Part shown: positions 1 to 64,000 of the stretch, piece after piece | Numbering within the stretch: the first letter of the stretch is position 1 | How the letters are laid out: every line of letters starts with the position of its first letter | DNA from: Archangium violaceum | GTDB lineage: Bacteria > Myxococcota > Myxococcia > Myxococcales > Myxococcaceae | Assembly: GCF_016887565.1 (NCBI RefSeq) | Contig: NZ_CP069396.1 | Coordinates: forward strand, 3,747,001 to 3,811,000 | DNA length: 64,000 bases | Direction: 5' to 3' | Notes under the pieces: generated by a model | What the model was told of the DNA's origin: nothing | Database searches by the model: none | The model's input: only the letters and a program-made list of their open reading frames with translations | Translations under genes and position numbers: made by a program

Positions 1-1569
1 ACGGGCGAGCAGTTCCTCCGGCCGCTGGCGCGCAACCCGCAGGACCTGGTCTTCGTCCAGACGCCGCGCGAGGTGATTGGCGCCTTCACCCGAGGCTACG
101 CCCGCGTTCTGGGCTCGCGGCCGGAGACGGGCTCGCTGTCTCCCGGACAGTCGAAGACCTTCGAGGTGGGCAAGTACGTGGTGGAGGTGCTGGTGGCCAC
201 CGCGTCCGCCTCGCCCGGGCCCGCGTATACCGCGAAGCTGGAAGGCCCCCAGGGTGACGTCCCTGCCCAGGCGTCCGGTGACAACGGCTGCCCGCCCGGC
301 ATCCGCTATTCGGGCGCGCCCAGACTGTGCCAGCCGCCGCACCGCCACTATCAGGTCTTCCGCTCGCCCAACTCGCCGGACCAGCGCAGCCAGTGGACGC
401 TGTCCCTGCCTCGGGGCTCGGGGCCTATCGATTACGGGCTCATCCTCCGTTACGACCTCGCGGCCTCGCTCGCCGTGCCGTCCACCGCGCGGGTGGGCGA
501 GCCGGTGCAGCTCGATGCGCGGCTGCTCTTCCGTGGAAAGACCTTCGATGATGAGTCCTTCTTCCAGGCGGACGGCTTCACGGCCGTGGCCACCCTCGAG
601 GGCCAGGAGGTACCCCTGCGCCACGCCGGAGGAGGGCGCTTCGTGGCGGACTGGACGCCTTCCCAGCTGTCGATGGATGGTGCCGCGACGCCCGTGCAGG
701 TGACGTTCCGTAACGCGTGGATGGAGCAGTCCGCGCGCCGCTCCGTGCAGGTGGAGGGCTTCATCGACTTCGCCCTGGTGCCGGAGCCGGCCTCGCTCGA
801 CTTCGGCGAGTGGCGGGGCGAGCGTCACGAGACGCGCCGGTGCTCCACGGTGGATCTGTCGCGTTCCACCAACGCGGGCCGCATCCCCATCACCTGCTCC
901 TCGGAGGGGAGTGTGGAGGGCGGAGTGCTCTCCTGTTCGCCCGTGGCGGGCTCGGAGGCGGACCTGGGCAATGGCCGCAAGGGACAGCCTCTCAAGTACG
1001 AGGTGTGCTTCGCCGCCGAGGGCTGCTGCGGCCAGTTGGCTCCGCCGGGGCTCGGGGTGCGCTTCGCCGCGACCCACCCGCACTATTCCGCGGCCGCCGT
1101 GCTCGTCCCGGCGCGCGCGAAGGTGGACGAGACGGGCTGGCTGCGCTGCTGGTGGCCCTGGCTCGCCCTGGCCGGAGGAATGCTCTTCTTCGGCTGGGTC
1201 GTCATGGGCTTCGTCCGGCCGAACAACTTCGACCCGGCGGCCAGCGTCTACGTGGCCGGCTCGGAGATGGGGCTCAAGCGCGCATCGGCGCTCGTGCTGA
1301 ACGAGACTCCCGGAGGCCGGCGCGGCTTCTACCGCAACGCCCGCATGTGCCTGAACGCGGGAGGTGACTTCGTCCGTGCTCCGCGTGCGGCCGTGCTTGT
1401 ACTCGAGGCGGGGCCCGGTGGCTCCACGCGCTTCGTCACCGCCGCGGGCCTCGAGCGCAAGGTGCAGAGGACCGGGAAGTGGGAGCCCGTGCCGGCCGAG
1501 GAGCTGGCCCTCGGGTACACGCCCAACGTGGTGTATCGAGTGGGGAGCCTCTACTTGAAGTGGAGCTAG
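1..1569 (+). CDS. vWA-type membrane protein, C-terminal part (N-terminus outside window)
   Basis: The frame is open from base 1, so the start lies upstream; 522 codons are visible and the Met at 73 is probably internal. The first ~45 residues (FLRPLARNPQDLVFVQTP, then a helix) resemble the end of a von Willebrand A domain. About 330 residues of beta-rich, probably extracytoplasmic sequence with several Cys follow, then one membrane segment near residues 382-405 and a ~115-residue tail, presumably cytoplasmic. It precedes the tubulin-like gene on the same strand, and vWA proteins are known neighbours of one FtsZ-like family, which supports the assignment. The vWA identity is an inference because the MIDAS motif is outside the window. 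Confidence 0.6.
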   Translation, partial: TGEQFLRPLARNPQDLVFVQTPREVIGAFTRGYARVLGSRPETGSLSPGQSKTFEVGKYVVEVLVATASASPGPAYTAKLEGPQGDVPAQASGDNGCPPGIRYSGAPRLCQPPHRHYQVFRSPNSPDQRSQWTLSLPRGSGPIDYGLILRYDLAASLAVPSTARVGEPVQLDARLLFRGKTFDDESFFQADGFTAVATLEGQEVPLRHAGGGRFVADWTPSQLSMDGAATPVQVTFRNAWMEQSARRSVQVEGFIDFALVPEPASLDFGEWRGERHETRRCSTVDLSRSTNAGRIPITCSSEGSVEGGVLSCSPVAGSEADLGNGRKGQPLKYEVCFAAEGCCGQLAPPGLGVRFAATHPHYSAAAVLVPARAKVDETGWLRCWWPWLALAGGMLFFGWVVMGFVRPNNFDPAASVYVAGSEMGLKRASALVLNETPGGRRGFYRNARMCLNAGGDFVRAPRAAVLVLEAGPGGSTRFVTAAGLERKVQRTGKWEPVPAEELALGYTPNVVYRVGSLYLKWS

Positions 1570-1582
1570 AGGGAATGCGGAA

Positions 1583-2047
1583 ATGAGATGGATTGCGCTA
1601 ACGATTGCCGTCGCGGTGGCCACTTCCGGGTGTGTCCATGCACAACGGCCGGAGCACCGAATCTACGTCATTTCCGAAGATGCTCAGGGGCTCGGCTCTG
1701 ATCTTGGCACTGGCGGCGCTGGTCTCCGTGACTGTGATGCGGAGCAGCATGCGTGTTTCAATAAATGCTGGAAATCCGATCCGTTGCCCTACCCTCACGA
1801 GAAGCGGGACGGATGGTTTTATGAGTACTGCACCAGGGAATGCCGCAAGCTGTACATGGAGTGCGAAAAGTCAAATGAGAAAAAAGCGAGTGAGTTGAAG
1901 TTCTCGCGTGTCGATGAAGCGATTGAATGGATCAGGAACCACAAGGCGGAAATAATGCTGGGGACGGTTGTCGTCATCGCTGGTGTTGCATTCATCGTCA
2001 CGACAGGTGGTTCTGGTGCGCTGATTCTGGCGCCTCTTGCCCTCTAA
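1583..2047 (+). CDS. Cys-rich putative lipoprotein, possible OME-type toxin or surface antigen
   Basis: 154 residues. An N-terminal hydrophobic stretch ends in ATSGC (Cys17), a plausible though not ideal lipobox. The rest carries six further Cys (51, 58, 62, 83, 87, 94) in a CFNKCW...CTREC...C pattern, a charged linker, and a hydrophobic C-terminus (about 124-154). The DNA is visibly more AT-rich than its neighbours and uses codons rare here (aaa, aat, tca), suggesting recent transfer. It lies 13 bp after the vWA gene and 12 bp before an equally AT-rich small gene. Lipoprotein toxins of the SitA type, transferred by outer-membrane exchange with an immunity gene downstream, have this layout in Myxococcus; this match is by layout only. 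Confidence 0.65.
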   Translation: MRWIALTIAVAVATSGCVHAQRPEHRIYVISEDAQGLGSDLGTGGAGLRDCDAEQHACFNKCWKSDPLPYPHEKRDGWFYEYCTRECRKLYMECEKSNEKKASELKFSRVDEAIEWIRNHKAEIMLGTVVVIAGVAFIVTTGGSGALILAPLAL

Positions 2048-2059
2048 CCTGACGCGCCT

Positions 2060-2437
2060 ATGACCTATAATTCAAACTTTGATGTCGATGCCGTGATGAA
2101 GACGCTTGGTTCCGTGAGCGATAAATATCCGAAGAACTCGCCTGAAGACGAGGCGCTCCGGATCGCCGCAGTAGCGTTGCTCTATGTCCGAGACATCCAG
2201 AAGCTGGATGAGTACCGCGATTATTTTCGGAGGTTCTTTACCTACAAGCCGGTGATCGCTTCTCAAACGTTCGCAACGAGAGAAGAAGCGGATGCATGGC
2301 TCGCCAGTGGTAAGGCCATGGACGGCGAGCTTGTCAGCATCGCTGGCCAGGGTTTCACCGCAACCCACCTCCCGAAAGGCTGGAAGTTCCTCCGAACGCC
2401 GCTTCCGGAAGAGTATGGGACCCCCGCAGGCGGATGA
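2060..2437 (+). CDS. hypothetical cytoplasmic protein, possible immunity partner of the preceding gene
   Basis: 125 residues, no signal peptide, membrane segment or recognised domain. It is rich in charged and aromatic residues, with an N-terminal helical half and a C-terminal half containing ATREEADAWL and GFTATHLPKGWKF. It starts 12 bp after the Cys-rich lipoprotein gene and shares its lower G+C, so the two probably arrived together. The order (exported lipoprotein, then small soluble protein) is that of toxin-immunity pairs, but nothing in the sequence proves the role. The pair separates the vWA gene from the tubulin-like gene. Confidence 0.6.
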   Translation: MTYNSNFDVDAVMKTLGSVSDKYPKNSPEDEALRIAAVALLYVRDIQKLDEYRDYFRRFFTYKPVIASQTFATREEADAWLASGKAMDGELVSIAGQGFTATHLPKGWKFLRTPLPEEYGTPAGG

Positions 2438-2535
2438 AGACCCGAAGACGGTGCCGCCCCCACGGGGCCCACCCTGGCATGCTATACCGGACACGTACTC
2501 TCTACACGCAGTGGAGCTGAATCGGAGGGGGAGCC

Positions 2536-5500
2536 TTGGGGCTGCTCGCGACGGAGAAGTTCAACCCGACCTTGTTCGTGGGTCTCGGTGGTAACGGCGG
2601 GAAGATCGTCCAACTGCTCGCCGGCCGGTTGCGCCGTCATCCCAATTGGGAGCGCATCAAGTCGATGACCCACTTCGTGGCCATCGACACCAACAAGGAC
2701 GACCTGGACAAGCTCAAGGACGTCCCGGTGGAGAACCGCTTCCTCGTCTCCGCCTTCGACGCGCGCGCCTACATCGAGCGCAAGCGCGGCCAGCGCGAGC
2801 TCCAGGAGGATCCGCTCGTCACCCAGTGGGTCCCCTCCAGCTACCAGTTCCGCTCCACCCAGGGCGCCGGCGCCGGGCAGATCCGCATGGAGAGCCGCCT
2901 GCGCCTCTACTACAACCTCGAGGAGGACCGGCGCGGCATCCGCAAGGCCCTCCAGAAGCTGCTCGACGAGTCCACCCGCCGCGAGAACCCCTGGCGCGAC
3001 AACGAGAACCGCGTCGTCCGGGTGATGCTCTATGGCTCGGTGGCCGGCGGTACGGGCTCGGGTGGCTTCCTGCCCATGGCCTACCTGCTGCGCCGCATGG
3101 TGCTCGATGCGGGCTGGGGCCGGCCCAACGTGGTCGGCGTGCTCACCCTGCCCACCGCCTTCCTCGACAAGGTGAAGCCCCAGCTCCACCCGGACATCCT
3201 CGCCAACGGCTACGCCGCCCTGAAGGAGCTGGAGTACCTCAACCGCCAGCTCGACTACGCGGGCGGCGTGAGCGAGCTCGAGTTCCACTACGACCCGGGC
3301 ACCCAGGACCGCAGCCGCCAGACCGTCGCCGAGCGGCCCTTCACGCTCACCTATCTCATCGACCGGCCCGACCAGCTCTCCATCGAGAAGTACGAGAACG
3401 CGGTGGCCGACGCCTGCTACCTGCAGATCTTCTCGCCGCTGCTCGGCGCGCAGGCCGGTGAGTACGACAACTACGAGAAGCACCAGAAGAAGCTCGCCCT
3501 GGGCCACTTCTCCGTGCACTACGGCTCGTTCGGTACCGCGCTGCTGCAGCTGCCCCGCCGCGACCTCCTCAAGTACGCGGGCCTGCGCTACGTGGCGAGC
3601 GCCTTCCGGCAGTTCCTCTGCTTCGGCGCCGACCACCCGGACTTCCAGGTGCCCTACGGTGACCCCGCCTTCCAGCGGCTGGAGCCCAACGAGAAGAACC
3701 GCCGCATCGACGAGAAGTTCAAGGGCTACGTCGCCTTCCGTGCCGGCGAGGAGGAGCGCCGCGACGAGAAGGGCCAGTTCTACGGAATCCAGCAGCAGAT
3801 CGGGAAGGGCGGGAAGAACCTCGCCGAGGCCTTCCGCGAGAAGCTCGAGGCCATCTTCGGGCGGTTGGACGAGCAGATCGACATCCCCGACGTGGAGAAG
3901 CAGTCCATCAACCCGGGCAACCCGTCGCTGAGCCGCGCCATCGCCGTGCTCCGCAGGGCCAAGGACGAGTCGCGCGCCCGCGTGTGCGGTGAGTACCTGG
4001 AGGCCCAGCGCGGCGACGTGCGCACCGGCCGCTTCTTCGAATCCTTCTTCAAGGAGTACGAGGTCAACCCCATCTCCCAGCGGCTCTTCCTCATCCGCCT
4101 GCTGGAGCAGTCCTTCATCGTCCCCTTCAAGGACCCGGAGGAGGGGGCCTACCTCAAGGCCGATGGTTCTCCGCCCGACCTGGACAGCCCGGAGCTGCGC
4201 CAGGAGATCTCCCGGCTCGACGCGGAGATGGCGCGGCAGGCCAACCCCGGCTTCCTGCAGAGCCTCACGGACAGGGACAACAAGGCCTTCGCCACCGCCA
4301 AGCTGCGCTCCGTGGCCAAGGTGGAGAGCTGGGCCAACGAGTTTCGCGACGAGATCAAGCGCTTCTTCTGGAAGTCCTTCGAGAGCGAGCTGCGCAAGGA
4401 CGCCGAGGCCCGCCTGGAGTCCTTCCGCAAGGTGGCCCAGGTGGCCGACGAGCGCGCCCGTGACTCCGAGTCCCAGGCCGAGCGTTTCCGCAAGGACCCG
4501 GCCGCCGTGGACGCGGGCTCGGACGTGGCCCAGTACTACCTGGACGCCGAGGTGCTCCGCGATGACCGGCGCCGCGAGCGGCTGTGGAAGGAGTTCTACG
4601 CCCACAAGCTCGACAGCGACGCCAACTTCCGCGCGGCCGACATCTTCGACGCCGTCACCGAGGCCTTCACCCCGGTGAGAGACCCCAGCGGTCAGCTCCG
4701 CGCCCGCGATGCCAACGAGATCGTCCAGCACGTGCGCGGCAAGCTGGAGACCCAGGCCCTCCAGGTCTACGGCCGGGTCATGGAGGAGATGGGGCTCGAC
4801 CTGGCCACGGGGCTCGATCTGGAGCAGCGCTACGTCGCCCTGCACAAGGCTGGGAAGGATCTGGAGGAGCTGCGCCGCAAGGGCAAGCTGGAGGAGGAGC
4901 TGCGCGCCGTGTCCGCCACCGAGGTGCGCCGCGGCATCGAGGACCGGCTCAAGCGCCTGTCCGACGAGTGCGTGCTCCTGGCCCATGTCGACGCCACGCG
5001 CCGGGACGACCCCACGGTGACGCCCGCGGACGTCTTCTACGCCGGCCTGCACGACAAGTTCGCCAGTGACGAGGAGGGCTCGCTGTGGAGCATCCTCAAG
5101 GGGGTGGTGTCCGGCTCCAACCGCGTGACGGGCTGGGAGGAGCGGGACTCGCTGGTGCTCTACCGCGCGCTGCTCGGCGTGCCCGTGTACTGGTTCAAGA
5201 ACGTCCAGTCCGAGCTGTACGCCGGCTACAAGCGCGTGCGCGACGACAAGAACCGCAGCTACCCGCTGCACATCGAGGCGGCGTGGGAGTCCCAGCCGGG
5301 CCTGCCGGACCTGGACCCGGTGGAGCAGAAGCGGGCCGACGAGCGCCGCACCGCCGAGCGCGCCGCCCAGTCCACCCGCGAGGCCCGCGACTCCCGTCTG
5401 CGCGCCTTCACCCTGTGCGCCCTGTTCGGTGGCATCTCGCGCGACGAGGAGGGCTACCACTGGAGCTTCGCCGGCACGAAGAACAAGCTGGCCCCGGACC

Positions 5501-5760
5501 GCGCGCGTGCCTTCGAGGCCTTCGAGGCCCTCGATCCGGTGCTCCGCGAGGATCTGGAGAAGAACGCCCGTGACTCGTGGGTGAACGCGACGGCGGAGCG
5601 GCCCTCGCGCAACAAGCTGCTGGAGGAGGTGCAGGCCCACCAGCGCCGCCTCACCGAGGCCTATGCGCGCGCGGTCGCCGAGCAGAAGGACGCCGAGCGC
5701 CGCTTCATCCAGGACGAGCGCACCGTGGTGGAGGCACTCGCCGCCGAGCTGAGGAGCTAG
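2536..5760 (+). CDS. tubulin/FtsZ-like protein (TubulinLike family)
   Basis: 1074 residues, TTG start preceded by GGAGGGGGAG. Residues 13-24 (LFVGLGGNGGKI) form the first glycine-rich loop and residues 167-177 (GSVAGGTGSGG) match the tubulin/FtsZ signature that contacts nucleotide phosphates; GAGAGQ at 110-115 is another conserved loop. The N-terminal ~450 residues therefore look like a tubulin-type GTPase, followed by ~600 mostly helical, charged residues absent from FtsZ (about 380 residues long). The family resembles PF13809 and FtsZ-like families proposed to act with vWA proteins in membrane remodelling. It is one base from the next gene, so co-transcription is very likely. The nucleotide preference and polymerisation are not shown. 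Confidence 0.85.
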   Translation: MGLLATEKFNPTLFVGLGGNGGKIVQLLAGRLRRHPNWERIKSMTHFVAIDTNKDDLDKLKDVPVENRFLVSAFDARAYIERKRGQRELQEDPLVTQWVPSSYQFRSTQGAGAGQIRMESRLRLYYNLEEDRRGIRKALQKLLDESTRRENPWRDNENRVVRVMLYGSVAGGTGSGGFLPMAYLLRRMVLDAGWGRPNVVGVLTLPTAFLDKVKPQLHPDILANGYAALKELEYLNRQLDYAGGVSELEFHYDPGTQDRSRQTVAERPFTLTYLIDRPDQLSIEKYENAVADACYLQIFSPLLGAQAGEYDNYEKHQKKLALGHFSVHYGSFGTALLQLPRRDLLKYAGLRYVASAFRQFLCFGADHPDFQVPYGDPAFQRLEPNEKNRRIDEKFKGYVAFRAGEEERRDEKGQFYGIQQQIGKGGKNLAEAFREKLEAIFGRLDEQIDIPDVEKQSINPGNPSLSRAIAVLRRAKDESRARVCGEYLEAQRGDVRTGRFFESFFKEYEVNPISQRLFLIRLLEQSFIVPFKDPEEGAYLKADGSPPDLDSPELRQEISRLDAEMARQANPGFLQSLTDRDNKAFATAKLRSVAKVESWANEFRDEIKRFFWKSFESELRKDAEARLESFRKVAQVADERARDSESQAERFRKDPAAVDAGSDVAQYYLDAEVLRDDRRRERLWKEFYAHKLDSDANFRAADIFDAVTEAFTPVRDPSGQLRARDANEIVQHVRGKLETQALQVYGRVMEEMGLDLATGLDLEQRYVALHKAGKDLEELRRKGKLEEELRAVSATEVRRGIEDRLKRLSDECVLLAHVDATRRDDPTVTPADVFYAGLHDKFASDEEGSLWSILKGVVSGSNRVTGWEERDSLVLYRALLGVPVYWFKNVQSELYAGYKRVRDDKNRSYPLHIEAAWESQPGLPDLDPVEQKRADERRTAERAAQSTREARDSRLRAFTLCALFGGISRDEEGYHWSFAGTKNKLAPDRARAFEAFEALDPVLREDLEKNARDSWVNATAERPSRNKLLEEVQAHQRRLTEAYARAVAEQKDAERRFIQDERTVVEALAAELRS

Positions 5761-5761
5761 C

Positions 5762-8155
5762 TTGGACGCCGCCGTCTCGTACCCCACCGTCCTCCTCGGG
5801 CTGGGGCGCTTCGGCCACGAGGTCATCGGCCGCGCCCTCCAGTCCCTGGAGGCCTCTTCGCCGCTGCTGGGCGTGCTGCGCTGCGAGCCCTCGGGCGTGG
5901 CCGCGGGGCTCCGGCCCCTGTTGGAGGACCTGCTGCGCGCGGGCCGTGGCTCGGGCGAGCGGCGCGACCAGCGGCTGGATGTCATCGCCTTCGCCGCCGC
6001 GTTGCAGGGAGGAGACGAGGACCTGCTCACCGCGTGCGAGCAGGCCGCGCGTCTGCTCGCCGAGGGCTATGGCGCCATGTTCCCCCCGGACCGGCCCCCG
6101 GAGCAGCGCACCGCCACGTTGCACCTCGTGGTGCAGGTGCCGGCGCTGTCCAACCCCCGCGCGTCCGTGGCCCTCTCGCGGCTCGCCGCCCTGGAGAGCT
6201 GGGCCCGGGCCCGCCCCGTGTTCCCGCTGGTGGCTCGCATCTGGCTCGTGTCCCAGCAGACCGCCGCCGGCACCCTCACCTCCGAGGAGATGGTGTCCTC
6301 GTGCGCCTCCTTCGCGCTCGGCATGGTGGCCTCGGGGCTGCGCACCGAGGACGAGGTGTCCCGCCGCATGGCCCACCCGGCGCGCGACGAGGGGCTCGTG
6401 GGCTTCGTCTCGCTGGCCTCGGTGGAGCTGCCCGAGTCCCGCCTGCGTGCCTACGCCGCCGCCCGCGCCGCCTATGACGGACTGGGCGTGCTGGTGACGC
6501 GCGTGCAAGAGCCGGTGACGGACGCCACCCTGGCCATGGGGGCCGTCTCCGCGCTCCAACATGACCGCTGGCTCGCGCCCTTCGTCGAGGGCCAGGCCGC
6601 GCAGCTCTCCCGGCGCCTCGCCGCCGAGCTGTCCCGCTCCCCGTTGGACCTGCCGGCCGACATCCGCGTGGGGCCCCTCGATACTCCCGAGGAGATCCGC
6701 GCCAACCACTCCGGACTCTTCAAGCCGGCCTCGGTGGAGGCCGCGCCCACCACCGTGGACCAGGCCCGCACCGACGAGACCTTCCGCGCGCTCGACCGCG
6801 CCGAGGCCGAGGTGGCCGCCTCGGTGGAGCAGGGCATCCAGGCGGTGTTCGATGCCTCGCTCGGGCCCACCTCGGGCCTGTCCCAGCTCCCCGCCGTCGA
6901 GCAGGGGCTGAAGCGCGTCATCGCTCAGCTCCACGACGAGCAGGCCCAGGAGGAAGCGACCCTGCGGAAGTTGGACCCCTCCCAGCCTCCGGGTCCTCCT
7001 CCGGACCCGCACCGCGAGGAGCTGGAGCACGCCCTGCTGGAGTTGCCCTCGAAGCGGTTGGCGATGGCGGCCGCCGCCGCGCTCGCGCTGGCCGTGTTGC
7101 TGGGCGTCTCCTTCGGGACGCTGTCCCTCATGACTCCCGCCGTGGCTCCCGCGGGTGGCACGCCCTCGCTCCAGGTGACCGCGTCCACCGCTCCGGCCGC
7201 CACCGGCTTCGACTGGCGCGAGGCCCTGCCGTGGATCCTCGGGACGCTCGCCGCGCTGGGCGCCGGGGGCGGGTGGCTCTACTTCGTCGGCAACCACACC
7301 CGGAAGGAAGTGCGCCGCGTGCTGAAGCTCCGGCGCGATGCGCTGGAGTCGCTCGTCAGCCGCGGTGGGGGAGGGCGGCGCGCGAAGCAGGCGGAGCTGC
7401 AGCTCGTGGTGCGCCGCAAGCGTGCCCGCCGGGGGGCCATCCTCGCCCTGGAGAACGCCGTGGCCCGGCTGCAGGCCGTCCGCCGCGCGCTCCTGGAGGC
7501 GAGGGATCGCAAGCGCCAGGAGATTCAGGCCCTCGGGGTGACTCCCGCCGCCGAGGCCCGGTTGGATGACCTCGGGCCGCTGCTCGGCGCGGGGGGGTTG
7601 CTCCATGGCTCGCTCATGCCTCCGGAGGTCCTCAGCCGGTGGATCGCCGCCCGCCGTGAGATTTCCGAGGACCGTGTCTGGGCCGACCGTCTCCTCGAAG
7701 GCGCCTGGCCCGAGGGTGGATTGCTCGAGGACGTCCCGTGCGGCGACCCCGAGCGCGTCACCGAGCTGAGCCGCCGTCAGGTGCGGCCGCTCGCCGAGCG
7801 CAGCGTGCTGGATGACGCCGAGGGCGGCCAGCAGGCGGCGGACGTGCTGCGGGACTTCGGCTCGCGGATGGGGGCGATGCTCGCTCCGCCGTGCCAACCA
7901 CTGAACGCGCATGGGGATCCGGTGCTCGGCATCCGTCCCGGCGAGGGCTTCGTCATCGCTCCGTCGGCGGGGCGCGAGTCGCTCGACGCCGGGCTCCGGG
8001 ACGTGCCGACGAGGCTCCCCGTGCTCTGGTCTCCCTCGAAGGACGCACGTGTCATCTTCCTCCGCACCTGGGAGGGCCTCTTCGTGGAGGATGTCGTTCG
8101 AGGTGCTCGTTCCATGCCGCAGCCGGCCGTGGTGGCCCCGCGAGGTACGCGATGA
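5762..8155 (+). CDS. membrane protein with degenerate tubulin-like N-terminus
   Basis: 797 residues with a TTG start one base after the previous stop. Residues 8-18 (YPTVLLGLGRFG) match the first glycine loop of the upstream tubulin-like protein, but no GGTGSG box follows, so it may be a non-catalytic paralogue or partner. Hydrophobic segments at about 428-455 and 485-511 make a hairpin in the membrane, followed by an Arg/Lys-rich helical region (KLRRDALESL, VRRKRARRGAI) and a folded C-terminal part. The ATGA overlap with the next gene indicates translational coupling. I recognise no named family over the full length; the relation to tubulin rests on the loop, position and context. Confidence 0.8.
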   Translation: MDAAVSYPTVLLGLGRFGHEVIGRALQSLEASSPLLGVLRCEPSGVAAGLRPLLEDLLRAGRGSGERRDQRLDVIAFAAALQGGDEDLLTACEQAARLLAEGYGAMFPPDRPPEQRTATLHLVVQVPALSNPRASVALSRLAALESWARARPVFPLVARIWLVSQQTAAGTLTSEEMVSSCASFALGMVASGLRTEDEVSRRMAHPARDEGLVGFVSLASVELPESRLRAYAAARAAYDGLGVLVTRVQEPVTDATLAMGAVSALQHDRWLAPFVEGQAAQLSRRLAAELSRSPLDLPADIRVGPLDTPEEIRANHSGLFKPASVEAAPTTVDQARTDETFRALDRAEAEVAASVEQGIQAVFDASLGPTSGLSQLPAVEQGLKRVIAQLHDEQAQEEATLRKLDPSQPPGPPPDPHREELEHALLELPSKRLAMAAAAALALAVLLGVSFGTLSLMTPAVAPAGGTPSLQVTASTAPAATGFDWREALPWILGTLAALGAGGGWLYFVGNHTRKEVRRVLKLRRDALESLVSRGGGGRRAKQAELQLVVRRKRARRGAILALENAVARLQAVRRALLEARDRKRQEIQALGVTPAAEARLDDLGPLLGAGGLLHGSLMPPEVLSRWIAARREISEDRVWADRLLEGAWPEGGLLEDVPCGDPERVTELSRRQVRPLAERSVLDDAEGGQQAADVLRDFGSRMGAMLAPPCQPLNAHGDPVLGIRPGEGFVIAPSAGRESLDAGLRDVPTRLPVLWSPSKDARVIFLRTWEGLFVEDVVRGARSMPQPAVVAPRGTR

Positions 8156-10926
8156 CCTTGCAACTTCCCCATCCGGCCGTCCTGGCGACGATCGCCTATT
8201 TGATGGTGTGGGGCCTGGTGCTCATCACGCCCGTGTTTGCCTGGATGCTGGCGGCGCTGGTGGTGGGCCCCGGTCCCAACTCCCGCTGGCGCCGTGCCGC
8301 CCTTCCCGTGGGCAAGGGCGTCCTCTTCTCCCTGGCCCTGGTGCTCGTCACCCGGCTGGTGGAGGCCGCCAGCGCCTCCATGCATGACGGGCCGCTCGGG
8401 TGGCTCGCCGCGCTCGAGCAGGCGCTGACCCACGGTGCCACCGCGATGACGTGGTTCCCCGTGGACGCCGTCCTGCTGCTGGCGCTGCCCCATGCCGCCC
8501 TCTTCCTGCTCGCGGTGGCGGTGTTCGCGTTCCAGGAGGCCAACGTCAAGTTCGGCACGCCCTTCCGTGTGCCACTCGCGGATCCGCTGGCGCTGGTCCT
8601 GGTCGTGGTGCCGGTGCTGGCCCTCATCGCCGTGGATGGGGCGTGGCGGCAGGCACGGCCTCGCGCGCTGCTCGACGTGGCCGCCGTGCTGCCCATGCTG
8701 TGCATGGCGCTCGCGGTGTGGACGCGCGCCGAGCGCCTGGCGCCTCCTCCCGTGAAGGAAGAGGCTCCCCGGCCCCAGGTGCCCGCTCCCGTGCGCGCGG
8801 ATGTCCCGGCGCTCTGGAGGAAGTTGGGCGCCCTCGAGGCCAACGCGCGTCCGCTGCTCGCGACGCAAGGCGCGAGCAACGCGGATGCCGCTCCGGCCTG
8901 GAGCGCCGCCGCGTGGCGGGATGCGGGTGCCATCGGGGCTCCGCCCCGGGCGTTGGAGGAGATCGCCAGCGCCTGGGGCTCGCCCCAGCAGGGCTGGTTG
9001 GTGGGCGACCTGCCCGACCCGACGGAGCGCCACTTCCTCACCTCGTGTGTGCTGCTCGCGCTCCAACGCGAGGGCCTGCCGTGCCTCGTCATCAGCGATG
9101 AGCCGGAAGCCCTGCGCGACGCGGTGCTCGAGGCCATCTCGCGCAGTGGCTCGTGGCCCTCGGGGCCGTTGTTGGCCGGCGAGGCGGCGATGCGCGAGGC
9201 CTTCGCGGGCAACCGGATGCCGGCCGCCGTCTTCCTGGACGTGGAGCAGCTGTCCGCCGGGGGCATCCAGGCGCTCGCCGAGACGCGCGGAGGCTGTGGC
9301 CGCCTGTGGGCCCGCTCCGTGGGGCTGGTGCTGCTGTCGCGCGTGGACCGGGGCACGCCGCTCGCCTCCACGCATCGCATGTTCACCCTGCGGCGGCTGG
9401 AGCTGGCGCTGTCGGCGGCCGGAGCGCGGTGGAACGTGCTGGCCACGGGCGTGGGAGGCGCGGGCACGCGCGGACTGGTGGAGCAGATGTTCCCGGGCAT
9501 CTCCGTGCGCGAGGTGCCCTTCGCTCCGCGCGCCGCGGCCCCGGTGCGTGTCTGGCGCGTGGCCGAGGGCTTCCGGGCCCAGCCGGGCACGCCCTGGGTG
9601 CGCCGGGCCCTGGAGCCGGTGGTGGGGGCCAGGCTGCCCGCGGCGGTGGGAGACCCGGGTGGGACCTTCGACCTCAAGGCCGTGGACTTCTGGGGCGGCG
9701 AGCTGCGCTTCGTCCGCGACGTGTCCCTCTTCGGCGTGGCCTCGGTGGGCACGCTGGACGAGGCGTGGCTGGTGGCCGCGTACCGGGCGCTCCCGCACCG
9801 GGTGCCGTTGGCGGACGGACAGACCCACGACGCGCTGTGGGGCCTCGCGGACAACCCGGTGACGCGCTTCCTCACGCGGGATGGCAACCTGGATGGGCTG
9901 GCGCGCCACGGCATGCTGATGCCGCCGAGGGCGCTCGTGGGCTACCACAACGGGGCGCTGGCCACGGCCCACCTCAAGGCGGCGATGCAGGAGGGCACGC
10001 AGGACGTGGAGTCCCTGGCGGCCGTCTTCGGCCGCTCGCGCGTGGAGCAGGTGCTGGGGCCGAAGTTCCGTCCCGAGCGGCACGTGGTGCGTCTGGCCCA
10101 GGGCCGCGAGCCCGTGCGCAGTCCCGTCGTCCCGGCCGGTGTGGCCGAGGTCGTCAACCCGCTGCGGCGCACCGTCAGCGAGCAGGTGGTGCGCATCCTC
10201 GACGTGCACAGTGGCCAGCTCCTCACGGAGGTGGACCGGCTGCTGGTGGAGACGCGCTACTACCCGGGCCGGGTGTTCGCCGTGGGCGACGCGCGTTACG
10301 AGGTGCCCCTGCACTCGCTGGACACCAAGCGCAACGAGCTGCGCGTCAAGCCGGTGCCCAACGACAGGCCCCTCACGAAGCCGCAGCTGCGCATCCAGTT
10401 CGAGTCCGCCCATGTGGTGGAGTCCCCGCAGACGGTGCGCACGGGCCGGTGCGTGTACCAGGTGTGCACGCTGGACGCGACGGTGGTGGAGAGCGTCACC
10501 GGCTACTCGCAGGTGGGGCGGCCGGGCCGGGTGGACGTGGGGGCGGTGAGCTGCCGCTACCGCACCCGGGTGCGTGGCGTCTTCTTCCCCGCCGCCACCA
10601 CGCCGAACGTCCTCTTCCACCTGGCTCGCTCGGCGGACGGGGTGCTGGTGGCGCACCTGCTCTCCAACGACGAGGACATGGACGTGGTGCCGGTGGGGCC
10701 GGGCATGTTCCCGGAGGCCCCGGCCGGCATCGTGATCGTGGACCGGCACCTCCAGGGCATGGGCGTGGCCGAGGCGCTGGACCTGGCGCTCGTGGACGAC
10801 ACGTTCAAGTGGGTCCGGGCCATCCTGGCCAACTGCAAGTGCGCGAGCGGGTGTCCGGAGTGTACCCCCCAGGACGTGCTCGCGTCCGGGCCCGACAAAT
10901 CCGGCGTGCTCGGGCTGTTGGGATAG
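8152..10926 (+). CDS. membrane-anchored DUF1998 (MrfA-like) protein with inactive helicase core
   Basis: 924 residues; its ATG overlaps the previous stop (ATGA). About five membrane segments occupy residues 12-195. A domain from ~215 to ~480 is laid out like the first RecA domain of Mrf/Hrq1-type helicases, but the Walker A position has no GKT/GKS and the DEAH position reads LDVEQL, so ATP hydrolysis is unlikely. The C-terminal ~350 residues resemble DUF1998 and end in NCKCASGCPEC (Cys895, 897, 901, 904), the CxC-x3-CxxC zinc cluster spacing of MrfA. MrfA is a soluble DNA-repair helicase and DUF1998 also occurs in DrmB of DISARM; a membrane-tethered form without a motor is unusual. The function is unknown, with a role in the upstream tubulin-like assembly inferred. 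Confidence 0.8.
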   Translation: MTLQLPHPAVLATIAYLMVWGLVLITPVFAWMLAALVVGPGPNSRWRRAALPVGKGVLFSLALVLVTRLVEAASASMHDGPLGWLAALEQALTHGATAMTWFPVDAVLLLALPHAALFLLAVAVFAFQEANVKFGTPFRVPLADPLALVLVVVPVLALIAVDGAWRQARPRALLDVAAVLPMLCMALAVWTRAERLAPPPVKEEAPRPQVPAPVRADVPALWRKLGALEANARPLLATQGASNADAAPAWSAAAWRDAGAIGAPPRALEEIASAWGSPQQGWLVGDLPDPTERHFLTSCVLLALQREGLPCLVISDEPEALRDAVLEAISRSGSWPSGPLLAGEAAMREAFAGNRMPAAVFLDVEQLSAGGIQALAETRGGCGRLWARSVGLVLLSRVDRGTPLASTHRMFTLRRLELALSAAGARWNVLATGVGGAGTRGLVEQMFPGISVREVPFAPRAAAPVRVWRVAEGFRAQPGTPWVRRALEPVVGARLPAAVGDPGGTFDLKAVDFWGGELRFVRDVSLFGVASVGTLDEAWLVAAYRALPHRVPLADGQTHDALWGLADNPVTRFLTRDGNLDGLARHGMLMPPRALVGYHNGALATAHLKAAMQEGTQDVESLAAVFGRSRVEQVLGPKFRPERHVVRLAQGREPVRSPVVPAGVAEVVNPLRRTVSEQVVRILDVHSGQLLTEVDRLLVETRYYPGRVFAVGDARYEVPLHSLDTKRNELRVKPVPNDRPLTKPQLRIQFESAHVVESPQTVRTGRCVYQVCTLDATVVESVTGYSQVGRPGRVDVGAVSCRYRTRVRGVFFPAATTPNVLFHLARSADGVLVAHLLSNDEDMDVVPVGPGMFPEAPAGIVIVDRHLQGMGVAEALDLALVDDTFKWVRAILANCKCASGCPECTPQDVLASGPDKSGVLGLLG

Positions 10927-10968
10927 GCGGAGGCAATCGCCATGACGGGTGAGCGTAGGAGTGGTGAC

Positions 10969-12408
10969 ATGAACCTCCTCCAGCCGGGAACGCAGCTGGA
11001 TGGTCGCTACGAGGTGGTCCGGCTGCTCGGGCAGGGCGGCATGGCCGCCGTGTATCAGGTGCGCCACCTGGGGCTGCACAGCACACACGCACTGAAGGTC
11101 CTCAACGAGGATCTGGCCCGCAGCGATGACGTGCGCGGACGCTTCCTCGCCGAGGGCCGCATCCAGGCGAGCCTTCGCCACCCCCACATCGTCCAGGTGA
11201 CGGAGATCGTCACCACCCCGGTGGCGGGCCTGGTGATGGACTACATCGAGGGCCCCACGCTCAGTGACTTCTGCCGCGGCCAGGGGCTGGCGCCCAAGCT
11301 GCTCCTGGAAGTCTTCCTGCCCGTGCTGGATGCCATCGAGGAGGCCCACAAGCACAACGTCGTCCATCGCGACCTCAAGCCGGACAACATCATCATCGGC
11401 AAGGACAGCCGGGGCCGGCTCCAGCCCAAGGTGACGGACTTCGGCATCGCCAAGCTGCTGCAGGGAGAAGGCTCGGACGGCAAGGCGCGCACCCAGGCCG
11501 GGGCCCGCATGGGCACGCTGCTGTACATGAGCCCGGAGCAGATCCGCGGGGCCGCCGAGGTGGACGCGCGCACCGACATCTTCGCGCTGGGCGCCATCCT
11601 CTACGAGGCCGCCACCGGGCGCGTCGCCTTCCATGCGGAGAGCGAGTACGACACGATGAAGCGCATCGTGGAGGGCACCTATGAGCCTCCCGAGCGCGTC
11701 GTGGGGGGCCTGCCGCCCGTCATCGCTGGCTGCATCCGCAAGGCGCTGGCCGCGGACCCCGCCGAGCGCTTCCAGGACTGCGCCGCCTTCCGCGAGGCCC
11801 TGGAGAAGGCGCTCGATGCCAACGCCGAGGCTCCTCCGAAGCCCTCGCGCTCCTATGGGGTGACGCAGGTGGGAAGTGCTCCGTCCGCGCCCGATCCCGA
11901 GCCCGAGGCGGCCTTCGCTCCGACGGCGCTCTCCGGTCAGTTTCCACGGAACACCGCGCGCCTGCCACCCGCGCCGCCTCCGCCAGTCCCGGCGCCCCCA
12001 GTGCCCACGGCGCCTCCGGTGCGCGTGGAGCCCCCCGTCGTCACGGTTCCTCCCACGGCCACGGTGCGACCGGCGAGCCCCGCGCTCCCGGTGGTGGCGC
12101 CGCCTCGGGCGATGGACTCCGTGCGGCAGCAGCCCCGGCCGGGAGAGATCGCGCCCAGCACCACGACCTCGCCCGGCCTGGCCCTCGCGCTGAGCCTGTT
12201 CTGTTTCGCCGGGTTTGGGCAGATGTACAACGGGCAGGTGTTCAAGGGCCTGTGCGCCCTGGGCCTGACGATCTTCATGGCGGCGACGACGGGAGGGGGC
12301 TTTTGCGTCGCCTGGCCCCTCATGAACACCGTGTTCGCCATCGACGCGTACTCCATCGCGTCCAAGCGCCGGAAGGGTCGCTCGGTAGGTACCTGGGAGT
12401 TCTTCTAG
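10969..12408 (+). CDS. Ser/Thr protein kinase with C-terminal TM2-like membrane module
   Basis: 479 residues. I chose the ATG preceded by AGGAG at 7 bp, placing RYEVV 12 residues in; an ATG at 10942 with GGAGG is also possible. The Hanks kinase domain (about 13-285) is complete: GQGGMAAVY loop, Lys43 in ALKVL, HRDLKPDN with Asp135, DFG at 157-159, MSPEQIRG in the activation segment. A Pro-rich linker (about 290-390) leads to two hydrophobic segments with GFGQMYNGQVFKG, typical of TM2-type domains. Unlike usual bacterial kinases there is no extracytoplasmic sensor. It lies 42 bp after the DUF1998 gene on the same strand, so it may regulate that system. Confidence 0.9.
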   Translation: MNLLQPGTQLDGRYEVVRLLGQGGMAAVYQVRHLGLHSTHALKVLNEDLARSDDVRGRFLAEGRIQASLRHPHIVQVTEIVTTPVAGLVMDYIEGPTLSDFCRGQGLAPKLLLEVFLPVLDAIEEAHKHNVVHRDLKPDNIIIGKDSRGRLQPKVTDFGIAKLLQGEGSDGKARTQAGARMGTLLYMSPEQIRGAAEVDARTDIFALGAILYEAATGRVAFHAESEYDTMKRIVEGTYEPPERVVGGLPPVIAGCIRKALAADPAERFQDCAAFREALEKALDANAEAPPKPSRSYGVTQVGSAPSAPDPEPEAAFAPTALSGQFPRNTARLPPAPPPPVPAPPVPTAPPVRVEPPVVTVPPTATVRPASPALPVVAPPRAMDSVRQQPRPGEIAPSTTTSPGLALALSLFCFAGFGQMYNGQVFKGLCALGLTIFMAATTGGGFCVAWPLMNTVFAIDAYSIASKRRKGRSVGTWEFF

Positions 12409-12426
12409 CTGGAGTAGAGTCGCCGC

Positions 12427-14124
12427 ATGTTGAGCCCGGGGAACGTGGTCGAGCGCTATGAGGTGGAGCGCGAGCTGGGCGACGGCGGCATGGCGCGCGT
12501 GTACAAGGTGCGCCATGTGGCCCTGGGCAGTGTCCACGCCCTCAAGGTGCTCGACCCGGAGCTGGTGGGGAACGCGGAGCTGCGCGCCCGCTTCCTGGAC
12601 GAGGGCCGCATCCAGGCACGTCTGAAGCACCCGAACATCCTGGGCATCACGGACGTGGTCGCCGCCCCTGGCGTCGCGGGCCTGGTGATGGACTATCTGG
12701 AGGGCGAGTCGCTCGACCGGTACCTGGCTCGCATCCAGCAGCCCCCGACCGCGGACGAGGTGCGCGACATCTTCCTGCAGGTGCTGGAGGGCATGGGATT
12801 CGCCCACGAGCAGGGCGTCATCCACCGTGACCTCAAGCCCTCCAACATCTTCCTGGAGCAGGTGCGTGGCCGGCGGGTGGTGCGCATCCTGGACTTCGGC
12901 ATCGCGAAGGCCGCCAGTGACGAGCGCCGGCCGACGACGCGCACGGGCGCGCGCATGGGCACCCCGCAGTACATGAGCCCGGAGCAGATCCGCGGGGCCG
13001 AGACTGTCACCGTCCGCTCGGACATCTTCTCGCTCGGGGTCACCCTGTACGAGCTGGCCACCGCGCAGCCGTGCTTCCTGGGTGAGAGCGACTTCAACAT
13101 CATGGAGAAGATCGTCCGGGCCGAGTACGTGCCTCCACACGTGGCGTACCCGGGTCTCGAGCGCCAGCTCGCCGCGACGATCCTCCGGGCGATGGACCTG
13201 GACCCGGAGCGGCGCTTCGCCTCGTGCCGCGAGTTCGCCGCGGCGCTGGTGTCCGAGCCCCCGATCGAGCGGACCGAGGAGCCGGTCCCGGAGGCCCCAC
13301 CCGCGCCCCGGGTAGCGACGCCCGCCCCGGTCCCCGAGTCCCAGGCGGCGACGCTCTTCCAGATAGCGAAGAGCCAGCGGATTCCCAAACCGCGGGACGC
13401 CTCGGGCCCTGTCGAGGAAAGCCCGCGGGCGCCGGTCGCTCCCATCCAGCAGCCCGAGCCGGAACCGGCGCGGACGCCGGCCGCTCGCATTCCGGTGGTT
13501 CGGGAGGAGCCTCCCGTCGTTGTTGTTCAGGCCCCCGAGCCGGAACCGGCGCGGACGTCGGCCGCTCGTATCCCCGTTGTCCCTCAGGAGCCTCCCGCCG
13601 TTGCTGTCCAGGCACCCGAGCCGGAACCCGAGCCGGAACCCATGCCGCGGCCTGTGAGGCCGCCGGACGCTCGTATCCCGGTGGCCCGGCAGGTTCCTCC
13701 CGCGGTTGCCGTTCAGGCGCCCGCCCCGGAACCGAGGCGGGAGTCCTCGGCTCGCGTCGTGGCGGTCCGTGAGGCTCCGGTCCTCGCCGTCAAGGAGCGC
13801 ACGCCGGCTCCCATCGTCCAGAAGGAGCGCACCGTGCCGCCGGCACCGGCCCGTGAGCGCCCCGGACAGGCGAAGCCCGCGCCACCGGTGGATACCCAGC
13901 CACCTCAGGGGCGCAGGGCCTGGCGCTGGGTGCTGCTCTTCGCTCTCGGGGGACTGGCGACCATGTTCGGTTCGGGGCTCATCGGGATGCTGAGGGGGAA
14001 GGGAGAGCCGCCGAACCCGCCTGCTCAGAGGAGGACGGTAGGGGGTGCTCCGGTGCGGCAGCCCAGGGGCGCGCCAGCTACCCCGCCCCGCTCCACCGGG
14101 CGGGACGGCAGGGCCTCACCCTGA
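12427..14124 (+). CDS. membrane Ser/Thr protein kinase with Pro-rich repeat linker
   Basis: 565 residues, 18 bp after the preceding kinase and clearly its paralogue. The kinase domain (about 10-280) has GDGGMARVY, Lys40, HRDLKPSN with Asp135, DFG at 156-158 and MSPEQIRG, so it should be active. Residues ~330-480 are a Pro/Glu/Val-rich linker in which a ~35-residue unit (about ARIPVV..EPP..VQAPEPEP) recurs three to four times. One membrane helix follows (about 498-520, WVLLFALGGLATMFGSG), then a short Arg/Pro-rich tail. The kinase is therefore cytoplasmic on a flexible tether. Its substrate is unknown; the neighbouring cytoskeletal-like operon is a candidate by position. Confidence 0.9.
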   Translation: MLSPGNVVERYEVERELGDGGMARVYKVRHVALGSVHALKVLDPELVGNAELRARFLDEGRIQARLKHPNILGITDVVAAPGVAGLVMDYLEGESLDRYLARIQQPPTADEVRDIFLQVLEGMGFAHEQGVIHRDLKPSNIFLEQVRGRRVVRILDFGIAKAASDERRPTTRTGARMGTPQYMSPEQIRGAETVTVRSDIFSLGVTLYELATAQPCFLGESDFNIMEKIVRAEYVPPHVAYPGLERQLAATILRAMDLDPERRFASCREFAAALVSEPPIERTEEPVPEAPPAPRVATPAPVPESQAATLFQIAKSQRIPKPRDASGPVEESPRAPVAPIQQPEPEPARTPAARIPVVREEPPVVVVQAPEPEPARTSAARIPVVPQEPPAVAVQAPEPEPEPEPMPRPVRPPDARIPVARQVPPAVAVQAPAPEPRRESSARVVAVREAPVLAVKERTPAPIVQKERTVPPAPARERPGQAKPAPPVDTQPPQGRRAWRWVLLFALGGLATMFGSGLIGMLRGKGEPPNPPAQRRTVGGAPVRQPRGAPATPPRSTGRDGRASP

Positions 14125-14183
14125 GCCATCCGAGAGATGTCCGCGAAGAGGAGGAGGACCCTCCGGGCGCGGTTTCGAGCAAG

Positions 14184-14202
14184 TGGTCTGACTGTCAGAC
14201 CA
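14184..14202. promoter_or_regulatory. perfect 19-bp palindrome, GntR-like operator or hairpin
   Basis: TGGTCTGACTGTCAGACCA has two 9-bp arms around a single T, and with one mismatch the symmetry extends to AA...TT on the flanks. TGGTC/GACCA half-sites are typical of GntR/FCD-type regulators. It lies between convergent genes, where an operator is unexpected; it could instead be a terminator hairpin (no T-run follows) or a relic of a lost promoter next to the Kelch remnant. Confidence 0.45.
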
Positions 14203-14326
14203 GTTCGCGCGGCGCGCGTCCGGAGGGGAGTCCTCGGGCCACCGGCCGCCGCATCCACCCCACGTTCATGCTGACCGTGGGGCTCCAGTTCTCGGTGGCG
14301 GGGTCGTACAGCTCGGACGAGGTGAA
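14195..14326 (-). pseudogene. Kelch-repeat gene remnant fused behind the decarboxylase stop
   Basis: Directly after the TAA of the decarboxylase (14327-14329), the same minus-strand frame reads FTSSELYDPATENWSPT, then VSMNVGWMRRPVARG, and ends at a TGA at 14195-14197. SSELYDPATENWSPTVSM is an almost textbook Kelch blade (ELYDPATGxWSxTGxM), a repeat very common in large secreted myxobacterial proteins. Only one blade is left and there is no start codon, so this is a leftover of a deleted gene. The stop falls inside the 19-bp palindrome. Confidence 0.65.
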
Positions 14327-15748
14327 TTACAGAGAGACTGTCCCAGCGTGTGTGAGCTCCGCCGCGGCGGCGAGCACCTCGGCCACCACCATCTGGACGT
14401 CCTCGGGCGTGGTGCGGTGGTTCACGAAGCAGGCGCGCAGGACGAAGTTCCCCGACAGCGTGGCGTTGGAGAGGTAGACGCGGCCGCGCGCGTTGAGGCG
14501 CGCCAGCAGCTTCGTGTTGAACGCATTGCGCTCCGCCTCCGGGAGGCCCGCGACGTAGCGGAAGCACACCGCGCTCAGTGGCACCGGCGCGAGCAGCTCC
14601 AGCCTGGGCTCCGCGCGCACGAGCTCCGCCAGCCGCCGAGCGTTCTCCAGGTCCTTGCGGATGGCCTCCCGGAAGGCCCGGAGCCCGTGGTAGCGCACGG
14701 ACAGCCAGGGCTTGAGCGCGCGGGCACGGCGTGACAGCTCGAGGGACTCCTCGAAGAAGGCGAAACTCTCCACGGCGTCCGTGCTCATCGAGCGCACGTA
14801 GTCACCCGAGAAGGAGAAGGCGCGGCGCGCGGCGGCGGCGTCCCGGAAGAGCAGCACCCCACAGTCCACCGGTTGGTAGAGCCACTTGTGCGCGTCCATC
14901 GAGAGCGAGTCCGCCAGCGCGAGGCCCTCGAAGCGCTCGGGGACGGCCAGCGCCGCCAGGGCTCCATAGGCCCCGTCCACGTGCATCCACAGTCCGTGCC
15001 GCCGGGCGATGGCCGCCACGTCCTTGAGTGGATCCACCGCGCCGGTGTTCACGGAGCCCGCGGTGGCGACGACGGCCAGCGGGCGCCTCCCGGCGGAGAG
15101 GTCCTCGGTGATGGCGCGCTCGAGCAGCTCGGGGCGCATGCGCCACTCCTCGTCCGTGGAGATGAGGCGCAGGTTCCTCCGTCCCAGGCCGAGCAGCGCC
15201 AGGGCCTTGGGAATGGACATGTGCACCTCGGTGGAGGCGTACACCACGCCCGTGGGAGAGCCCTCCTCGTTGGCCGGGGCCTTCGCCTCGCGCGCCATCG
15301 TGAGGCCCATGAGGTTGGCCGACGAGCCTCCACCCGTGAGGCTGCCGGTGAAGCCGGGACAGCCCACCGCGGCCGCGAGTCCCCGCACCACCGCGCGCTC
15401 CATGCTCACCAGCGTGGGCGCCGAGCGCCACGCGGTGACGTTCTGGTTCAGCACGCCGGCCAGGTAGTCTCCGAGCGCCCCCACCGGCTCCCCCGAGCCG
15501 AGCACGTAACCGAGGAATCGGGCGTTGCCGGCGCGTGTGCCGGCGATCACCGGGCCGAGCGCGTCGAGCGCGGCGTCCTTCAGGCCCTCCTCGGGCAATC
15601 CCTCGGCGAAGAGGGCCTCGCTGGCGGCGCCAGTGGTGGCGGGGGCGATGGCGCGCGCGTCCAGCTCCGTGAGCCACTGCTCGGCCAGGGTGGAGAGACG
15701 GTCGGCGAGGCGCCGGAAGTCCGCGGGAGACAGTTCGAGCGGGTTCAT
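14327..15748 (-). CDS. PLP-dependent group II decarboxylase (aromatic amino acid decarboxylase-like)
   Basis: 473 residues, the usual length of the group II decarboxylase family (DDC, glutamate and tyrosine decarboxylases). Visible features are GGGSSANLMGL (about 139-149), His176 in STEVHMS that stacks on the cofactor ring, HVDGAYG with Asp258 for the pyridine nitrogen, and DAHKWL with Lys288 forming the Schiff base. It probably converts an amino acid to its amine in the cytoplasm; the substrate cannot be read from the sequence. It is transcribed alone, divergent from the secreted propeller-like protein. The C-terminus ends at the junction with the Kelch remnant. Confidence 0.9.
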   Translation of the reverse strand: MNPLELSPADFRRLADRLSTLAEQWLTELDARAIAPATTGAASEALFAEGLPEEGLKDAALDALGPVIAGTRAGNARFLGYVLGSGEPVGALGDYLAGVLNQNVTAWRSAPTLVSMERAVVRGLAAAVGCPGFTGSLTGGGSSANLMGLTMAREAKAPANEEGSPTGVVYASTEVHMSIPKALALLGLGRRNLRLISTDEEWRMRPELLERAITEDLSAGRRPLAVVATAGSVNTGAVDPLKDVAAIARRHGLWMHVDGAYGALAALAVPERFEGLALADSLSMDAHKWLYQPVDCGVLLFRDAAAARRAFSFSGDYVRSMSTDAVESFAFFEESLELSRRARALKPWLSVRYHGLRAFREAIRKDLENARRLAELVRAEPRLELLAPVPLSAVCFRYVAGLPEAERNAFNTKLLARLNARGRVYLSNATLSGNFVLRACFVNHRTTPEDVQMVVAEVLAAAAELTHAGTVSL

Positions 15749-15938
15749 GGGGCGGCTGTCTTACCAGAGCCGCCACGGGTTGCTCCGTCTCGAGTCCACG
15801 GGCTCATGACCCTCCGCGTCATAGGAGGGCGGCCGGGAGCAGCCGGGCGCTCGGGGCATCCCGGTGCCCCGACGCCGACGCTTCTCTCCTGCTCCAGGGT
15901 GCTTTAGCTTGCCCCGGGGGACATGGGGGAGGGATGGG

Positions 15939-17720
15939 ATGGTGGGGTTCTCGACGGCGCTGCTCGCGACGTTGCTCGCGAGTTCGACGCCTCTGCTTCC
16001 GGTGCGCGCGGGCAATGCGCTCACCTTGCCGGCTCAACGTCACGCGGTGCGTATCGACACGGAGGATGGGCGGCCGCCTACCTGGCTGCTCGCCGTCCAG
16101 CAGGAAGGCGTGGAGGGCCGGGGGTTGTCTCTCTTCCGCTCGGGGGATGGGGGCCGCACGTTCCGCTTCGCCGCCGCCATCCAGCCGGACGGGAGTCACC
16201 ACGACCGGGCCGACATGCTCGTGGTGGGCCGGGACGTGGCGCTCGTCTATTCGTGGGAGTCGCCGAGCCTGAAGCCCTCGCGCAAGCACGACGTGTACTT
16301 CCAATGGTGGCGCTACCGGCCGGACACCCGCGACTGGGCTCCCCAGCCCGCGGTGCGCGTCTTCGATGCCGATGACTCCACGGCCTATACGCGGGCGCTG
16401 CTCGCGCGTGACTCACGAGGCCGGTTGTGGGTGCAGGCCTTCCGTCTGGACTCGGATGGCGGCTCCACCGCCGTGGTGTCCGTCTCCTCCAATGACGGGG
16501 CGAGCTTCCAGCGCCAGTCGAACCTGGGCCGTGTGAAGCGCCGCGGGGGCGGGCGGCTGCTGAGCCTCGGCTCGAAGCTCGTCTTCATCTACGCCATGCA
16601 TGATGGCTTCGAGCCCACGCGCCTGCGCATCCGCGATGACGGAGATCCGCTGGATACCTGGAGCTCCGTGCGCAATGCCTTCTCCGATGGCATCTATCAC
16701 GGGGCCGCGCTGAGCGCGGTCGCGGACGGCCATGGGGGCATGCACCTCGTCTACAAGGACGAGACCGAGCGCCTCTATCACCGGTACTTTGACGGAAGTA
16801 CGTTCGGCTCGCGCACGCTGTTGGAGGACTCGCGGGACTGGGCGATGCAGCCCGCGGTCACCCGCGTCGGTGACAGGCTGTACGTCTTCTACAACGTCAT
16901 GCGCGAGCCTGGCACGGACTACGAACTGCACGCCCGGGTGTGGGAGGGCGGGCGTTTCAGCGGACCCGAGGTGCTCGACTCGCATGCGACCTTCAAGGGC
17001 TACCTCACGGCCCTGGAGACGCTGCCGGAGGGTACGTCCGAGGTGCCCTGCTTCTTCGGGGAGTCTTCCGACGGCGTACCGGCCCGGATGGCTCGCGTGG
17101 CCCTCTCCGTGGAGGGCGGAGGAGGAGAGGGGTCGGGAGGAGCCGGGGACCCGGAGCCGGAGCCGGAACCCGGACAACTGCTCTTCAGTGACGGCTTCTC
17201 GCGCACCTCTTCGGACAGCGTCGGGAGTGACTGGGTGCAGAGCGGGCTGTGGCTGACGAACGGCCGGTACGCGGTGAGTGACCTCGACCATCCGGACGGG
17301 GAGGATCTCGCCCTCGCCCTGCCTTCTCGCTGCGGCGACTGCCAGGTGCGGGCGTGGTTGCAGGCCTTCGCCGCGGACGAGGCGGGTGTCGTGCTGCGCG
17401 CCCAGGGCGATGCTCGCTATGCACTCGTGTTCCTGCCGAACGGGCGCATTCAAATCCGCCGCTACCGGGATGGGCGCTTCACCGTGCTCGGCGAGGCCCG
17501 GAGCGGCCAGTCTTCCGCCTGGGAGGCCACGACGCTGTCCCTGTCCGCGTGGGGCTCGGGCCCGGTGCATCTCTCCGCCTCGGTGAATGGGCAGGTCCGC
17601 CTCACGGTGACGGACTCGGATGAGGCCGCCATCACGGGCCCGGGGCTCGCGGGGCTGGCCACGCCCATCGCCGGCGTCTGGTTCGACGACTTCCAGGTGC
17701 GCACGGTGGACGCGCCGTAG
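15939..17720 (+). CDS. secreted beta-propeller (BNR/sialidase-like) protein with C-terminal jelly-roll domain
   Basis: 593 residues. I chose the ATG after GGGGGAGGG, giving a signal peptide (MVGFSTALLATLLASS...PVRA) at residues 1-24. The next ~370 residues hold repeated units of exo-sialidase-like type (SGDGGRTFRFAA, SSNDGASFQRQS), suggesting a five- or six-bladed propeller. A Gly/Glu/Pro linker (about 392-412) joins a ~180-residue C-terminal domain beginning LLFSDGFSR and containing QAFAADEAGVVLRAQ, typical of concanavalin-like carbohydrate-binding domains (DUF1080/LamG type). It probably binds or degrades extracellular glycan; no catalytic residue can be assigned with confidence. Confidence 0.8.
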   Translation: MVGFSTALLATLLASSTPLLPVRAGNALTLPAQRHAVRIDTEDGRPPTWLLAVQQEGVEGRGLSLFRSGDGGRTFRFAAAIQPDGSHHDRADMLVVGRDVALVYSWESPSLKPSRKHDVYFQWWRYRPDTRDWAPQPAVRVFDADDSTAYTRALLARDSRGRLWVQAFRLDSDGGSTAVVSVSSNDGASFQRQSNLGRVKRRGGGRLLSLGSKLVFIYAMHDGFEPTRLRIRDDGDPLDTWSSVRNAFSDGIYHGAALSAVADGHGGMHLVYKDETERLYHRYFDGSTFGSRTLLEDSRDWAMQPAVTRVGDRLYVFYNVMREPGTDYELHARVWEGGRFSGPEVLDSHATFKGYLTALETLPEGTSEVPCFFGESSDGVPARMARVALSVEGGGGEGSGGAGDPEPEPEPGQLLFSDGFSRTSSDSVGSDWVQSGLWLTNGRYAVSDLDHPDGEDLALALPSRCGDCQVRAWLQAFAADEAGVVLRAQGDARYALVFLPNGRIQIRRYRDGRFTVLGEARSGQSSAWEATTLSLSAWGSGPVHLSASVNGQVRLTVTDSDEAAITGPGLAGLATPIAGVWFDDFQVRTVDAP

Positions 17721-17817
17721 CGGCACGCGCAAGGTTTCCCCGCCTTCCGCTCCACGGACGCAAATCCTGCACCTCGAAAGCTACTTCTCCGTCCGTACAC
17801 CGCCCGTACACCCCTGG

Positions 17818-17858
17818 CCCGGGAATTGAACCCCCGGGTCTCGGCTCGGAATGAGCCG
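17818..17858. other. two adjacent hairpins resembling an antisense tRNA T-arm and anticodon arm
   Basis: CCCGGG-AATTGAACC-CCCGGG (17818-17838) is followed after 3 bp by CGGCTC-GGAAT-GAGCCG (17842-17858). Read on the minus strand the first contains GGTTCAATTCC, close to the tRNA T-loop consensus GGTTCRANYCC. No acceptor stem or CCA can be paired, so this is not a working tRNA gene; it may be a tRNA-derived integration scar or a terminator of the preceding gene. Confidence 0.3.
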
Positions 17859-17894
17859 GCGGTGGACGCGGTGCGAGGAGAAGGGTGTGCGGCG

Positions 17895-18422
17895 ATGAGG
17901 CGCGAAGCGGAAGGGACGGTGGGGAGGGGCTCGCGCGCCCGGACCTGGCTGTTCGTCGCGCTGGGCGCGTGTGTGGGACTCGCCATCGGTATCGGTGGCT
18001 TCACCTTCACCTACGCGAAGGGCTACGCGTACCTCGCCAATGATCCCGCCGCCTGCGCCAACTGCCACGTCATGCGCGAGCAGTACGAGGGCTGGCAGAA
18101 GTCGAGCCACCATGCCGTGGCCACCTGCAATGACTGCCACACACCCTCGGGCCTGGTCGGCAAGTACGCGACCAAGGCGTTCAATGGCTTCTGGCACTCG
18201 TTCTATTTCACCACCGGCGACTTCCACGAGCCCATCCAGATCCGCCCGGGCAACCGGGAGGTGACGGAGCGGGCCTGCCGCAAGTGCCACGGCGACCTGG
18301 TGGAGACCCTCGAGGCCTCCCACGGTGCGCCAGAGACCTCATGCCTTCGCTGCCACAACTCGGTGGGCCACCCGGAAGGGCTCGGCCAGCCGGACGCGCG
18401 GGCTCAGGAGACCCGACCATGA
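17895..18422 (+). CDS. nrfH: cytochrome c nitrite reductase small subunit, tetrahaem quinol dehydrogenase
   Basis: 175 residues from the ATG after GGAGAAGG. One N-terminal membrane anchor (about 17-40) precedes four c-type haem motifs: CANCH (54-58), CNDCH (78-82), CRKCH (128-132), CLRCH (150-154). This is the NapC/NirT family layout at the length usual for NrfH. The protein takes electrons from the quinol pool and passes them to NrfA on the outer face of the membrane. Its stop overlaps the nrfA start (ATGA), the usual nrfHA arrangement. A further ATG-free extension to 17826 is open but has no ribosome site. Confidence 0.95.
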   Translation: MRREAEGTVGRGSRARTWLFVALGACVGLAIGIGGFTFTYAKGYAYLANDPAACANCHVMREQYEGWQKSSHHAVATCNDCHTPSGLVGKYATKAFNGFWHSFYFTTGDFHEPIQIRPGNREVTERACRKCHGDLVETLEASHGAPETSCLRCHNSVGHPEGLGQPDARAQETRP

Positions 18423-19843
18423 GCAACCCCACGACACAGCCGGAGCCCTGGCTCCGGAGGTACCGGCTCGTCCTCCTCGCGGCGCTCGTCTCGGCCGCGG
18501 GCGCGGTGGCGGCCACTGCCCTGCTGGTGAACATCTCCGAGCGCAAGCAGGAGGCGCGCAACCCCTTCTACCGGGTGGTGGAGCTGGACGACACCCTCGA
18601 GGACCCGGCCATCTGGGGGAAGAACTTCCCCCTGCAGTACGACGACTACAAGCGCACCGTGGACCAGGTGCGCACGAAGTACGGCGGCAGCGAGGCCGTG
18701 CCGCGCACGCCCACCTCGGTGGATCCGCGCTCGGTGGTGGCCCAATCGCGCATCGAGGAGGACCCGCGCCTGAAGACGATGTGGGCCGGCTATGCCTTCG
18801 CCGTGGACTTCCGCGAGGAGCGCGGCCACGCGTACATGCTGGATGACCAGACGTTCACGGATCGCCAGCACGTCACCAGGCAGCCCGGCACGTGCATGCA
18901 CTGCCACGGCTCGGTCTTCCTGCCCTACAAGAAGCTGGGAGACGGCGACCTCATCAAGGGCTTCGAGAAGATGAACCAGATGCCCTACGTGGAGGCGCGC
19001 AAGCTGGTGGAGCACCCGGTGGCGTGCATCGACTGCCACGAGCCGAAGACGATGGCGCTCCGGGTGACGCGCCCCGGCTTCATCGAGGGCATGCGCGCGC
19101 TCAAGGCGGGCCAGGGGGTGCCCGACTACGACGTCAACGCCCGGGCCACGCGCCAGGAGATGCGCTCGTACGTCTGCGGCCAGTGCCACGTCGAGTACTA
19201 CTTCAAGGGTCCGGAGAAGCGGCTGACGTACCCCTGGGCCAAGGGCCTGAACGTCGACGGCATCATGGCCTACTACGAGGAGAACGGGCACAAGGACTGG
19301 GTGCACGCCGAGACGGGGGCGCCGGTGCTCAAGGCCCAGCACCCCGAATTCGAGATGTACAACCAGGGCATCCACGCCCGCTCGGGCGTGGCCTGCGCCG
19401 ACTGCCACATGGCCTACAAGCGCGAGGGCGCGATGAAGATCTCCGACCACCACGTGCGCAGCCCCCTGCTCAACATCAACCGCGCCTGCCAGACGTGCCA
19501 CAAGTGGTCCGAGGAGGAGCTGAAGGGCCGGGTGGAGACCATCCAGGACCGTCACCACAAGCTGCGCAACACGGCCATGGACGCGCTGGTGGACCTCATC
19601 CACGACATCAAGGAGCGCAAGCTGGGCGGCGCCACGGACCTCCAGCTGGCCGAGGCCCGTGGCTTCCAGCGCAAGGCCCAGTTCTACCTGGACTTCGTGG
19701 AGGCGGAGAACTCCAACGGCTTCCACGCGCCCCAGGAGGCGGCCCGAATCCTCGGCGACTCCATCAATTTCTCACGGCTCGGCCAGAACGCCCTGCGCAA
19801 GCAGTCCGCGCTGCAGCCGACGGAGGCGCGCAAGGCGGAGTGA
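18419..19843 (+). CDS. nrfA: ammonia-forming cytochrome c nitrite reductase, pentahaem catalytic subunit
   Basis: 474 residues with an N-terminal signal anchor (about 16-38). Five haem motifs are present: CMHCH (159-163), CIDCH (203-207), CGQCH (253-257), CADCH (326-330), CQTCH (357-361). The first, which binds the catalytic haem, is CxxCK in E. coli and Wolinella; here it is CxxCH, as in some other NrfA proteins. Active-site residues are kept: Arg135 in ERGHAY, Glu259-Tyr260 in CHVEYYF, Lys305 and Gln307 (calcium site), and His308 in KAQHPE. It reduces nitrite to ammonium with six electrons from NrfH. Confidence 0.96.
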   Translation: MSNPTTQPEPWLRRYRLVLLAALVSAAGAVAATALLVNISERKQEARNPFYRVVELDDTLEDPAIWGKNFPLQYDDYKRTVDQVRTKYGGSEAVPRTPTSVDPRSVVAQSRIEEDPRLKTMWAGYAFAVDFREERGHAYMLDDQTFTDRQHVTRQPGTCMHCHGSVFLPYKKLGDGDLIKGFEKMNQMPYVEARKLVEHPVACIDCHEPKTMALRVTRPGFIEGMRALKAGQGVPDYDVNARATRQEMRSYVCGQCHVEYYFKGPEKRLTYPWAKGLNVDGIMAYYEENGHKDWVHAETGAPVLKAQHPEFEMYNQGIHARSGVACADCHMAYKREGAMKISDHHVRSPLLNINRACQTCHKWSEEELKGRVETIQDRHHKLRNTAMDALVDLIHDIKERKLGGATDLQLAEARGFQRKAQFYLDFVEAENSNGFHAPQEAARILGDSINFSRLGQNALRKQSALQPTEARKAE

Positions 19844-19845
19844 GC

Positions 19846-20484
19846 TCAGCCGGTGGCCTGTGCGGTGCTGGCGCCGCGCTCGGCGGCGGTGTGCAGGGCG
19901 GGCCAGAAGTGCTCCGCCATCCGCATGTAGCCCACGTCCGAGGGGTGGAAGCCGTCGGGCGAGAAGTAGTCGGGGCTGCGCGGCAGCTCCTCCCGGCTGG
20001 GGGTGTGGAGGTCCACGCCGATGAGGCCGTGGCGGGACACCACGCGCGCCACGGCCTCGTTGAAGGAGGCGATGCGCGCCGAGATGAGCTCGATGGGCAG
20101 GAAGTGGGTGGCCAGCCGCGCCACGGGCGCGAGCGACATGTCCGGCAGGTTGGCGAGCACCACCGGGGCGCCCGTGCCCGCCAGTCCGCGTGCGAGCTGC
20201 TCGAGGTTGGACTCGAACTGGTGGGGCTCCACGCCGCGCCACAGGTCGTTGATGCCCACCGCCAGCGTCACCACGTGGGGACGGGAGCGGCTGGCCTTGG
20301 GGAGCTGTCCGGAGAGGACGGTGGCGCTGGTGGCCCCGCTCACGGACAGGTTGAGCAGGCCCACGCCCGCGCGGACGCGGCGCAGCCGCTGGAAGAGGTG
20401 TTCCACGTAGCCGCCATGGCGCGCTCCCACTCCGACGCCGGAGGAGTCGCCCAGGGCCACGTATCTCAGGGAGAGTGCGCTCAT
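19846..20484 (-). CDS. SGNH/GDSL-type hydrolase
   Basis: 212 residues, start preceded by GGAGAG. The four SGNH blocks are in order: block I ALGDSSGVG (Ser about 14), block II glycine in NLSVSGAT, block III VGINDLW (Asn), and block V SPDGFHPSD with Asp and His three residues apart. It is predicted to be a cytoplasmic esterase, acyl-thioesterase or lysophospholipase; no signal peptide is seen. It is convergent with nrfA, with two bases between the stop codons, and divergent from the FabH-like gene. Confidence 0.9.
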   Translation of the reverse strand: MSALSLRYVALGDSSGVGVGARHGGYVEHLFQRLRRVRAGVGLLNLSVSGATSATVLSGQLPKASRSRPHVVTLAVGINDLWRGVEPHQFESNLEQLARGLAGTGAPVVLANLPDMSLAPVARLATHFLPIELISARIASFNEAVARVVSRHGLIGVDLHTPSREELPRSPDYFSPDGFHPSDVGYMRMAEHFWPALHTAAERGASTAQATG

Positions 20485-20633
20485 AGGTCGCTCTCCATAG
20501 CGGCCAGGAGCCGGCTTCGCAGCGGCGCCCGTCCTCCTCCCCGCCTGGCATGCGAGAGAGAGACCGCCTGGCGGCCCGGGTATGCTCTATTATCCCACCA
20601 TCTCACGATTCCTCCACGCCGCGAGCCGAGGCG

Positions 20634-21605
20634 ATGACGCGTCCTTCGATCTCCTTCCTGGGTTTTGGTGCCGCGCTGCCGGAGCGGGTGCGGAGCAGCG
20701 ACGATCCCCTCTTCGAGCGGAGCCGCGAGGAGGCCCGGGCCCAGGGCGTGTCCGAGGCCTCGCTCTTCTATGGCAACCGTGAGCACCGCTGCCTGGGGCC
20801 GGACGAGTCGCTGGCCGCGCTCACCGCGAGGGCGGGGCTCGCGGCGCTGGAGGCCTCGGGGGTGCGGCGGGAGCAGGTGGATCGGCTCTACGGGTACGTC
20901 TCCGTGTCCGAGTTCATCTCTCCCAACGCGCTGTACGAGGTGCACCGGGAGATGGGACTGGGCTCGCACACGCTGGTGGTGCCGGTGCAGTCCGACTTCG
21001 CCAACTTCGTGATGGGGACCGTGCTGGCCTGGGAGGCCCTGCTCGCCGGGCACTCGGAGCGGGCGTTGGTGGCGGTGGGGGCGGGGTGGACGCGCAACGT
21101 GGACTACGCGCAGGGCCACGCCTTCGGCATCGGCGATGGGGCGGGTGCGGCCGTGCTCGGGCCCGGGGAGCGGCTCGTCCTGGTGGACTATGCCGCCGAC
21201 ACCTTCAGCGAGGAGTACGGGGCCATGACCATGCGCCCCCGCCCCGAGTCGGGCTTCGACAAGCCGGTGTATGGACTGGAGCCCTCCCGGGGCATGCGGG
21301 CCTTCCTGAGCTCCGGGATGGAGGGGCCGCCGAGGCTCGTCGAGCGGCTGCTGCGCAAGCACGGCCTCACCGGGGAGGACATCACCCTGGTGTCGCACCA
21401 GGCCACGCGCAAGCTGCTCGACCACTGGAACGAGAGGATCCGCCCGCGCGAATACCTGCACACGCTCGAGGACTGCGGGAACATGGTGATTGCCTCCATT
21501 CCCGTCACCCTGGCCCGCCACTACCGCGAGCTGCGCACGAAGTATCTCGTCCTCGCTGGTCTGGGCATCGGCGCGCACCAGATGGCCCTGCTGGTGCGCG
21601 TGTAG
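20634..21605 (+). CDS. 3-oxoacyl-ACP synthase III-like protein lacking the catalytic Cys
   Basis: 323 residues from the ATG after GAGG (an upstream Met at 20550 lacks support). It follows the FabH thiolase fold: GxG-type N-terminus, GIGDGAGAAVLG (about 165-176), His255 in SHQATRK matching the FabH His, and Asn283 in CGNMVIASIP matching the FabH Asn. Where FabH has an AC-AGF box with the nucleophile, this protein reads VQSDFANFVMG (118-128), so no Cys is available. It may be a transferase using another mechanism or a non-catalytic partner such as PqsB-type subunits. The gene stands alone. Confidence 0.85.
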   Translation: MTRPSISFLGFGAALPERVRSSDDPLFERSREEARAQGVSEASLFYGNREHRCLGPDESLAALTARAGLAALEASGVRREQVDRLYGYVSVSEFISPNALYEVHREMGLGSHTLVVPVQSDFANFVMGTVLAWEALLAGHSERALVAVGAGWTRNVDYAQGHAFGIGDGAGAAVLGPGERLVLVDYAADTFSEEYGAMTMRPRPESGFDKPVYGLEPSRGMRAFLSSGMEGPPRLVERLLRKHGLTGEDITLVSHQATRKLLDHWNERIRPREYLHTLEDCGNMVIASIPVTLARHYRELRTKYLVLAGLGIGAHQMALLVRV

Positions 21606-21623
21606 GGCGGTGGCCTCGCGGTG

Positions 21624-22169
21624 CTACGGGCCGCCGGTGCCGCGCTGCTGCAGGCGCTGCATCCGCTGCTGCAGGCGCTGCTGTCTGCGCTGCTCGCGTT
21701 GGGCCTCGCGCTCGGCCTGCTTCAGCAGCCGCACCATCTTCCCCTCGTTGCGGGCCATGAAGATGGCGAGCCGCGCCCGCTTCTGTGGAGGCAGGTCCTT
21801 GGAGAGCGCCTGGTACATGTCGCGATCCAGCGTCGCGAGCTGCACCCGCGCGTCGAACACCCGCTGCACGGCCTGATCCACCTGGGACTGCACTGATGCG
21901 TCTCCATCCGCCGCCTGCTTCAACACCCGCGCGGACTCCTGGACCTGGACCACCAGCGGTCGCCGCCGCTCATCGAACTGGCGCATCGTCTCCGCCATCT
22001 TCAGGGCCTGGGCCTCGTCCAGCTCCAGCTCCTCCGCCAGTCCCAGCACCCGCATCATCCGCGCCTGCTTCTCCGCGCGCTCCGTCGCGTCACCCGGATT
22101 GGCTGGAGCGGCCAGCGTCACCAGGGGGAACAGGGAGAGGGTCAGTACCGCCAGTCGAATGGGCTTCAT
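21624..22169 (-). CDS. Spy/CpxP-like periplasmic protein of an ECF sigma operon
   Basis: 181 residues; its ATG overlaps the anti-sigma stop (TGATG). A signal peptide ending LVTLAAPA precedes an all-helical, Arg/Gln-rich chain with two LTxxQ-like segments around LELDEAQALKM and LPPQKRARLAIF, as in Spy/CpxP or CnrX-type periplasmic sensors, and a C-terminal Gln/Arg tract (REQRRQQRLQQR). Such proteins act as chaperones or as metal or envelope-stress sensors. Being third in a sigma/anti-sigma operon, it probably modulates release of the sigma factor. Confidence 0.8.
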   Translation of the reverse strand: MKPIRLAVLTLSLFPLVTLAAPANPGDATERAEKQARMMRVLGLAEELELDEAQALKMAETMRQFDERRRPLVVQVQESARVLKQAADGDASVQSQVDQAVQRVFDARVQLATLDRDMYQALSKDLPPQKRARLAIFMARNEGKMVRLLKQAEREAQREQRRQQRLQQRMQRLQQRGTGGP

Positions 22170-22717
22170 CACAGCGAGTCTCCTGGATTGGGGGAGGACA
22201 GGAAATCGTCCAGTTCGGAGTCCAGCACCTCGTCACCGGGCTGGAGCTCCTCGGGTTGCGCTTCACTCAGGTCGAGCGCTTCGGCCAGCGGGTCCGCCAG
22301 CGCCCACTCCTCGAGCGCGGAGTGGGCCTCTTCCGCCGGGCTGTCGGGCAGCTCCACGTCGACCGATGGCGGCGTGGGAACGGCTGTGCGCTGCCGCACC
22401 ACGGGCCCCAGCACCAGCAGCACCGCGGCGGCCAGCGCCAACAGGGCCCCGGCGGTCCGCATGCGTGCCGCCTGCTGGACCTGGGTCCCGCGCCAGCGGC
22501 TGACGGTCGTCCGAGGCAGTGCCTCCAGCACTGTCTCCTCCCGAGCGGACGGAGGCGGCAGCGCGGCCAGGGAGAGCACCTCGCGAAGGGCCTCCACCTC
22601 GTCCCGGCACGCCGCGCAGGACTCCAGGTGCGCGCGCACCCGTGCCTCCTCCCCGGGCTCCAGCGCTCCCGAGGCATGGAGGGTGAGCGATTCTTCGTAG
22701 TCCCGGCACGTGGCCAT
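22169..22717 (-). CDS. zinc-finger (ZAS-type) anti-sigma factor
   Basis: 182 residues, one-base overlap with the sigma gene (TGATG). The N-terminus has the zf-HC2 pattern: Cys4, then HxxxC...C in RAHLESCAACRDE (about 29-41). A single membrane helix (about 87-106, ALLALAAAVLLVLGPVV) is followed by an acidic periplasmic domain of ~75 residues. It would hold the cognate ECF sigma at the membrane and free it on an envelope signal. Position between the sigma factor and a Spy-like periplasmic protein fits. Confidence 0.9.
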   Translation of the reverse strand: MATCRDYEESLTLHASGALEPGEEARVRAHLESCAACRDEVEALREVLSLAALPPPSAREETVLEALPRTTVSRWRGTQVQQAARMRTAGALLALAAAVLLVLGPVVRQRTAVPTPPSVDVELPDSPAEEAHSALEEWALADPLAEALDLSEAQPEELQPGDEVLDSELDDFLSSPNPGDSL

Positions 22718-23331
22718 CAGTGTCCCTCCTCGGACGTGCCCGCCACCTGCGCCCGCAGACGCTTCACGGCGTGATGAAAGTTCACCTTCGCGTTCGTCTC
22801 GGTGATGCCGAGCGTCTCGGCGATGTCCCGGAAGCCCAGCCCCGCGTCCACCCGGAGCGTCAGCACCTCGCGCTGGCGGCGGGGCAGGGTGAGCACCGCC
22901 GCTCGTACCTGTCGCTCCCGCTCGCCTCGCTCCAGTGACTCCTGTGCGGACTCTTCTGACGCCTCGGGCTCTGGCATCTCGACCAGTGCCACCCGGCGCC
23001 AGCGCAGCCCCTGGCGGGCATGGTTCTTCGCCAGGTTGAGCGCGATGCGGATCAGCCAGGCCCGAAAGGGCGCGGAGCCCGAGGGACTCCAGCGCGAGAA
23101 GACGCGGCGCGAGGCCTCCAGGGCTCGCAGGAACGCCTGCTGGGAGAGATCCGCCGCGTCCTCGGGCCGGGCCGTGTAGCGCCGCATCAGCGCGAAGATC
23201 AGGGCCCGGTGCCGCTCCACCAGCGTACCGAAGGCCGCCTCGTCACCGGCCAGGAAGGCGCGGCACAGCGCCTCGTCGCTCGGCTCGGTGGCGGTCTCCG
23301 CCAGCGCCAGGGATGTCTCCGCGCCCTTCAC
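22717..23331 (-). CDS. ECF-family RNA polymerase sigma factor
   Basis: 204 residues from a GTG start. Region 2 is seen as LVERHRALIFALMRRY and DAADLSQQAFLRAL with FRAWLIRIALNLAKNHAR, and region 4 as LPRRQREVLTLRV followed by a helix-turn-helix (FRDIAETLGITETNAKVNFHHAVKRLR). It is the first gene of a three-gene operon with its anti-sigma factor and a periplasmic protein, all overlapping by one base. An AACTTTT-type -35 and a GTA-type -10 lie just upstream on the minus strand, consistent with autoregulation. Confidence 0.95.
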   Translation of the reverse strand: MKGAETSLALAETATEPSDEALCRAFLAGDEAAFGTLVERHRALIFALMRRYTARPEDAADLSQQAFLRALEASRRVFSRWSPSGSAPFRAWLIRIALNLAKNHARQGLRWRRVALVEMPEPEASEESAQESLERGERERQVRAAVLTLPRRQREVLTLRVDAGLGFRDIAETLGITETNAKVNFHHAVKRLRAQVAGTSEEGH

Positions 23332-23334
23332 GCC

Positions 23335-23367
23335 CCTACAAACCCCGGAGCCGGCGAAAAGTTAAAG
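23335..23367 (-). promoter_or_regulatory. candidate ECF-type autoregulated promoter, near-leaderless
   Basis: Read on the minus strand, TTAACTTTTCG is followed about 14 bp later by TTTGTAGGGG and then the GTG start of the sigma gene. AAC in the -35 and a GTA/CGT-like -10 are typical of ECF promoters. The -10 ends only about 5-7 bases before the GTG, so the message would be almost leaderless. The exact -10 is uncertain. Confidence 0.4.
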
Positions 23368-23535
23368 GGGATTTTTTTCGTGGGTGTCCTGGAGTCGAGG
23401 TGTTCTGTGGGGTAGTGGGGAAGGTCCTACTTGAAAGGTCAGAAAGAGGTTCGCTTCGTCGGAGCGTTCCGTTATCTTGCACGCGGTGGGTCTGGACGGC
23501 TCACGGTGCGCCCAGCTGGGCGAGGAGGGAAAGCA

Positions 23536-24282
23536 ATGGCGGAGACGATGGGGGGCGACATTGGCCTGCAGATCCTGCGGGCCGTGCAGGGTCTGGGTGT
23601 CCGGATAGAGGCGCTGGAAGTCCGGATGGAGGCGCTGGAAGTCCGGATGGAGGCGCTGGAAGTCCGGATGGACAAGGTGGAGGCCCGGATGGAGGCGCTG
23701 GAAGTCCGGATGGACAAGGTGGAGGCCCGGATGGAGGCGCTGGAAGTCCGGATGGACAAGGTGGAAGCCCGGATGGAGGCGCTGGAGGTCCGGATAGAGA
23801 AGGTGGAAGCGCAGGTGCGTGACCTGGGCGTGCGGATGGAGAAGGTGGAAGCGCAGGTGCGTGACCTGGGCGTGCGGATGGAGAAGGTGGAAGCGCAGGT
23901 GCGCGACCTGGGCGTGCGGATGGAGAAGGTGGAAGCACAGGTGCGCGACCTGGGCGTGCGGATGGGCAAGGTGGAAGAGCAGGTGCGCAGCCTGTTCGTC
24001 CGGATGGACAAGGTGGAAGCCCAGGTGAATGGCCTCGGTACTCAAACGGTCGAGCAGCAAATGTGGCTGGAGCGTCTGGTGGGCGAGTTCTTCAAGTCGC
24101 GCGACGAGTTGCGAGGTCAGGACCAGCAGGTACGCACGGAACTGTCAGCGGGCGTTCGCCAGGCGCACGCACGTATCACTCAGACGAATGGCACGGTGGT
24201 CCTGATGGCCTCGGTGTTGCGTCGGCCAACAGAGCTCGGCGAGGAGTTGGAGAAACGCCTGCGAGAGCTCGAAACGCACTGA
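23536..24282 (+). CDS. heptad-repeat coiled-coil protein
   Basis: 248 residues from the ATG after GGAGG. Residues ~20-170 are about 21 uninterrupted heptads of only a few types (RMEALEV, RMDKVEA, RMEKVEA, QVRDLGV), giving a near-ideal parallel coiled coil about 150 residues long. The first half alternates RMEALEV/RMDKVEA, the second half RMEKVEA/QVRDLGV. A ~75-residue helical C-terminus (LERLVGEFFKSRDELRGQ) follows without a clear membrane anchor or signal. At DNA level this is an in-frame 21/42-bp tandem repeat, so length may vary between strains. No function is recognised; a scaffold or spacer is likely. It diverges from the ECF sigma operon. Confidence 0.85.
   Translation: MAETMGGDIGLQILRAVQGLGVRIEALEVRMEALEVRMEALEVRMDKVEARMEALEVRMDKVEARMEALEVRMDKVEARMEALEVRIEKVEAQVRDLGVRMEKVEAQVRDLGVRMEKVEAQVRDLGVRMEKVEAQVRDLGVRMGKVEEQVRSLFVRMDKVEAQVNGLGTQTVEQQMWLERLVGEFFKSRDELRGQDQQVRTELSAGVRQAHARITQTNGTVVLMASVLRRPTELGEELEKRLRELETH
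23600..24035 (+). repeat. in-frame 21/42-bp tandem repeat array
   Basis: About 20 units of 21 bp built on GGAAGTCCGGATGGAGGCGC and on GGTGGAAGCGCAGGTGCG-type sequences, alternating as 42-bp pairs. All are multiples of 21 bp and keep the reading frame. The repetition produces repeat-bearing shadow ORFs in the other frames. Confidence 0.9.
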
Positions 24283-24388
24283 CGGCGCGCACTGAAGGCT
24301 CGCGCCATGACTCCGAGGTCTCCCGGTTGAGTTGCCGTCGGCCTCTGTCGGCTGACACAATGGAACAACTCATCGGGGGACCCGCAAC

Positions 24389-24970
24389 ATGCCATCGGAT
24401 GGCGCGGCCGCACGCATCAAGGGAAGTGTCCTCATCACCCGCCTCAACCTCTTGAGGAAGCAGGGAGGTGTGGAGCGTCTCCAGCAGGTGCTCCAACGGT
24501 TGCCGGCCGCGGATCGCAAGGTGCTCGAGGGTGTCATCATGCCCATCGGCTGGTACCCGTTGGAGCTGAACCTCCGCCTCGACGATGCCATCGCCGGGGC
24601 GCTCTCCCCCAAGGAGCGCGCCAGGGCCTTCGTCGAGATGGGCCGGGCCTCCGCGGAGGAGAACCTGCAGGGCCCCCACCACGTCTTCATCCGCAAGGGG
24701 GATCCGCACTTCCTCCTCAGCCACGCGCCGGAGATCTACCGGCTCTATTACGCGGTGGGCTCACGCACCTACGAGAAGACCGGTGCCCGGAGCGCGGTGC
24801 TGCGCACCGTGGGCGCGGAGAGCGTCACCGAAGCGGACTGTCTCACCATCATCGGCTGGCACCAGCGCGCCATCGAGATGAGCGGGGGCCGCGACGTGCG
24901 CGTCGATCATCCGAAGTGCCGCGCCCGCGGCAACGGCTACTGCGAGTACCTCTGCTCCTGGCTGGGTTAG
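24389..24970 (+). CDS. TIGR02265-type (DUF2378) protein with V4R-like Cys motif
   Basis: 193 residues, the length of the TIGR02265 paralogous family that is expanded in Myxococcus. The N-terminal half is helical (LQQVLQRLPAADRKVLEG, PIGWYPLELNLRLDDAIA); the C-terminal half ends HPKCRARGNGYCEYLCSW, close to the C-x-A/G-x-C-x-F/Y pattern of V4R small-molecule-binding domains. The exact function is unknown; a sensory or regulatory role is inferred. It ends with a four-base overlap with the convergent peroxiredoxin gene. Confidence 0.7.
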   Translation: MPSDGAAARIKGSVLITRLNLLRKQGGVERLQQVLQRLPAADRKVLEGVIMPIGWYPLELNLRLDDAIAGALSPKERARAFVEMGRASAEENLQGPHHVFIRKGDPHFLLSHAPEIYRLYYAVGSRTYEKTGARSAVLRTVGAESVTEADCLTIIGWHQRAIEMSGGRDVRVDHPKCRARGNGYCEYLCSWLG

Positions 24971-25434
24971 GCGCCCGCCTCCGGCAGCGGGTGCTCCCTC
25001 AGGTAGCGCAGCACGTCATCCAGGTGCTTGTAGACGCGCACCTCGTGACGGATGACGGACTCGATGATGCCGCGCGGATCGATGATGTAGGTGACGCGCC
25101 GGTCCACGTTCAGCACGGGCCAGAGCACGTCATAGGCCTTGCTGATGGTGCGGGCCTCGTCCCCCAACAGCGCGAAGTGGATGTCCTCCTTCTCCGCGAA
25201 GGCGCATTGCGTCTTCACCGTGTCCACCGAGACGCCCACCAGCTCCGCCCCGAGTGACTGAAGGTGCTCGTGGTTGTCCCGGAAGTGCCGCGTCTCCTCG
25301 GTACAGCCGATGGTGAAGGCCTTGGGAAAGAAGAAGAGCACCACCCGCCGGCCCCTCAGCGCGGAGAGCGAGAAGGTGCGTCCCTGGCAATCGGTCCCGG
25401 TGAGCTCCGGGGCGGCTTGTCCCACTTCCAGCAT
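24967..25434 (-). CDS. peroxiredoxin, BCP/PrxQ type (AhpC/TSA family)
   Basis: 155 residues from the ATG after AGGAGG; an upstream in-frame Met at 25470 is less likely. The thioredoxin fold is evident (GQAAPELTGTDCQGRTFSL, VVLFFFPKAFTIGCTEET). The peroxidatic Cys is in the PxxxTxxC motif; the usual TPGCT reads TIGCT. The typical PrxQ resolving Cys five residues later is absent (EETRHF), so it may be of the 1-Cys type or use a Cys further on (TQCAFAE). It reduces peroxides with thiol electrons in the cytoplasm and is divergent from the YcaO gene. Confidence 0.93.
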   Translation of the reverse strand: MLEVGQAAPELTGTDCQGRTFSLSALRGRRVVLFFFPKAFTIGCTEETRHFRDNHEHLQSLGAELVGVSVDTVKTQCAFAEKEDIHFALLGDEARTISKAYDVLWPVLNVDRRVTYIIDPRGIIESVIRHEVRVYKHLDDVLRYLREHPLPEAGA

Positions 25435-25514
25435 CTTCTTCGGCCTCCTGGGCCCCGTCTCCCCTAGCATGCTTCCCCGGATACGCCCACGTCTGCCCGC
25501 CTCCGAGTCCCATC

Positions 25515-26681
25515 GTGCCCCTCCCGCCTGCTCCCTCGCTGACACCTGCCTTCCTTGAACGGCTCGCCCGTGCGCTGGGTGTCACCCGGGTGGCTCGGGT
25601 GACCGGGTTGGACCGCGCCGGAGTGGAGGTGGCCGCCGCGGTGCGTCCGGGCGGCTACGTGCTGCAGGTGTGCAACGGCAAGGGGTTGGAGCTCCAAGCA
25701 GCGTCGGCCGGGGCCCTCCTGGAGACGGCGGAACTGTGGGCCGCGGAGACGGTGCCGCTGGAGCGGCTCGTCTGGGGAACACTGGAGCGCCTGGAGGCCC
25801 AGGGGCACACGGTCTGGAGCGCCGACACGCTGGGCACTCGGGGGGGCGTGGTGGTTCCCCGTCTGTGGAGCCGGCAGGTGCGCTGCGCGTGGCGCGAGGC
25901 GGCCGAGCTGCACTCCGGTCGTCCCGTGCTCGTCCCGGCGCAGGCCGTGTATTGCCCGCCCTCGGGGGCGCCAGCGCTCGGGCCGATGAGCGTGCAGTGG
26001 ACGAGCAACGGCTCGGGCGCCCACCCCGAGCGGTCGCGGGCACTGCTGCATGCGCTGTTGGAGGCGACGGAGCGCGATCAGCTCGCGCGCATCCTCCCGG
26101 ACGGGTGGACGGAGGAGGTGCTCCGCGCCCGCCTGCTGCGCTCCGGTGGGCTGGAACAGGGCGCGCCCCGCACGGCGGCGCTCGCGAGCGCACTGCGACA
26201 ACGCGGCTTCGACGTCCACCTCTTCGACCTCTCTCCAGGTACTCGGACTCCCGGCGCCGTGGCCCTGCCCGTGGGGGGGGCGATGCTCGTGGACCGGGAT
26301 CAGGGACCGGTGCCCCTGGCGGCGGGTTACGCATGTGGGCTGGGACGTGACCAGGCCCTGCTCGGCGCCTTGTTGGAGGCGGCGCAGTCCCGGCTGACCG
26401 ACATCCACGGTGCGCGCGAGGATGTGGCCGCGGCGGACCGCGAGGCCTCCCTGGCCCTGGCCGCCGCCTGTGCCGAGGTGCGTCCGAGACGTGCCGTGCA
26501 GTCCATGCCCGACCTCTCCGACGAGGTGTCCTCGCCGGAGGAGGCCGTGCGCGAAGTGCTCACCCGGCTCGCGAAGGCGGGCTTCCCCCGGGCCGCCGCC
26601 GTCGAGCTGGAAGCCCCTCTCCCCGGACTCCACGTGGTGCGCGTGGTGGTGCCGGGCCTGCGCGTCTCGGAGCTGCTGTGA
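25515..26681 (+). CDS. YcaO-domain protein (ATP-dependent amide-backbone-modifying enzyme)
   Basis: 388 residues from a GTG start; no strong ribosome site is visible. The N-terminus (VTRVARVTGLDRAGVEV, then CNGKG) and ASAGALLETAELWAAE match the TfuA-associated YcaO branch, and HALLEATERDQLARI carries the ExxER ATP/Mg-binding motif. YcaO enzymes phosphorylate a backbone amide, giving azolines or, with TfuA, thioamides. The GTGA overlap with a TfuA gene points to thioamidation. No precursor peptide or RiPP-type leader was found nearby, so the substrate may be encoded elsewhere or be a protein such as a ribosomal or metabolic target. Confidence 0.92.
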   Translation: MPLPPAPSLTPAFLERLARALGVTRVARVTGLDRAGVEVAAAVRPGGYVLQVCNGKGLELQAASAGALLETAELWAAETVPLERLVWGTLERLEAQGHTVWSADTLGTRGGVVVPRLWSRQVRCAWREAAELHSGRPVLVPAQAVYCPPSGAPALGPMSVQWTSNGSGAHPERSRALLHALLEATERDQLARILPDGWTEEVLRARLLRSGGLEQGAPRTAALASALRQRGFDVHLFDLSPGTRTPGAVALPVGGAMLVDRDQGPVPLAAGYACGLGRDQALLGALLEAAQSRLTDIHGAREDVAAADREASLALAAACAEVRPRRAVQSMPDLSDEVSSPEEAVREVLTRLAKAGFPRAAAVELEAPLPGLHVVRVVVPGLRVSELL

Positions 26682-27868
26682 AACGCCGTCCCGTCTCCTC
26701 CCGTCCCGATGACCTCGTCGTCTTCCTCGGCCCCTCTCTGCCGGAGGACGAGGCCCTGGAGCTGGCTCCGTGCCGCGTGCTGCCACCGGCCCGACAGGGC
26801 GACGTGTGGCGTGCGCTCTCCCTGCGCCCGAGGGCCATCGCCCTGGTGGATGGCGTCTTCGAGGCGCAGCCCTCCGTCTGGCACCACGAGCTGCTGGCCG
26901 CGCTCGATGCCGGGGTGGCGGTGTTCGGCGGAGGCAGCATGGGGGCCCTGCGCGCGGCGGAGCTCGCCGAGCATGGCGTGGTGGGCGTGGGCCACATCTT
27001 CGAGGCGTACCGCCGGCGCGAGCTGGTGGACGACTCCGAGGTGGCGCTGCTCCATGCCGACGCGGAGCACGGCTTCCGTCCCTTCACGGTGCCGCTCGTC
27101 AACGTGCGGCACGCGGCACGGCTGGCGCAGCGCGCGCGGGTGCTCGCGCCTCGCGAGGCCCGGGCGCTGGTGGACGCGGCGGCGGCGCTCTTCTACCAGG
27201 ACCGCACATGGCCCCGGGTGCTGGCGGCCGTGGCGGAGGCCTGGCGTCCGGCCATCCGGCAGAAGTGGGACGCGTGGGCCGCTGGGGGCATCGAGGATCT
27301 CAAACGAGAGGACGCGCGTGCCTGCATCCAGGCGGCCGCGGCCTTCGTCGCCTCCGGAGCACGTGCCCCCGTGCGCGAGCGCACCGGCCGTGCCCCGCCG
27401 TCCTCCTACGTCCGCCGCCGCCGTCTCATGGAAGGGCTGTGCGAGACGGAGGCGGGCCTCGTGTCCTCGGAGGATGTGCTCGCCGCCCTGCGGGAGGCTC
27501 CCGACGCGGTGGAGCTGGCCGAGGCGGGATTGCGGCGGGCGCTGCTCGCGGGGTGGGCCCGGACGCTGGGCCTCTCACCTACCTCCGAGGAGGTGACGTG
27601 GGCCGAGTCGGAGTGGTGGGCGCGCCTGGACGTTCCACCCGCGGAGCGCGAGACGTACCTCGCCGCCTGTGGCCTGGACGCGCACGAGCTGCGGCGCCTG
27701 TGCGAGGAGCGCGCGCTGGAGCGTCTCACGCTCGAACACGCGTCGCGGCTGTTGCCCGATGGGCCCTCGTGGGACGAGGCGCTCGCGAACGAGGCGCGCC
27801 TCCAGGGCCGCTGGGTGGAGGCAGCCAGCGGGCTCGTCGCCCCGAGGCGTGGCCGCCGCAAGCGGTGA
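26678..27868 (+). CDS. TfuA-domain protein, partner of YcaO
   Basis: 396 residues, GTG start overlapping the YcaO stop (GTGA). Residues ~12-150 are a clear TfuA core: VVFLGPSLPEDEA, PPARQGDVWRAL, IALVDGVF, VWHHELLAALDAG, GGGSMGALRAAELAEHG and DDSEVALLHA. TfuA proteins work with YcaO enzymes in installing thioamides (methyl-coenzyme M reductase, thioviridamide-type peptides) and in trifolitoxin synthesis. The C-terminal ~230 residues are helical, Arg/Ala-rich and have no recognised domain; they may bind the substrate. Confidence 0.92.
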   Translation: MKRRPVSSRPDDLVVFLGPSLPEDEALELAPCRVLPPARQGDVWRALSLRPRAIALVDGVFEAQPSVWHHELLAALDAGVAVFGGGSMGALRAAELAEHGVVGVGHIFEAYRRRELVDDSEVALLHADAEHGFRPFTVPLVNVRHAARLAQRARVLAPREARALVDAAAALFYQDRTWPRVLAAVAEAWRPAIRQKWDAWAAGGIEDLKREDARACIQAAAAFVASGARAPVRERTGRAPPSSYVRRRRLMEGLCETEAGLVSSEDVLAALREAPDAVELAEAGLRRALLAGWARTLGLSPTSEEVTWAESEWWARLDVPPAERETYLAACGLDAHELRRLCEERALERLTLEHASRLLPDGPSWDEALANEARLQGRWVEAASGLVAPRRGRRKR

Positions 27869-27884
27869 GCCTCGGGGTGCTCTC

Positions 27885-28280
27885 TCAGCCGCACATCTGT
27901 CGGCAGGCCGCGGGGGCCAGCTTGGGGTCGTTCTGCTGATTGACGTAGTCCTGGCAGGCGAGCTTGCCCAGAGCCTCCTGGCATTCCTCGAACCTGCCCG
28001 CGTCGAAGTCTTCCTTGCCCGCGTTGTAGCCGACGCAGTTCTGGGCGTCCTCGGTGCGCTCGGCGCAGCCGTTGGAGACGTAGAACCTGGACTTGCACTC
28101 CTCCGCGCTGGCGCCGTAGGCGTATTGGAACACCGCCGTGTCCTTGTCCGTCCGGCACTCGAAGTTCCGCTCGCACAGCTGGTCGACCATCTGTCGGCAG
28201 ACCTCATCGGGTGACGCGGACGCGCAGCCAAGGGTGGTGAGGGCGAGCAGCACACTTCCCGCGAGCAGGGTCGAGCGCAT
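27885..28280 (-). CDS. Cys-rich putative lipoprotein
   Basis: 131 residues. The signal peptide ends ALTTLGC (Cys19), a good lipobox. The mature part has about eleven further Cys in the order VCRQMVDQLCERNFECR, ECKSR, GCAERTEDAQNC, ECQEALGKLACQDY and ACRQMCG, so several disulfides are expected outside the cytoplasm. Short Cys-rich lipoproteins of this kind are frequent in myxobacteria and have no assigned role. It converges on the TfuA gene with a 16-bp gap and shows no operon partner. Confidence 0.8.
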   Translation of the reverse strand: MRSTLLAGSVLLALTTLGCASASPDEVCRQMVDQLCERNFECRTDKDTAVFQYAYGASAEECKSRFYVSNGCAERTEDAQNCVGYNAGKEDFDAGRFEECQEALGKLACQDYVNQQNDPKLAPAACRQMCG

Positions 28281-28513
28281 GGGCGTTCATCTCCAGGGAG
28301 AGAGGATCCTCGTCCGAGTTAGCACTGGCTCTCCTGGCATGGCCGTGACCCGGCGGGCCGGCGGCGGGAGGTGTGCGTCAGCCAACGGCCCCTGGCGGAA
28401 CAGCACCCAACGGTCGACATTGTGAAGGGCCCTTCCGGCGGGCGGGGGAGCGGTGGGGACGTTACGCTGGGCGGACGCGGCGCCAGGGAGTGCGCCGAAG
28501 GCGGCGAGGAGAG

Positions 28514-28756
28514 ATGACCCGGATCTGCCAGGACGAAGTAGGTCGCTGTGACTTCATCGACGTGCTCGAGGAGGCGGTCCTGCGGCACCGGCCGGTGGCG
28601 GTCCAACTACGGGAGGGCGAGGCCTTCATCGACGAGGTGCTGGACGTGGTCACCGAGCAGGGAGACGACTTCGCCGTCTTCAAGTCCCACGAGCGGGTGC
28701 CGGTGGGGGACATCCTCGCCGTCACGAGGGCGGTGCCTGTCGAGGCGCGGTGGTGA
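28514..28756 (+). CDS. small hypothetical protein, weakly Rof-like
   Basis: 80 residues from an ATG preceded by GGCGAGGAGAG. It is predicted to be a small beta-barrel: FIDVLEEAVLRHRPVAVQL, REGEAFIDEVLDVV and FAVFKSHERVPVGDILAV. The pattern of an N-terminal Cys, a short helix and a five-stranded sheet recalls Rho-binding antiterminators (Rof/YaeO), but identity is low and this is a guess. It is 31 bp upstream of the DNA methyltransferase on the same strand. Confidence 0.6.
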   Translation: MTRICQDEVGRCDFIDVLEEAVLRHRPVAVQLREGEAFIDEVLDVVTEQGDDFAVFKSHERVPVGDILAVTRAVPVEARW

Positions 28757-28787
28757 AGCGGGGCGGCTGGGGTAGGGTGCGCGCCGG

Positions 28788-29621
28788 ATGAAACCTCACG
28801 ATGAGATCGACTCCTACCGCTGCGTGCGGGCCGATGCGCGGGAACCCGAGGGATACCGGGCCGTGCTGGGCGAGGCGAAGGCTTCCTTCCTGCACACCGA
28901 CCCGCCGTATTGCCTGCTCACGAGGCGCCGCAAGGGCGGAGACCTGAGGGACCCGCGCGCGAACAAGAAGATCGACCGCAACCCCATCGTCCGCTTCGAG
29001 ACGGTGCGCGACTACCGCGCCTTCACCGAGGCGTGGATGACGCGGGCGGTGGCGCACCTCACCCCGGACGCGACACTGGCCATCTGGACGAACCTGCTGG
29101 GCAAGGAGCCCATCCTCGCGGTGGCGCGCTCGCTGGGCTACGGCCACCTGCGGGGCGAGTACGTCTGGGGCAAGCGCACCACGGACAAGAACGCCAATGA
29201 GCAGCTGCTGCGCGTGTACGAGGTGGCGCTCGTCCTGTCGCGCACGCCGGAGCCCCCGTTGGACCCCGCGGGCCTGCCCACCGTCTGGGCGGTGGTGGGT
29301 GGCTACGATGACGACGCCGAGGCGGCGCGCTGGGGCAACCACCCCCACCACAAACCCTTCTCCGTGCTGGAGCCCCTGGTTCGCACCTGGAGCCGGCCGG
29401 GGGATCGGGTGTTGGACCCCTTCGCCGGCAGTGGCTCGATGCCCGCGGCGGCGCTGCGACTGGGACGCCAGCCGGCGTGCCTGGAGGTGGAGCCCGAGTG
29501 GGCCGAGCGGGTGACGCGGCGGCTCCGCGAGACGGCGAGCGAGCTGGCCCGGGGGGCGGGGAGTCGGCCGGAAATCAACACCCCCGCCGACAAGGTATCC
29601 GCCACCGGGAATCATCGGTAG
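28788..29621 (+). CDS. DNA methyltransferase, N6-adenine/N4-cytosine type (beta order)
   Basis: 277 residues. The catalytic motif TDPPYCL (motif IV, about 37-43) comes before the SAM-binding motif DPFAGSGSMPAAALRLG (motif I, about 205-221), the beta-class order of CcrM/HinfI-type enzymes. It should methylate an exocyclic amino group in DNA; the target sequence cannot be read. There is no restriction endonuclease or specificity subunit beside it, so it is an orphan, probably regulatory or a phage-derived remnant. The last ~25 residues (RPEINTPADKVSATGNHR) are probably disordered. Confidence 0.88.
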   Translation: MKPHDEIDSYRCVRADAREPEGYRAVLGEAKASFLHTDPPYCLLTRRRKGGDLRDPRANKKIDRNPIVRFETVRDYRAFTEAWMTRAVAHLTPDATLAIWTNLLGKEPILAVARSLGYGHLRGEYVWGKRTTDKNANEQLLRVYEVALVLSRTPEPPLDPAGLPTVWAVVGGYDDDAEAARWGNHPHHKPFSVLEPLVRTWSRPGDRVLDPFAGSGSMPAAALRLGRQPACLEVEPEWAERVTRRLRETASELARGAGSRPEINTPADKVSATGNHR

Positions 29622-29685
29622 GCTGCGGAGCCCCTCTGGGTCTCCAGGGGCTCGTCTCCCCAGCCACACGCGAAGAGGCACACGG

Positions 29686-30972
29686 ATGAAGCAGCACCAG
29701 AAGATGCTCCTGGGCATCGTCATCGGCACCGTGGCGGGCATCGCCGCCAACACCCTGGCCGGAGGCGCGCCATGGCTCGAGTGGGTGGTGACGAACATCA
29801 CCGCCCTGGCGGGGCAGATCTTCCTCCGGTTGCTGCTGATGCTGGTGGTGCCGCTGCTCTTCTCCGCGCTGGTGATGGGCGTGTGCGAGCTGGACCTGAA
29901 ACAGCTCGGCCGGCTGGGCCTGCGGACCATGGGCTACACCGTGGTGGTCTCCAGCATCGCGGTGCTCATCGGGCTGCTGCTGGTCAACACGCTGAAGCCA
30001 GGCCTCGGATTGAGCGACGAGGCCCGCGCGCTGGCGATGAAGGGCACCTCGGTGCAGGCGGCCCCCTCGCCGAGCAACACCTCGGTGCCCTCGCTGATCG
30101 CCGCCATGATTCCCAGCAACCCGATCAAGGCGGCGGCGGATGGGGACATGATCTCCCTCATCATCTTCTCGCTCATCTTCGGCCTGGGCCTGGCCCTGAC
30201 GCCCACGGAGGGCGCGCAGCGGCTGCGCGAGACGATCCAGGGCCTGCACGACGTGATGATGAAGCTCATCGACGGGGTGCTGAAGCTGGCGCCCTACGGC
30301 GTGGGGGCGCTGCTCTTCAGCATGATGGCGCGCCTGGGCATCGGCGTGCTGATGCAGGTGGCCTCCTACGTGGGCGTGGTGCTGCTGGCGCTCGGGCTGC
30401 ACATGTTCGGCGTGTACTCGCTGTCGGTGCGTTTCCTCGGCGGGCGCAACCCGCTGACCTTCTTCCGCGACTGCCGCCTGGCCATCGTCACCGCGTTCTC
30501 CACGGCGTCCTCCAGCGCCACGCTGCCCACCGCGCTCAAGGTGGCCGAGGAGAACCTCAAGCTGCCGCGCAACGTGGCGCGCTTCGTGCTCACCGCCGGC
30601 TCGGCGATGAACCAGAACGGCACCGCGCTCTTCGAGGGCGTCACCGTGCTCTTCCTCGCGCAGGTGTTCGGTGTGCAGCTGAGCATCGCGGATCAGGCCG
30701 TGGTGATGTTCATCTGCGTGCTGGCGGGCATCGGCACCGCGGGCGTGCCGGCCGGCTCCATCCCGGTCATCGCGATGATTCTGGGCCTCTTCAAGATTCC
30801 CCCCGAGGGACTGGCCCTGGTGCTCGGCGTGGACCGCTTCCTGGACATGTGCCGCACCACGCTCAACGTGACGGGGGACCTGGCCGCCGCCGTCTACGTG
30901 GCCCGGGGCGAGCCCGCGCTCACCGCCGAGTCCGAGGGGACCCAGCTCGAACCCGGCTCGCCCGCCTCCTGA
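29686..30972 (+). CDS. dicarboxylate/amino acid:cation symporter (DAACS/GltP family)
   Basis: 428 residues with about eight membrane segments and two re-entrant loops. The family signatures are all visible: TASSSATLPT (HP1 serine-rich tip), NQNGTALFEG (TM7 NMDGT-like), GIGTAGVPAGS (HP2) and DRFLDMCRTTLNVTGD (TM8 with the Asp and Asn that bind substrate). It imports glutamate, aspartate or C4-dicarboxylates with Na+ or H+. It is transcribed on the same strand as the methyltransferase with a 64-bp gap. Confidence 0.95.
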   Translation: MKQHQKMLLGIVIGTVAGIAANTLAGGAPWLEWVVTNITALAGQIFLRLLLMLVVPLLFSALVMGVCELDLKQLGRLGLRTMGYTVVVSSIAVLIGLLLVNTLKPGLGLSDEARALAMKGTSVQAAPSPSNTSVPSLIAAMIPSNPIKAAADGDMISLIIFSLIFGLGLALTPTEGAQRLRETIQGLHDVMMKLIDGVLKLAPYGVGALLFSMMARLGIGVLMQVASYVGVVLLALGLHMFGVYSLSVRFLGGRNPLTFFRDCRLAIVTAFSTASSSATLPTALKVAEENLKLPRNVARFVLTAGSAMNQNGTALFEGVTVLFLAQVFGVQLSIADQAVVMFICVLAGIGTAGVPAGSIPVIAMILGLFKIPPEGLALVLGVDRFLDMCRTTLNVTGDLAAAVYVARGEPALTAESEGTQLEPGSPAS

Positions 30973-31045
30973 GCGTGCCAGCGAGCAAGGGTTGTCTCTC
31001 GCCTCCTTGTCGTCCCATACCCGTAGCAAAGAAGGAGCAGCCACT

Positions 31046-31528
31046 ATGAAGGTGTCCAAGGACAGCGTCGTCTCATTGGAGTACCGGTTGCACCTCGGGG
31101 ACGGGAAGGTCGTCGACGAGAGTGAGCCCGGGCATCCGCTCTCCTATCTGCATGGCCGGGGGCAGATCGTCCCGGGGCTCGAGGGGCAGCTGGAGGGCAT
31201 GGGCTCGGGTGAGTCGAAGAAGGTGGTGGTGGCTCCCTCCCAGGGCTACGGCGAGCACGACCCGCGCGGCCTCCAGACGGTGCCTCGTGACATGTTCCCC
31301 CCGAATGCCCAGCTGCAGCCGGGCATGACCATCTCCGCGCAGACGGAGGGCGGGGACGTCATCCCCATCACCATCCGCGAGCTCAAGGGCGACCAGGTGG
31401 TGGTGGACCTCAACCACCCGTTGGCGGGCAAGACGCTCCACTTCGACGTGACGGTGCGCGAGGTGCGTCAGGCCACCAGCGAGGAGCTGGAGCACGGTCA
31501 CGCCCACGGTCCAGGCGGCGCGCACTGA
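31046..31528 (+). CDS. slyD: FKBP-type peptidyl-prolyl isomerase, SlyD-like
   Basis: 160 residues from the ATG after AAGGAG. The FKBP core (VSLEYRLHLGDGKVVDES, GRGQIVPGLEGQLEGM) is interrupted by an insert-in-flap domain (about 75-130; VAPSQGYGEHDPRGLQ), the SlyD arrangement that gives chaperone activity. The C-terminus is His-rich (HGHAHGPGGAH), shorter than in E. coli SlyD but able to bind Ni2+. It is cytoplasmic. It stands between two transporter genes, with gaps of 73 and 69 bp. Confidence 0.9.
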   Translation: MKVSKDSVVSLEYRLHLGDGKVVDESEPGHPLSYLHGRGQIVPGLEGQLEGMGSGESKKVVVAPSQGYGEHDPRGLQTVPRDMFPPNAQLQPGMTISAQTEGGDVIPITIRELKGDQVVVDLNHPLAGKTLHFDVTVREVRQATSEELEHGHAHGPGGAH

Positions 31529-31597
31529 GAGGGCAGCCCGGAAGGGCGCGATACCCACTCGTGGGGTAGGGGGTGTTCCGGTAAGGTTGCGCTCCCA

Positions 31598-33490
31598 ATG
31601 AGCCAACCCGTCTCCCCCTCTCCCCAGCAGCTCCAGCTCAAGCCCGAGCCGGATTCCGTGCCCCCCCGGGGGTCCACCATGGCCGCCAAGGATCCGGAGC
31701 GGCACTGGCTCGAGAACGTCTACAAGGCCGGCGTGCGCCAGCTCACCGTGCGCGCCGTCATCGCCGGCATGCTGATCGGCGCGGTGATGTGCCTCTCCAA
31801 CCTGTACGTCATCCTCAAGACGGGCTGGAGCCTGGGCGTCACCATCACCGCGTGCATCCTCGCCTTCGCCACCTTCGGCGCCCTGCGCGCGGTGGGGCTG
31901 GTGCGGACGGAGGTCTCCGCGCTCGAGAACAACGCCGTGGGCTCGGTGGCCTCGGGTGCGGGGTACATGACGGGCGGAGGCAACATGGCCGCCGTGCCCG
32001 CGCTGCTGATGCTCACCGGAGCGCTGCCCTCCACCGGGTGGCTGGTGGCGTGGTTCTCGGTGGTGTCCGCGCTGGGCGTCTTCGCCGCCATCCCCATCAA
32101 GCGCCAGCTCATCAACATCGAGCAGCTCCCGTTCCCCACGGGCACCGCCACCGCCGAGACGATCCAGGCACTCTACGGAGCGGATGAGCGCTCGCGCGGC
32201 AAGGCGCGCTACCTCGGCGTCGCCGGCCTGATCGGAGCCGTCATCGCGTTCTGGCGGGATGCCAAGGCCTCGTGGCTGGCGTGGAACCTTCCCGCGAAGG
32301 TGAGCCTGCCCTTCACCATCGGCGGCAAGCCCGCGGGGGCGTGGACGCTCTCGTTCGACTTGAGCCTGCTGCTCGTGGGCGCCGGGGCCCTGGTGAGCTT
32401 CAAGACGGGCTGGTCCATGCTGCTGGGCGCCATCCTCACCTACGGCTTCCTCGCCCCGGAGATGGTCAGCCGCGGTGTCATCCCCGAGGTGACGTACAAG
32501 GCCATCAACTCCTGGGCGCTGTGGACGGGGGCCGCGGTGCTCGTGTCCTCGGGCCTGCTGTCCTTCGCCTTCCAGTGGCGCAGCGTGGCGAAGTCCTTCA
32601 AGGCGCTCTCGGGCCTCTTCGGGAAGAAGGGCGAGGAGGAGAAGGATGCGCTCGCCGACATCGAGTGCCCGCCCACCTGGTTCCCCCTGGGCTTCCTGGT
32701 GCTGGGTCCGGTGGCCGTGTTCCTGATGGCGTACCTCTTCCAGATTCCGTGGTGGGCCGGTGTCATCGCCATGCCGCTGTCGGTGGTGATGGGCGTCATC
32801 GCCGCGCGCGTCACCGGGGAGACGGACACCACGCCCACCAAGGCGCTCGGGCCGGTGACCCAGCTGCTCTACGGCGGACTGCTGCCCGGAAACCTCGCGG
32901 CCAACGTGATGAGCGCCAACGCCACGGGCGGGGTGGGCCTGCACGCGGCGGACCTGCTCACGAACCTCAAGACCGGGTGGCTGCTCGGCGCCGATCCGCG
33001 CAAGCAGTTCTTCGCGCAGCTCCTCGGCCTGGTGGCCGGTGCCGCCGTGGTGGTGCCCGCCTTCAACCTGCTGGTGCCGACCGCGGAGGTGCTGGGCACC
33101 GAGGAGTTCCCCGCGCCCTCCGCGCTGGTATGGGCCGGCGTGTCGAAGATGCTCGTCAACGGAGTGGGCTCGCTGCACACGTCCGCGCGCATCGGCGCCC
33201 TGTGCGGCCTGGTGCTGGGCGTGGTGCTGGTGTTGCTGGAGCGCTGGGCTCCGAAGAAGGCGAAGCCGTACATTCCCTCGGCGTCGGGCCTGGGGCTGGC
33301 CATCGTGATTCCGGGGGCGAGCTCCATCAGCTTCTTCATCGGCGCGGCCATCGCCGAGGTGCTGCGCCGCAAGAAGGCGCAGCTGGCCGAGGCCACGGTG
33401 CTCCCCGTGAGCTCGGGCTTCATCGCGGGTGAGAGCCTCATGGGCATCGCCGTGGCGATGCTCAAGGCCTTCGGGGTGATGCCCAAGTAG
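31598..33490 (+). CDS. OPT-family oligopeptide (or metal-chelate) transporter
   Basis: 630 residues with about 14-16 membrane segments. NLYVILKTGWSLGVTIT near residues 70-86 and a second NLKTGWLLGADPRKQFF near 455 are the paired OPT motifs left by internal duplication; SIEQLPFPTGTATAETI-like sequence (about 170-190) is also characteristic. Bacterial OPT proteins import oligopeptides or metal chelates by proton symport. No operon partner with a periplasmic binding protein is present, as is normal for the family. Confidence 0.92.
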   Translation: MSQPVSPSPQQLQLKPEPDSVPPRGSTMAAKDPERHWLENVYKAGVRQLTVRAVIAGMLIGAVMCLSNLYVILKTGWSLGVTITACILAFATFGALRAVGLVRTEVSALENNAVGSVASGAGYMTGGGNMAAVPALLMLTGALPSTGWLVAWFSVVSALGVFAAIPIKRQLINIEQLPFPTGTATAETIQALYGADERSRGKARYLGVAGLIGAVIAFWRDAKASWLAWNLPAKVSLPFTIGGKPAGAWTLSFDLSLLLVGAGALVSFKTGWSMLLGAILTYGFLAPEMVSRGVIPEVTYKAINSWALWTGAAVLVSSGLLSFAFQWRSVAKSFKALSGLFGKKGEEEKDALADIECPPTWFPLGFLVLGPVAVFLMAYLFQIPWWAGVIAMPLSVVMGVIAARVTGETDTTPTKALGPVTQLLYGGLLPGNLAANVMSANATGGVGLHAADLLTNLKTGWLLGADPRKQFFAQLLGLVAGAAVVVPAFNLLVPTAEVLGTEEFPAPSALVWAGVSKMLVNGVGSLHTSARIGALCGLVLGVVLVLLERWAPKKAKPYIPSASGLGLAIVIPGASSISFFIGAAIAEVLRRKKAQLAEATVLPVSSGFIAGESLMGIAVAMLKAFGVMPK

Positions 33491-33494
33491 GAAA

Positions 33495-33547
33495 CTTTCG
33501 CGGGGCGGGCCCGATAATGAGTCTTGAGTCACCCGCCCCCACGAAAG
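33495..33547 (+). promoter_or_regulatory. long imperfect hairpin that can cover the ribosome-binding site of the next gene
   Basis: CTTTCG-C-GGGGCGGG at 33495-33508 pairs with CCCGCCCC-CA-CGAAAG at 33532-33547, about 14 bp with a ~22-nt loop. The 3' arm includes most of GAAAGGA, the ribosome site of the gene starting at 33558. A GGAAAC...GATAAT pair with 17-bp spacing overlaps it and could be a promoter. It may be a terminator of the OPT gene, a translational switch, or both. Confidence 0.4.
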
Positions 33548-33557
33548 GACCCCTACC

Positions 33558-34823
33558 GTGAGCTCCGTGTCGTCCACCACCAGGAGGCCCGTCTCCACCC
33601 CCTCGCCCGAGGTCAGCTCCAAGCCCAAGGCGGCCGGCGGTGAGGCGCCCACGACCGCCAAGGCGGGCAATCAGGTGAAGGCGGAGCCCGCGCATCCGCA
33701 AGTGTTCCGCGATGGTTTCGAGGGGGCCGGGGCCGGTGCGAAGGCGGCGAAGGCCGGCGGCGTCGCCCAGGTGGGCAATGACCCGGCGTACCAGGAGGCC
33801 CTGAAGACCCAGCGCGAGCTGTCCGGCCTGCGCCAGCAGCTGGGCCGTGTGCAGCTCGAGCTGGAGAACCGGAACCCGTTCGAGAAGGCCCGGGATGCCA
33901 TCACCGGAGGCGACAACGGCAAGGAGAAGCAGATCCAGGATCTGAAGGCGAAGATCTCCGCCCTGGAGAACGTGGAGCGGGCCCAGCCCGCCGAGGCCGT
34001 GGAGCGGGCGCGCTTCACCGTCTTCATGGACCGGATGGGAGAGCTCGAGAAGACGATGGGCAAGGGCGAGGCGGCCACCATCGCGCGGCAGACCTACTAC
34101 AACAGCACGGTCTGGAACGTGGGCGGGGGCACGCCGTTCGGGGCCTCGGAGGGGGCCATCAATGCCGCGGGCCTGCCGCATGACCCGAACTACAGCGGCG
34201 GCATGGCGGTCGGCGGTTACAGCGGCCGGATGCGCACGCCGGACGGGCAGGAGGTGGACATGGGCCACGTGGCCTGCGCGCTCGACTGGCAGGTGAACGA
34301 GAAGCGCGTCCCCGACAACTACCTGCTCCCGACCCTCCCTCCGACCCGCATCCCGAACCCCTTCAACCTCCAGACGGTCACCCTCACGGGGGATGTGGCC
34401 TCGGCCATCAAGAACACCGCTCGGGGTGACAACGCGGGCGCCCGTGCCGACACCGCCATCGGCAACGAGGGCAAGGAGGACTGGTACGGCGACATCGACG
34501 GGCTCAACCTCGCGAACCGCCTGGCGCAGAACCCCAACCAGAGCCTCACCCAGGTCCTGGGGGACTACTACGGCAAGGGCCAGTACCAGAACCGCATCGA
34601 CGAGTTCGCGACGCACAGCCGCTACATCCAGCGGGACGGCCAGGGACAGCCGCTGCGCGATGCGCAGGGACACTACGTGGTGGACAAGCAGAAGCTGGAG
34701 AGCGAGGCCTACGCCTTCGCCAACATCCTCAGCCCCAAGTCCATCAACAACCCGTCCGGCGAAGTGGTGAACGCCTGGTCCCGCTGGTTCAACCAGGAGC
34801 AGGACGCGGCTCGCAACAACTGA
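33558..34823 (+). CDS. hypothetical protein with coiled coil and conserved-looking C-terminal domain
   Basis: 421 residues from a GTG start after GAAAGGA. The first ~80 residues are low complexity (Ala/Pro/Lys/Ser) and disordered; ~85-150 form a coiled coil (LRQQLGRVQLELENRN, IQDLKAKISALENVE). The rest is a globular domain with YYNSTVWNVGGGTPFGAS, DGQEVDMGHVACALDW, and TAIGNEGKEDWYGDIDG. No signal peptide or membrane segment is seen. The GHxxCxxD-like cluster suggests a metal site or catalytic centre, but I recognise no family. The disordered N-terminus plus globular C-terminus is seen in secreted effectors, which is only a suggestion. Confidence 0.75.
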   Translation: MSSVSSTTRRPVSTPSPEVSSKPKAAGGEAPTTAKAGNQVKAEPAHPQVFRDGFEGAGAGAKAAKAGGVAQVGNDPAYQEALKTQRELSGLRQQLGRVQLELENRNPFEKARDAITGGDNGKEKQIQDLKAKISALENVERAQPAEAVERARFTVFMDRMGELEKTMGKGEAATIARQTYYNSTVWNVGGGTPFGASEGAINAAGLPHDPNYSGGMAVGGYSGRMRTPDGQEVDMGHVACALDWQVNEKRVPDNYLLPTLPPTRIPNPFNLQTVTLTGDVASAIKNTARGDNAGARADTAIGNEGKEDWYGDIDGLNLANRLAQNPNQSLTQVLGDYYGKGQYQNRIDEFATHSRYIQRDGQGQPLRDAQGHYVVDKQKLESEAYAFANILSPKSINNPSGEVVNAWSRWFNQEQDAARNN

Positions 34824-34824
34824 C

Positions 34825-35508
34825 TCACTTCTTGTCCGGGACCGGCTCCTGCGTCTTCGGGGGAGCCGGATCCTTCTCGTTGATGTTGACGACGACGGGG
34901 ACGGTCTTGTTCTCGGTGTTGGGAGGACCCGGCTCCACCAACACCTGATGGAACGTCCCGAGCTTGGAGACGCTCGCCCGGATGTCCTCGAGCGTCCGCA
35001 CCGTGCACGCCTTGTCCTTGGGGAGCGCGCTCTTGGCCGTCTCGATGACGCGGGCGGGCGACACCGTCGCGTTCCTGTCCAGGGTGACCCAGATGATGGT
35101 GTCGACCTGATAGGACGACCCGAGCTGGACATTCAGGCGGGGCAGGGGAGCGGGTGCGCCGGCCGCGGTGTCACCCTGAAGTGTCACGCGTGCCTCCATC
35201 CAGCAGAGCGCGCGAAGCCGGTCCTCGAGGAGCCGGGCCGCGGCCTCCTGGCACTGCGCGGACTTCGTGCTCCCAACGGCTTCCAGGGGCAGGTCCGCGA
35301 GCAGCCGGTCTCGAAGGGACCTGGGCAGCTCGTCGAGCCCGGAGACCTGTTCATGGGCAAGGGAAGCCGTGCGCGTGGGCTGGCACTGTTCCCGGGTGAG
35401 GAACCTCTTGTCGACGCGCTCCATCACCTGGCGGGTGTTGCCCTGCTGGGAGGTGGCGCAGGCGGCCAGGGTGAGGCTGAAGAGGGCGACCGAAGTGCGG
35501 CGGAGCAT
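34825..35508 (-). CDS. lipoprotein with POTRA-like C-terminal segment
   Basis: 227 residues from the ATG at 35508 (a GTG six codons earlier is possible). The signal peptide ends SLTLAAC, a clear lipobox. The body is a Cys-containing domain, then ~60 residues (DIRASVSKLGTFHQVLVEPG, TVPVVVNINEKDP) that match the rhythm of POTRA domains of BamA/TamA: a helix, 'lG-F-x-V', then 'VpVxvxvxE'. A Pro/Lys tail ends the protein. It may be anchored to the outer-membrane inner leaflet and act with an Omp85 or secretion protein; no partner is nearby. It converges on the preceding gene with one base between stops. Confidence 0.7.
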   Translation of the reverse strand: MLRRTSVALFSLTLAACATSQQGNTRQVMERVDKRFLTREQCQPTRTASLAHEQVSGLDELPRSLRDRLLADLPLEAVGSTKSAQCQEAAARLLEDRLRALCWMEARVTLQGDTAAGAPAPLPRLNVQLGSSYQVDTIIWVTLDRNATVSPARVIETAKSALPKDKACTVRTLEDIRASVSKLGTFHQVLVEPGPPNTENKTVPVVVNINEKDPAPPKTQEPVPDKK

Positions 35509-35688
35509 ACGAGGCTTGTAACCCACCGACGTACCCCGCGCATGTGGGAGTCGATTCGTTCCCGAGGGGGCCGGGAAGAAATGCGCGGTCTGGCGTTCTC
35601 ACGGTGCAGGCAGGTTGGCCGAGTGTGACTCCCTCCTGCTCAAGCAGCGTCAGTGCCCTCGTGCCGGACCGCGCGACAGGAGACCCGT

Positions 35689-36426
35689 ATGACTCCCTCC
35701 CCGATGCTCGAAGTGAAGCTGCCCACGCTTCACGAGCTGCCCACCTATGTCTTCGATACCCTTCTCTCGTGGAACATTCCTGGCCTCACCCGCTCGCTCG
35801 TCGGACTCTACGGGCGGCCGGACGGGTGGCTCGGGCGTCTGATCGGCCATGTCATGAGCTTCGAGCACGGCCCCGTGACGCGCTGGACGTTGGAGCACAT
35901 GGACATCCAGCCCAGGGATCGGGTACTGGACGTCGGCTGCGGGGCGGGCAAGGCGCTCGAGCTCCTGGCGCACCTGGCCCCTCGGGGCTTCGTGGTGGGC
36001 CTCGACCACTCCGAGACCATGGTCTTCCAGGCCCTCTCGCGCAATCGGGCCCGGGTGCTCGCCGGGCAGCTCTCGGTTCGCATGGGCGACGTGGGCCGCA
36101 TGCCCTTCGCCGATGCTTCCTTCGACAAGGTGTGCGCCATCGAGACGCTCTACTTCTGGCCCGATCCGAGGGCGGCCCTCGAGGAGATCCACCGGGTCCT
36201 GATCCCCGGAGGCCGGGTGGCGCTCTCCCTGGAGTACACCCGGGATGCCTCCCGCGCGGGGGACCTGTCCGACACCCTGGAGTCGTCGGCGGGGATTCGC
36301 ATCTACTCGAGCGCCGAGGTGCTGGAACTGCTGGAGGCGGCTGGCTTCACCGCGCTCCGCCATGAAGCGCAACCCTCGCGCAGCAACGGCTGGCTGTACG
36401 TCGAGGGCCGCAAGCCCGGCCACTGA
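35689..36426 (+). CDS. class I SAM-dependent methyltransferase
   Basis: 245 residues from the ATG after AGGAG. The Methyltransf_11 fold is clear: motif I VLDVGCGAGKALELL (about 80-94), acidic residue at the end of strand 2 (GLDHSETM), motif II MPFADASFDKVCAIETL, and motif III IPGGRVALSLEY. An N-terminal helical region of ~70 residues (PTYVFDTLLSWNIPGLTRSL) probably shapes the substrate pocket. Small-molecule methylation is likely; the substrate is unknown. It stands alone between divergent and convergent neighbours. Confidence 0.9.
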   Translation: MTPSPMLEVKLPTLHELPTYVFDTLLSWNIPGLTRSLVGLYGRPDGWLGRLIGHVMSFEHGPVTRWTLEHMDIQPRDRVLDVGCGAGKALELLAHLAPRGFVVGLDHSETMVFQALSRNRARVLAGQLSVRMGDVGRMPFADASFDKVCAIETLYFWPDPRAALEEIHRVLIPGGRVALSLEYTRDASRAGDLSDTLESSAGIRIYSSAEVLELLEAAGFTALRHEAQPSRSNGWLYVEGRKPGH

Positions 36427-36444
36427 AGCCGGGCCCGCGGGCGC

Positions 36445-38067
36445 TCAGCTGCGCAGGCCGGGGGCCTCGTGGCCGGTGCGCGCCACGTACTCCGTGTAGC
36501 CGCCGCCATACTGGTGGATGCCCTCGGGCGTCAGCTCGAGCACCCGGTTGGACAGCGAGGCCAGGAAGTGCCGGTCGTGGCTCACGAAGAGCATCGTGCC
36601 CTCGTAGTTGGCCAGCGCCGCGATGAGCATCTGCTTCGTCGCCATGTCCAGGTGGTTGGTGGGCTCGTCCAGCACCAGGAAGTTGGGCGGGTCATAGAGC
36701 ATCTGCGCCAGCACCAGCCGCGCCTTCTCGCCTCCGGACAGCACCCGGCACTTCTTCTCGATCTCATCGCCCGAGAAGCCGAAGCATCCCGCCAGCGCGC
36801 GCAGCGAGCCCTGTGAGGCCCGGGGGAAGCGGTCCACCAGCGAGTCGTAGACGGTCTGCTCCGGCTTCAGCAGCTCCATCGCGTGCTGCGCGAAGTAGCC
36901 CATCTTCACGCTGCCGCCGAGCGACACCGCCCCGTCATCCGGCCGCGACTCGCCCGCCACCAGCTTGAGCAGCGTGGACTTGCCCGCGCCGTTCACTCCC
37001 ATCACGCACCAGCGCTCGCCACGACGCACCAGGAAGTCCAGCCCGCTGTAGATGCGGCGCTTGCCGTACCCCTTCACCACCCGCTCCAGCTTCGCCACGT
37101 CGTCGCCCGAGCGCGGCGCCGGCTGGAACTCGAACACCATCGTCTGACGGCGCTTCGGCGGCTCCACCTTCTCGATCTTCTCCAGCTTCTTCACCCGGCT
37201 CTGCACCTGCGCCGCGTGCGAGGCCCGAGCCTTGAACCGCTCGATGAACTTCAGCTCCTTGGCGAGCATCGCCTGCTGGCGCTCGTACTGCGCCTGCTGG
37301 TGCTTCTCGTTCAGCGCCCGCTGCTGCTCGTAGAAGTCGTAGTTGCCCGAGTACGTCGTCAGCTCGCCGCCGTCGATCTCGATGACCTTCGTCACGATGC
37401 GGTTCATGAACTCGCGATCGTGGCTCGTCATCAGCAGCGCGCCCTCGTAGCCCTTGAGGAACGTCTCCAGCCAGATGAGCGACTCGATGTCGAGGTGGTT
37501 GCTCGGCTCGTCCAGCAGCATCACGTCCGGCCGCATCAGCAGGATGCGCGCCAGCGCCACGCGCATCTTCCATCCGCCCGACAGCGCCCCCACGTCCCCG
37601 TCCATCATCTCCTCGCTGAAGCCCAGGCCCGAGAGGATCTCCCTCGCCCGTCCCTCCAGCGCGTACCCGCCCAGCTCCTCGTAGCGCCCCTGCACCACCC
37701 CGAAGCGCTCCACCAGCTTGTCCATCTCGTCCATGCGGTCCGGATCCGCCATGGCCGCCTCGAGCTGCTTGAGCTCCGCCGCCACCTCCGACACCGGCCC
37801 CGCTCCGTCCATCACCGCCGCCACCGCGCTCTGCCCGGACATCTCGCCCACGTCCTGGTCGAAGTAGCCGATGGTTACTCCGCGATCGACGGACACCTGC
37901 CCCTCGTCCGGGTGCTCCTGCTGGACCACCATCCGGAACAGGGTGGACTTGCCCGCTCCGTTCGGACCCACCAGGCCCACCTTCTCGCCCTTGTTGAGCT
38001 GTGCGGACGCTTCGACGAAGAGGATCTGCTGCCCGTGCTGCTTGCCGATGTTGTCGAGACGAATCAT
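36445..38067 (-). CDS. ABC-F family ATPase (ribosome-associated translation factor)
   Basis: 540 residues with two nucleotide-binding domains and no membrane part. NBD1: Walker A GPNGAGKST, signature LSGGWKMRVALAR, Walker B MLLDEPSNHLD. NBD2: Walker A GVNGAGKST, signature LSGGEKARLVLAQ, Walker B LVLDEPTNHLD. The linker between them (about 240-310, ALNEKHQQAQYERQQAML, KARASHAAQVQSRVKKLEK) is the P-site-tRNA interaction motif. Length and linker are closest to the YbiT/Ybx-type group. It binds the ribosomal E site and eases stalled translation or confers antibiotic protection. It is 86 bp downstream of a second ABC-F gene on the same strand. Confidence 0.93.
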   Translation of the reverse strand: MIRLDNIGKQHGQQILFVEASAQLNKGEKVGLVGPNGAGKSTLFRMVVQQEHPDEGQVSVDRGVTIGYFDQDVGEMSGQSAVAAVMDGAGPVSEVAAELKQLEAAMADPDRMDEMDKLVERFGVVQGRYEELGGYALEGRAREILSGLGFSEEMMDGDVGALSGGWKMRVALARILLMRPDVMLLDEPSNHLDIESLIWLETFLKGYEGALLMTSHDREFMNRIVTKVIEIDGGELTTYSGNYDFYEQQRALNEKHQQAQYERQQAMLAKELKFIERFKARASHAAQVQSRVKKLEKIEKVEPPKRRQTMVFEFQPAPRSGDDVAKLERVVKGYGKRRIYSGLDFLVRRGERWCVMGVNGAGKSTLLKLVAGESRPDDGAVSLGGSVKMGYFAQHAMELLKPEQTVYDSLVDRFPRASQGSLRALAGCFGFSGDEIEKKCRVLSGGEKARLVLAQMLYDPPNFLVLDEPTNHLDMATKQMLIAALANYEGTMLFVSHDRHFLASLSNRVLELTPEGIHQYGGGYTEYVARTGHEAPGLRS

Positions 38068-38087
38068 GGGACCTCAGTAGGGGCGAG

Positions 38088-38124
38088 ATACCCTCACCCC
38101 GACCCTCTCCCGGAGGGAGAGGGG
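38088..38124 (+). repeat. REP-like palindromic repeat, copy A
   Basis: TACCCTCACCCCGA followed by the hairpin CCCTCTCCC-GGA-GGGAGAGGG (38103-38123). It lies between the two ABC-F genes. The same core recurs at 44536, 44586, 44695, 46924 and 47732. Confidence 0.9.
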
Positions 38125-38153
38125 GTGTTTCACACAGTTGGTTTCTTGGGGAC

Positions 38154-40079
38154 TCAGGCTCCGGCGGCCAGGTTCTGCAGCTCTTGCCAGCGCGTGTAGA
38201 GGCGCTCCACTTCCGCCGCCGTCACGTCCAGCTCCTTCTGCACCTCGGCCGCCTTCGTTCCGCTGGAGTAGACGCTCGGATCCACCAGCTGCGCCTCCAG
38301 CTCGGACTTGCGCGTCTCCGCGGCCTCGATCGCCGCTTCCATTCCGTCCAGCTCGCGCTGCTCCTTGTACGAGAGCTTCCCCGGCTTGCGCGCTGGCTTC
38401 GCCTCCACTCCAGGCTGCTCCGCCTTCTTCGTCACGGGGGCGGGCGCGGCCGCCGCGGCCCGTGCCTGGGCCTGCTCCTTCAGCCGCCGGTACATCGCGA
38501 AGTTGCCCTCGTACCGCACCACCTTGCCGTCTCCCTCGAAGGCCAGGATGGACGTGGCCACCTTGTCCAGGAAGTACCGGTCGTGCGTCACCAGCAGCAC
38601 GCTGCCGGTGAAGTTCAGCAGCAGCCCCTCGAGGATGTTCAGCGTGACGATGTCCAGGTCGTTCGTCGGCTCGTCCAGCACGAGGACGTTGGCGCCCTCC
38701 AGGAACAGCCGCGCCAGCAGCAGCCGGTTGCGCTCGCCTCCCGACAGCGCCTTCACCTTCATTCGCTGCATGGGCACGGGGAAGAGCAGGTCATCCAGGT
38801 AGTCGCGCAGCGCCACCCGGTTGTCCCCTATCTCCACCCAGTCGTCCCCGCGAGGCGAGGCCGCTTCGTACACCGTCTGCTCCGGATCCAACGAGGCGCG
38901 CGTCTGGTCGTAGTACGCCACCTTCGTGTTCTTCCCGATGACCACCTTGCCGGCGTCCGGCGGCAGCTCCCCGAGCAGAACCCGCAGGAAGGTCGTCTTG
39001 CCCACGCCGTTGGGGCCCACCAGGCCCACGCGCTCGCCGCGCTGGAGCAGCAGATCCACGCCCTTGAGCACGTTGCGCTCGCCGTAGGACTTGCGCACGC
39101 CCTCGGCCTCGATGACGGTGTGGCCCAGCCGGGGCGCCTGCATCACCTGCAGTCCCGCCACCTTCGGCCGCTGGAAGCCCTTCTCCTCCATCAGCTTCCG
39201 CGCTCGCTCGATGCGCGCCTTGCTCTTGGTGCGCCGCGCCTCGGGGCCCTTGCGCAGCCAGGCGACCTCCTGGGCGATCCAGCGCTCGCGCTTGTGCTGC
39301 GCGATGGACGCGTTCTCCTGCGCCACCAGCTTCTGCTCCACGTAGGCTTCGTAGTTGCCCGGGTACGAGATGACGCCCCCACCGGGCTGGATTTCGACGA
39401 TGCGATCCACCAGGCCATCGAGGAAGTACCGGTCGTGCGTCACCAACAGCAGCGAGCCGGGCAGCTTGTCCAGCTCGTCCTCCAGCCAGTCCACCGTGTC
39501 CGCGTCCAGGTGGTTGGTGGGCTCGTCCAGCATCAGCATGTCCGGCCGCGTGAGCAGCGCGCGGGCGATGGCCACGCGCTTGCGCAGGCCGCCGGAGAGC
39601 TCGGCCACGGGCCGGTCCCAGTCCTTCACGCCCAGCCGGTCCAACAGCGTCTTCGCGTGGTGCTCCGTGTCCCAGCCGCCCAGCTGCTCGATGCGGTCCG
39701 ACAGCGTCGCGAGCTGCTCCATCAGCTTGCCCTGCGCCTCGGTGGGCGTGGTCTCCAGGCGGCGGGTGAGCTCGGCCTGCGCGGCCAGGGCCTCCCTGAG
39801 GGGACCCTGGGCCACACTCAACTCCGAGGCCACCGTGGCGCCCGGGGCGAACTCGGGCTCCTGCGGCAGATAGGTGACGCGCGCGCCCCGGCGGAGCTGC
39901 AGCTCCCCCGCGTCCGCGCGCGCCACTCCGGCCAATATCTTCATCAGCGAGGACTTGCCGGAGCCGTTCACTCCCACGAGGCCCACGCGCTCACCTTCTT
40001 CGATGGTGAGCGTCAGGCCCTGGAAGACGGTACGGCTGCCGAAGGAGAGTTGGACGTCGGCGGCGCGGAGCAGGGTCAC
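38154..40079 (-). CDS. uup: ABC-F family ATPase, Uup type
   Basis: 641 residues. NBD1: GVNGSGKSS, LSGGLRKRVAIARAL, LMLDEPTNHLD. NBD2: GPNGVGKTT, LSGGERNRLLLARL, LVLDEPTNDLD. The C-terminus has the Uup-specific coiled-coil domain (about 560-640, LSYKEQRELDGMEAAIEA), preceded by an Ala/Lys linker. The interdomain linker is Arg/Lys-rich (RTKSKARIERARKLMEE). Uup acts on ribosomes or branched DNA intermediates and limits transposon precise excision in E. coli. The start is ATG at 40079, 48 bp after the DEAD-box gene stop on the same strand. Confidence 0.92.
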   Translation of the reverse strand: MTLLRAADVQLSFGSRTVFQGLTLTIEEGERVGLVGVNGSGKSSLMKILAGVARADAGELQLRRGARVTYLPQEPEFAPGATVASELSVAQGPLREALAAQAELTRRLETTPTEAQGKLMEQLATLSDRIEQLGGWDTEHHAKTLLDRLGVKDWDRPVAELSGGLRKRVAIARALLTRPDMLMLDEPTNHLDADTVDWLEDELDKLPGSLLLVTHDRYFLDGLVDRIVEIQPGGGVISYPGNYEAYVEQKLVAQENASIAQHKRERWIAQEVAWLRKGPEARRTKSKARIERARKLMEEKGFQRPKVAGLQVMQAPRLGHTVIEAEGVRKSYGERNVLKGVDLLLQRGERVGLVGPNGVGKTTFLRVLLGELPPDAGKVVIGKNTKVAYYDQTRASLDPEQTVYEAASPRGDDWVEIGDNRVALRDYLDDLLFPVPMQRMKVKALSGGERNRLLLARLFLEGANVLVLDEPTNDLDIVTLNILEGLLLNFTGSVLLVTHDRYFLDKVATSILAFEGDGKVVRYEGNFAMYRRLKEQAQARAAAAAPAPVTKKAEQPGVEAKPARKPGKLSYKEQRELDGMEAAIEAAETRKSELEAQLVDPSVYSSGTKAAEVQKELDVTAAEVERLYTRWQELQNLAAGA

Positions 40080-40127
40080 GGGTGGTGCCTCGGATGAAGT
40101 GCGGAGGTTCTCGTCGCGGGTGCTTCT

Positions 40128-41612
<1,485 letters not shown>

Positions 41613-41635
41613 AGGTTCTCGGGGAAGCCCCGGAA

Positions 41636-41667
41636 GGGCCCGGCGAACAACGGGGAAAGCCGGGCCC
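41636..41667 (-). promoter_or_regulatory. 9-bp perfect hairpin in the rhlE leader
   Basis: GGGCCCGGC and GCCGGGCCC are perfect 9-bp arms with a 14-nt loop, ending 24 bp before the rhlE ATG. The predicted stem is all G/C. Since the product unwinds RNA, a structured leader acting in feedback is conceivable; it could also be a second terminator arm of the EF-G gene. Confidence 0.4.
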
Positions 41668-41670
41668 GGG

Positions 41671-41708
41671 AAAATAAAGAAGGCGCCCCCGGGGGAGGCG
41701 CCTCCTTC
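41671..41708 (-). terminator. rho-independent terminator of the EF-G gene
   Basis: On the minus strand GAAGGAGGCGCC pairs with GGGCGCCTTC across a short C/G-rich loop and is followed by TTTATTTTCCC. It begins 35 bp after the EF-G stop. The stem is long and the T-rich tail is in the right place, so this is the clearest intrinsic terminator of the window. Confidence 0.8.
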
Positions 41709-41743
41709 AACAGCCTGGAATTGTCAGGCCTTGGCGCTCGTCA

Positions 41744-43858
<2,115 letters not shown>

Positions 43859-44149
43859 GAGAGTCGGTCCTTCTGCTGTATTGAAGTCCTGCGAGAACAG
43901 GGCAGGGGGCGCCCTTACTTCCCGCCGCTTGAAGTTTCCAGCCAAATCGGCATGGAGCCGGGGAGCCGTCTACTCCCTCTCAAGCCCAAGGGGAAGCCCC
44001 CCTGGGTGCTGGGCCGCTGGAGGAGCCCCGCCTACATTCGCCGTGTCATAACCCTGAAGCCACCTGAATACTTCTGTCGCCCCCAGGGATTTCCGGGGGT
44101 AAGGGTAGGAGGATACCCCCGGGCGGTTGCCTGGGAGGGGAGGAGTCAA
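43859..44149. other. 291-bp divergent intergenic region between fusA and a small hypothetical gene
   Basis: It must hold the fusA promoter. Hairpins are visible at 43988-44009 (CCCAAGGGG/CCCCCCTGGG) and about 44070-44097 (CCCCC...GGGGG). The plus-strand frame of the next gene stays open through it, so a longer N-terminus is possible but lacks a ribosome site. No gene or repeat is evident. Confidence 0.5.
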
Positions 44150-44494
44150 ATGGCGAAGCCGAGTGGATTCGACAGGGACATTGGCTACCTGATGCCCTTC
44201 CTGGACAGGGTGACCGCCGCGGCCGGCGAGCTGCAGGACGCCAGCGCCCGCGAGGAGCTCCAGCGCCTGATGGCCGAGGAGAAGGCCCGGTGGGCGCGAA
44301 TCCAGGAGCTGCTCGGTGGCGCCTCCGGGCGGGGCACGTCCTCCGCACCTTCCGCGTCCCGGACCCCTCCGACCGCGATTTCGCGGACTCCGTCTACCGC
44401 GCCAGCGGTGGCCCGAGCCCGTGCCGATGAGATCAACCGGGTGCAGCCTCGCGAGGCGGGACTCACCGTGGGAAGTCTGAAGCGGCAGTCCTAG
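44150..44494 (+). CDS. small hypothetical protein
   Basis: 114 residues from the ATG preceded by GGGGAGGAG, one of the best ribosome sites in the window. The N-terminal ~60 residues form an amphipathic helical region (DIGYLMPFLDRVTAAAGEL, REELQRLMAEEKARWAR), the rest is Ser/Thr/Ala/Pro-rich and disordered, ending VGSLKRQS. No domain, signal or membrane segment. The function is unknown. It is followed by a pair of REP-like repeats. Confidence 0.7.
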   Translation: MAKPSGFDRDIGYLMPFLDRVTAAAGELQDASAREELQRLMAEEKARWARIQELLGGASGRGTSSAPSASRTPPTAISRTPSTAPAVARARADEINRVQPREAGLTVGSLKRQS

Positions 44495-44521
44495 TCCGGG
44501 ACTCGGGGTGGCGCGGGGGTA

Positions 44522-44625
44522 GACCCTCACCCTAGCCCTCTCCCAGAGGGAGAGGGGACATCACACGGTGAGGAATCAAGTTAGACCCTCTCCCCCTGGG
44601 AGAGGGACGGGGTGAGGGTATGGGG
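44522..44625. repeat. REP-like repeats, copies B and C, as an inverted pair
   Basis: Copy B (44522-44557) has hairpin CCCTCTCCC-AGA-GGGAGAGGG; copy C (about 44584-44621) has CCCTCTCCC-CCT-GGGAGAGGG followed by ACGGGGTGAGGGTA, i.e. the reverse orientation. About 27 bp separate them. Facing REP units of this kind are called BIMEs in enterobacteria. The pair sits between the 3' ends of two convergent genes. Confidence 0.9.
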
Positions 44626-44652
44626 TGTACTCGGGTTCCCCCCAGTGCCTTT

Positions 44653-44716
44653 GCTCCACGGGTTGGAGAACGGGGTCAGGTACCCTCACCCTGACCCTCT
44701 CCCGGAGGGAGAGGGG
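44653..44716 (+). repeat. long composite REP-like element, copy D
   Basis: About 64 bp with three internal hairpins: CTCCA-CGGGT-TGGAG, GTCAGG...CCTGAC, and CCCTCTCCC-GGA-GGGAGAGGG. It matches copy E at 46922-46986 in inverted orientation with about four differences. The last codons of the pseudouridine synthase lie inside it. Confidence 0.9.
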
Positions 44717-45518
44717 ATTGGGCGTAGCGGAGACCCTCGGAGACCTCGGTGTCGGTGAGGAGCCGGAAGGAGCCCTCGGGCACGTCCAGCTCCACGCCGC
44801 CCACGGCCTCGCGATGCAGGGCGCGTACAGGCAACCCCACCGCCCCCAGCATCCGCTTCACCTGGTGGTTGCGGCCCTCGGTCACGGTCACCTCCACCGT
44901 GTGCGCGTCGCGGACCCGCACCTTCGCCGGCCGGGCTGGACCGTCCTCCAACTGCACTCCCCGGCGCAGCGGCTCCACCCGCTCCTCGTTCGCCTCGCTG
45001 AAGACCGTGGCCACGTAGCGCTTGGTCAGGTGCGTCTCGGGCGACGTGACGTGCGTCACCAGCTTGTCGTCATTGGTGAAGAGGAGCAGCCCGGTGGTGC
45101 CCCGGTCCAACCGGCCCACCGCGTGCCACGTGAAGCCGGCCAGCTCCGGTGGCAACTGGGGCAGGAGCACCTCGTAGACAGTGCCCACCCCGTGCTGGCC
45201 CACCGTGGAGGTGAGCAGCTCCGCCGGTTTGTGGAAGACCAGCACCCGGGTAGGGGTCTCGAGTGACACGGGCAGCCCGTCCACGCGCACGCTGGCCCCC
45301 TGGGGCACCGGGGCGAGGGGTTGCTTCACCACCCGCCCGTTCACCGAGACCCGGCCAGCCTGGATGGCCTCCTCCGCCTCCTCTTGAGGAAGCACCCCGG
45401 CCCGCGCGAGCGCGCGCGAGAGCCAGTCTGGTTTCGCCTTGCCCTCCCATCGTCCGGGGTGGACGTGCTTGGAGGGGGAAGAGGGGGGGCGGCGGGCTGG
45501 GGGCTTGCGAGGGGGCAT
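44676..45518 (-). CDS. pseudouridine synthase, RsuA/RluB family
   Basis: 280 residues. An Arg/Pro-rich start (about 1-30) precedes an S4 RNA-binding domain (WLSRALARAGVLPQEEAEEA, GRVSVNGRVV) and the RsuA-type catalytic domain with GRLDRGTTGLLLFTND, whose Asp is the catalytic residue; KRYVATV and EGRNHQVKRMLGAVG are also typical. It isomerises specific uridines in 16S or 23S rRNA. The final residues SPLPPGEGQGEGT are encoded by REP element D, so the gene has gained its present C-terminus from the repeat. Confidence 0.93.
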   Translation of the reverse strand: MPPRKPPARRPPSSPSKHVHPGRWEGKAKPDWLSRALARAGVLPQEEAEEAIQAGRVSVNGRVVKQPLAPVPQGASVRVDGLPVSLETPTRVLVFHKPAELLTSTVGQHGVGTVYEVLLPQLPPELAGFTWHAVGRLDRGTTGLLLFTNDDKLVTHVTSPETHLTKRYVATVFSEANEERVEPLRRGVQLEDGPARPAKVRVRDAHTVEVTVTEGRNHQVKRMLGAVGLPVRALHREAVGGVELDVPEGSFRLLTDTEVSEGLRYAQSPLPPGEGQGEGT

Positions 45519-45544
45519 GCTCGGGGCACTGTAACGGCCGCGAG

Positions 45545-45772
45545 TCAGTGCCGCGACGGTTCGTCGAACGCACCGCCCTCGGCCGAGCCGGGCGTCGGGC
45601 CGGGCTCGCCCTGGGGCATGTGCCGCTTTTCGCCCTCGGTGCCCTCGGCGGCATTGGGGGTGCGCTTGGGCCCGTTCTCCTTCTCGGCGGGCGCCTCCCG
45701 GCTGGGGCGGTTCTCCGGGGTGTCGTTGGCCCCGTCACCAACGGCCATCCGCTCATAAGGCATGCGCCACAT
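45545..45772 (-). CDS. small hydrophilic hypothetical protein
   Basis: 75 residues with a good ribosome site (AAGGAG, 7 bp). After MWRMPYERM the chain is almost all Gly/Pro/Glu/Asn/Lys and predicted disordered (NRPSREAPAEKENGPKR, GEPGPTPGSAEGG). No domain is recognised. It lies 26 bp upstream of the pseudouridine synthase on the same strand, so the two may be co-transcribed. The start context favours a real gene; composition alone does not. Confidence 0.5.
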   Translation of the reverse strand: MWRMPYERMAVGDGANDTPENRPSREAPAEKENGPKRTPNAAEGTEGEKRHMPQGEPGPTPGSAEGGAFDEPSRH

Positions 45773-45937
45773 GGTTCGCTCCTTCCAGCGTGGAATCTTC
45801 AGAGAAGGTAGGGACCTGGAGCGCGCTTCACGGGGGAGCCTTCCTGGCCGCTCGCCGGACGCCAGGGGGGAGGAGCGGACTTGTCACCGGACGCCCGCTC
45901 GCTCAGGCTCCCCGGCCCCTTCCCTGGAGGACCCGTG

Positions 45938-46921
45938 GTGCGTTCCATCCTGCTGCTCATCCTGCTCGCGGTGCCGGCGCTCGCCGCCGAGCCCGCTCCC
46001 GTTCCCAAGCGGCCCGTCCACACCTACTCCATCGTGGCGCGTGACCCCGAGACGGGGGAACTGGGTGTGGCGGTGCAGTCGCACTGGTTCTCCGTAGGCT
46101 CGACGGTGCCCTGGGCGGAGGCGGGCGTGGGGGCGGTGGCGACCCAGTCCTTCGTGGATCCGACCTACGGGAAGCTCGGGTTGGACCTGATGCGCGCGGG
46201 CCGGGGCGCCCCCGAGGCCCTGGCGGGGCTGCTGGCGGCGGACTCCGCGAGCCAGGTGCGGCAGGTGGCGATGATCGACGCGAAGGGCAAGGTGTCGGCC
46301 CATACGGGGGAGAAGTGCATCGCCGCCGCGGGCCACATCGTGGGGGAGAACTTCTCCGTGCAGGCCAACATGATGGAGAAGGACACCGTGTGGCCGGCGA
46401 TGGCCAAGGCCTTCCGGGAGGCGAAGGGCGACCTGGCGGAGCGGATGTTGGCGGCGCTCGAGGCGGCGGAGGCGCAGGGGGGCGACATCCGGGGCCGGCA
46501 GTCCGCGGCGCTCATCGTGGTGTCGGGCAAGTCGACGGGGCGTCCCTGGGCGGACCGCCGGTTCGACCTGCGGGTGGACGACAACCCCCTGCCGCTGAAG
46601 GAGCTGCGCCGGCTGGTGACCCTGCAGCGGGCCTACAACCTGATGAACGAGGGGGACCTGGCCGTCGAGCGCAACGAGACGGACGCGGCGCTGAAGGCGT
46701 ACTCGGCGGCGGAGGCGTTGGCGCCGGGGAACGCGGAGATGGTGTTCTGGCACGCGGTGTCGCTCGTCAACGTGGGGAAGGTGGACGAGGCGGTGCCGCT
46801 CCTCCAGAAGACGTACAAGATGGACGCGCGCTGGAAGGAACTGCTGAGGAGGCTGCCGAAGGCGGGGCTGATTCCGGACGACCCGAAGCTGCTATCGAAG
46901 CTCCTGGGGACCGCGCGCTGA
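45938..46921 (+). CDS. exported DUF1028 (Ntn-hydrolase-like) protein with TPR-like tail
   Basis: 327 residues from the GTG seven bases after GGAGG, giving a signal peptide MRSILLLILLAVPALAAEP; a TTG at 45881 is an alternative. Residues ~28-230 are DUF1028: VHTYSIVARDPETGELGVAV, GVGAVATQSFVDPTYG, and AHTGEKCIAAAGH. After signal cleavage the conserved THxS-like segment (HTYSIVA) is close to the new N-terminus, as in Ntn hydrolases. The C-terminal ~90 residues (RAYNLMNEGDLAVERNETDA) are helical TPR-like repeats. The substrate is unknown; a periplasmic amidohydrolase is suspected. REP element E starts right after its stop. Confidence 0.85.
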   Translation: MRSILLLILLAVPALAAEPAPVPKRPVHTYSIVARDPETGELGVAVQSHWFSVGSTVPWAEAGVGAVATQSFVDPTYGKLGLDLMRAGRGAPEALAGLLAADSASQVRQVAMIDAKGKVSAHTGEKCIAAAGHIVGENFSVQANMMEKDTVWPAMAKAFREAKGDLAERMLAALEAAEAQGGDIRGRQSAALIVVSGKSTGRPWADRRFDLRVDDNPLPLKELRRLVTLQRAYNLMNEGDLAVERNETDAALKAYSAAEALAPGNAEMVFWHAVSLVNVGKVDEAVPLLQKTYKMDARWKELLRRLPKAGLIPDDPKLLSKLLGTAR

Positions 46922-46986
46922 CTCCCTCTCCCTTCGGGAGAGGGTTGGGGTGAGGGTACCTGACCCGGTTCTCCAACCCGTGGAGC
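46922..46986 (-). repeat. long composite REP-like element, copy E (inverted relative to D)
   Basis: Hairpin CCCTCTCCC-TTC-GGGAGAGGG at 46924-46944, then the GGTGAGGGTACCTGACCC and CTCCA-ACCCG-TGGAG segments. Its reverse complement is nearly identical to copy D 2.2 kb away. It occupies nearly the whole gap between two convergent genes and may serve as terminator for both. Confidence 0.9.
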
Positions 46987-47015
46987 ACGGGGACTCGGTA
47001 GGACGATACGTTCGG

Positions 47016-47609
47016 CTACTTCGCCGTGTTGTCCGCCACCGCAGTGCTTGGAGCAGCGCCCGCGGCGGCCTGCGCCGCCGCCTTCGCCTCGGCGAGGCTC
47101 TTCAGCGTGGCGAGTCCCGCCTCGAAGTCCGAGCCCACCATCTTGTCCATGTCCATGAACAGGCAGAACGCCTTGCTCATGAAGTTGTTCTGGCCGGTCA
47201 TCACCCACGTGACCGTGGTGTCGTTCCCGGCCTGCTTGAAGTGAAAGACCGTCTCGTTGGTGGCCGCGAACGGCTTGATGAACTCGAGCTCGAGGGTGAG
47301 TTGCTCGGGCGGGTGGACCGAGACGATCGTCATCTTGCCCTCGTTGGCCTCGGCACTGCTGACCCAGGCGAGCGAGTGGCCCACCGCGGCGGGAGTGCCG
47401 GCGTAGGTGTCCTTCCGGGCGGGATCGGGCTTCATGAACGGCGACCAGTCCTTCATGTAGCGGAAGTCGGCCACGAGCGCGTACACCACGTCGGCTGGCG
47501 CGCTCACCGTGGTGGAGCGCTCGATCTTGAAGGCGGACGGACGCGTTGCGATGAAGCCGCTGAACGCGACGAGGACAACGACGACACCGAGCAGGATTTT
47601 CTTGAGCAT
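47016..47609 (-). CDS. membrane-anchored SRPBCC (polyketide cyclase/START-like) protein
   Basis: 197 residues from the ATG at 47609 (GAGGGTC upstream). An N-terminal helix (LKKILLGVVVVLVAFSGF) anchors it; residues ~25-170 are an SRPBCC fold: KIERSTTVSAPADVVYALV, DFRYMKDWSPFMKPDP, ETVFHFKQAGNDTTVTWVM. The fold makes a hydrophobic ligand pocket; the family is mostly uncharacterised. A 25-residue Ala-rich tail ends the protein. It is transcribed alone. Confidence 0.9.
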   Translation of the reverse strand: MLKKILLGVVVVLVAFSGFIATRPSAFKIERSTTVSAPADVVYALVADFRYMKDWSPFMKPDPARKDTYAGTPAAVGHSLAWVSSAEANEGKMTIVSVHPPEQLTLELEFIKPFAATNETVFHFKQAGNDTTVTWVMTGQNNFMSKAFCLFMDMDKMVGSDFEAGLATLKSLAEAKAAAQAAAGAAPSTAVADNTAK

Positions 47610-47728
47610 GGTGGGACCCTCACGTGGATTTCTGACTCGTCGAACGAGGCCCCGGGAAATCGACACGTCGATGATTTTTTCCGCCACCGTTCCCAAGCGC
47701 TTGGAATCACAGGTGTTTCATGAGGGTG

Positions 47729-47766
47729 ACTCCCTCTCCCCCTGGGAGAGGGCCGGGGTGAGGGTC
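47729..47766 (-). repeat. REP-like repeat, copy F
   Basis: Hairpin CCCTCTCCC-CCT-GGGAGAGGG (47732-47752) followed by CCGGGGTGAGGGTCA, the reverse orientation of copy A. Its last bases overlap the stop codon of the RNA methyltransferase gene. Confidence 0.9.
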
Positions 47767-48502
47767 ATCCCCCCGCGTCACCCGAGCGAAGCCGTTTCGC
47801 CAGGGTGTGCAGGGCGGCGAGCCACAACCGCGCCTCCTTGCGCGTGAGCCGGGAGCGGCGGAGCGGGGCGAACAGGTCTCGGAGCCCGGTGCGCCCCTGG
47901 GGGTTCTCATCCACGAGGAACTTCCCGGCGACGAGCGCCTGCTCCAGAGCGGACTCCACCTGGGCCAGCTCGGTGTCCGTGGCGGCCACGGGGAGGGGAG
48001 CGGCCGGAGGAGGCGAGGCGGCCAGCGAGGCCATGCGGAGCTCATAGGAGTACAGCAGCACGGCCTGGGCGAGGTTGATGGAGGGTTGCTCGGGGGCGGT
48101 GGGGACGGCGGACAGGTCGTGGCAGCGCTCGACCTCGACATTGGTGAGCCCGCTGCGCTCATCCCCGAAGACGAGGGCCACGGGTCCCTGGGCGGCGCGT
48201 TGCACCATCTCCTCGGCCACGGCTCGAGGGGACAGCCGCCGCTTGCCCTCGACCTTGCGCGAGCTGGTGCCCACCACCCAGACGCAGTCGGCTACGGCGG
48301 CGTCGAGCGAGTCCGCGCGGCCAGCGGCCTCCAGCACGTCCTCGGCGTGGACGGCGAGCCGGCGCGCGGGAGCGAGGTCCTCGGCCTCGGGGTGGACCCA
48401 GGTCCACTCGGACAGCCCGCAGTTCTTCATGGCACGGGCGGCGGCACCGAGGTTCTCCGCGTTGCGCGGGCGTAGCAGCACCAGTCGGATGGGCAGGGGC
48501 AT
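47765..48502 (-). CDS. SpoU-family RNA 2'-O-methyltransferase, TrmJ-like
   Basis: 245 residues. The SPOUT trefoil-knot motifs are visible: LLRPRNAENLGAAARAMKN (motif 1, Asn and Arg), VALVFGDERSGLTNVEVERC (motif 2) and PSINLAQAVLLYSYELR (motif 3). This is the TrmJ/LasT arrangement, with a ~75-residue C-terminal helical extension (ESALEQALVAGKFLVDEN). It methylates the 2'-hydroxyl of tRNA position 32 or an rRNA site. The gene is followed by REP copy F. Confidence 0.92.
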   Translation of the reverse strand: MPLPIRLVLLRPRNAENLGAAARAMKNCGLSEWTWVHPEAEDLAPARRLAVHAEDVLEAAGRADSLDAAVADCVWVVGTSSRKVEGKRRLSPRAVAEEMVQRAAQGPVALVFGDERSGLTNVEVERCHDLSAVPTAPEQPSINLAQAVLLYSYELRMASLAASPPPAAPLPVAATDTELAQVESALEQALVAGKFLVDENPQGRTGLRDLFAPLRRSRLTRKEARLWLAALHTLAKRLRSGDAGG

Positions 48503-48872
48503 GGGGCGCGCACCTTAACGCGGCTTGTGCGGGACGGGTTTGCGCGGGCGCGTCTTCGGTGGCGTCGTGGGGGTTGGGGGCCGGGGCCCTCAACGCGGCT
48601 CACTTGTAGACGTCTACAAGTGAGTGGCGCAACGGCCGTCATTTCCGCCAAGCGGTCGAAGAGAGTGGCGGGTCGCAATCTTCGGACTCCCATCCGAGGC
48701 GTGGACTCGTCCAACACCTGCCTCGTGCGCAAATCCTTGAAATGAGACGGCCTGGTCGTTGGCCCGCCAGGTGCTTTGTCTGGATTCGGGCCGCGAGACG
48801 GCAGCCCGGACTGGCCGCACGTCAGCGGCCAACTCCATACAACCTTACTCGATAGAAAGAGGGGGAGACGCA
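48503..48872. other. 370-bp divergent intergenic region with palindrome 1
   Basis: It separates the TrmJ-like gene from the 233-residue protein gene and carries the 26-bp palindrome (48599-48624) followed by ~45 bp also found after palindrome 3. Apart from that, no gene is evident; an AT-richer stretch just before the start codon (about 48838-48860) may hold the promoter. Confidence 0.6.
48599..48624. promoter_or_regulatory. palindrome 1 (26 bp, core CTTGTAGACGTCTACAAG), likely operator
   Basis: A perfect 26-bp inverted repeat around AGACGTCT. The 18-bp core recurs exactly at 49867-49884 and 49919-49938 and nowhere else that I can see in the window. It lies about 250 bp upstream of the start at 48873. 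Perfect symmetry and repetition near gene starts suggest a dimeric regulator. Confidence 0.7.
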
Positions 48873-49574
48873 ATGGAAGTGACTCAGCAGCCGGCGGTGG
48901 TGCAGTTGGCGATCAGCGGTGTCGGCACCGATATGACGCTCGATGAGGCCACCAACAACATGAACATGCTGGTGAAGCAGGGCAGCACCGCCGCCTACCA
49001 GATCGGCACCATCTACAACTACGTGGTGCAGAAGAAGCTGGCGGAGATGGCCGGGTACACCGCCCAGGAGTACTTCAGCCAGAAGGTGAAGGCGCTCTCG
49101 CAGGCCACCCTGAGTACGTACGGCGCCGTGGCCCGGAGCTTCCCGCAGGAGGCTTGCACCCTGTACGGTGTGTACCACCTGCGTGCGCTCATGCGCTACG
49201 CGGAGGCGGCGAACATCACCTGGAACTCGGACCCGGGTGACATCCTCATCGACGTGCTGCAGGACGACGGCAAGAAGGTGGTGAAGAAGCCGTTCGCGGA
49301 GTGCAGCGTGGACGAGGTGGAGCGGGCCACGCGGGCCAAGAAGACCCCACCGACGGTACGCGTGCCGGTGCCGGACCAGGCGCGGTTGCTGTTCTTCGCG
49401 GACAGCATCTCCCGCAGCTTCGACGGGGTAGCGCCGGTGCGCCTCTCCTCGCACAACGAGGAGGGCAGGACAGTCATCACCCTCCAGAACGTGCCCATGG
49501 CGGAGGTGCCGCGGCTCATTCAGGCGCTCCAGCAGGGACTCGAGGCCCAGCCCTCCCTGGCGGGGAAGCAGTAG
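48873..49574 (+). CDS. unrecognised helical protein flanked by operator-like palindromes, possible regulator
   Basis: 233 residues from the ATG after GGGGGAG. The N-terminal ~130 residues are helical, with TAAYQIGTIYNYVVQKKL, EYFSQKVKALSQATLSTYGA and RSFPQEACTLYGVYHLRAL, reminiscent of helix-turn-helix modules. A Lys/Arg-rich middle (DEVERATRAKKTPPTVRV) joins a C-terminal alpha/beta part (RTVITLQNVPMAEVPRLIQAL). No domain can be named. Three identical palindromes lie around the gene, so it may bind them itself; this is inference from position. Confidence 0.75.
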   Translation: MEVTQQPAVVQLAISGVGTDMTLDEATNNMNMLVKQGSTAAYQIGTIYNYVVQKKLAEMAGYTAQEYFSQKVKALSQATLSTYGAVARSFPQEACTLYGVYHLRALMRYAEAANITWNSDPGDILIDVLQDDGKKVVKKPFAECSVDEVERATRAKKTPPTVRVPVPDQARLLFFADSISRSFDGVAPVRLSSHNEEGRTVITLQNVPMAEVPRLIQALQQGLEAQPSLAGKQ

Positions 49575-49603
49575 GGCCACGGCAGAATGAGGTGAGGTAA
49601 CCG

Positions 49604-49655
49604 GGCGGGGCGGTACACTGACCAGACATGGCCGGTGTTTCCTCCCCGCCTTTTT
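49604..49655 (+). terminator. rho-independent terminator after the 233-residue protein gene
   Basis: GGCGGGG (49604-49610) pairs with CCCCGCC (49644-49650), enclosing a second stem CACTGACC/GGCCGGTG, and is followed by TTTTT. It starts 30 bp after the stop codon. Confidence 0.6.
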
Positions 49656-49677
49656 CGTTACTGCCAATGGTTCGACC

Positions 49678-49827
49678 TCAGTCGAGGAACCGGCGTTGCC
49701 AGCTACGGAGTTGCTCCCGGGAAAAGTCGAACCAGCGCCGCATGCGCTCCTCGTACAGGCATGGCTCCAGCACGCGAGCCAGGGCTCGGTACGATCCCAT
49801 CCCGCTCTTCTGCTCGACGTCGCCCAT
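49678..49827 (-). CDS. possible small ORF, 49 residues
   Basis: ATG at 49827, reading MGDVEQKSGMGSYRALARVL then YEERMRRWFDFSREQLRSWQ. The composition (Arg, Trp, Phe, Glu in helical order) looks protein-like and differs from antisense shadows here, since no gene lies opposite. Palindrome 2 is 40 bp upstream. It could be a small regulator or the remnant of a larger gene; the ribosome site is weak (CCGGAA). Confidence 0.3.
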   Translation of the reverse strand: MGDVEQKSGMGSYRALARVLEPCLYEERMRRWFDFSREQLRSWQRRFLD

Positions 49828-49866
49828 TTCCGGCCCGGATAGCGGAAACGGGCCAAGCGCGTGCCG

Positions 49867-49884
49867 CTTGTAGACGTCTACAAG
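49867..49884. promoter_or_regulatory. palindrome 2 (18 bp, CTTGTAGACGTCTACAAG), likely operator
   Basis: Exact repeat of the core of palindrome 1. Its centre is 53 bp from the centre of palindrome 3, about five helical turns, so proteins bound to both would face the same side. It is 40 bp upstream of the small minus-strand ORF. Confidence 0.7.
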
Positions 49885-49918
49885 TGAGGCGGTTTGATGT
49901 GGTATTTTATGCGACATT

Positions 49919-49938
49919 GCTTGTAGACGTCTACAAGC
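49919..49938. promoter_or_regulatory. palindrome 3 (20 bp), likely operator
   Basis: Perfect 20-bp inverted repeat with the same core. The following ~40 bp (GAGTGGCGC, then TCATTTCC) match those after palindrome 1 with few changes, so the conserved unit is larger than the palindrome. It lies 221 bp upstream of the macroglobulin start. Confidence 0.7.
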
Positions 49939-50000
49939 GAGTGGCGCGGCGACCCTCATTTCCATTTGGCGGAGTGAGGCGTTCCCTTCGTGTTCGTCCG

Positions 50001-50030
50001 TTGACCATCGTCCGCGAGCCGCCCTAGCGT
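50001..50030 (+). promoter_or_regulatory. candidate sigma-70-type promoter for the macroglobulin gene
   Basis: TTGACC and TAGCGT separated by 18 bp, similar to GC-rich myxobacterial vegetative promoters with TAGAC-like -10 boxes. It lies 60 bp downstream of palindrome 3 and 128 bp before the start codon. Confidence 0.35.
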
Positions 50031-50158
50031 CCCGGCAAATTTCGCTCGGGGGGGAGGCGATTGCTCGGTGTGCTCCCAGCCGTTCCCCGACAGGCGCGGC
50101 GCCCGGCCCTTCGGCTCGCCGCGTGAACAACCCGAGTCGTCATCTTCCGGAGGAGTTC

Positions 50159-53100
50159 ATGGGTCCGCGGTCTGTCCCGATCCCGAAGCCGCCCCGCGCG
50201 GGCAGGGCATGTTGGTTGTTGGCGGCACTGTTGGTGGGGGCGCTCGCCGGCTGCAAGAAGGATGAGTCCAAGAGCACCCCGCAGCCGTCCACTCCGGCCT
50301 CCACCCCGGGTGCGTCGGCCAGCGGCCCGTCCACGCCGAGCGCCCCTCCCTCGGCCGAGTCCCTCGCTCCCGTCATCCGCGAGCTCGGCTCCGAGGGCAT
50401 GGTGCCGCGCGAGGTGGTGCTCGAGTTCCCCCGCGCGGTGGCTCCCGAGGACAACGAGGTGCGCAAGGGCACCGTCGTCACCGTGACGCCGGACGTGCCG
50501 GGCTCGCTGACCTTCCGCGGCGGCTCCACGCTCGTCTTCACCCCGCGCGACAGCTTCGCCTTCAAGACCGATTACACCGTCTCCCTCGACGCGCTGGAGC
50601 TGGGCGACGGCACCGTGGTGAAGCCCAAGGCCTCGGGGGAGTGGAGCCGCACCTTCACCACGCCCGCCTTCACCTTCCTGCGCCTGTCTCCCCGGCAGAT
50701 GGACGTGAAGAAGGGCAAGGTGGAGACGGACCTCGTCTTCTCCGGCCCCGTGGACATTGCCACCGTGCGCCGCTTCGCCGCCTTCTCCGTGGACGGCAAG
50801 GCGCTGTCCGACGTGAAGCTGCGCACGTTGCCCACCGACCGGAACACCGTCGTCGCCGCGCTCGGCGGCGCGAGCCTCAAGCCGGGCTCCGAGGTGCGCT
50901 TCTCCCTCAAGCCGGGCTTGACCTCCACCGTCCGCAATGGGGGCACCGCTCCCGCCGGGGAGGGCTCCTTCAAGCTGCTCGTGGGCAAGCGCCTCGACAT
51001 CACCAATGCCTACGTGCAGGAGGGCGCCACCGGTCACTACATCGAGGTCCGTTGCCGCGAGGTGGACGGCGACGCGGCGCGCAGCGAGGAGGAGGGCGAG
51101 GAGGACTACGACTACTACGGCGGCAGCGGGAACCGGTGCAGCCTGGATGACGACGTGGCCGCGGAGGCCATCCACTTCAACCCTGCGGTGAAGCTCTCCG
51201 TGTCGCCCTCGCGCTGGGGCTTCCGCGTCTTCGGTGACTTCAAGCGCGGCTCCTACGCCATGCGCATCGACGCGGGCGCCGTGTCGACGACGGGGGGCAC
51301 CCTGCTGTCCACCTACGAGCGCTCCTTCTCCATCTCCGCGCGCAGCCCGCAGCTCAGCTTCGGCACCACCGGCCGCTACCTGCCGCGCAGCGCTTGGCGC
51401 AACCTGCCCCTCAACCACCTCAACCTGGATGCGGTGGACATCGTCGTGCGGCACGTGCCCCAGGAGAACCTCCTCTTCTGGATGAGCTCGGACGGCCAGG
51501 AGGCCGCCGACGAGCGCACCTCCAATGTGCTGCTGCGCAAGCGGCTCCCGGTGCAGGGCGCCCAGGACACGCTGGCCACCACCTGGCTCGACGTGGGCAG
51601 CCTCGTGCCCGCCAGCACCAAGGGGCTGGTGGAGATCACCGCCTCGGGCAACGCGGGAAAGTCGGCGGCCTCGCGCATCCTCCTCACGGACCTGAGCCTC
51701 GTGGCCAAGCGCGGTCTCGCGCCCAGGGGCTCGGACGCGAAGGAGGAGGTCTGGGTCTGGGCGCTCGGCATGGAGACCACCGAGCCGCTGTCCGGCGTCG
51801 AGGTGTCCCTGGTGAAGAAGAGCGGCCAGGTGGTGACCCGCTGCACTACCGGTGGCGCCGACGGCTGCAAGCTGACCGTCCCCGCTCCGGGTGTGGACAC
51901 CGCCGAGCCCTTCGCCCTGCTCGCGCGCAAGGGCGACGAGTTCACCTACCTCAAGTACAGCGAGCTGAAGACGGAGATCGCCAACTCGGACGTGCAGGGC
52001 GAGCCGTACCGCTCGGACAGGCCGTACCGGGCCTCCCTGTACTCGGACCGGGGCGTGTACCGCCCGGGTGACACCGCGCACGTGGTGGCGCTGCTGCGCG
52101 GCCAGGACGACGTGGCGCCGCCGGCGGGCATGCCAGTGGAGCTGAAGGTGGTGGACCCCCGCGAGCGCGACCTGAAGAAGGTGACGCTGAAGACGAACGA
52201 GGCGGGCCTGGTGTCGCTGGACGTGCCCTTCGAGGCCTACCAGGACACGGGCGCCTACCGCGTGGTGCTGAGCGTGGCCGACAAGCAGGTGGCCGCGTAT
52301 GGCCTCAACGTGGAGGAGTTCGTCCCCGAGCGCATGAAGGTGACGGCGCGCGCCGAGAAGCCCGGCTACCTGCAGGGGGAGGAGGTACCGCTGACGGTGG
52401 AGGCCGCGTACCTCTTCGGCGGCTCGGCGGAGAGCAGCCCGGTGGAGGTGACGTGCCGGCTGGTGCCGTCCGTCTTCAGCCCGAAGGACAATGCCCAGTA
52501 CGCCTACGGCGTGTGGCGTCCGGAGGGCTCGGAGGTGAAGGCCACCGTGCTGGGGCAGGTGAAGGGCGAGCTGGACGCGAAGGGCCGCACGCTGGTGCGC
52601 TGCCCGGCCCAGCAGGACGCGGGCGGCTTCAAGGGCCCGGCGAGGCTGGTGGCCCAGGCCAGCGTCTTCGAGGCCGGCAGTGGCCGCTCCACGCAGGGCG
52701 AGGCCACCGTGCCCGTGCACCCGGAGGCGTACTACGTGGGCCTCCAGGCCAACGTGGACAAGGTGAAGGCCGGCCAGCCCTTCACCGTCACCGGCGTGGT
52801 GGTGGACTGGCAGGGCACTCCCTACGGCAAGGCGGTCAAGCCCCTCGAGGTGGAGTACCTGCGGCTGGACGAGGAATACGGCTACTTCTACGACGAGGAG
52901 TCCGGCGAGGAGCGCTACCAGCGCCACCTGCGCCCCGTGCGCGAGGGCCGCACCACCGCGAAGCCCGAGGGCGGCAAGTTCTCCTTCCAGGTGACGCCCT
53001 CCACGGACGCCGCGGGCTACGTGGTGCGCGTGAAGTCCGGCGCGGCGCAGACGGACCTGCAGCTCGAGGGCAACGGCCGCTACTACTGGTCGGATGAGTC

Positions 53101-55873
53101 CTCCTCGCGGGTGGACCAGACGCCCCGTCCGGCCCGGCCCACGTCGCTCGCGGTGGAGCTGCCGGGCTCGGCGAAGGTGGGGGACTCCATCACCGTGAAG
53201 GTGAAGGCGCCCTACCGTGGCCGCATGCTCTTCACCGCCGAGACCGACGGTGTGCAGGCCGCCGAGTGGAAGGCCGTGGAGCCCGGTGAGGTGTCGTGGA
53301 GCTTCAAGCCCTCGGCCTTCGCGCCCAACGTCTACGTCAGCGCCTTCCTGGTGAAGGATCCGCACCTCGAATCCGCCCAGGCCTTCATGCCGGACCGGGC
53401 CTTCGGTGTGGCCAGCATGACGCTGGAGCCGGTGGACTACGTGCAGTCCGTCACGTTGAACGTGCCCAAGGAGGTGCGCTCCAACGACAACCTCCCGGTG
53501 GACCTGGAGCTGGGCTCCGTGGAGCCGGGCACCTTCGCCACCGTGGCCGTGGTGGACGAGGGCATCCTCTCCCTCACGCGCTTCCAGAGCCCGGACCCCC
53601 TCCAGACGCTCTTCACCAAGCGGGCCCTGGGCGTGCAGACGTACGAGACGCTCGGGTGGACGCTGCTGATTCCGCCCGCGGGCGCCAGCCGCTCCACCGG
53701 TGGTGACGAGGGCGGTGACGCCTCGGGCCGTGTGCAGCCGGTGAAGCCCGTGGCCCTCTGGAGCGGCGTGCTGCCGGTGCCCTCCAACGGCAAGCTGCGC
53801 GTCCCCTTCAAGCTGCCCCAGTACCGAGGCGCGGTGCGCGTCATGGTGGTGACGAGCGGCCCCAAGCGCATCGGCCACGCCAGCGCGCAGGTGCTCGTGC
53901 GCGACCCGCTCGTGCTCCAGACGACGCTGCCCCGCTTCCTCAGCCAGGGTGACGAGATTCAAATCCCCGTCTTCGTCACCAACCTCTCCGGCAAGCCGCA
54001 GGACGTGAAGGTGTCCCTCTCCGCGGAGAACCTCGCGGTGCCGGGCATGGCCATGCCCGCGTCCATGGCCTCACCGCTGCAACTGCTCGGCAAGAGCGAG
54101 GGCAAGGTGCGGCTGGAGGACGGCAAGGCGGCCACGCTCGTCTTCCAGGCCAAGGCGGTGCAGGCCGTGGGCGCCGCCCGCCTCAAGGTGACGGCCGAGG
54201 GCGGTGGACACACCTCCTTCGAGCAGCTCGACGTGCCCTTCCTCCCCTCGGGCCCGCGCGAGCGCAAGGTGCAGCGCATCGAGCTGGCCGCCGGCACGTT
54301 GGACCTGTCCCAGTACCTCGAGGGCTGGCTGCCCACCAGCGAGCGCTCGACGATCTGGGTGACCACCAACCCCTACGCCGAGTCCTTCCAGCACCTCTCG
54401 TACCTGGTGCGCTACCCGTACGGCTGCATCGAGCAGACGACGTCCTCCACCCGCCCGCTGCTCTACGTCTCCGAGCTCATCGACAGCGTGGACCCGACGC
54501 TCACCGCCAGCGCGAAGCTGGAGGACATGGTGATGTCGGGCGTGAACCGGGTGCTCTCCATGCAGACGCCCTCGGGCGGCTTCAGCTACTGGCCGGGTGC
54601 CACCGAGCCGGTGGAGTGGGGCTCCGCCTACGCCACGCACATGCTCCTGGACGCGCAGAAGCGGAAGTACGCCGTCCCGCAGGACCGCATCGACAGTGCG
54701 ATCGAGTGGATGAACCAGCAGGTGTCTCGCCGCGAGGGCCGCTCCGGCTCGGGGTCCTATAACGATGGCTCCGAGGCCTACATGCACTACGTGCTGGCCA
54801 TGGCCGGCAAGGGCCACAAGGCGCGCGTGCAGAAGCTCATCGATCAGCTCGGGAGCCAGAAGTTCTACAGCAACAGCCAGCGCGCCGAGCAGGACTTCAT
54901 GCTCAAGGCGGCGCTGTACCTGGCGGGGGATCGCCGCTACGAGAAGGACCTGCGCAACCCGGACATCTCGGTGGTGGCGGACGAGCGGTGGAACGGCTGG
55001 TCCTTCTACTCGGACCGGCGCCGGCGCGGCTTCATGCTGAGCACGTTCCAGGACCTGTTCGGGGACGACCCGGCGGGCGAGCCGCTCGCGCAGCGCGTGG
55101 CCGAGGCCCTCAAGGAGCCGCACAGCGGCTACTACACCACGCAGGAGCTGGTCTGGGGCATCACCGGCCTGGGCAAGCGCGTGACGGGGGCTGCCTCGAA
55201 GTTCTCCCCGCCCGTGTTGACGGCGGACGGCAAGGAGGTGGCCACCAAGGACGGCGTGAAGCAGCGTGCCTCGGACCGCACGTGGGCGCTGGTGCGCGCG
55301 AGCGAGCGCAAGGGCCTCAACCTCAAGGTCCCGGAAAAGGGCGAGGGCAAGCTCTACCTGGTGCTGGCCAGCGAGGGCGTGCGCGCGGACGGGCAGTACC
55401 GCGTGGGCGGCGAGGGGCTCACCCTCGAGCGCTCCTACCGCAACCTGGAAGGCGACACGCTCGACGTGCAGGGCAGCGGTCCGGTGAACCTGGCGGACCT
55501 CGTCTACGTGCAGGTTCGCATCAAGAACACCTCGGGTGAGCGCATCCAGAACATCGCCCTGGTGGACCGGTTGCCGGCGGGCTGGGAGATCGAGAACGCG
55601 CGGCTCGGACGCGGCGGCCAGGTGGAGTGGGCCTCCAGCGAGGAGCAGTGGAGCGCGGACTACGTGAACATCCGGGACGACCGGGTGGAGGTCTTCGGCA
55701 GCCTGGACGCGGGCGAGACGAAGACGGTGGTCTACGCGGTGCGCGCGGTGACGTCCGGGAAGTTCACGCTGCCGCCGGTCGAGGCGGAGGCGATGTACGA
55801 CCCGCGTATCTGGGCGCGCGAGGCGGGTGGCACCGTCGAGGTCTCCGGACCCTGGGCGGACTTCCTGCTGTAG
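50159..55873 (+). CDS. alpha-2-macroglobulin-like lipoprotein with thioester motif
   Basis: 1904 residues from the ATG after GGAGGAG (an ATG-like start at 50123 has no ribosome site). The signal peptide ends LVGALAGC, a good lipobox followed by Lys-Lys, so outer-membrane sorting is possible. A Thr/Pro/Ser spacer leads to repeated MG beta domains (e.g. YSDRGVYRPGDTAHVVALLR, typical MG2-3), two acidic patches with Asp/Glu/Tyr (about 307-318 and 905-920), and a thioester domain with CIEQ at 1423-1426, followed by helical toroid repeats. Bacterial A2Ms trap foreign proteases in the periplasm. The usual partner gene pbpC is not adjacent. Confidence 0.95.
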   Translation: MGPRSVPIPKPPRAGRACWLLAALLVGALAGCKKDESKSTPQPSTPASTPGASASGPSTPSAPPSAESLAPVIRELGSEGMVPREVVLEFPRAVAPEDNEVRKGTVVTVTPDVPGSLTFRGGSTLVFTPRDSFAFKTDYTVSLDALELGDGTVVKPKASGEWSRTFTTPAFTFLRLSPRQMDVKKGKVETDLVFSGPVDIATVRRFAAFSVDGKALSDVKLRTLPTDRNTVVAALGGASLKPGSEVRFSLKPGLTSTVRNGGTAPAGEGSFKLLVGKRLDITNAYVQEGATGHYIEVRCREVDGDAARSEEEGEEDYDYYGGSGNRCSLDDDVAAEAIHFNPAVKLSVSPSRWGFRVFGDFKRGSYAMRIDAGAVSTTGGTLLSTYERSFSISARSPQLSFGTTGRYLPRSAWRNLPLNHLNLDAVDIVVRHVPQENLLFWMSSDGQEAADERTSNVLLRKRLPVQGAQDTLATTWLDVGSLVPASTKGLVEITASGNAGKSAASRILLTDLSLVAKRGLAPRGSDAKEEVWVWALGMETTEPLSGVEVSLVKKSGQVVTRCTTGGADGCKLTVPAPGVDTAEPFALLARKGDEFTYLKYSELKTEIANSDVQGEPYRSDRPYRASLYSDRGVYRPGDTAHVVALLRGQDDVAPPAGMPVELKVVDPRERDLKKVTLKTNEAGLVSLDVPFEAYQDTGAYRVVLSVADKQVAAYGLNVEEFVPERMKVTARAEKPGYLQGEEVPLTVEAAYLFGGSAESSPVEVTCRLVPSVFSPKDNAQYAYGVWRPEGSEVKATVLGQVKGELDAKGRTLVRCPAQQDAGGFKGPARLVAQASVFEAGSGRSTQGEATVPVHPEAYYVGLQANVDKVKAGQPFTVTGVVVDWQGTPYGKAVKPLEVEYLRLDEEYGYFYDEESGEERYQRHLRPVREGRTTAKPEGGKFSFQVTPSTDAAGYVVRVKSGAAQTDLQLEGNGRYYWSDESSSRVDQTPRPARPTSLAVELPGSAKVGDSITVKVKAPYRGRMLFTAETDGVQAAEWKAVEPGEVSWSFKPSAFAPNVYVSAFLVKDPHLESAQAFMPDRAFGVASMTLEPVDYVQSVTLNVPKEVRSNDNLPVDLELGSVEPGTFATVAVVDEGILSLTRFQSPDPLQTLFTKRALGVQTYETLGWTLLIPPAGASRSTGGDEGGDASGRVQPVKPVALWSGVLPVPSNGKLRVPFKLPQYRGAVRVMVVTSGPKRIGHASAQVLVRDPLVLQTTLPRFLSQGDEIQIPVFVTNLSGKPQDVKVSLSAENLAVPGMAMPASMASPLQLLGKSEGKVRLEDGKAATLVFQAKAVQAVGAARLKVTAEGGGHTSFEQLDVPFLPSGPRERKVQRIELAAGTLDLSQYLEGWLPTSERSTIWVTTNPYAESFQHLSYLVRYPYGCIEQTTSSTRPLLYVSELIDSVDPTLTASAKLEDMVMSGVNRVLSMQTPSGGFSYWPGATEPVEWGSAYATHMLLDAQKRKYAVPQDRIDSAIEWMNQQVSRREGRSGSGSYNDGSEAYMHYVLAMAGKGHKARVQKLIDQLGSQKFYSNSQRAEQDFMLKAALYLAGDRRYEKDLRNPDISVVADERWNGWSFYSDRRRRGFMLSTFQDLFGDDPAGEPLAQRVAEALKEPHSGYYTTQELVWGITGLGKRVTGAASKFSPPVLTADGKEVATKDGVKQRASDRTWALVRASERKGLNLKVPEKGEGKLYLVLASEGVRADGQYRVGGEGLTLERSYRNLEGDTLDVQGSGPVNLADLVYVQVRIKNTSGERIQNIALVDRLPAGWEIENARLGRGGQVEWASSEEQWSADYVNIRDDRVEVFGSLDAGETKTVVYAVRAVTSGKFTLPPVEAEAMYDPRIWAREAGGTVEVSGPWADFLL

Positions 55874-55887
55874 TCACCCGGAAGACG

Positions 55888-55923
55888 ACCGGCGCGGCTG
55901 CCAGGACTGGCCGCCGCGCCGGT
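55888..55923. terminator. 11-bp perfect hairpin between convergent genes, probable bidirectional terminator
   Basis: ACCGGCGCGGC (55888-55898) and GCCGCGCCGGT (55913-55923) are perfect arms with a 14-nt loop, placed 15 bp after the macroglobulin stop and 17 bp after the kinase stop on the other strand. No T-run is present on either side, so termination efficiency is uncertain. Confidence 0.55.
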
Positions 55924-55940
55924 GTGGGGGGATGGGGAGT

Positions 55941-57950
55941 CTACCTGCCCTCCCTGCCCGCGCCGCGCAGCCGTGTCCGTACCAGCTCCTGGAGCTCCTG
56001 GGTGGAGAACGGCTTCTCGAGCCGGGAGTTCCCGATGCGCTCCATGAACGCGCGGGCATCGGGCGTGAAGGCACCCCCCGTCATGAACACCATGCGCTCG
56101 GCCAGCTCGGGCAGGCGGTATGAGAGCTCCAGGTGCAGGTCCATCCCGCTCATCTCCGGCATCATCAGATCGCTCAGGATGAGGTCGAAGTGCTCCCCGC
56201 CCTGTAGCCGCACGAGGGCTTCACGCGCGCTCGTCAGCGTGACGACCTCGTGGTGGCGCTGAAGCGAGCGGCGCACGGCCATGCCGATCATCGGCTCGTC
56301 ATCCACGACGAGGATACGGCCCCGGGCGGGCGCCTCATGGACCTGCTCCTGGGGAGCGCGTTGGGCCTGGAGGGGCGCGGTGGCGGCGCGCAGGATGAGC
56401 CGGAAGGTGCTCCCCCGTCCCACCGTGCTCTCCACCTCCATGCGTCCACCGACGCTGGTCACGATTTCACGGCAGATGGACAGGCCGAGTCCCGTCCCCA
56501 CGCCCACGGGTTTGGTCGTGAAGAACGGCTCGAACACCTTCTCGAGCAGGTTCGCCGGGATTCCCGAGCCCGTATCGCGCACTTCGATCGCCACCCCCCC
56601 GGGATGGCGCCGCGTGACGACGCGGATCTCGTTCCGCTCCACGCTTCCTTCCGGGATGGCGTGCGCCGCGTTCACCAGCAGGTTCAGGACCACCTGCCCC
56701 AGCCGGCCCTCGTCCGCCTCGGCCAGGAGCGGCTCCGAGTAGTCCCGCACCAGCCGCGCGCGGTGCCGCAGCTCGTTCCAGGCCATGCGGATGGAGCCCT
56801 CGAGCACGCGCTGGACGTCCACGGGCTCGGGCCGCGCCTGCTCCTCCGCTCGCGAGAACATCTTCAATTGCCGGACGATGTCGCGCACGCGAACGAGGCC
56901 CACCTGGGCATCGGAGACCAGCTTGCGGATCTCCTCCTGGTCACCACCGGACGCCACCAGGCGCGGGAGCACGTCCGCCTCCAGGTGGCTGAGGTTGGTC
57001 ATCACGTAGGAGAGCGGGTTGTTGATTTCATGAGCGATCCCCGCGGCGAGTGTTCCCAGCGATGCCATGCGGTCGGAGAGCATCAGCCGGGCTTGCATCT
57101 GCTTGCGCTCGGTCAGGTTCCTCACGATGCGCACCAGGCTCGGCTGGCCATCGAACACCACGGAGAGCTGGGCGATCTCCACGGGAACGATGTCGCCCTC
57201 CTTGCGTAGCAGGCGCAGCTCACACGGAGGAACCGGCCTTCCTTCCCGCTGGGCCTCGCGGAACTCGAGGGTGAGGCGCGCCTGGTCGTCCGGGTGGAAG
57301 AGACTCTCCTCCAGCTCGCGCACCGAGCGCCCCACCAGCTCGTTCGGGGAGTCCCACCCCACCAGCCTGACGAGCGCGGGGTTGGCATAGACGAGCTGCT
57401 CGCCCTGGAGCACGCAGATGCCATCGGGCAGCCGCTCGATGAGCTCGCGGAAGCTGGCCTGCGACCGGCGCAGCGCCTCCAGCATCCGCGCGTGCTGCAG
57501 GGTGTAGCGGATCGACCGCTCCAGCAGCTCCGGGGTCAGCTGCGACTTCGTGAGGAAATCGGCGGCTCCGGCTTCCATCGCCCGGTAGTCGACCTCGTCG
57601 TCCGCCGCGCCGGTCAGCAGGATGGCCGGGCCCTGCCACCCCTTGCCCCGGGCCTGAGCGAGCAGCTCCAGCCCCGTGCTCGCGCCGAGGCGGTAGTCGA
57701 GCAGGCAGATGTCGTAATGCCCCAGCTCCATCTCCGCGAGCGCCTGCTCGCAGGTGTCCACCCACTCGAGCACCACCCGCCTCGGGAGGAGGGACTGCAG
57801 GGCATCGCGCACCAAGACGAAATCATCCTCGTCGTCCTCGACGAGCAGGACACGGATGGGGTGCGTGTCTTCCTCAGGCCTCGTCAGGGACGTGGGGGCG
57901 TGGGAGTTCGACGATCTGGAACCAGTGTTGGTCGAGCACCTTGACGACAT
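55941..57950 (-). CDS. hybrid sensor histidine kinase: REC-PAS-HisKA-HATPase-REC
   Basis: 669 residues. An N-terminal receiver (about 32-150; VLLVEDDEDD, phospho-acceptor in CLLDYRLG), a PAS domain (about 165-290; LPDGICVLQGEQLVYANPA), a HisKA with His in AAGIAHEINNPLSYV, an HATPase with GTGLGLSICREIV, and a C-terminal receiver (ILVVDDEP, LSDLMMPEMSG). No membrane segment, so it is cytoplasmic. The ATG used overlaps the upstream receiver gene by 77 bp; no better in-frame start precedes the first receiver. It probably works in a phosphorelay with that gene. Confidence 0.93.
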   Translation of the reverse strand: MSSRCSTNTGSRSSNSHAPTSLTRPEEDTHPIRVLLVEDDEDDFVLVRDALQSLLPRRVVLEWVDTCEQALAEMELGHYDICLLDYRLGASTGLELLAQARGKGWQGPAILLTGAADDEVDYRAMEAGAADFLTKSQLTPELLERSIRYTLQHARMLEALRRSQASFRELIERLPDGICVLQGEQLVYANPALVRLVGWDSPNELVGRSVRELEESLFHPDDQARLTLEFREAQREGRPVPPCELRLLRKEGDIVPVEIAQLSVVFDGQPSLVRIVRNLTERKQMQARLMLSDRMASLGTLAAGIAHEINNPLSYVMTNLSHLEADVLPRLVASGGDQEEIRKLVSDAQVGLVRVRDIVRQLKMFSRAEEQARPEPVDVQRVLEGSIRMAWNELRHRARLVRDYSEPLLAEADEGRLGQVVLNLLVNAAHAIPEGSVERNEIRVVTRRHPGGVAIEVRDTGSGIPANLLEKVFEPFFTTKPVGVGTGLGLSICREIVTSVGGRMEVESTVGRGSTFRLILRAATAPLQAQRAPQEQVHEAPARGRILVVDDEPMIGMAVRRSLQRHHEVVTLTSAREALVRLQGGEHFDLILSDLMMPEMSGMDLHLELSYRLPELAERMVFMTGGAFTPDARAFMERIGNSRLEKPFSTQELQELVRTRLRGAGREGR

Positions 57951-58341
57951 CGACGAGCCCCTCGAAGGAGACCGGCTTGGTGATGAAACAGTTGGCTCCC
58001 AGGTTGTAGCTGCGCAGGATGTCTTCCTCGGCCTTGGAGGTGGTCAGGACGACCACGGGGATGTGCTTGAGCGTCGGGTCGGATTTGATCTCCCGCAGTG
58101 CCTCGCGGCCATCCTTGCGAGGCATGTTCAGGTCCAGGAGGATCAGCCCGGGCCGTGGAGAATCCTTCGGGTTGGCATGGCGGCCCCGGCGGTACAGGTA
58201 ATCGAGCAGATCCTCACCGTCCTCGACGCACCGGAACTCGTTGGCGAGCCGGCTCTCCCGCATCGCGGAACGGGCGAACTCCCGATCATCCTCATCGTCA
58301 TCCGCCATCAAGATGGTGACGGGTTTGCGTGATGGCTCCAT
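57874..58341 (-). CDS. single-domain response regulator, Rcp1-like
   Basis: 155 residues, only a receiver domain: acidic cluster MADDDEDDREFAR, phospho-acceptor Asp in LILLDLNMPRKDG, Thr/Ser in VVVLTTSK and Lys in FITKPVSFEG. The loop RRGRHANPKDSPRPG is characteristic of receivers paired with phytochrome-type kinases. It lies 6 bp after the PAS kinase gene and overlaps the hybrid kinase gene, so the three form one unit with phosphate probably passing between them. Confidence 0.95.
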   Translation of the reverse strand: MEPSRKPVTILMADDDEDDREFARSAMRESRLANEFRCVEDGEDLLDYLYRRGRHANPKDSPRPGLILLDLNMPRKDGREALREIKSDPTLKHIPVVVLTTSKAEEDILRSYNLGANCFITKPVSFEGLVDVVKVLDQHWFQIVELPRPHVPDEA

Positions 58342-58347
58342 GGACTC

Positions 58348-59607
58348 CTACCTGGGGTTGGACTGCCTGAGTGGCAGCGTGACGATGAAGGTCGCACCGT
58401 GTCCGGGAGAGCTCCGCGCTCCAATGTGCCCGCCGTGCCGCTCGGCGATCTTGCGGCAGATGGCCAGGCCAATCCCCGTGCCCTCGTACTTGCCGCGCCC
58501 GTGCAGGCGCTGGAACACCTCGAAGATGCGGTCGAGGTATTTCTCGTCGAAGCCGATGCCATTGTCCTCCACCACCAGCTCGAGCTCGCCGGACGCCTCG
58601 TGAATCGTGCCGCGGGCGGAGATGGCGGGCGCCACGTCTTCCCGGCGGAACTTGAGGGCGTTGCTCAGCAGGTTCTGGAGCAACTGCCGCAGTTGCAGCG
58701 GATCCGCCTCGAGCGTTGGCAGCTCGCCGAGCGTCACGGTCGCGCCCGACCGTTCGACGGCCGTCTCGAGATCCTCCAGCACCTCGCGAGCAATCCGCCC
58801 CAGGTCCGTCTGGACGAAGGGATTGCCCTTCGAGCCCACCCGGGAGAAGGAGAGCAGGTCCTCGATCAACCGGCGCATGCGGGTCGCGGCATTCATCATG
58901 CGCTCGAGGTAGTCGCTCCCCTCGGGGCCCAGCGTGGCGGAGGTGGTCGTCTTCAAGCGCTCGCCGAAGGTCTGGATCTTCCGCAGGGGCTCCTGCAGAT
59001 CGTGTGAGGCCACGGAGGCGAAGCTCTCCAGCTCGCGGTTGGATTGCTCCAGCCGTTGCTGCACCCGCTTGAGCTGCGAGATGTCCGTCATGATCATCGT
59101 GAAGCCGATGATCTGGCCGCCGTTCCTGATGGGCCCCACCCGGCACAGGAACCACTCGGTGCCGCTGCTCGGGACGGACTGGGCCTCGTAGCCGGTGGGC
59201 TCGCCGGTCTCGAGCACCCGCTGGATGATGCCGCGGACCCGCTCGGCGTCGTCCGCGCGGATGTACTCATAGATGGAGTGGCCGATCGTCTCGGAGGGGC
59301 TGGAGCCCGGGGTCGTATAGTTGAAGAAGCGGATGTTCGAGTCGGTGTCACACGCGAGCATCATGTTCGGCGACTGCTCGACCAGCGCCCGTACGCCAAA
59401 AAGCTCGGAGGTATCGGTCCCGCGTCGCTCGAGCTGGGTGGCCAGACGGTTGAGTGCCGCGGCCAGCGGCGCGAGTGTTCCCTCACCGATACGGCACCGG
59501 GCATGGGGCTCATTGGCCACGAGCCGGGCAATCATTTGCAGCAATTCCTCGAGCGTTGTCTCGCCGGTCGAACCCGTGCTGGATGCCTTTTCACTGCTCT
59601 GGGTCAT
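58348..59607 (-). CDS. PAS-domain sensor histidine kinase, bacteriophytochrome-like kinase core
   Basis: 419 residues from the ATG at 59607; an open extension to 59688 lacks support. A helical N-terminus (about 12-80) precedes a PAS domain (about 85-190; [31 protein letters not shown]), then HisKA with [17 protein letters not shown] and HATPase with [37 protein letters not shown] is the box shared with phytochrome-type kinases that use stand-alone receivers, fitting the next gene. No membrane segment is seen. Confidence 0.93.
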
Positions 59608-59993
59608 CACATCCGCCTCGCGGTTCGCTTCCAGGAGAAGACCCCGTTGGGACCTCCGCCAGGTCACAGAATTACAGTGTGAGGTCAAAATCTCAGCGAC
59701 ACTCTACCACGGAGTGCTGAGTAGGTGACAGTTGGGTCAAGCCGAACCTCGGTTCCCGAAGAAAAAACTTGCTTATCCAACAAGAGCTGGATTCACGGCC
59801 CGTATTTCCTGTTTGGCCTTTGTTTCACGTGCATCGAGGGTGCGCTGATCTCTTTCAATGTGTGCAGGCTCGCATTGATAAATGAAGGAATGTCAGCGAG
59901 CTCGCTGTCACGGAAACGGGAACGCTCGGATAAGCTGAAAGCTCGAATCCAAGCCAGGGCCCTGGCCACGACAGAAAGAGAAAGAGCCCGCGC
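59608..59993. other. 386-bp divergent intergenic region between two kinase genes
   Basis: AT-richer than the flanking genes (for example AGAAAAAACTTGCTTATCC, then TTGATAAATGAAGG) and so probably the promoter region of both kinase units. A perfect 14-bp palindrome CAGCGAGCTCGCTG lies at 59894-59907, about 87 bp upstream of the gene at 59994, and could be an operator. No gene is evident. Confidence 0.5.
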
Positions 59994-62225
59994 ATGTCTC
60001 TCAAGACACGGTGGCTCGCAAGCATGTTGGGGGTCGTGCTTGCTGGGACAGTCATCACCACGCTCATCAGCTCCAACATCAGCTTCTATGTGGCTGGGAG
60101 GACCTCCTCCGCGTGGTTGTCCGCCACCCAGAAGAACGTGAATGCCTCCATCCACCAGCAGATCTTCACGCGGCTCGAGGTGCAGGCCCGGCTCCTGGCC
60201 GGGCAGCCGGTGCTCGTGGAGGCCTTCTCGACGGAACGGGCCTCGGAGCTTCACTCCCGGATGGACGCGCTCGTGAAGCTTCCGGCGGGAGATTTCTGGG
60301 CCGTGGTGGGTGGGGACGGCTCGGTGCTCGCCACCAGTCTGCCCGACTGCCATGTGGAGGGAGCGGGAGAACGGCCGCCGCCCGGCGCCGCGCCAGCGCG
60401 GTCCTTCGTGATGTGCGGCCGAGTCCCGGCGTTCGCCGTCACGACCGCGTTGACGGCGTCATCCGGTGCGCAGGGCTGGCTCGTCCTGGGCTTCCTGATG
60501 GGGGATGGGTACGCGGATCTCTTCTTCCTGGCCACGGGGGTGGAGGTGATGCTGCTCGACCGGGAGGGGCTGATCACCAGCTCCTTCCATGACACCTCGG
60601 GCAAGCGCGTCTCTCCGGGCCTCGGAGCGATTCCCCAGGAAGCCTTGTGGAGTGCCGAGCCCCGCATCGGGAAGTACGTGCTCGAGGTTCCTCGCTACCG
60701 GGGCTACTTCGGCGTCGTGCCGCCGCACGAGCCAGGAGACGACTCCCTGCCGTGCTACCTGCTCTCGCTCCCCCTCCTCCCCGAGCAGCCGGGGATTCCG
60801 GTCAGGCTCGTGCTCACCAACGCCAGGATCGTCACGGAGGTTGGCGCCGTCTACAGCACGGTGATCATGATCGCCTGGGGCCTGCTGTTGCTGCCGCTCC
60901 TGGGGTTCGTGGTGTGGCGCCTGGTCACCGGCTTCGCGCAGCCCATCTCGCAGCTCGGGAAGATGGCGGCCCGGGTCGCGGAGGGCGACCTGGAGTGCAC
61001 GGTCCCCGTGTCGCGCCAGGACGAGCTGGGCCAGCTCACCCGGGACTTCAATGACATGGTGCGCAAGCTGAGGGAGACCCAGCGCCGGCTCATGCATACG
61101 GAGAAGATGGCCGCCGTCGGCCAGCTCGCCGCGGGAGTGGGACATGAGATCAACAACCCGCTCGCCTACGTCACCGCCAACCTCGGCTTCGCGACGGAGG
61201 CGCTCTCGGCCCTACCGCCCGACCACCTGCCCCCCGAGGTGGTCCTGGAGCTGCGTGAGGTCTCCCAGGTCCTCGATGAAGCGCAGGACGGAGCCAGGCG
61301 GGTCGCCCGGATCGTCCGGGACCTGCGCACCTTCGCCCACGACGACAAGGACGAGGAGAAGCAGGTGATGGAGGTCCGCCAGGTCGTCGAGGCGGCGTTG
61401 AAGTTCGCGTCGAACACCCTGCGCTACCGGGCTCGCGTCACCTGTGACTTCCAGGAGACGGCCCGGGTGGAGGCCAACGAGGCCCGGCTGGCCCAGGTCT
61501 TCATCAACCTGCTCGTCAACGCGGCCCAGGCCATCCCCGAGGGGCATGCGGACGAGAACGAGATCCGCGTCACCACGGCCATGGATGAGGGCGGCTTCGT
61601 GGTGGTGGAGGTGAGCGACACGGGCAAGGGGATGGGGCCGGAAGTGCTCGGGCACCTCTTCGAGCCCTTCTTCACCACCAAGCCCATGGGCCAGGGCACG
61701 GGGCTGGGGTTGTCCATCTCCCGGAACATCATCGAGGGGCTTGGAGGAAGTCTCACGGTCCGGAGCACGCCAGAAAAGGGCAGTACCTTCCGTGTCTCCC
61801 TGCCCCCGGCCCGACAACAGCCTGCGGAGAGCCCGCCGAAGCCCCAGGCGTCTCGCGCCGGACGGAAGAGCGGCTGCGTCCTCGTGGTGGACGACGAGCC
61901 GCTCGTCGGAGCCTCGGCGAAGCGAATCCTGCGCTCCTTGTGTGACGTGGTCGTCGTCACCAGCTCCCGGGAGGCCCTCGCGCTGGTGGAGGCGGGGCGG
62001 CGGTTCGACCTCGTGCTGTGCGATCTGATGATGCCTCAGATGACGGGCATGGAGCTCCATGCGGAGCTCTCGCGCCGCGCCCCGGAGGTCGCCGCCAGGA
62101 TGCTCTTCCTCACCGGCGGTGCCTTCACGTCGGACGCGCAGCGGTTCCTCTCGCAACGGCGGTGGCTCCAGAAGCCCATCGACAACGAGGCCCTTCGGAC
62201 CTGTGTCTCCGAATGGCTGCGCTAG
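59994..62225 (+). CDS. membrane hybrid sensor histidine kinase: sensor-HAMP-HisKA-HATPase-REC
   Basis: 743 residues. Two membrane helices (about 8-30 and 284-306) enclose a ~250-residue periplasmic sensor of Cache-like rhythm (WAVVGGDGSVLATSLPDC, GVEVMLLDREGLITSSF). A HAMP domain follows (PISQLGKMAARVAEGDLE), then HisKA with His in AAGVGHEINNPLAYV, HATPase (GTGLGLSISRNIIEGLGG), and a C-terminal receiver (VLVVDDEP, LCDLMMPQMTG). The kinase and receiver parts resemble the hybrid kinase at 55941-57950 closely, suggesting duplication. Signal unknown. Confidence 0.95.
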   Translation: MSLKTRWLASMLGVVLAGTVITTLISSNISFYVAGRTSSAWLSATQKNVNASIHQQIFTRLEVQARLLAGQPVLVEAFSTERASELHSRMDALVKLPAGDFWAVVGGDGSVLATSLPDCHVEGAGERPPPGAAPARSFVMCGRVPAFAVTTALTASSGAQGWLVLGFLMGDGYADLFFLATGVEVMLLDREGLITSSFHDTSGKRVSPGLGAIPQEALWSAEPRIGKYVLEVPRYRGYFGVVPPHEPGDDSLPCYLLSLPLLPEQPGIPVRLVLTNARIVTEVGAVYSTVIMIAWGLLLLPLLGFVVWRLVTGFAQPISQLGKMAARVAEGDLECTVPVSRQDELGQLTRDFNDMVRKLRETQRRLMHTEKMAAVGQLAAGVGHEINNPLAYVTANLGFATEALSALPPDHLPPEVVLELREVSQVLDEAQDGARRVARIVRDLRTFAHDDKDEEKQVMEVRQVVEAALKFASNTLRYRARVTCDFQETARVEANEARLAQVFINLLVNAAQAIPEGHADENEIRVTTAMDEGGFVVVEVSDTGKGMGPEVLGHLFEPFFTTKPMGQGTGLGLSISRNIIEGLGGSLTVRSTPEKGSTFRVSLPPARQQPAESPPKPQASRAGRKSGCVLVVDDEPLVGASAKRILRSLCDVVVVTSSREALALVEAGRRFDLVLCDLMMPQMTGMELHAELSRRAPEVAARMLFLTGGAFTSDAQRFLSQRRWLQKPIDNEALRTCVSEWLR

Positions 62226-64000
62226 TCACGGCGGACCTTCCACGAAGGTCAGCACCTGCTCGAACGGCACGTCCGACAGCAGGCCGAACAGCTTGTGTCG
62301 GGTGAGTCTGGCGCGGGTGGCGCTCGGCGAGCTGATGCCACAGAGGAATCTCGCCAGCTGCCGGGCGGACGCGAGGGCCTCGTGGCCCTCGGCGCGCAAG
62401 GGCTTCAGCATCGCGGCTTCCCGGGCTCCCGGCGGTCTGACGGCGGAGGGAGGCAACTTGCCGGGGCGCTCGCCCGCGCACCAGCCGCAGTGACCGCAGT
62501 CGCCCCCCAGGTCCTCGCCGAAGTAGTCCATCAGCAAGCGGGTGCGGCAGCCTTCATGGTCGGCGAAGTCCAGGACCTGCCGCAGCCTCCGCATGTCCCG
62601 GCTCTCGCGCTCGTTGAACCGCTCCACCATCGTCCGGGTGAGCCCGTCGACGTCGAAGTCGGTGCGCTTCAGACGGTAGCCCTGGCGTACCCCCGTGACC
62701 TGGAGCTTCAGGGCCTCCTGCTCCTCGAGGTAGTTGAGCGCGGCGATGATGCGCTGGCGCGGCTCGCCCAGCTTCCGGGCGATGTCGTCGAGCTTCAGCC
62801 GCGACCAGGTCTTCATGGGCTCGGCATGGGCGAACACCTGCCGCAGGAATCCGGCACGAGGGGCGTCGAAGCCGGCGATGACCTCGTCGAGCGGCCGCAG
62901 GGCCTGGAACTTGTACTCGGTATAGAACGGGCCGGTGGACTCGAGCAGGCCGTCCAGCTCGAGGTAGGTCATCATCGTCTCGATGACCAGCGGACGGACG
63001 TCGTGGGCTCCGGAGAGCTCGTGGATGGAGATGTCGAAGGTCTCTCCCTGTCCGAGCACATGCCGCAGCACGCCGGCCACGGCCTCGGGCGTGGGCGTGT
63101 CTCCGTAGGTGAAGTTCTCCAGCACCGTCACGTCTTCCATGGCCGCCAGCAGCTCGCAGGTGGAGGGCTTGCCGTCGCGGCCCGCGCGGCCGATCTCCTG
63201 GGCGTAGTTCTCCAGGCTCTTGGGCAGGTTGCAGTGGTAGACAGACCGGATGTCGCTCTTGTCGATGCCCATGCCGAAGGCAATCGTGGCGACCACCACC
63301 GCGTCGGCCGAGCCCATGAACCAGTCCTGCACCTGGTGCCGCACCTCGGGCTCCATGCCGGCGTGGTAGGCCCTGGCGGCGAAGCCGTTGCCGGAGAGGA
63401 AGTCCGCCGTCTCCTCCGCCGTGCGTTGCAGCGTGACGTAGACGATGGTGGGTCCGCGCGGGCGGGAGCGCAGGCGCGACAGCAGCAGCTCCCGGCGCTC
63501 GTCCCCTCCCTGGGTGGGCGTGACGTGCAAGGAGAGGTTGGGCCGGTGGAAGCCGGTCTGGATGACATCCCCGGCGGCGATGTCGAACGCGGCGGCGATG
63601 TCCCGGGCAACCGAGGGCGTGGCGGTCGCGGTCAGTGCCAGCACCCGCTCCACCTTCAGCGTCCTCGCGAGCGAGGCGAGCTTCATGTAATCGGGCCGGA
63701 AGTTGTGACCCCACTCGCTGATGCAGTGGGCCTCGTCCACCGCGAGCATCGCGATGCGCAGGCGGCGGAGCGTCTGCAGGAAACGCTCATTCGCCAGGCG
63801 CTCTGGCGCGACGTAGAGCAGCTTGAGCGTCCCCGCCCGCAGGTCGGAATAGAGCTGGCGGATCTCCTCCGGCCCGAGCGTCGAGTCGAGCCGGGCGGCG
63901 GGGATGCCTCGCCGGGTGAGGAAGTCGATCTGATCCTTCATCAACGCGATGAGCGGAGAGATGACCAGCGTGACGCCCTCCAGCATCAGCGCTGGGAGCT
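62226..64000 (-). CDS. recQ: RecQ-family DNA helicase, N-terminus outside the window
   Basis: 591 codons are visible and the frame stays open to base 64000, starting LPALMLEGVTLVISPLIAL, so motif I (GGGKS) lies just outside. Motif II AVDEAHCISEWGHNFRPDY, motif III LALTATAT, and RecQ motifs IV-VI (YHAGMEPEVR, ATIAFGMGIDKSDIR, QEIGRAGRDG) are present, then a zinc-binding region with CRTRLLMDYFGED and CGHCGWC. The C-terminal ~80 residues (LASARQLARFLCGISSPSA) are not a standard HRDC domain. It ends next to the hybrid kinase stop with no bases between. Confidence 0.93.
   Translation of the reverse strand, partial: LPALMLEGVTLVISPLIALMKDQIDFLTRRGIPAARLDSTLGPEEIRQLYSDLRAGTLKLLYVAPERLANERFLQTLRRLRIAMLAVDEAHCISEWGHNFRPDYMKLASLARTLKVERVLALTATATPSVARDIAAAFDIAAGDVIQTGFHRPNLSLHVTPTQGGDERRELLLSRLRSRPRGPTIVYVTLQRTAEETADFLSGNGFAARAYHAGMEPEVRHQVQDWFMGSADAVVVATIAFGMGIDKSDIRSVYHCNLPKSLENYAQEIGRAGRDGKPSTCELLAAMEDVTVLENFTYGDTPTPEAVAGVLRHVLGQGETFDISIHELSGAHDVRPLVIETMMTYLELDGLLESTGPFYTEYKFQALRPLDEVIAGFDAPRAGFLRQVFAHAEPMKTWSRLKLDDIARKLGEPRQRIIAALNYLEEQEALKLQVTGVRQGYRLKRTDFDVDGLTRTMVERFNERESRDMRRLRQVLDFADHEGCRTRLLMDYFGEDLGGDCGHCGWCAGERPGKLPPSAVRPPGAREAAMLKPLRAEGHEALASARQLARFLCGISSPSATRARLTRHKLFGLLSDVPFEQVLTFVEGPP

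Follow-up and report, generated by a model that had tools for sequence, protein, structure and literature searches.

A membrane-anchored pseudohelicase related to MrfA in the Tubulin_2 operon of Archangium violaceum

Superfamily 2 DNA helicases of the MrfA/YprA/SftH type (PDB 6znp, 6znq and 6zns; TIGR03817) consist of the domains RecA1, RecA2, OB, CON and MZB (DUF1998), in that order, with cysteines spaced CxCx3CxxC. In the DISARM system, DrmB is the OB-CON-DUF1998 module encoded by a separate gene (PMC12458937), and its DUF1998 domain has been described as a hinge, the 'Helicase Allosteric Relay' (PMC9142583). The FtsZl1 operons described by Makarova and Koonin in 2010 combine Tubulin_2 with vWA proteins, Ser/Thr kinases and lineage-specific membrane proteins, and frequently, although not universally, encode a diverged P-loop GTPase or an OmpA protein (PMC2875224). 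Tubulin and vWA genes are also found in the GTPase-centred conflict systems of Kaur et al. 2020, one theme of which includes kinase, PP2C and vWA, and which are reported to be prevalent in multicellular prokaryotes (PMC7159879). The literature searched, mostly outside subscription journals and supplements, describes no Tubulin_2 operon with a member derived from a helicase, and the search returned no experimental study of a Tubulin_2 GTPase of the FtsZ/tubulin superfamily.

Here we describe such a member, encoded in a window of 64,000 nucleotides of the Archangium violaceum genome (the whole stretch of DNA that was analyzed). This protein, denoted pseudohelicase, shares with the MrfA-type helicases the domain order and the cysteine spacing, and finds among them its best sequence, profile and fold matches. 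It differs from them in that motifs I and II are broken, motifs IV, V and VI are not found, RecA2 is shortened, membrane helices have been gained, and the gene belongs to a Tubulin_2 operon. With DrmB, the pseudohelicase shares the separation of the canopy module (OB-CON-MZB) from an active motor. However, the DrmB cysteines are spaced differently (C559, 565, 581 and 584; PMC9142583), the pseudohelicase has no match to NCBIfam DrmB_fam, and its neighbors are Tubulin_2, the partner protein and kinases, the DrmA neighbor expected for a DISARM DrmB being missing. The genome encodes a real DrmB elsewhere (L070 4447-6402; DrmB_fam E 1.1e-134), with DrmA adjoining. In the text searched on FtsZl1 operons, no helicase-derived member is named (PMC2875224), although one of the supplementary families A1-A2 and B1-B9 of that work may be the pseudohelicase family. 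In the conflict systems, GAP1-N2 and its GTPase are characteristic components, neither of which appears by name in the Pfam results for the scanned ORFs, and the terms 'MZB' and 'DUF1998' do not occur in the article text (PMC7159879).

Gene composition of the Tubulin_2 operon

The pseudohelicase gene lies among the following genes.

1..1569, + strand, C-terminal part of a vWA protein starting upstream of the window (L017 9395-11569; PF13519 VWA_2 E 0.0067, below the cut-off)
1583..2047, + strand, small operon ORF, no family above the cut-off
2060..2437, + strand, small operon ORF, no Pfam family; PADLOC gives a weak trace of DrmA, E 0.013
2536..5760, + strand, Tubulin_2 / FtsZl1 protein, 1074 aa (PF13809 E 4.4e-55)
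5762..8155, + strand, partner protein of 797 aa that contains a membrane stretch; its gene separates those of Tubulin_2 and the pseudohelicase; no Pfam family above the cut-off
8152..10926, + strand, membrane-anchored pseudohelicase, 924 aa, open ORF
10942..12408, + strand, Ser/Thr protein kinase (PF00069 E 1.8e-41)
12427..14124, + strand, Ser/Thr protein kinase (PF00069 E 3.9e-49)

The conserved set consists of Tubulin_2 (FtsZl1), the partner and the pseudohelicase, in this order, together with vWA proteins, a PP2C phosphatase and two Ser/Thr kinases. The Tubulin_2 protein carries the GTP-binding loop AGGTGSG at residue 171, and the start of the pseudohelicase gene overlaps the stop of the partner gene by 4 bp (ATGA). 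The position of the truncated vWA protein agrees with that of the vWA gene of relatives, and another vWA protein of the cluster (L017 4205-6232; VWA E 6.5e-11) also contains an FHA domain. Partner homologues occupy the same position in two relatives (G109 and G019); in a third, G120, where the gene contains masked bases, the start alone matches (E 2e-4). The Pfam hits of the scanned genes, which represent part of the cluster, include no diverged P-loop GTPase or OmpA protein by name. PADLOC gave no matches for the pseudohelicase, Tubulin_2 or the partner; the kinases match many PADLOC kinase models, which we took as generic. The kinase at 12427..14124 has, as judged by eye, a hydrophobic stretch close to the C-terminus. 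The Tubulin_2 operon is the strongest functional clue to the pseudohelicase.

Relationship to MrfA and loss of the motor motifs

The pseudohelicase shows the following features.

8170..8724, + strand, five merged hydrophobic membrane stretches, residues 7-191 (Kyte-Doolittle scan)
8917..9516, + strand, RecA1-like region that has lost the motor motifs, residues about 256-455 (hhalign against 12 intact MrfA, G120 in the profile)
9004..9033, + strand, Walker A / motif I slot, residues 285-294, GDLPDPTERH where MrfA has ATPTASGKSL (profile alignment)
9235..9255, + strand, LDVEQLS, residues 362-368, in the slot of the TNPDMLH motif (profile alignment)
9337..9348, + strand, DEAH/DELH slot, SRVD, residues 396-399 (profile alignment)
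10150..10641, + strand, retained OB fold and CON sheet, residues about 667-830 (profile alignment; fold match to MrfA 493-747, model pLDDT 51)
10642..10866, + strand, MZB (DUF1998) zinc domain, residues 831-905 (PF09369)
10834..10863, + strand, putative zinc cluster C895-x-C897-x3-C901-x2-C904 (sequence)

The sequence-only reading of this stretch had proposed an MrfA-type zinc domain fused to about five N-terminal membrane segments and to a helicase domain devoid of its motor, and this architecture is borne out by hydropathy, the profile alignment and PF09369. Seven overlapping hydrophobic stretches merge to five within residues 7-191, a region where the protein departs from the soluble YprA/MrfA, and several membrane stretches are present in each of the four family members scanned (window, G109, G019 and G120). 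The MZB domain matches PF09369 with E 1e-7 and 32.9 bits, above the cut-off of 24.2, whereas the distant homologue G019, with 23.3 bits, falls just below it; because the match extends over residues 831-905, the likeness to MZB exceeds the four cysteines. These are invariant in all seven sequences of the alignment (A3) and have the spacing found in the genome's own intact MrfA (CACEDGCPAC); in G120, two extra residues separate the cysteine pairs. Zinc probably holds the canopy together.

The kinship with MrfA extends well beyond the zinc domain. The family profile that includes the intermediate homologue G120 aligned by hhalign with 12 intact myxobacterial MrfA with a score of 154.9 over 613 columns, spanning RecA1, part of RecA2, OB, CON and MZB (reversed profile, 19.7; best of 20 column shuffles, 25.6). 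Without G120, the score was 100.6 over 348 columns, from RecA2 to MZB (controls, 13.5 and 24.6, respectively). G120 itself matches MrfA 6znp in a plain sequence search (phmmer E 7e-7) and TIGR03817 with E 3e-19. In searches of PDB with the family profiles, MrfA was the sole match up to E 1 (E 0.0081 without G120 and 0.00031 with it). The window protein alone, compared by phmmer, retrieved MrfA with E 0.48, in register over residues 683-909, as the only match up to E 10.

Structure comparison points in the same direction. The AlphaFold2 model of the whole protein, built from three sequences, had a pLDDT of 34 and was set aside. The low-confidence model of the C-terminal part (pLDDT 51) was compared by Foldseek with 350,542 chains, and MrfA 6zns was the sole match below E 0.001 (E 7e-5; next, E 0.62), although Foldseek scores sequence besides shape, so that this fold match is not independent of the alignments, and the rmsd of 16 A implies that the global packing of the model is wrong. 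In VIA-align, the first three rows are MrfA (Z 6.2, 5.5 and 5.4; in rows 1-2, model residues 35-272 lie on MrfA 493-747), and the fourth is TrmU, a tRNA-modifying enzyme that is not related to MrfA (Z 5.3, aligned over 54 residues in the OB part). Because TrmU and others tie with the MrfA rows via the OB part, this list by itself decides nothing.

The motif I slot (TPTASGK in active helicases) contains GDLPDPTER in seven copies (G000, G109 and five other Archangium copies, a count that includes the window protein and G109), CTPPGSGRAA in G120 and PDLPGDTEDI in G019, and is broken in all nine genomes that carry the family. The absence of Walker A noted from the letters alone thus holds across the homologues. 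By contrast, the DVEQ taken there for the DEAH box is misplaced: FLDVEQLS aligns with LTNPDMLH of MrfA, and the DELH slot is occupied by SRVD (VLLSRVDRGTP, residues 393-403) in the window protein and by SGLE in G120. The RecA1 alignment and the placement of this slot in the window protein rely on G120 as a bridge, and without it the alignment covers only residues from about 549 onward. In RecA2, the motif IV slot is a gap, and the V and VI slots are mismatched in the window protein, G109, G019 and G120. On this sequence evidence, the motor is dead whichever alignment of the DEAH slot holds. The window protein keeps 9 of the 59 MrfA-invariant columns in RecA1, 12 of 44 in RecA2, 10 of 22 in OB-CON and 10 of 17 in MZB, so the loss is graded along the protein. 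Taken together, these comparisons indicate that the pseudohelicase is almost certainly a dead derivative of a YprA/MrfA helicase.

Distribution and selection

Among the 195 genomes of the phylum, the pseudohelicase family is present in nine, six of which belong to one genus. All nine are within the 11 genomes that carry Tubulin_2, and none are among the 184 others (Fisher p 6e-14 by genome and 2e-6 by genus, kinship ignored). In each of the nine, the two genes are on the same strand, and the span that begins with the Tubulin_2 match and closes with the pseudohelicase match measures 8.1-8.7 kb; the latter match is free of internal stops. G055 has Tubulin_2 and lacks the pseudohelicase, so a tubulin system can manage without it. 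The Tubulin_2 gene of G057 is on a contig of just 3,567 bases, which leaves its neighbors outside view. Sequence, synteny and selection show both the descent from a YprA/MrfA-type helicase, with loss of the ATP motor and gain of N-terminal membrane helices, and the place as the third gene of the Tubulin_2 set.

Among Archangium species, dN/dS is 0.06-0.16 in the soluble part and 0.51-0.56 in the membrane part; when Archangium is compared with G109, constraint on the soluble domains is weaker (0.28-0.44). The strong purifying selection on the soluble part indicates that the gene is not decaying.

Outside the phylum, no family members were found in plasmids (tblastn with the window protein), in viral contigs, or by hmmsearch in ten Tubulin_2 neighborhoods, from five genomes and five plasmids; that of G292 ends at the contig edge, and the weak Tubulin_2 matches of G201 and G334 were left out of this search. 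With the G120 protein as the tblastn query, plasmids yielded six ordinary DEAD/DEAH helicases and nothing else. An Azospirillum ramasamyi plasmid (L041) carries, in order, genes for Tubulin_2, a partner-like protein, a membrane protein of 1118 aa and a vWA-like protein. By eye, this membrane protein seemed a candidate RecA1 remnant, but hhalign gave probabilities of 0.1-0.2 percent against the MrfA and family profiles, and the protein is therefore left out of the family. G292 has, besides Tubulin_2, a partner-like gene and a gene for a membrane protein that the contig end truncates. The match of this gene to the myxobacterial partner (E 2e-235) is circular because G292 was in the profile, and kinship is undetectable once it is removed.

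Possible roles of the pseudohelicase at the membrane

The pseudohelicase very probably works together with the Tubulin_2 set. Its place in an operon with a tubulin-like protein suggests that it now acts in anchoring or sensing and no longer as a motor, and the proposal of the sequence-only reading, that it has a structural role or serves as a sensor at the membrane, is a fair inference. The explanation that we favor overall, about which belief and doubt are evenly balanced, is that the membrane-anchored pseudohelicase serves the tubulin-like GTPase as an adaptor or allosteric relay; the adaptor or relay mechanism itself falls a little short of even. Under this scenario, a YprA/MrfA-type superfamily 2 DNA helicase lost its ATP motor, acquired N-terminal membrane helices and became the third gene of the Tubulin_2 (FtsZl1) set. 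The retained canopy, which moves with the motor in MrfA and DrmB, would face the cytoplasm and bind or allosterically gate the tubulin-like GTPase and the partner at the membrane, with the vWA-FHA protein, the kinases and the PP2C phosphatase of the operon possibly setting its state. The protein may also have kept some nucleic-acid binding.

It is possible, albeit unlikely, that the pseudohelicase is a membrane-held nucleic-acid sensor, whose canopy binds ssDNA or RNA at the inner membrane and triggers tubulin-like assembly, for example, on phage DNA entry. The canopy of MrfA reshapes upon ssDNA binding and helps trap ssDNA, YprA relatives are central in DISARM, Dpd and Druantia (PMC12458937), and the canopy is the best-kept part of the window protein. 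In addition, plasmids of Thermus, Meiothermus and Allomeiothermus encode vWA, Tubulin_2 and a hypothetical protein followed by brxL, a BREX gene, but this third gene shows no detectable kinship to the myxobacterial partner. PADLOC finds no defense family in the window protein, and in G120 a DruE trace alone (E 0.016). That the dead helicase reads nucleic acid at the inner membrane and a tubulin-like polymer assembles in response, under kinase and phosphatase control, is a speculation of low probability. If true, a helicase family common in phage defense would have yielded a motor-less, membrane-anchored gate for a bacterial tubulin-like GTPase.

A passive scaffold, that is, a spacer that has neither switch nor ligand and tethers the vWA, kinase and tubulin-like proteins to the membrane, is also rather unlikely. 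Such a role is compatible with the motor loss, the membrane helices and a possibly purely structural cysteine cluster, but the purifying selection that acts in Archangium on the soluble domains, the degenerate RecA1 among them (dN/dS 0.07-0.14), exceeds the needs of a spacer. The reading as an unrelated membrane protein that bears a zinc ribbon by chance, with no MrfA kinship past the four cysteines, might draw on the weak phmmer score of the window protein and the TrmU tie, but is contradicted by the profile comparison with its controls, with which the G120 intermediate and Foldseek agree, and by MrfA being the sole PDB match, and is extremely improbable. A decaying pseudogene of an ordinary helicase would account for the lost motor motifs and is just as improbable, given the uninterrupted matches, the low dN/dS of the soluble part, the conserved place and the intact MrfA encoded at another locus of this genome (L057).

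A pseudoenzyme whose engine is gone but whose regulatory shell persists reveals the function of the shell itself. Here the MrfA/DrmB canopy is parted from its motor and placed on the membrane beside a GTPase of the FtsZ/tubulin superfamily. The pseudohelicase offers a natural experiment on the DUF1998/MZB domain and, on the adaptor or relay reading, a concrete, testable partner for the Tubulin_2 GTPase.

The partner protein provides a further lead, namely, that it may be a tubulin that lost the GTP loop. In local hhalign against tubulin, the partner profile containing G292 scored 37.0 over 23 columns, compared with a maximum of 14.6 in 40 shuffles; with G292 out of the profile, the score was 30.1 and the probability 1.9 percent.

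Descent from a YprA/MrfA helicase

The analysis concerns a membrane-associated protein, denoted pseudohelicase, encoded by an open frame of a 13.2 Mb, single-contig genome:

8152-10926 of the window, + strand: pseudohelicase, 924 aa, open frame

Searched alone against the PDB, the pseudohelicase had MrfA (YprA) as its sole match up to E 10, at E 0.48 and in register over residues 683-909. Homologues were gathered from Archangium (with near copies in two records, 88-89% identity in the best segment), a second genus of the family (genome G109, 67-68%), a different class within the phylum, Myxococcota (G019, 29%), and a different family within the order (G120, 27%). The G120 protein matched MrfA at E 7e-7 and the TIGR03817 (DECH_helic) model at E 3e-19; the same model matched the window protein over residues 677-905 (E 0.0015), and phmmer directly matched residues 416-994 of the G120 protein with 327-889 of the G019 protein.

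The reference profile was built from 12 myxobacterial MrfA proteins, each with the GKS P-loop and the DE.H box. Against it, the family profile without G120 scored 100.6 over 348 columns (family columns 549-912), compared with 13.5 for the reversed profile and 24.6 for the best of 20 column shuffles. Including G120 gave 154.9 over 613 columns (controls, 19.7 and 25.6), G120 alone 139.8 over 645 columns, and the Tubulin_2 (FtsZl1) and partner profiles 18.6 and 16.7. Thus, the relation to MrfA suspected in the sequence-only reading extends past the four cysteines, even without G120. Because the profile lacking G120 aligns the part from RecA2 to the zinc-binding domain (MZB), this part is tied to MrfA independently, and the RecA1 part, aligned only by the profile with G120, is tied through that protein.

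Structure comparison, proposed in the same reading, bore this out in part: with a poor fold model of residues 641-924 (pLDDT 51), Foldseek found MrfA as the only match below E 0.001 (7e-5; next, 0.62). The VIA-align list for the same model was topped by three MrfA rows (Z 6.2, 5.5 and 5.4) and was given no weight because TrmU, at 5.3, ties with them. The pseudohelicase descended from a YprA/MrfA helicase; it is a derivative by descent that does not qualify as an active helicase or as a DrmB.

Motor motifs, canopy and membrane part

Walker A is missing, as originally read: the slot of MrfA ATPTASGKSL is occupied by CTPPGSGRAA in G120, PDLPGDTEDI in G019 and GDLPDPTERH in both G109 and the window protein. 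The DEAH box had been misplaced, however, in that DVEQ aligns on TNPDML, and the slot of VVIDELHTYRG reads VLLSRVDRGTP in the window protein (VLLSQVDRGTP in G109, MVLCRPDRLQP in G019, VAVSGLERYQG in G120). The remaining five Archangium copies likewise contain GDLPDPTER and LLSRVDRGTP. The suggested check of Walker residues in homologues found motif I broken in all nine genomes with the family; in the aligned slots, motif IV is a gap, and motifs V and VI have no match. G120 looks like an intermediate form, its P-loop being still recognisable (GSGR for ASGK). The 12 MrfA proteins share 142 invariant columns, of which the window protein retains, by domain: RecA1, 9 of 59; RecA2, 12 of 44; OB-CON, 10 of 22; MZB, 10 of 17. 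The motor motifs have been lost, and the canopy (OB-CON-MZB) is better preserved.

Residues 831-905 match the Pfam MrfA zinc-binding domain above the curated cut-off, and the MrfA-type cysteine spacing reported initially is identical in the window protein and in the intact MrfA encoded elsewhere in its genome (L057). The pseudohelicase probably binds zinc. The roughly five N-terminal membrane segments were also recovered, as hydrophobic stretches in residues 7-191 that number five once merged. Reading the loops by hand, we found positive charge after stretches one (RWRR) and three, an arrangement that would make the soluble part cytoplasmic. Against this scheme, the short loop preceding the last stretch (WRQARPR) is also positive.

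Selection acts on the pseudohelicase: in three comparisons between Archangium species, dN/dS (Nei-Gojobori) was 0.06-0.16 for the soluble domains and 0.51-0.56 for the membrane part, and against G109, 0.28-0.55. Elsewhere, the genome of the window also carries a DISARM DrmA-like and DrmB pair (L070 1373-6402; NF038325 and NF038324), with the DrmA match slightly below the cut-off.

Association with Tubulin_2

The pseudohelicase lies in an operon whose other members are listed below, those at L017 being upstream of the window; entries marked G109 and G019 belong to the corresponding operons of those genomes:

L017 4205-6232: vWA+FHA protein
L017 6229-7305: PP2C phosphatase
L056 8551-10770 (G109) and L015 476-2701 (G019): uncharacterised protein between the PP2C and second vWA genes
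L017 6816-9488: Archangium open frame at the same place, absent from the script's gene calls
L017 9395-11569: vWA protein (vWA match below cut-off)
Window 2536-5760: Tubulin_2
Window 5762-8155: partner, 797 aa

Downstream of the vWA gene follow two small ORFs, Tubulin_2, the partner, the pseudohelicase and two kinases. The order Tubulin_2, partner, pseudohelicase is repeated in G109, G019 and G120 (the G120 partner gene contains masked bases, and its match is limited to the start, E 2e-4), and the span that opens with the Tubulin_2 match and closes with the pseudohelicase match measures 8.1-8.7 kb in each of the nine genomes. The partner starts with YPTVLLGLGRFGHEVI, resembling the starts of Tubulin_2 proteins (NPTLFVGLGGNGGKIV); on an alignment of 23 columns only, it is a candidate for a second tubulin-like protein whose GTP loop was lost. 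In G109, one operon kinase (L016 9353-11800) carries Lcl_C (PF07603, E 3.3e-15) at its C-terminus, a domain not among the Pfam matches of either Archangium operon kinase. Farther along, window 18284-19843 encodes what we take to be a multihaem cytochrome, with several CxxCH sites and a sequence like that of a nitrite reductase system protein.

Our survey covered 195 genomes of the phylum: 11 have Tubulin_2, and the 9 in which the family was detected are all among them (Fisher p 6e-14 counting genomes, 2e-6 counting genera, both uncorrected for shared descent, with six of the nine being Archangium). The two further Tubulin_2 genomes are G055, whose readable neighbourhood lacks the pseudohelicase, and G057, whose contig is too short to show neighbours. 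Because the MZB domain is widespread (112 of the 195 genomes), the link belongs to the pseudohelicase derivative rather than to the domain. Wherever the family was detected within the phylum, it was linked with Tubulin_2. In G055, from another myxobacterial family, the genes after Tubulin_2 (L037) appear from their sequence to encode a response-regulator/J-domain protein, then a kinase and, farther along, a PP2C-like protein.

FtsZl1 operons that also contain genes for vWA, kinase, GTPase and OmpA proteins have been described, with membrane remodelling proposed (Makarova and Koonin, PMC2875224), and sets of tubulin, vWA, kinase and PP2C have been classed as conflict systems (Kaur et al., PMC7159879). 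Neither paper, in the text consulted, names a helicase-derived member, although the supplements may list the family unrecognised; the words 'tubulin' and 'transmembrane' are absent from the main text of the 2025 YprA survey (PMC12458937).

Possible roles and third-slot genes outside the phylum

In MrfA, the shape of the OB-CON-DUF1998 canopy shifts upon ssDNA binding (PMC12458937), and DISARM uses the DUF1998 domain as a hinge that relays changes between DrmA and DrmB (PMC9142583). The simplest reading of a motor-less canopy next to a GTPase is that the pseudohelicase would serve as an anchor or relay for the Tubulin_2 GTPase, presumably contacting Tubulin_2 or the partner, with the kinases and phosphatase in a putative regulatory role. 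The main alternative is a nucleic-acid sensor, for which a faint hint of defence comes from three Thermaceae plasmids where brxL follows vWA, Tubulin_2 and hypothetical genes; our literature search found no paper tying tubulin to bacterial BrxL.

Outside the phylum, an Azospirillum ramasamyi plasmid (NZ_CP029832.1, L041 19545-22901) encodes an 1118-aa membrane protein third after Tubulin_2 and a partner-like gene. This protein lacks the zinc cysteines and had no significant profile match; by eye, it contains a RecA1-like stretch, RLIVLIDAHRFDP, and the next gene is vWA-like. In G292, from another phylum (L054 1-525), a Tubulin_2 and partner-like pair precedes a membrane protein truncated where the contig stops; this could be a further occupant of the third slot. 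The gene order in the plasmids of Thermus, Meiothermus and Allomeiothermus (L039, L040, L042) is the same in all three, with an insertion sequence ahead of brxL in one and helicase or methyltransferase genes close by.
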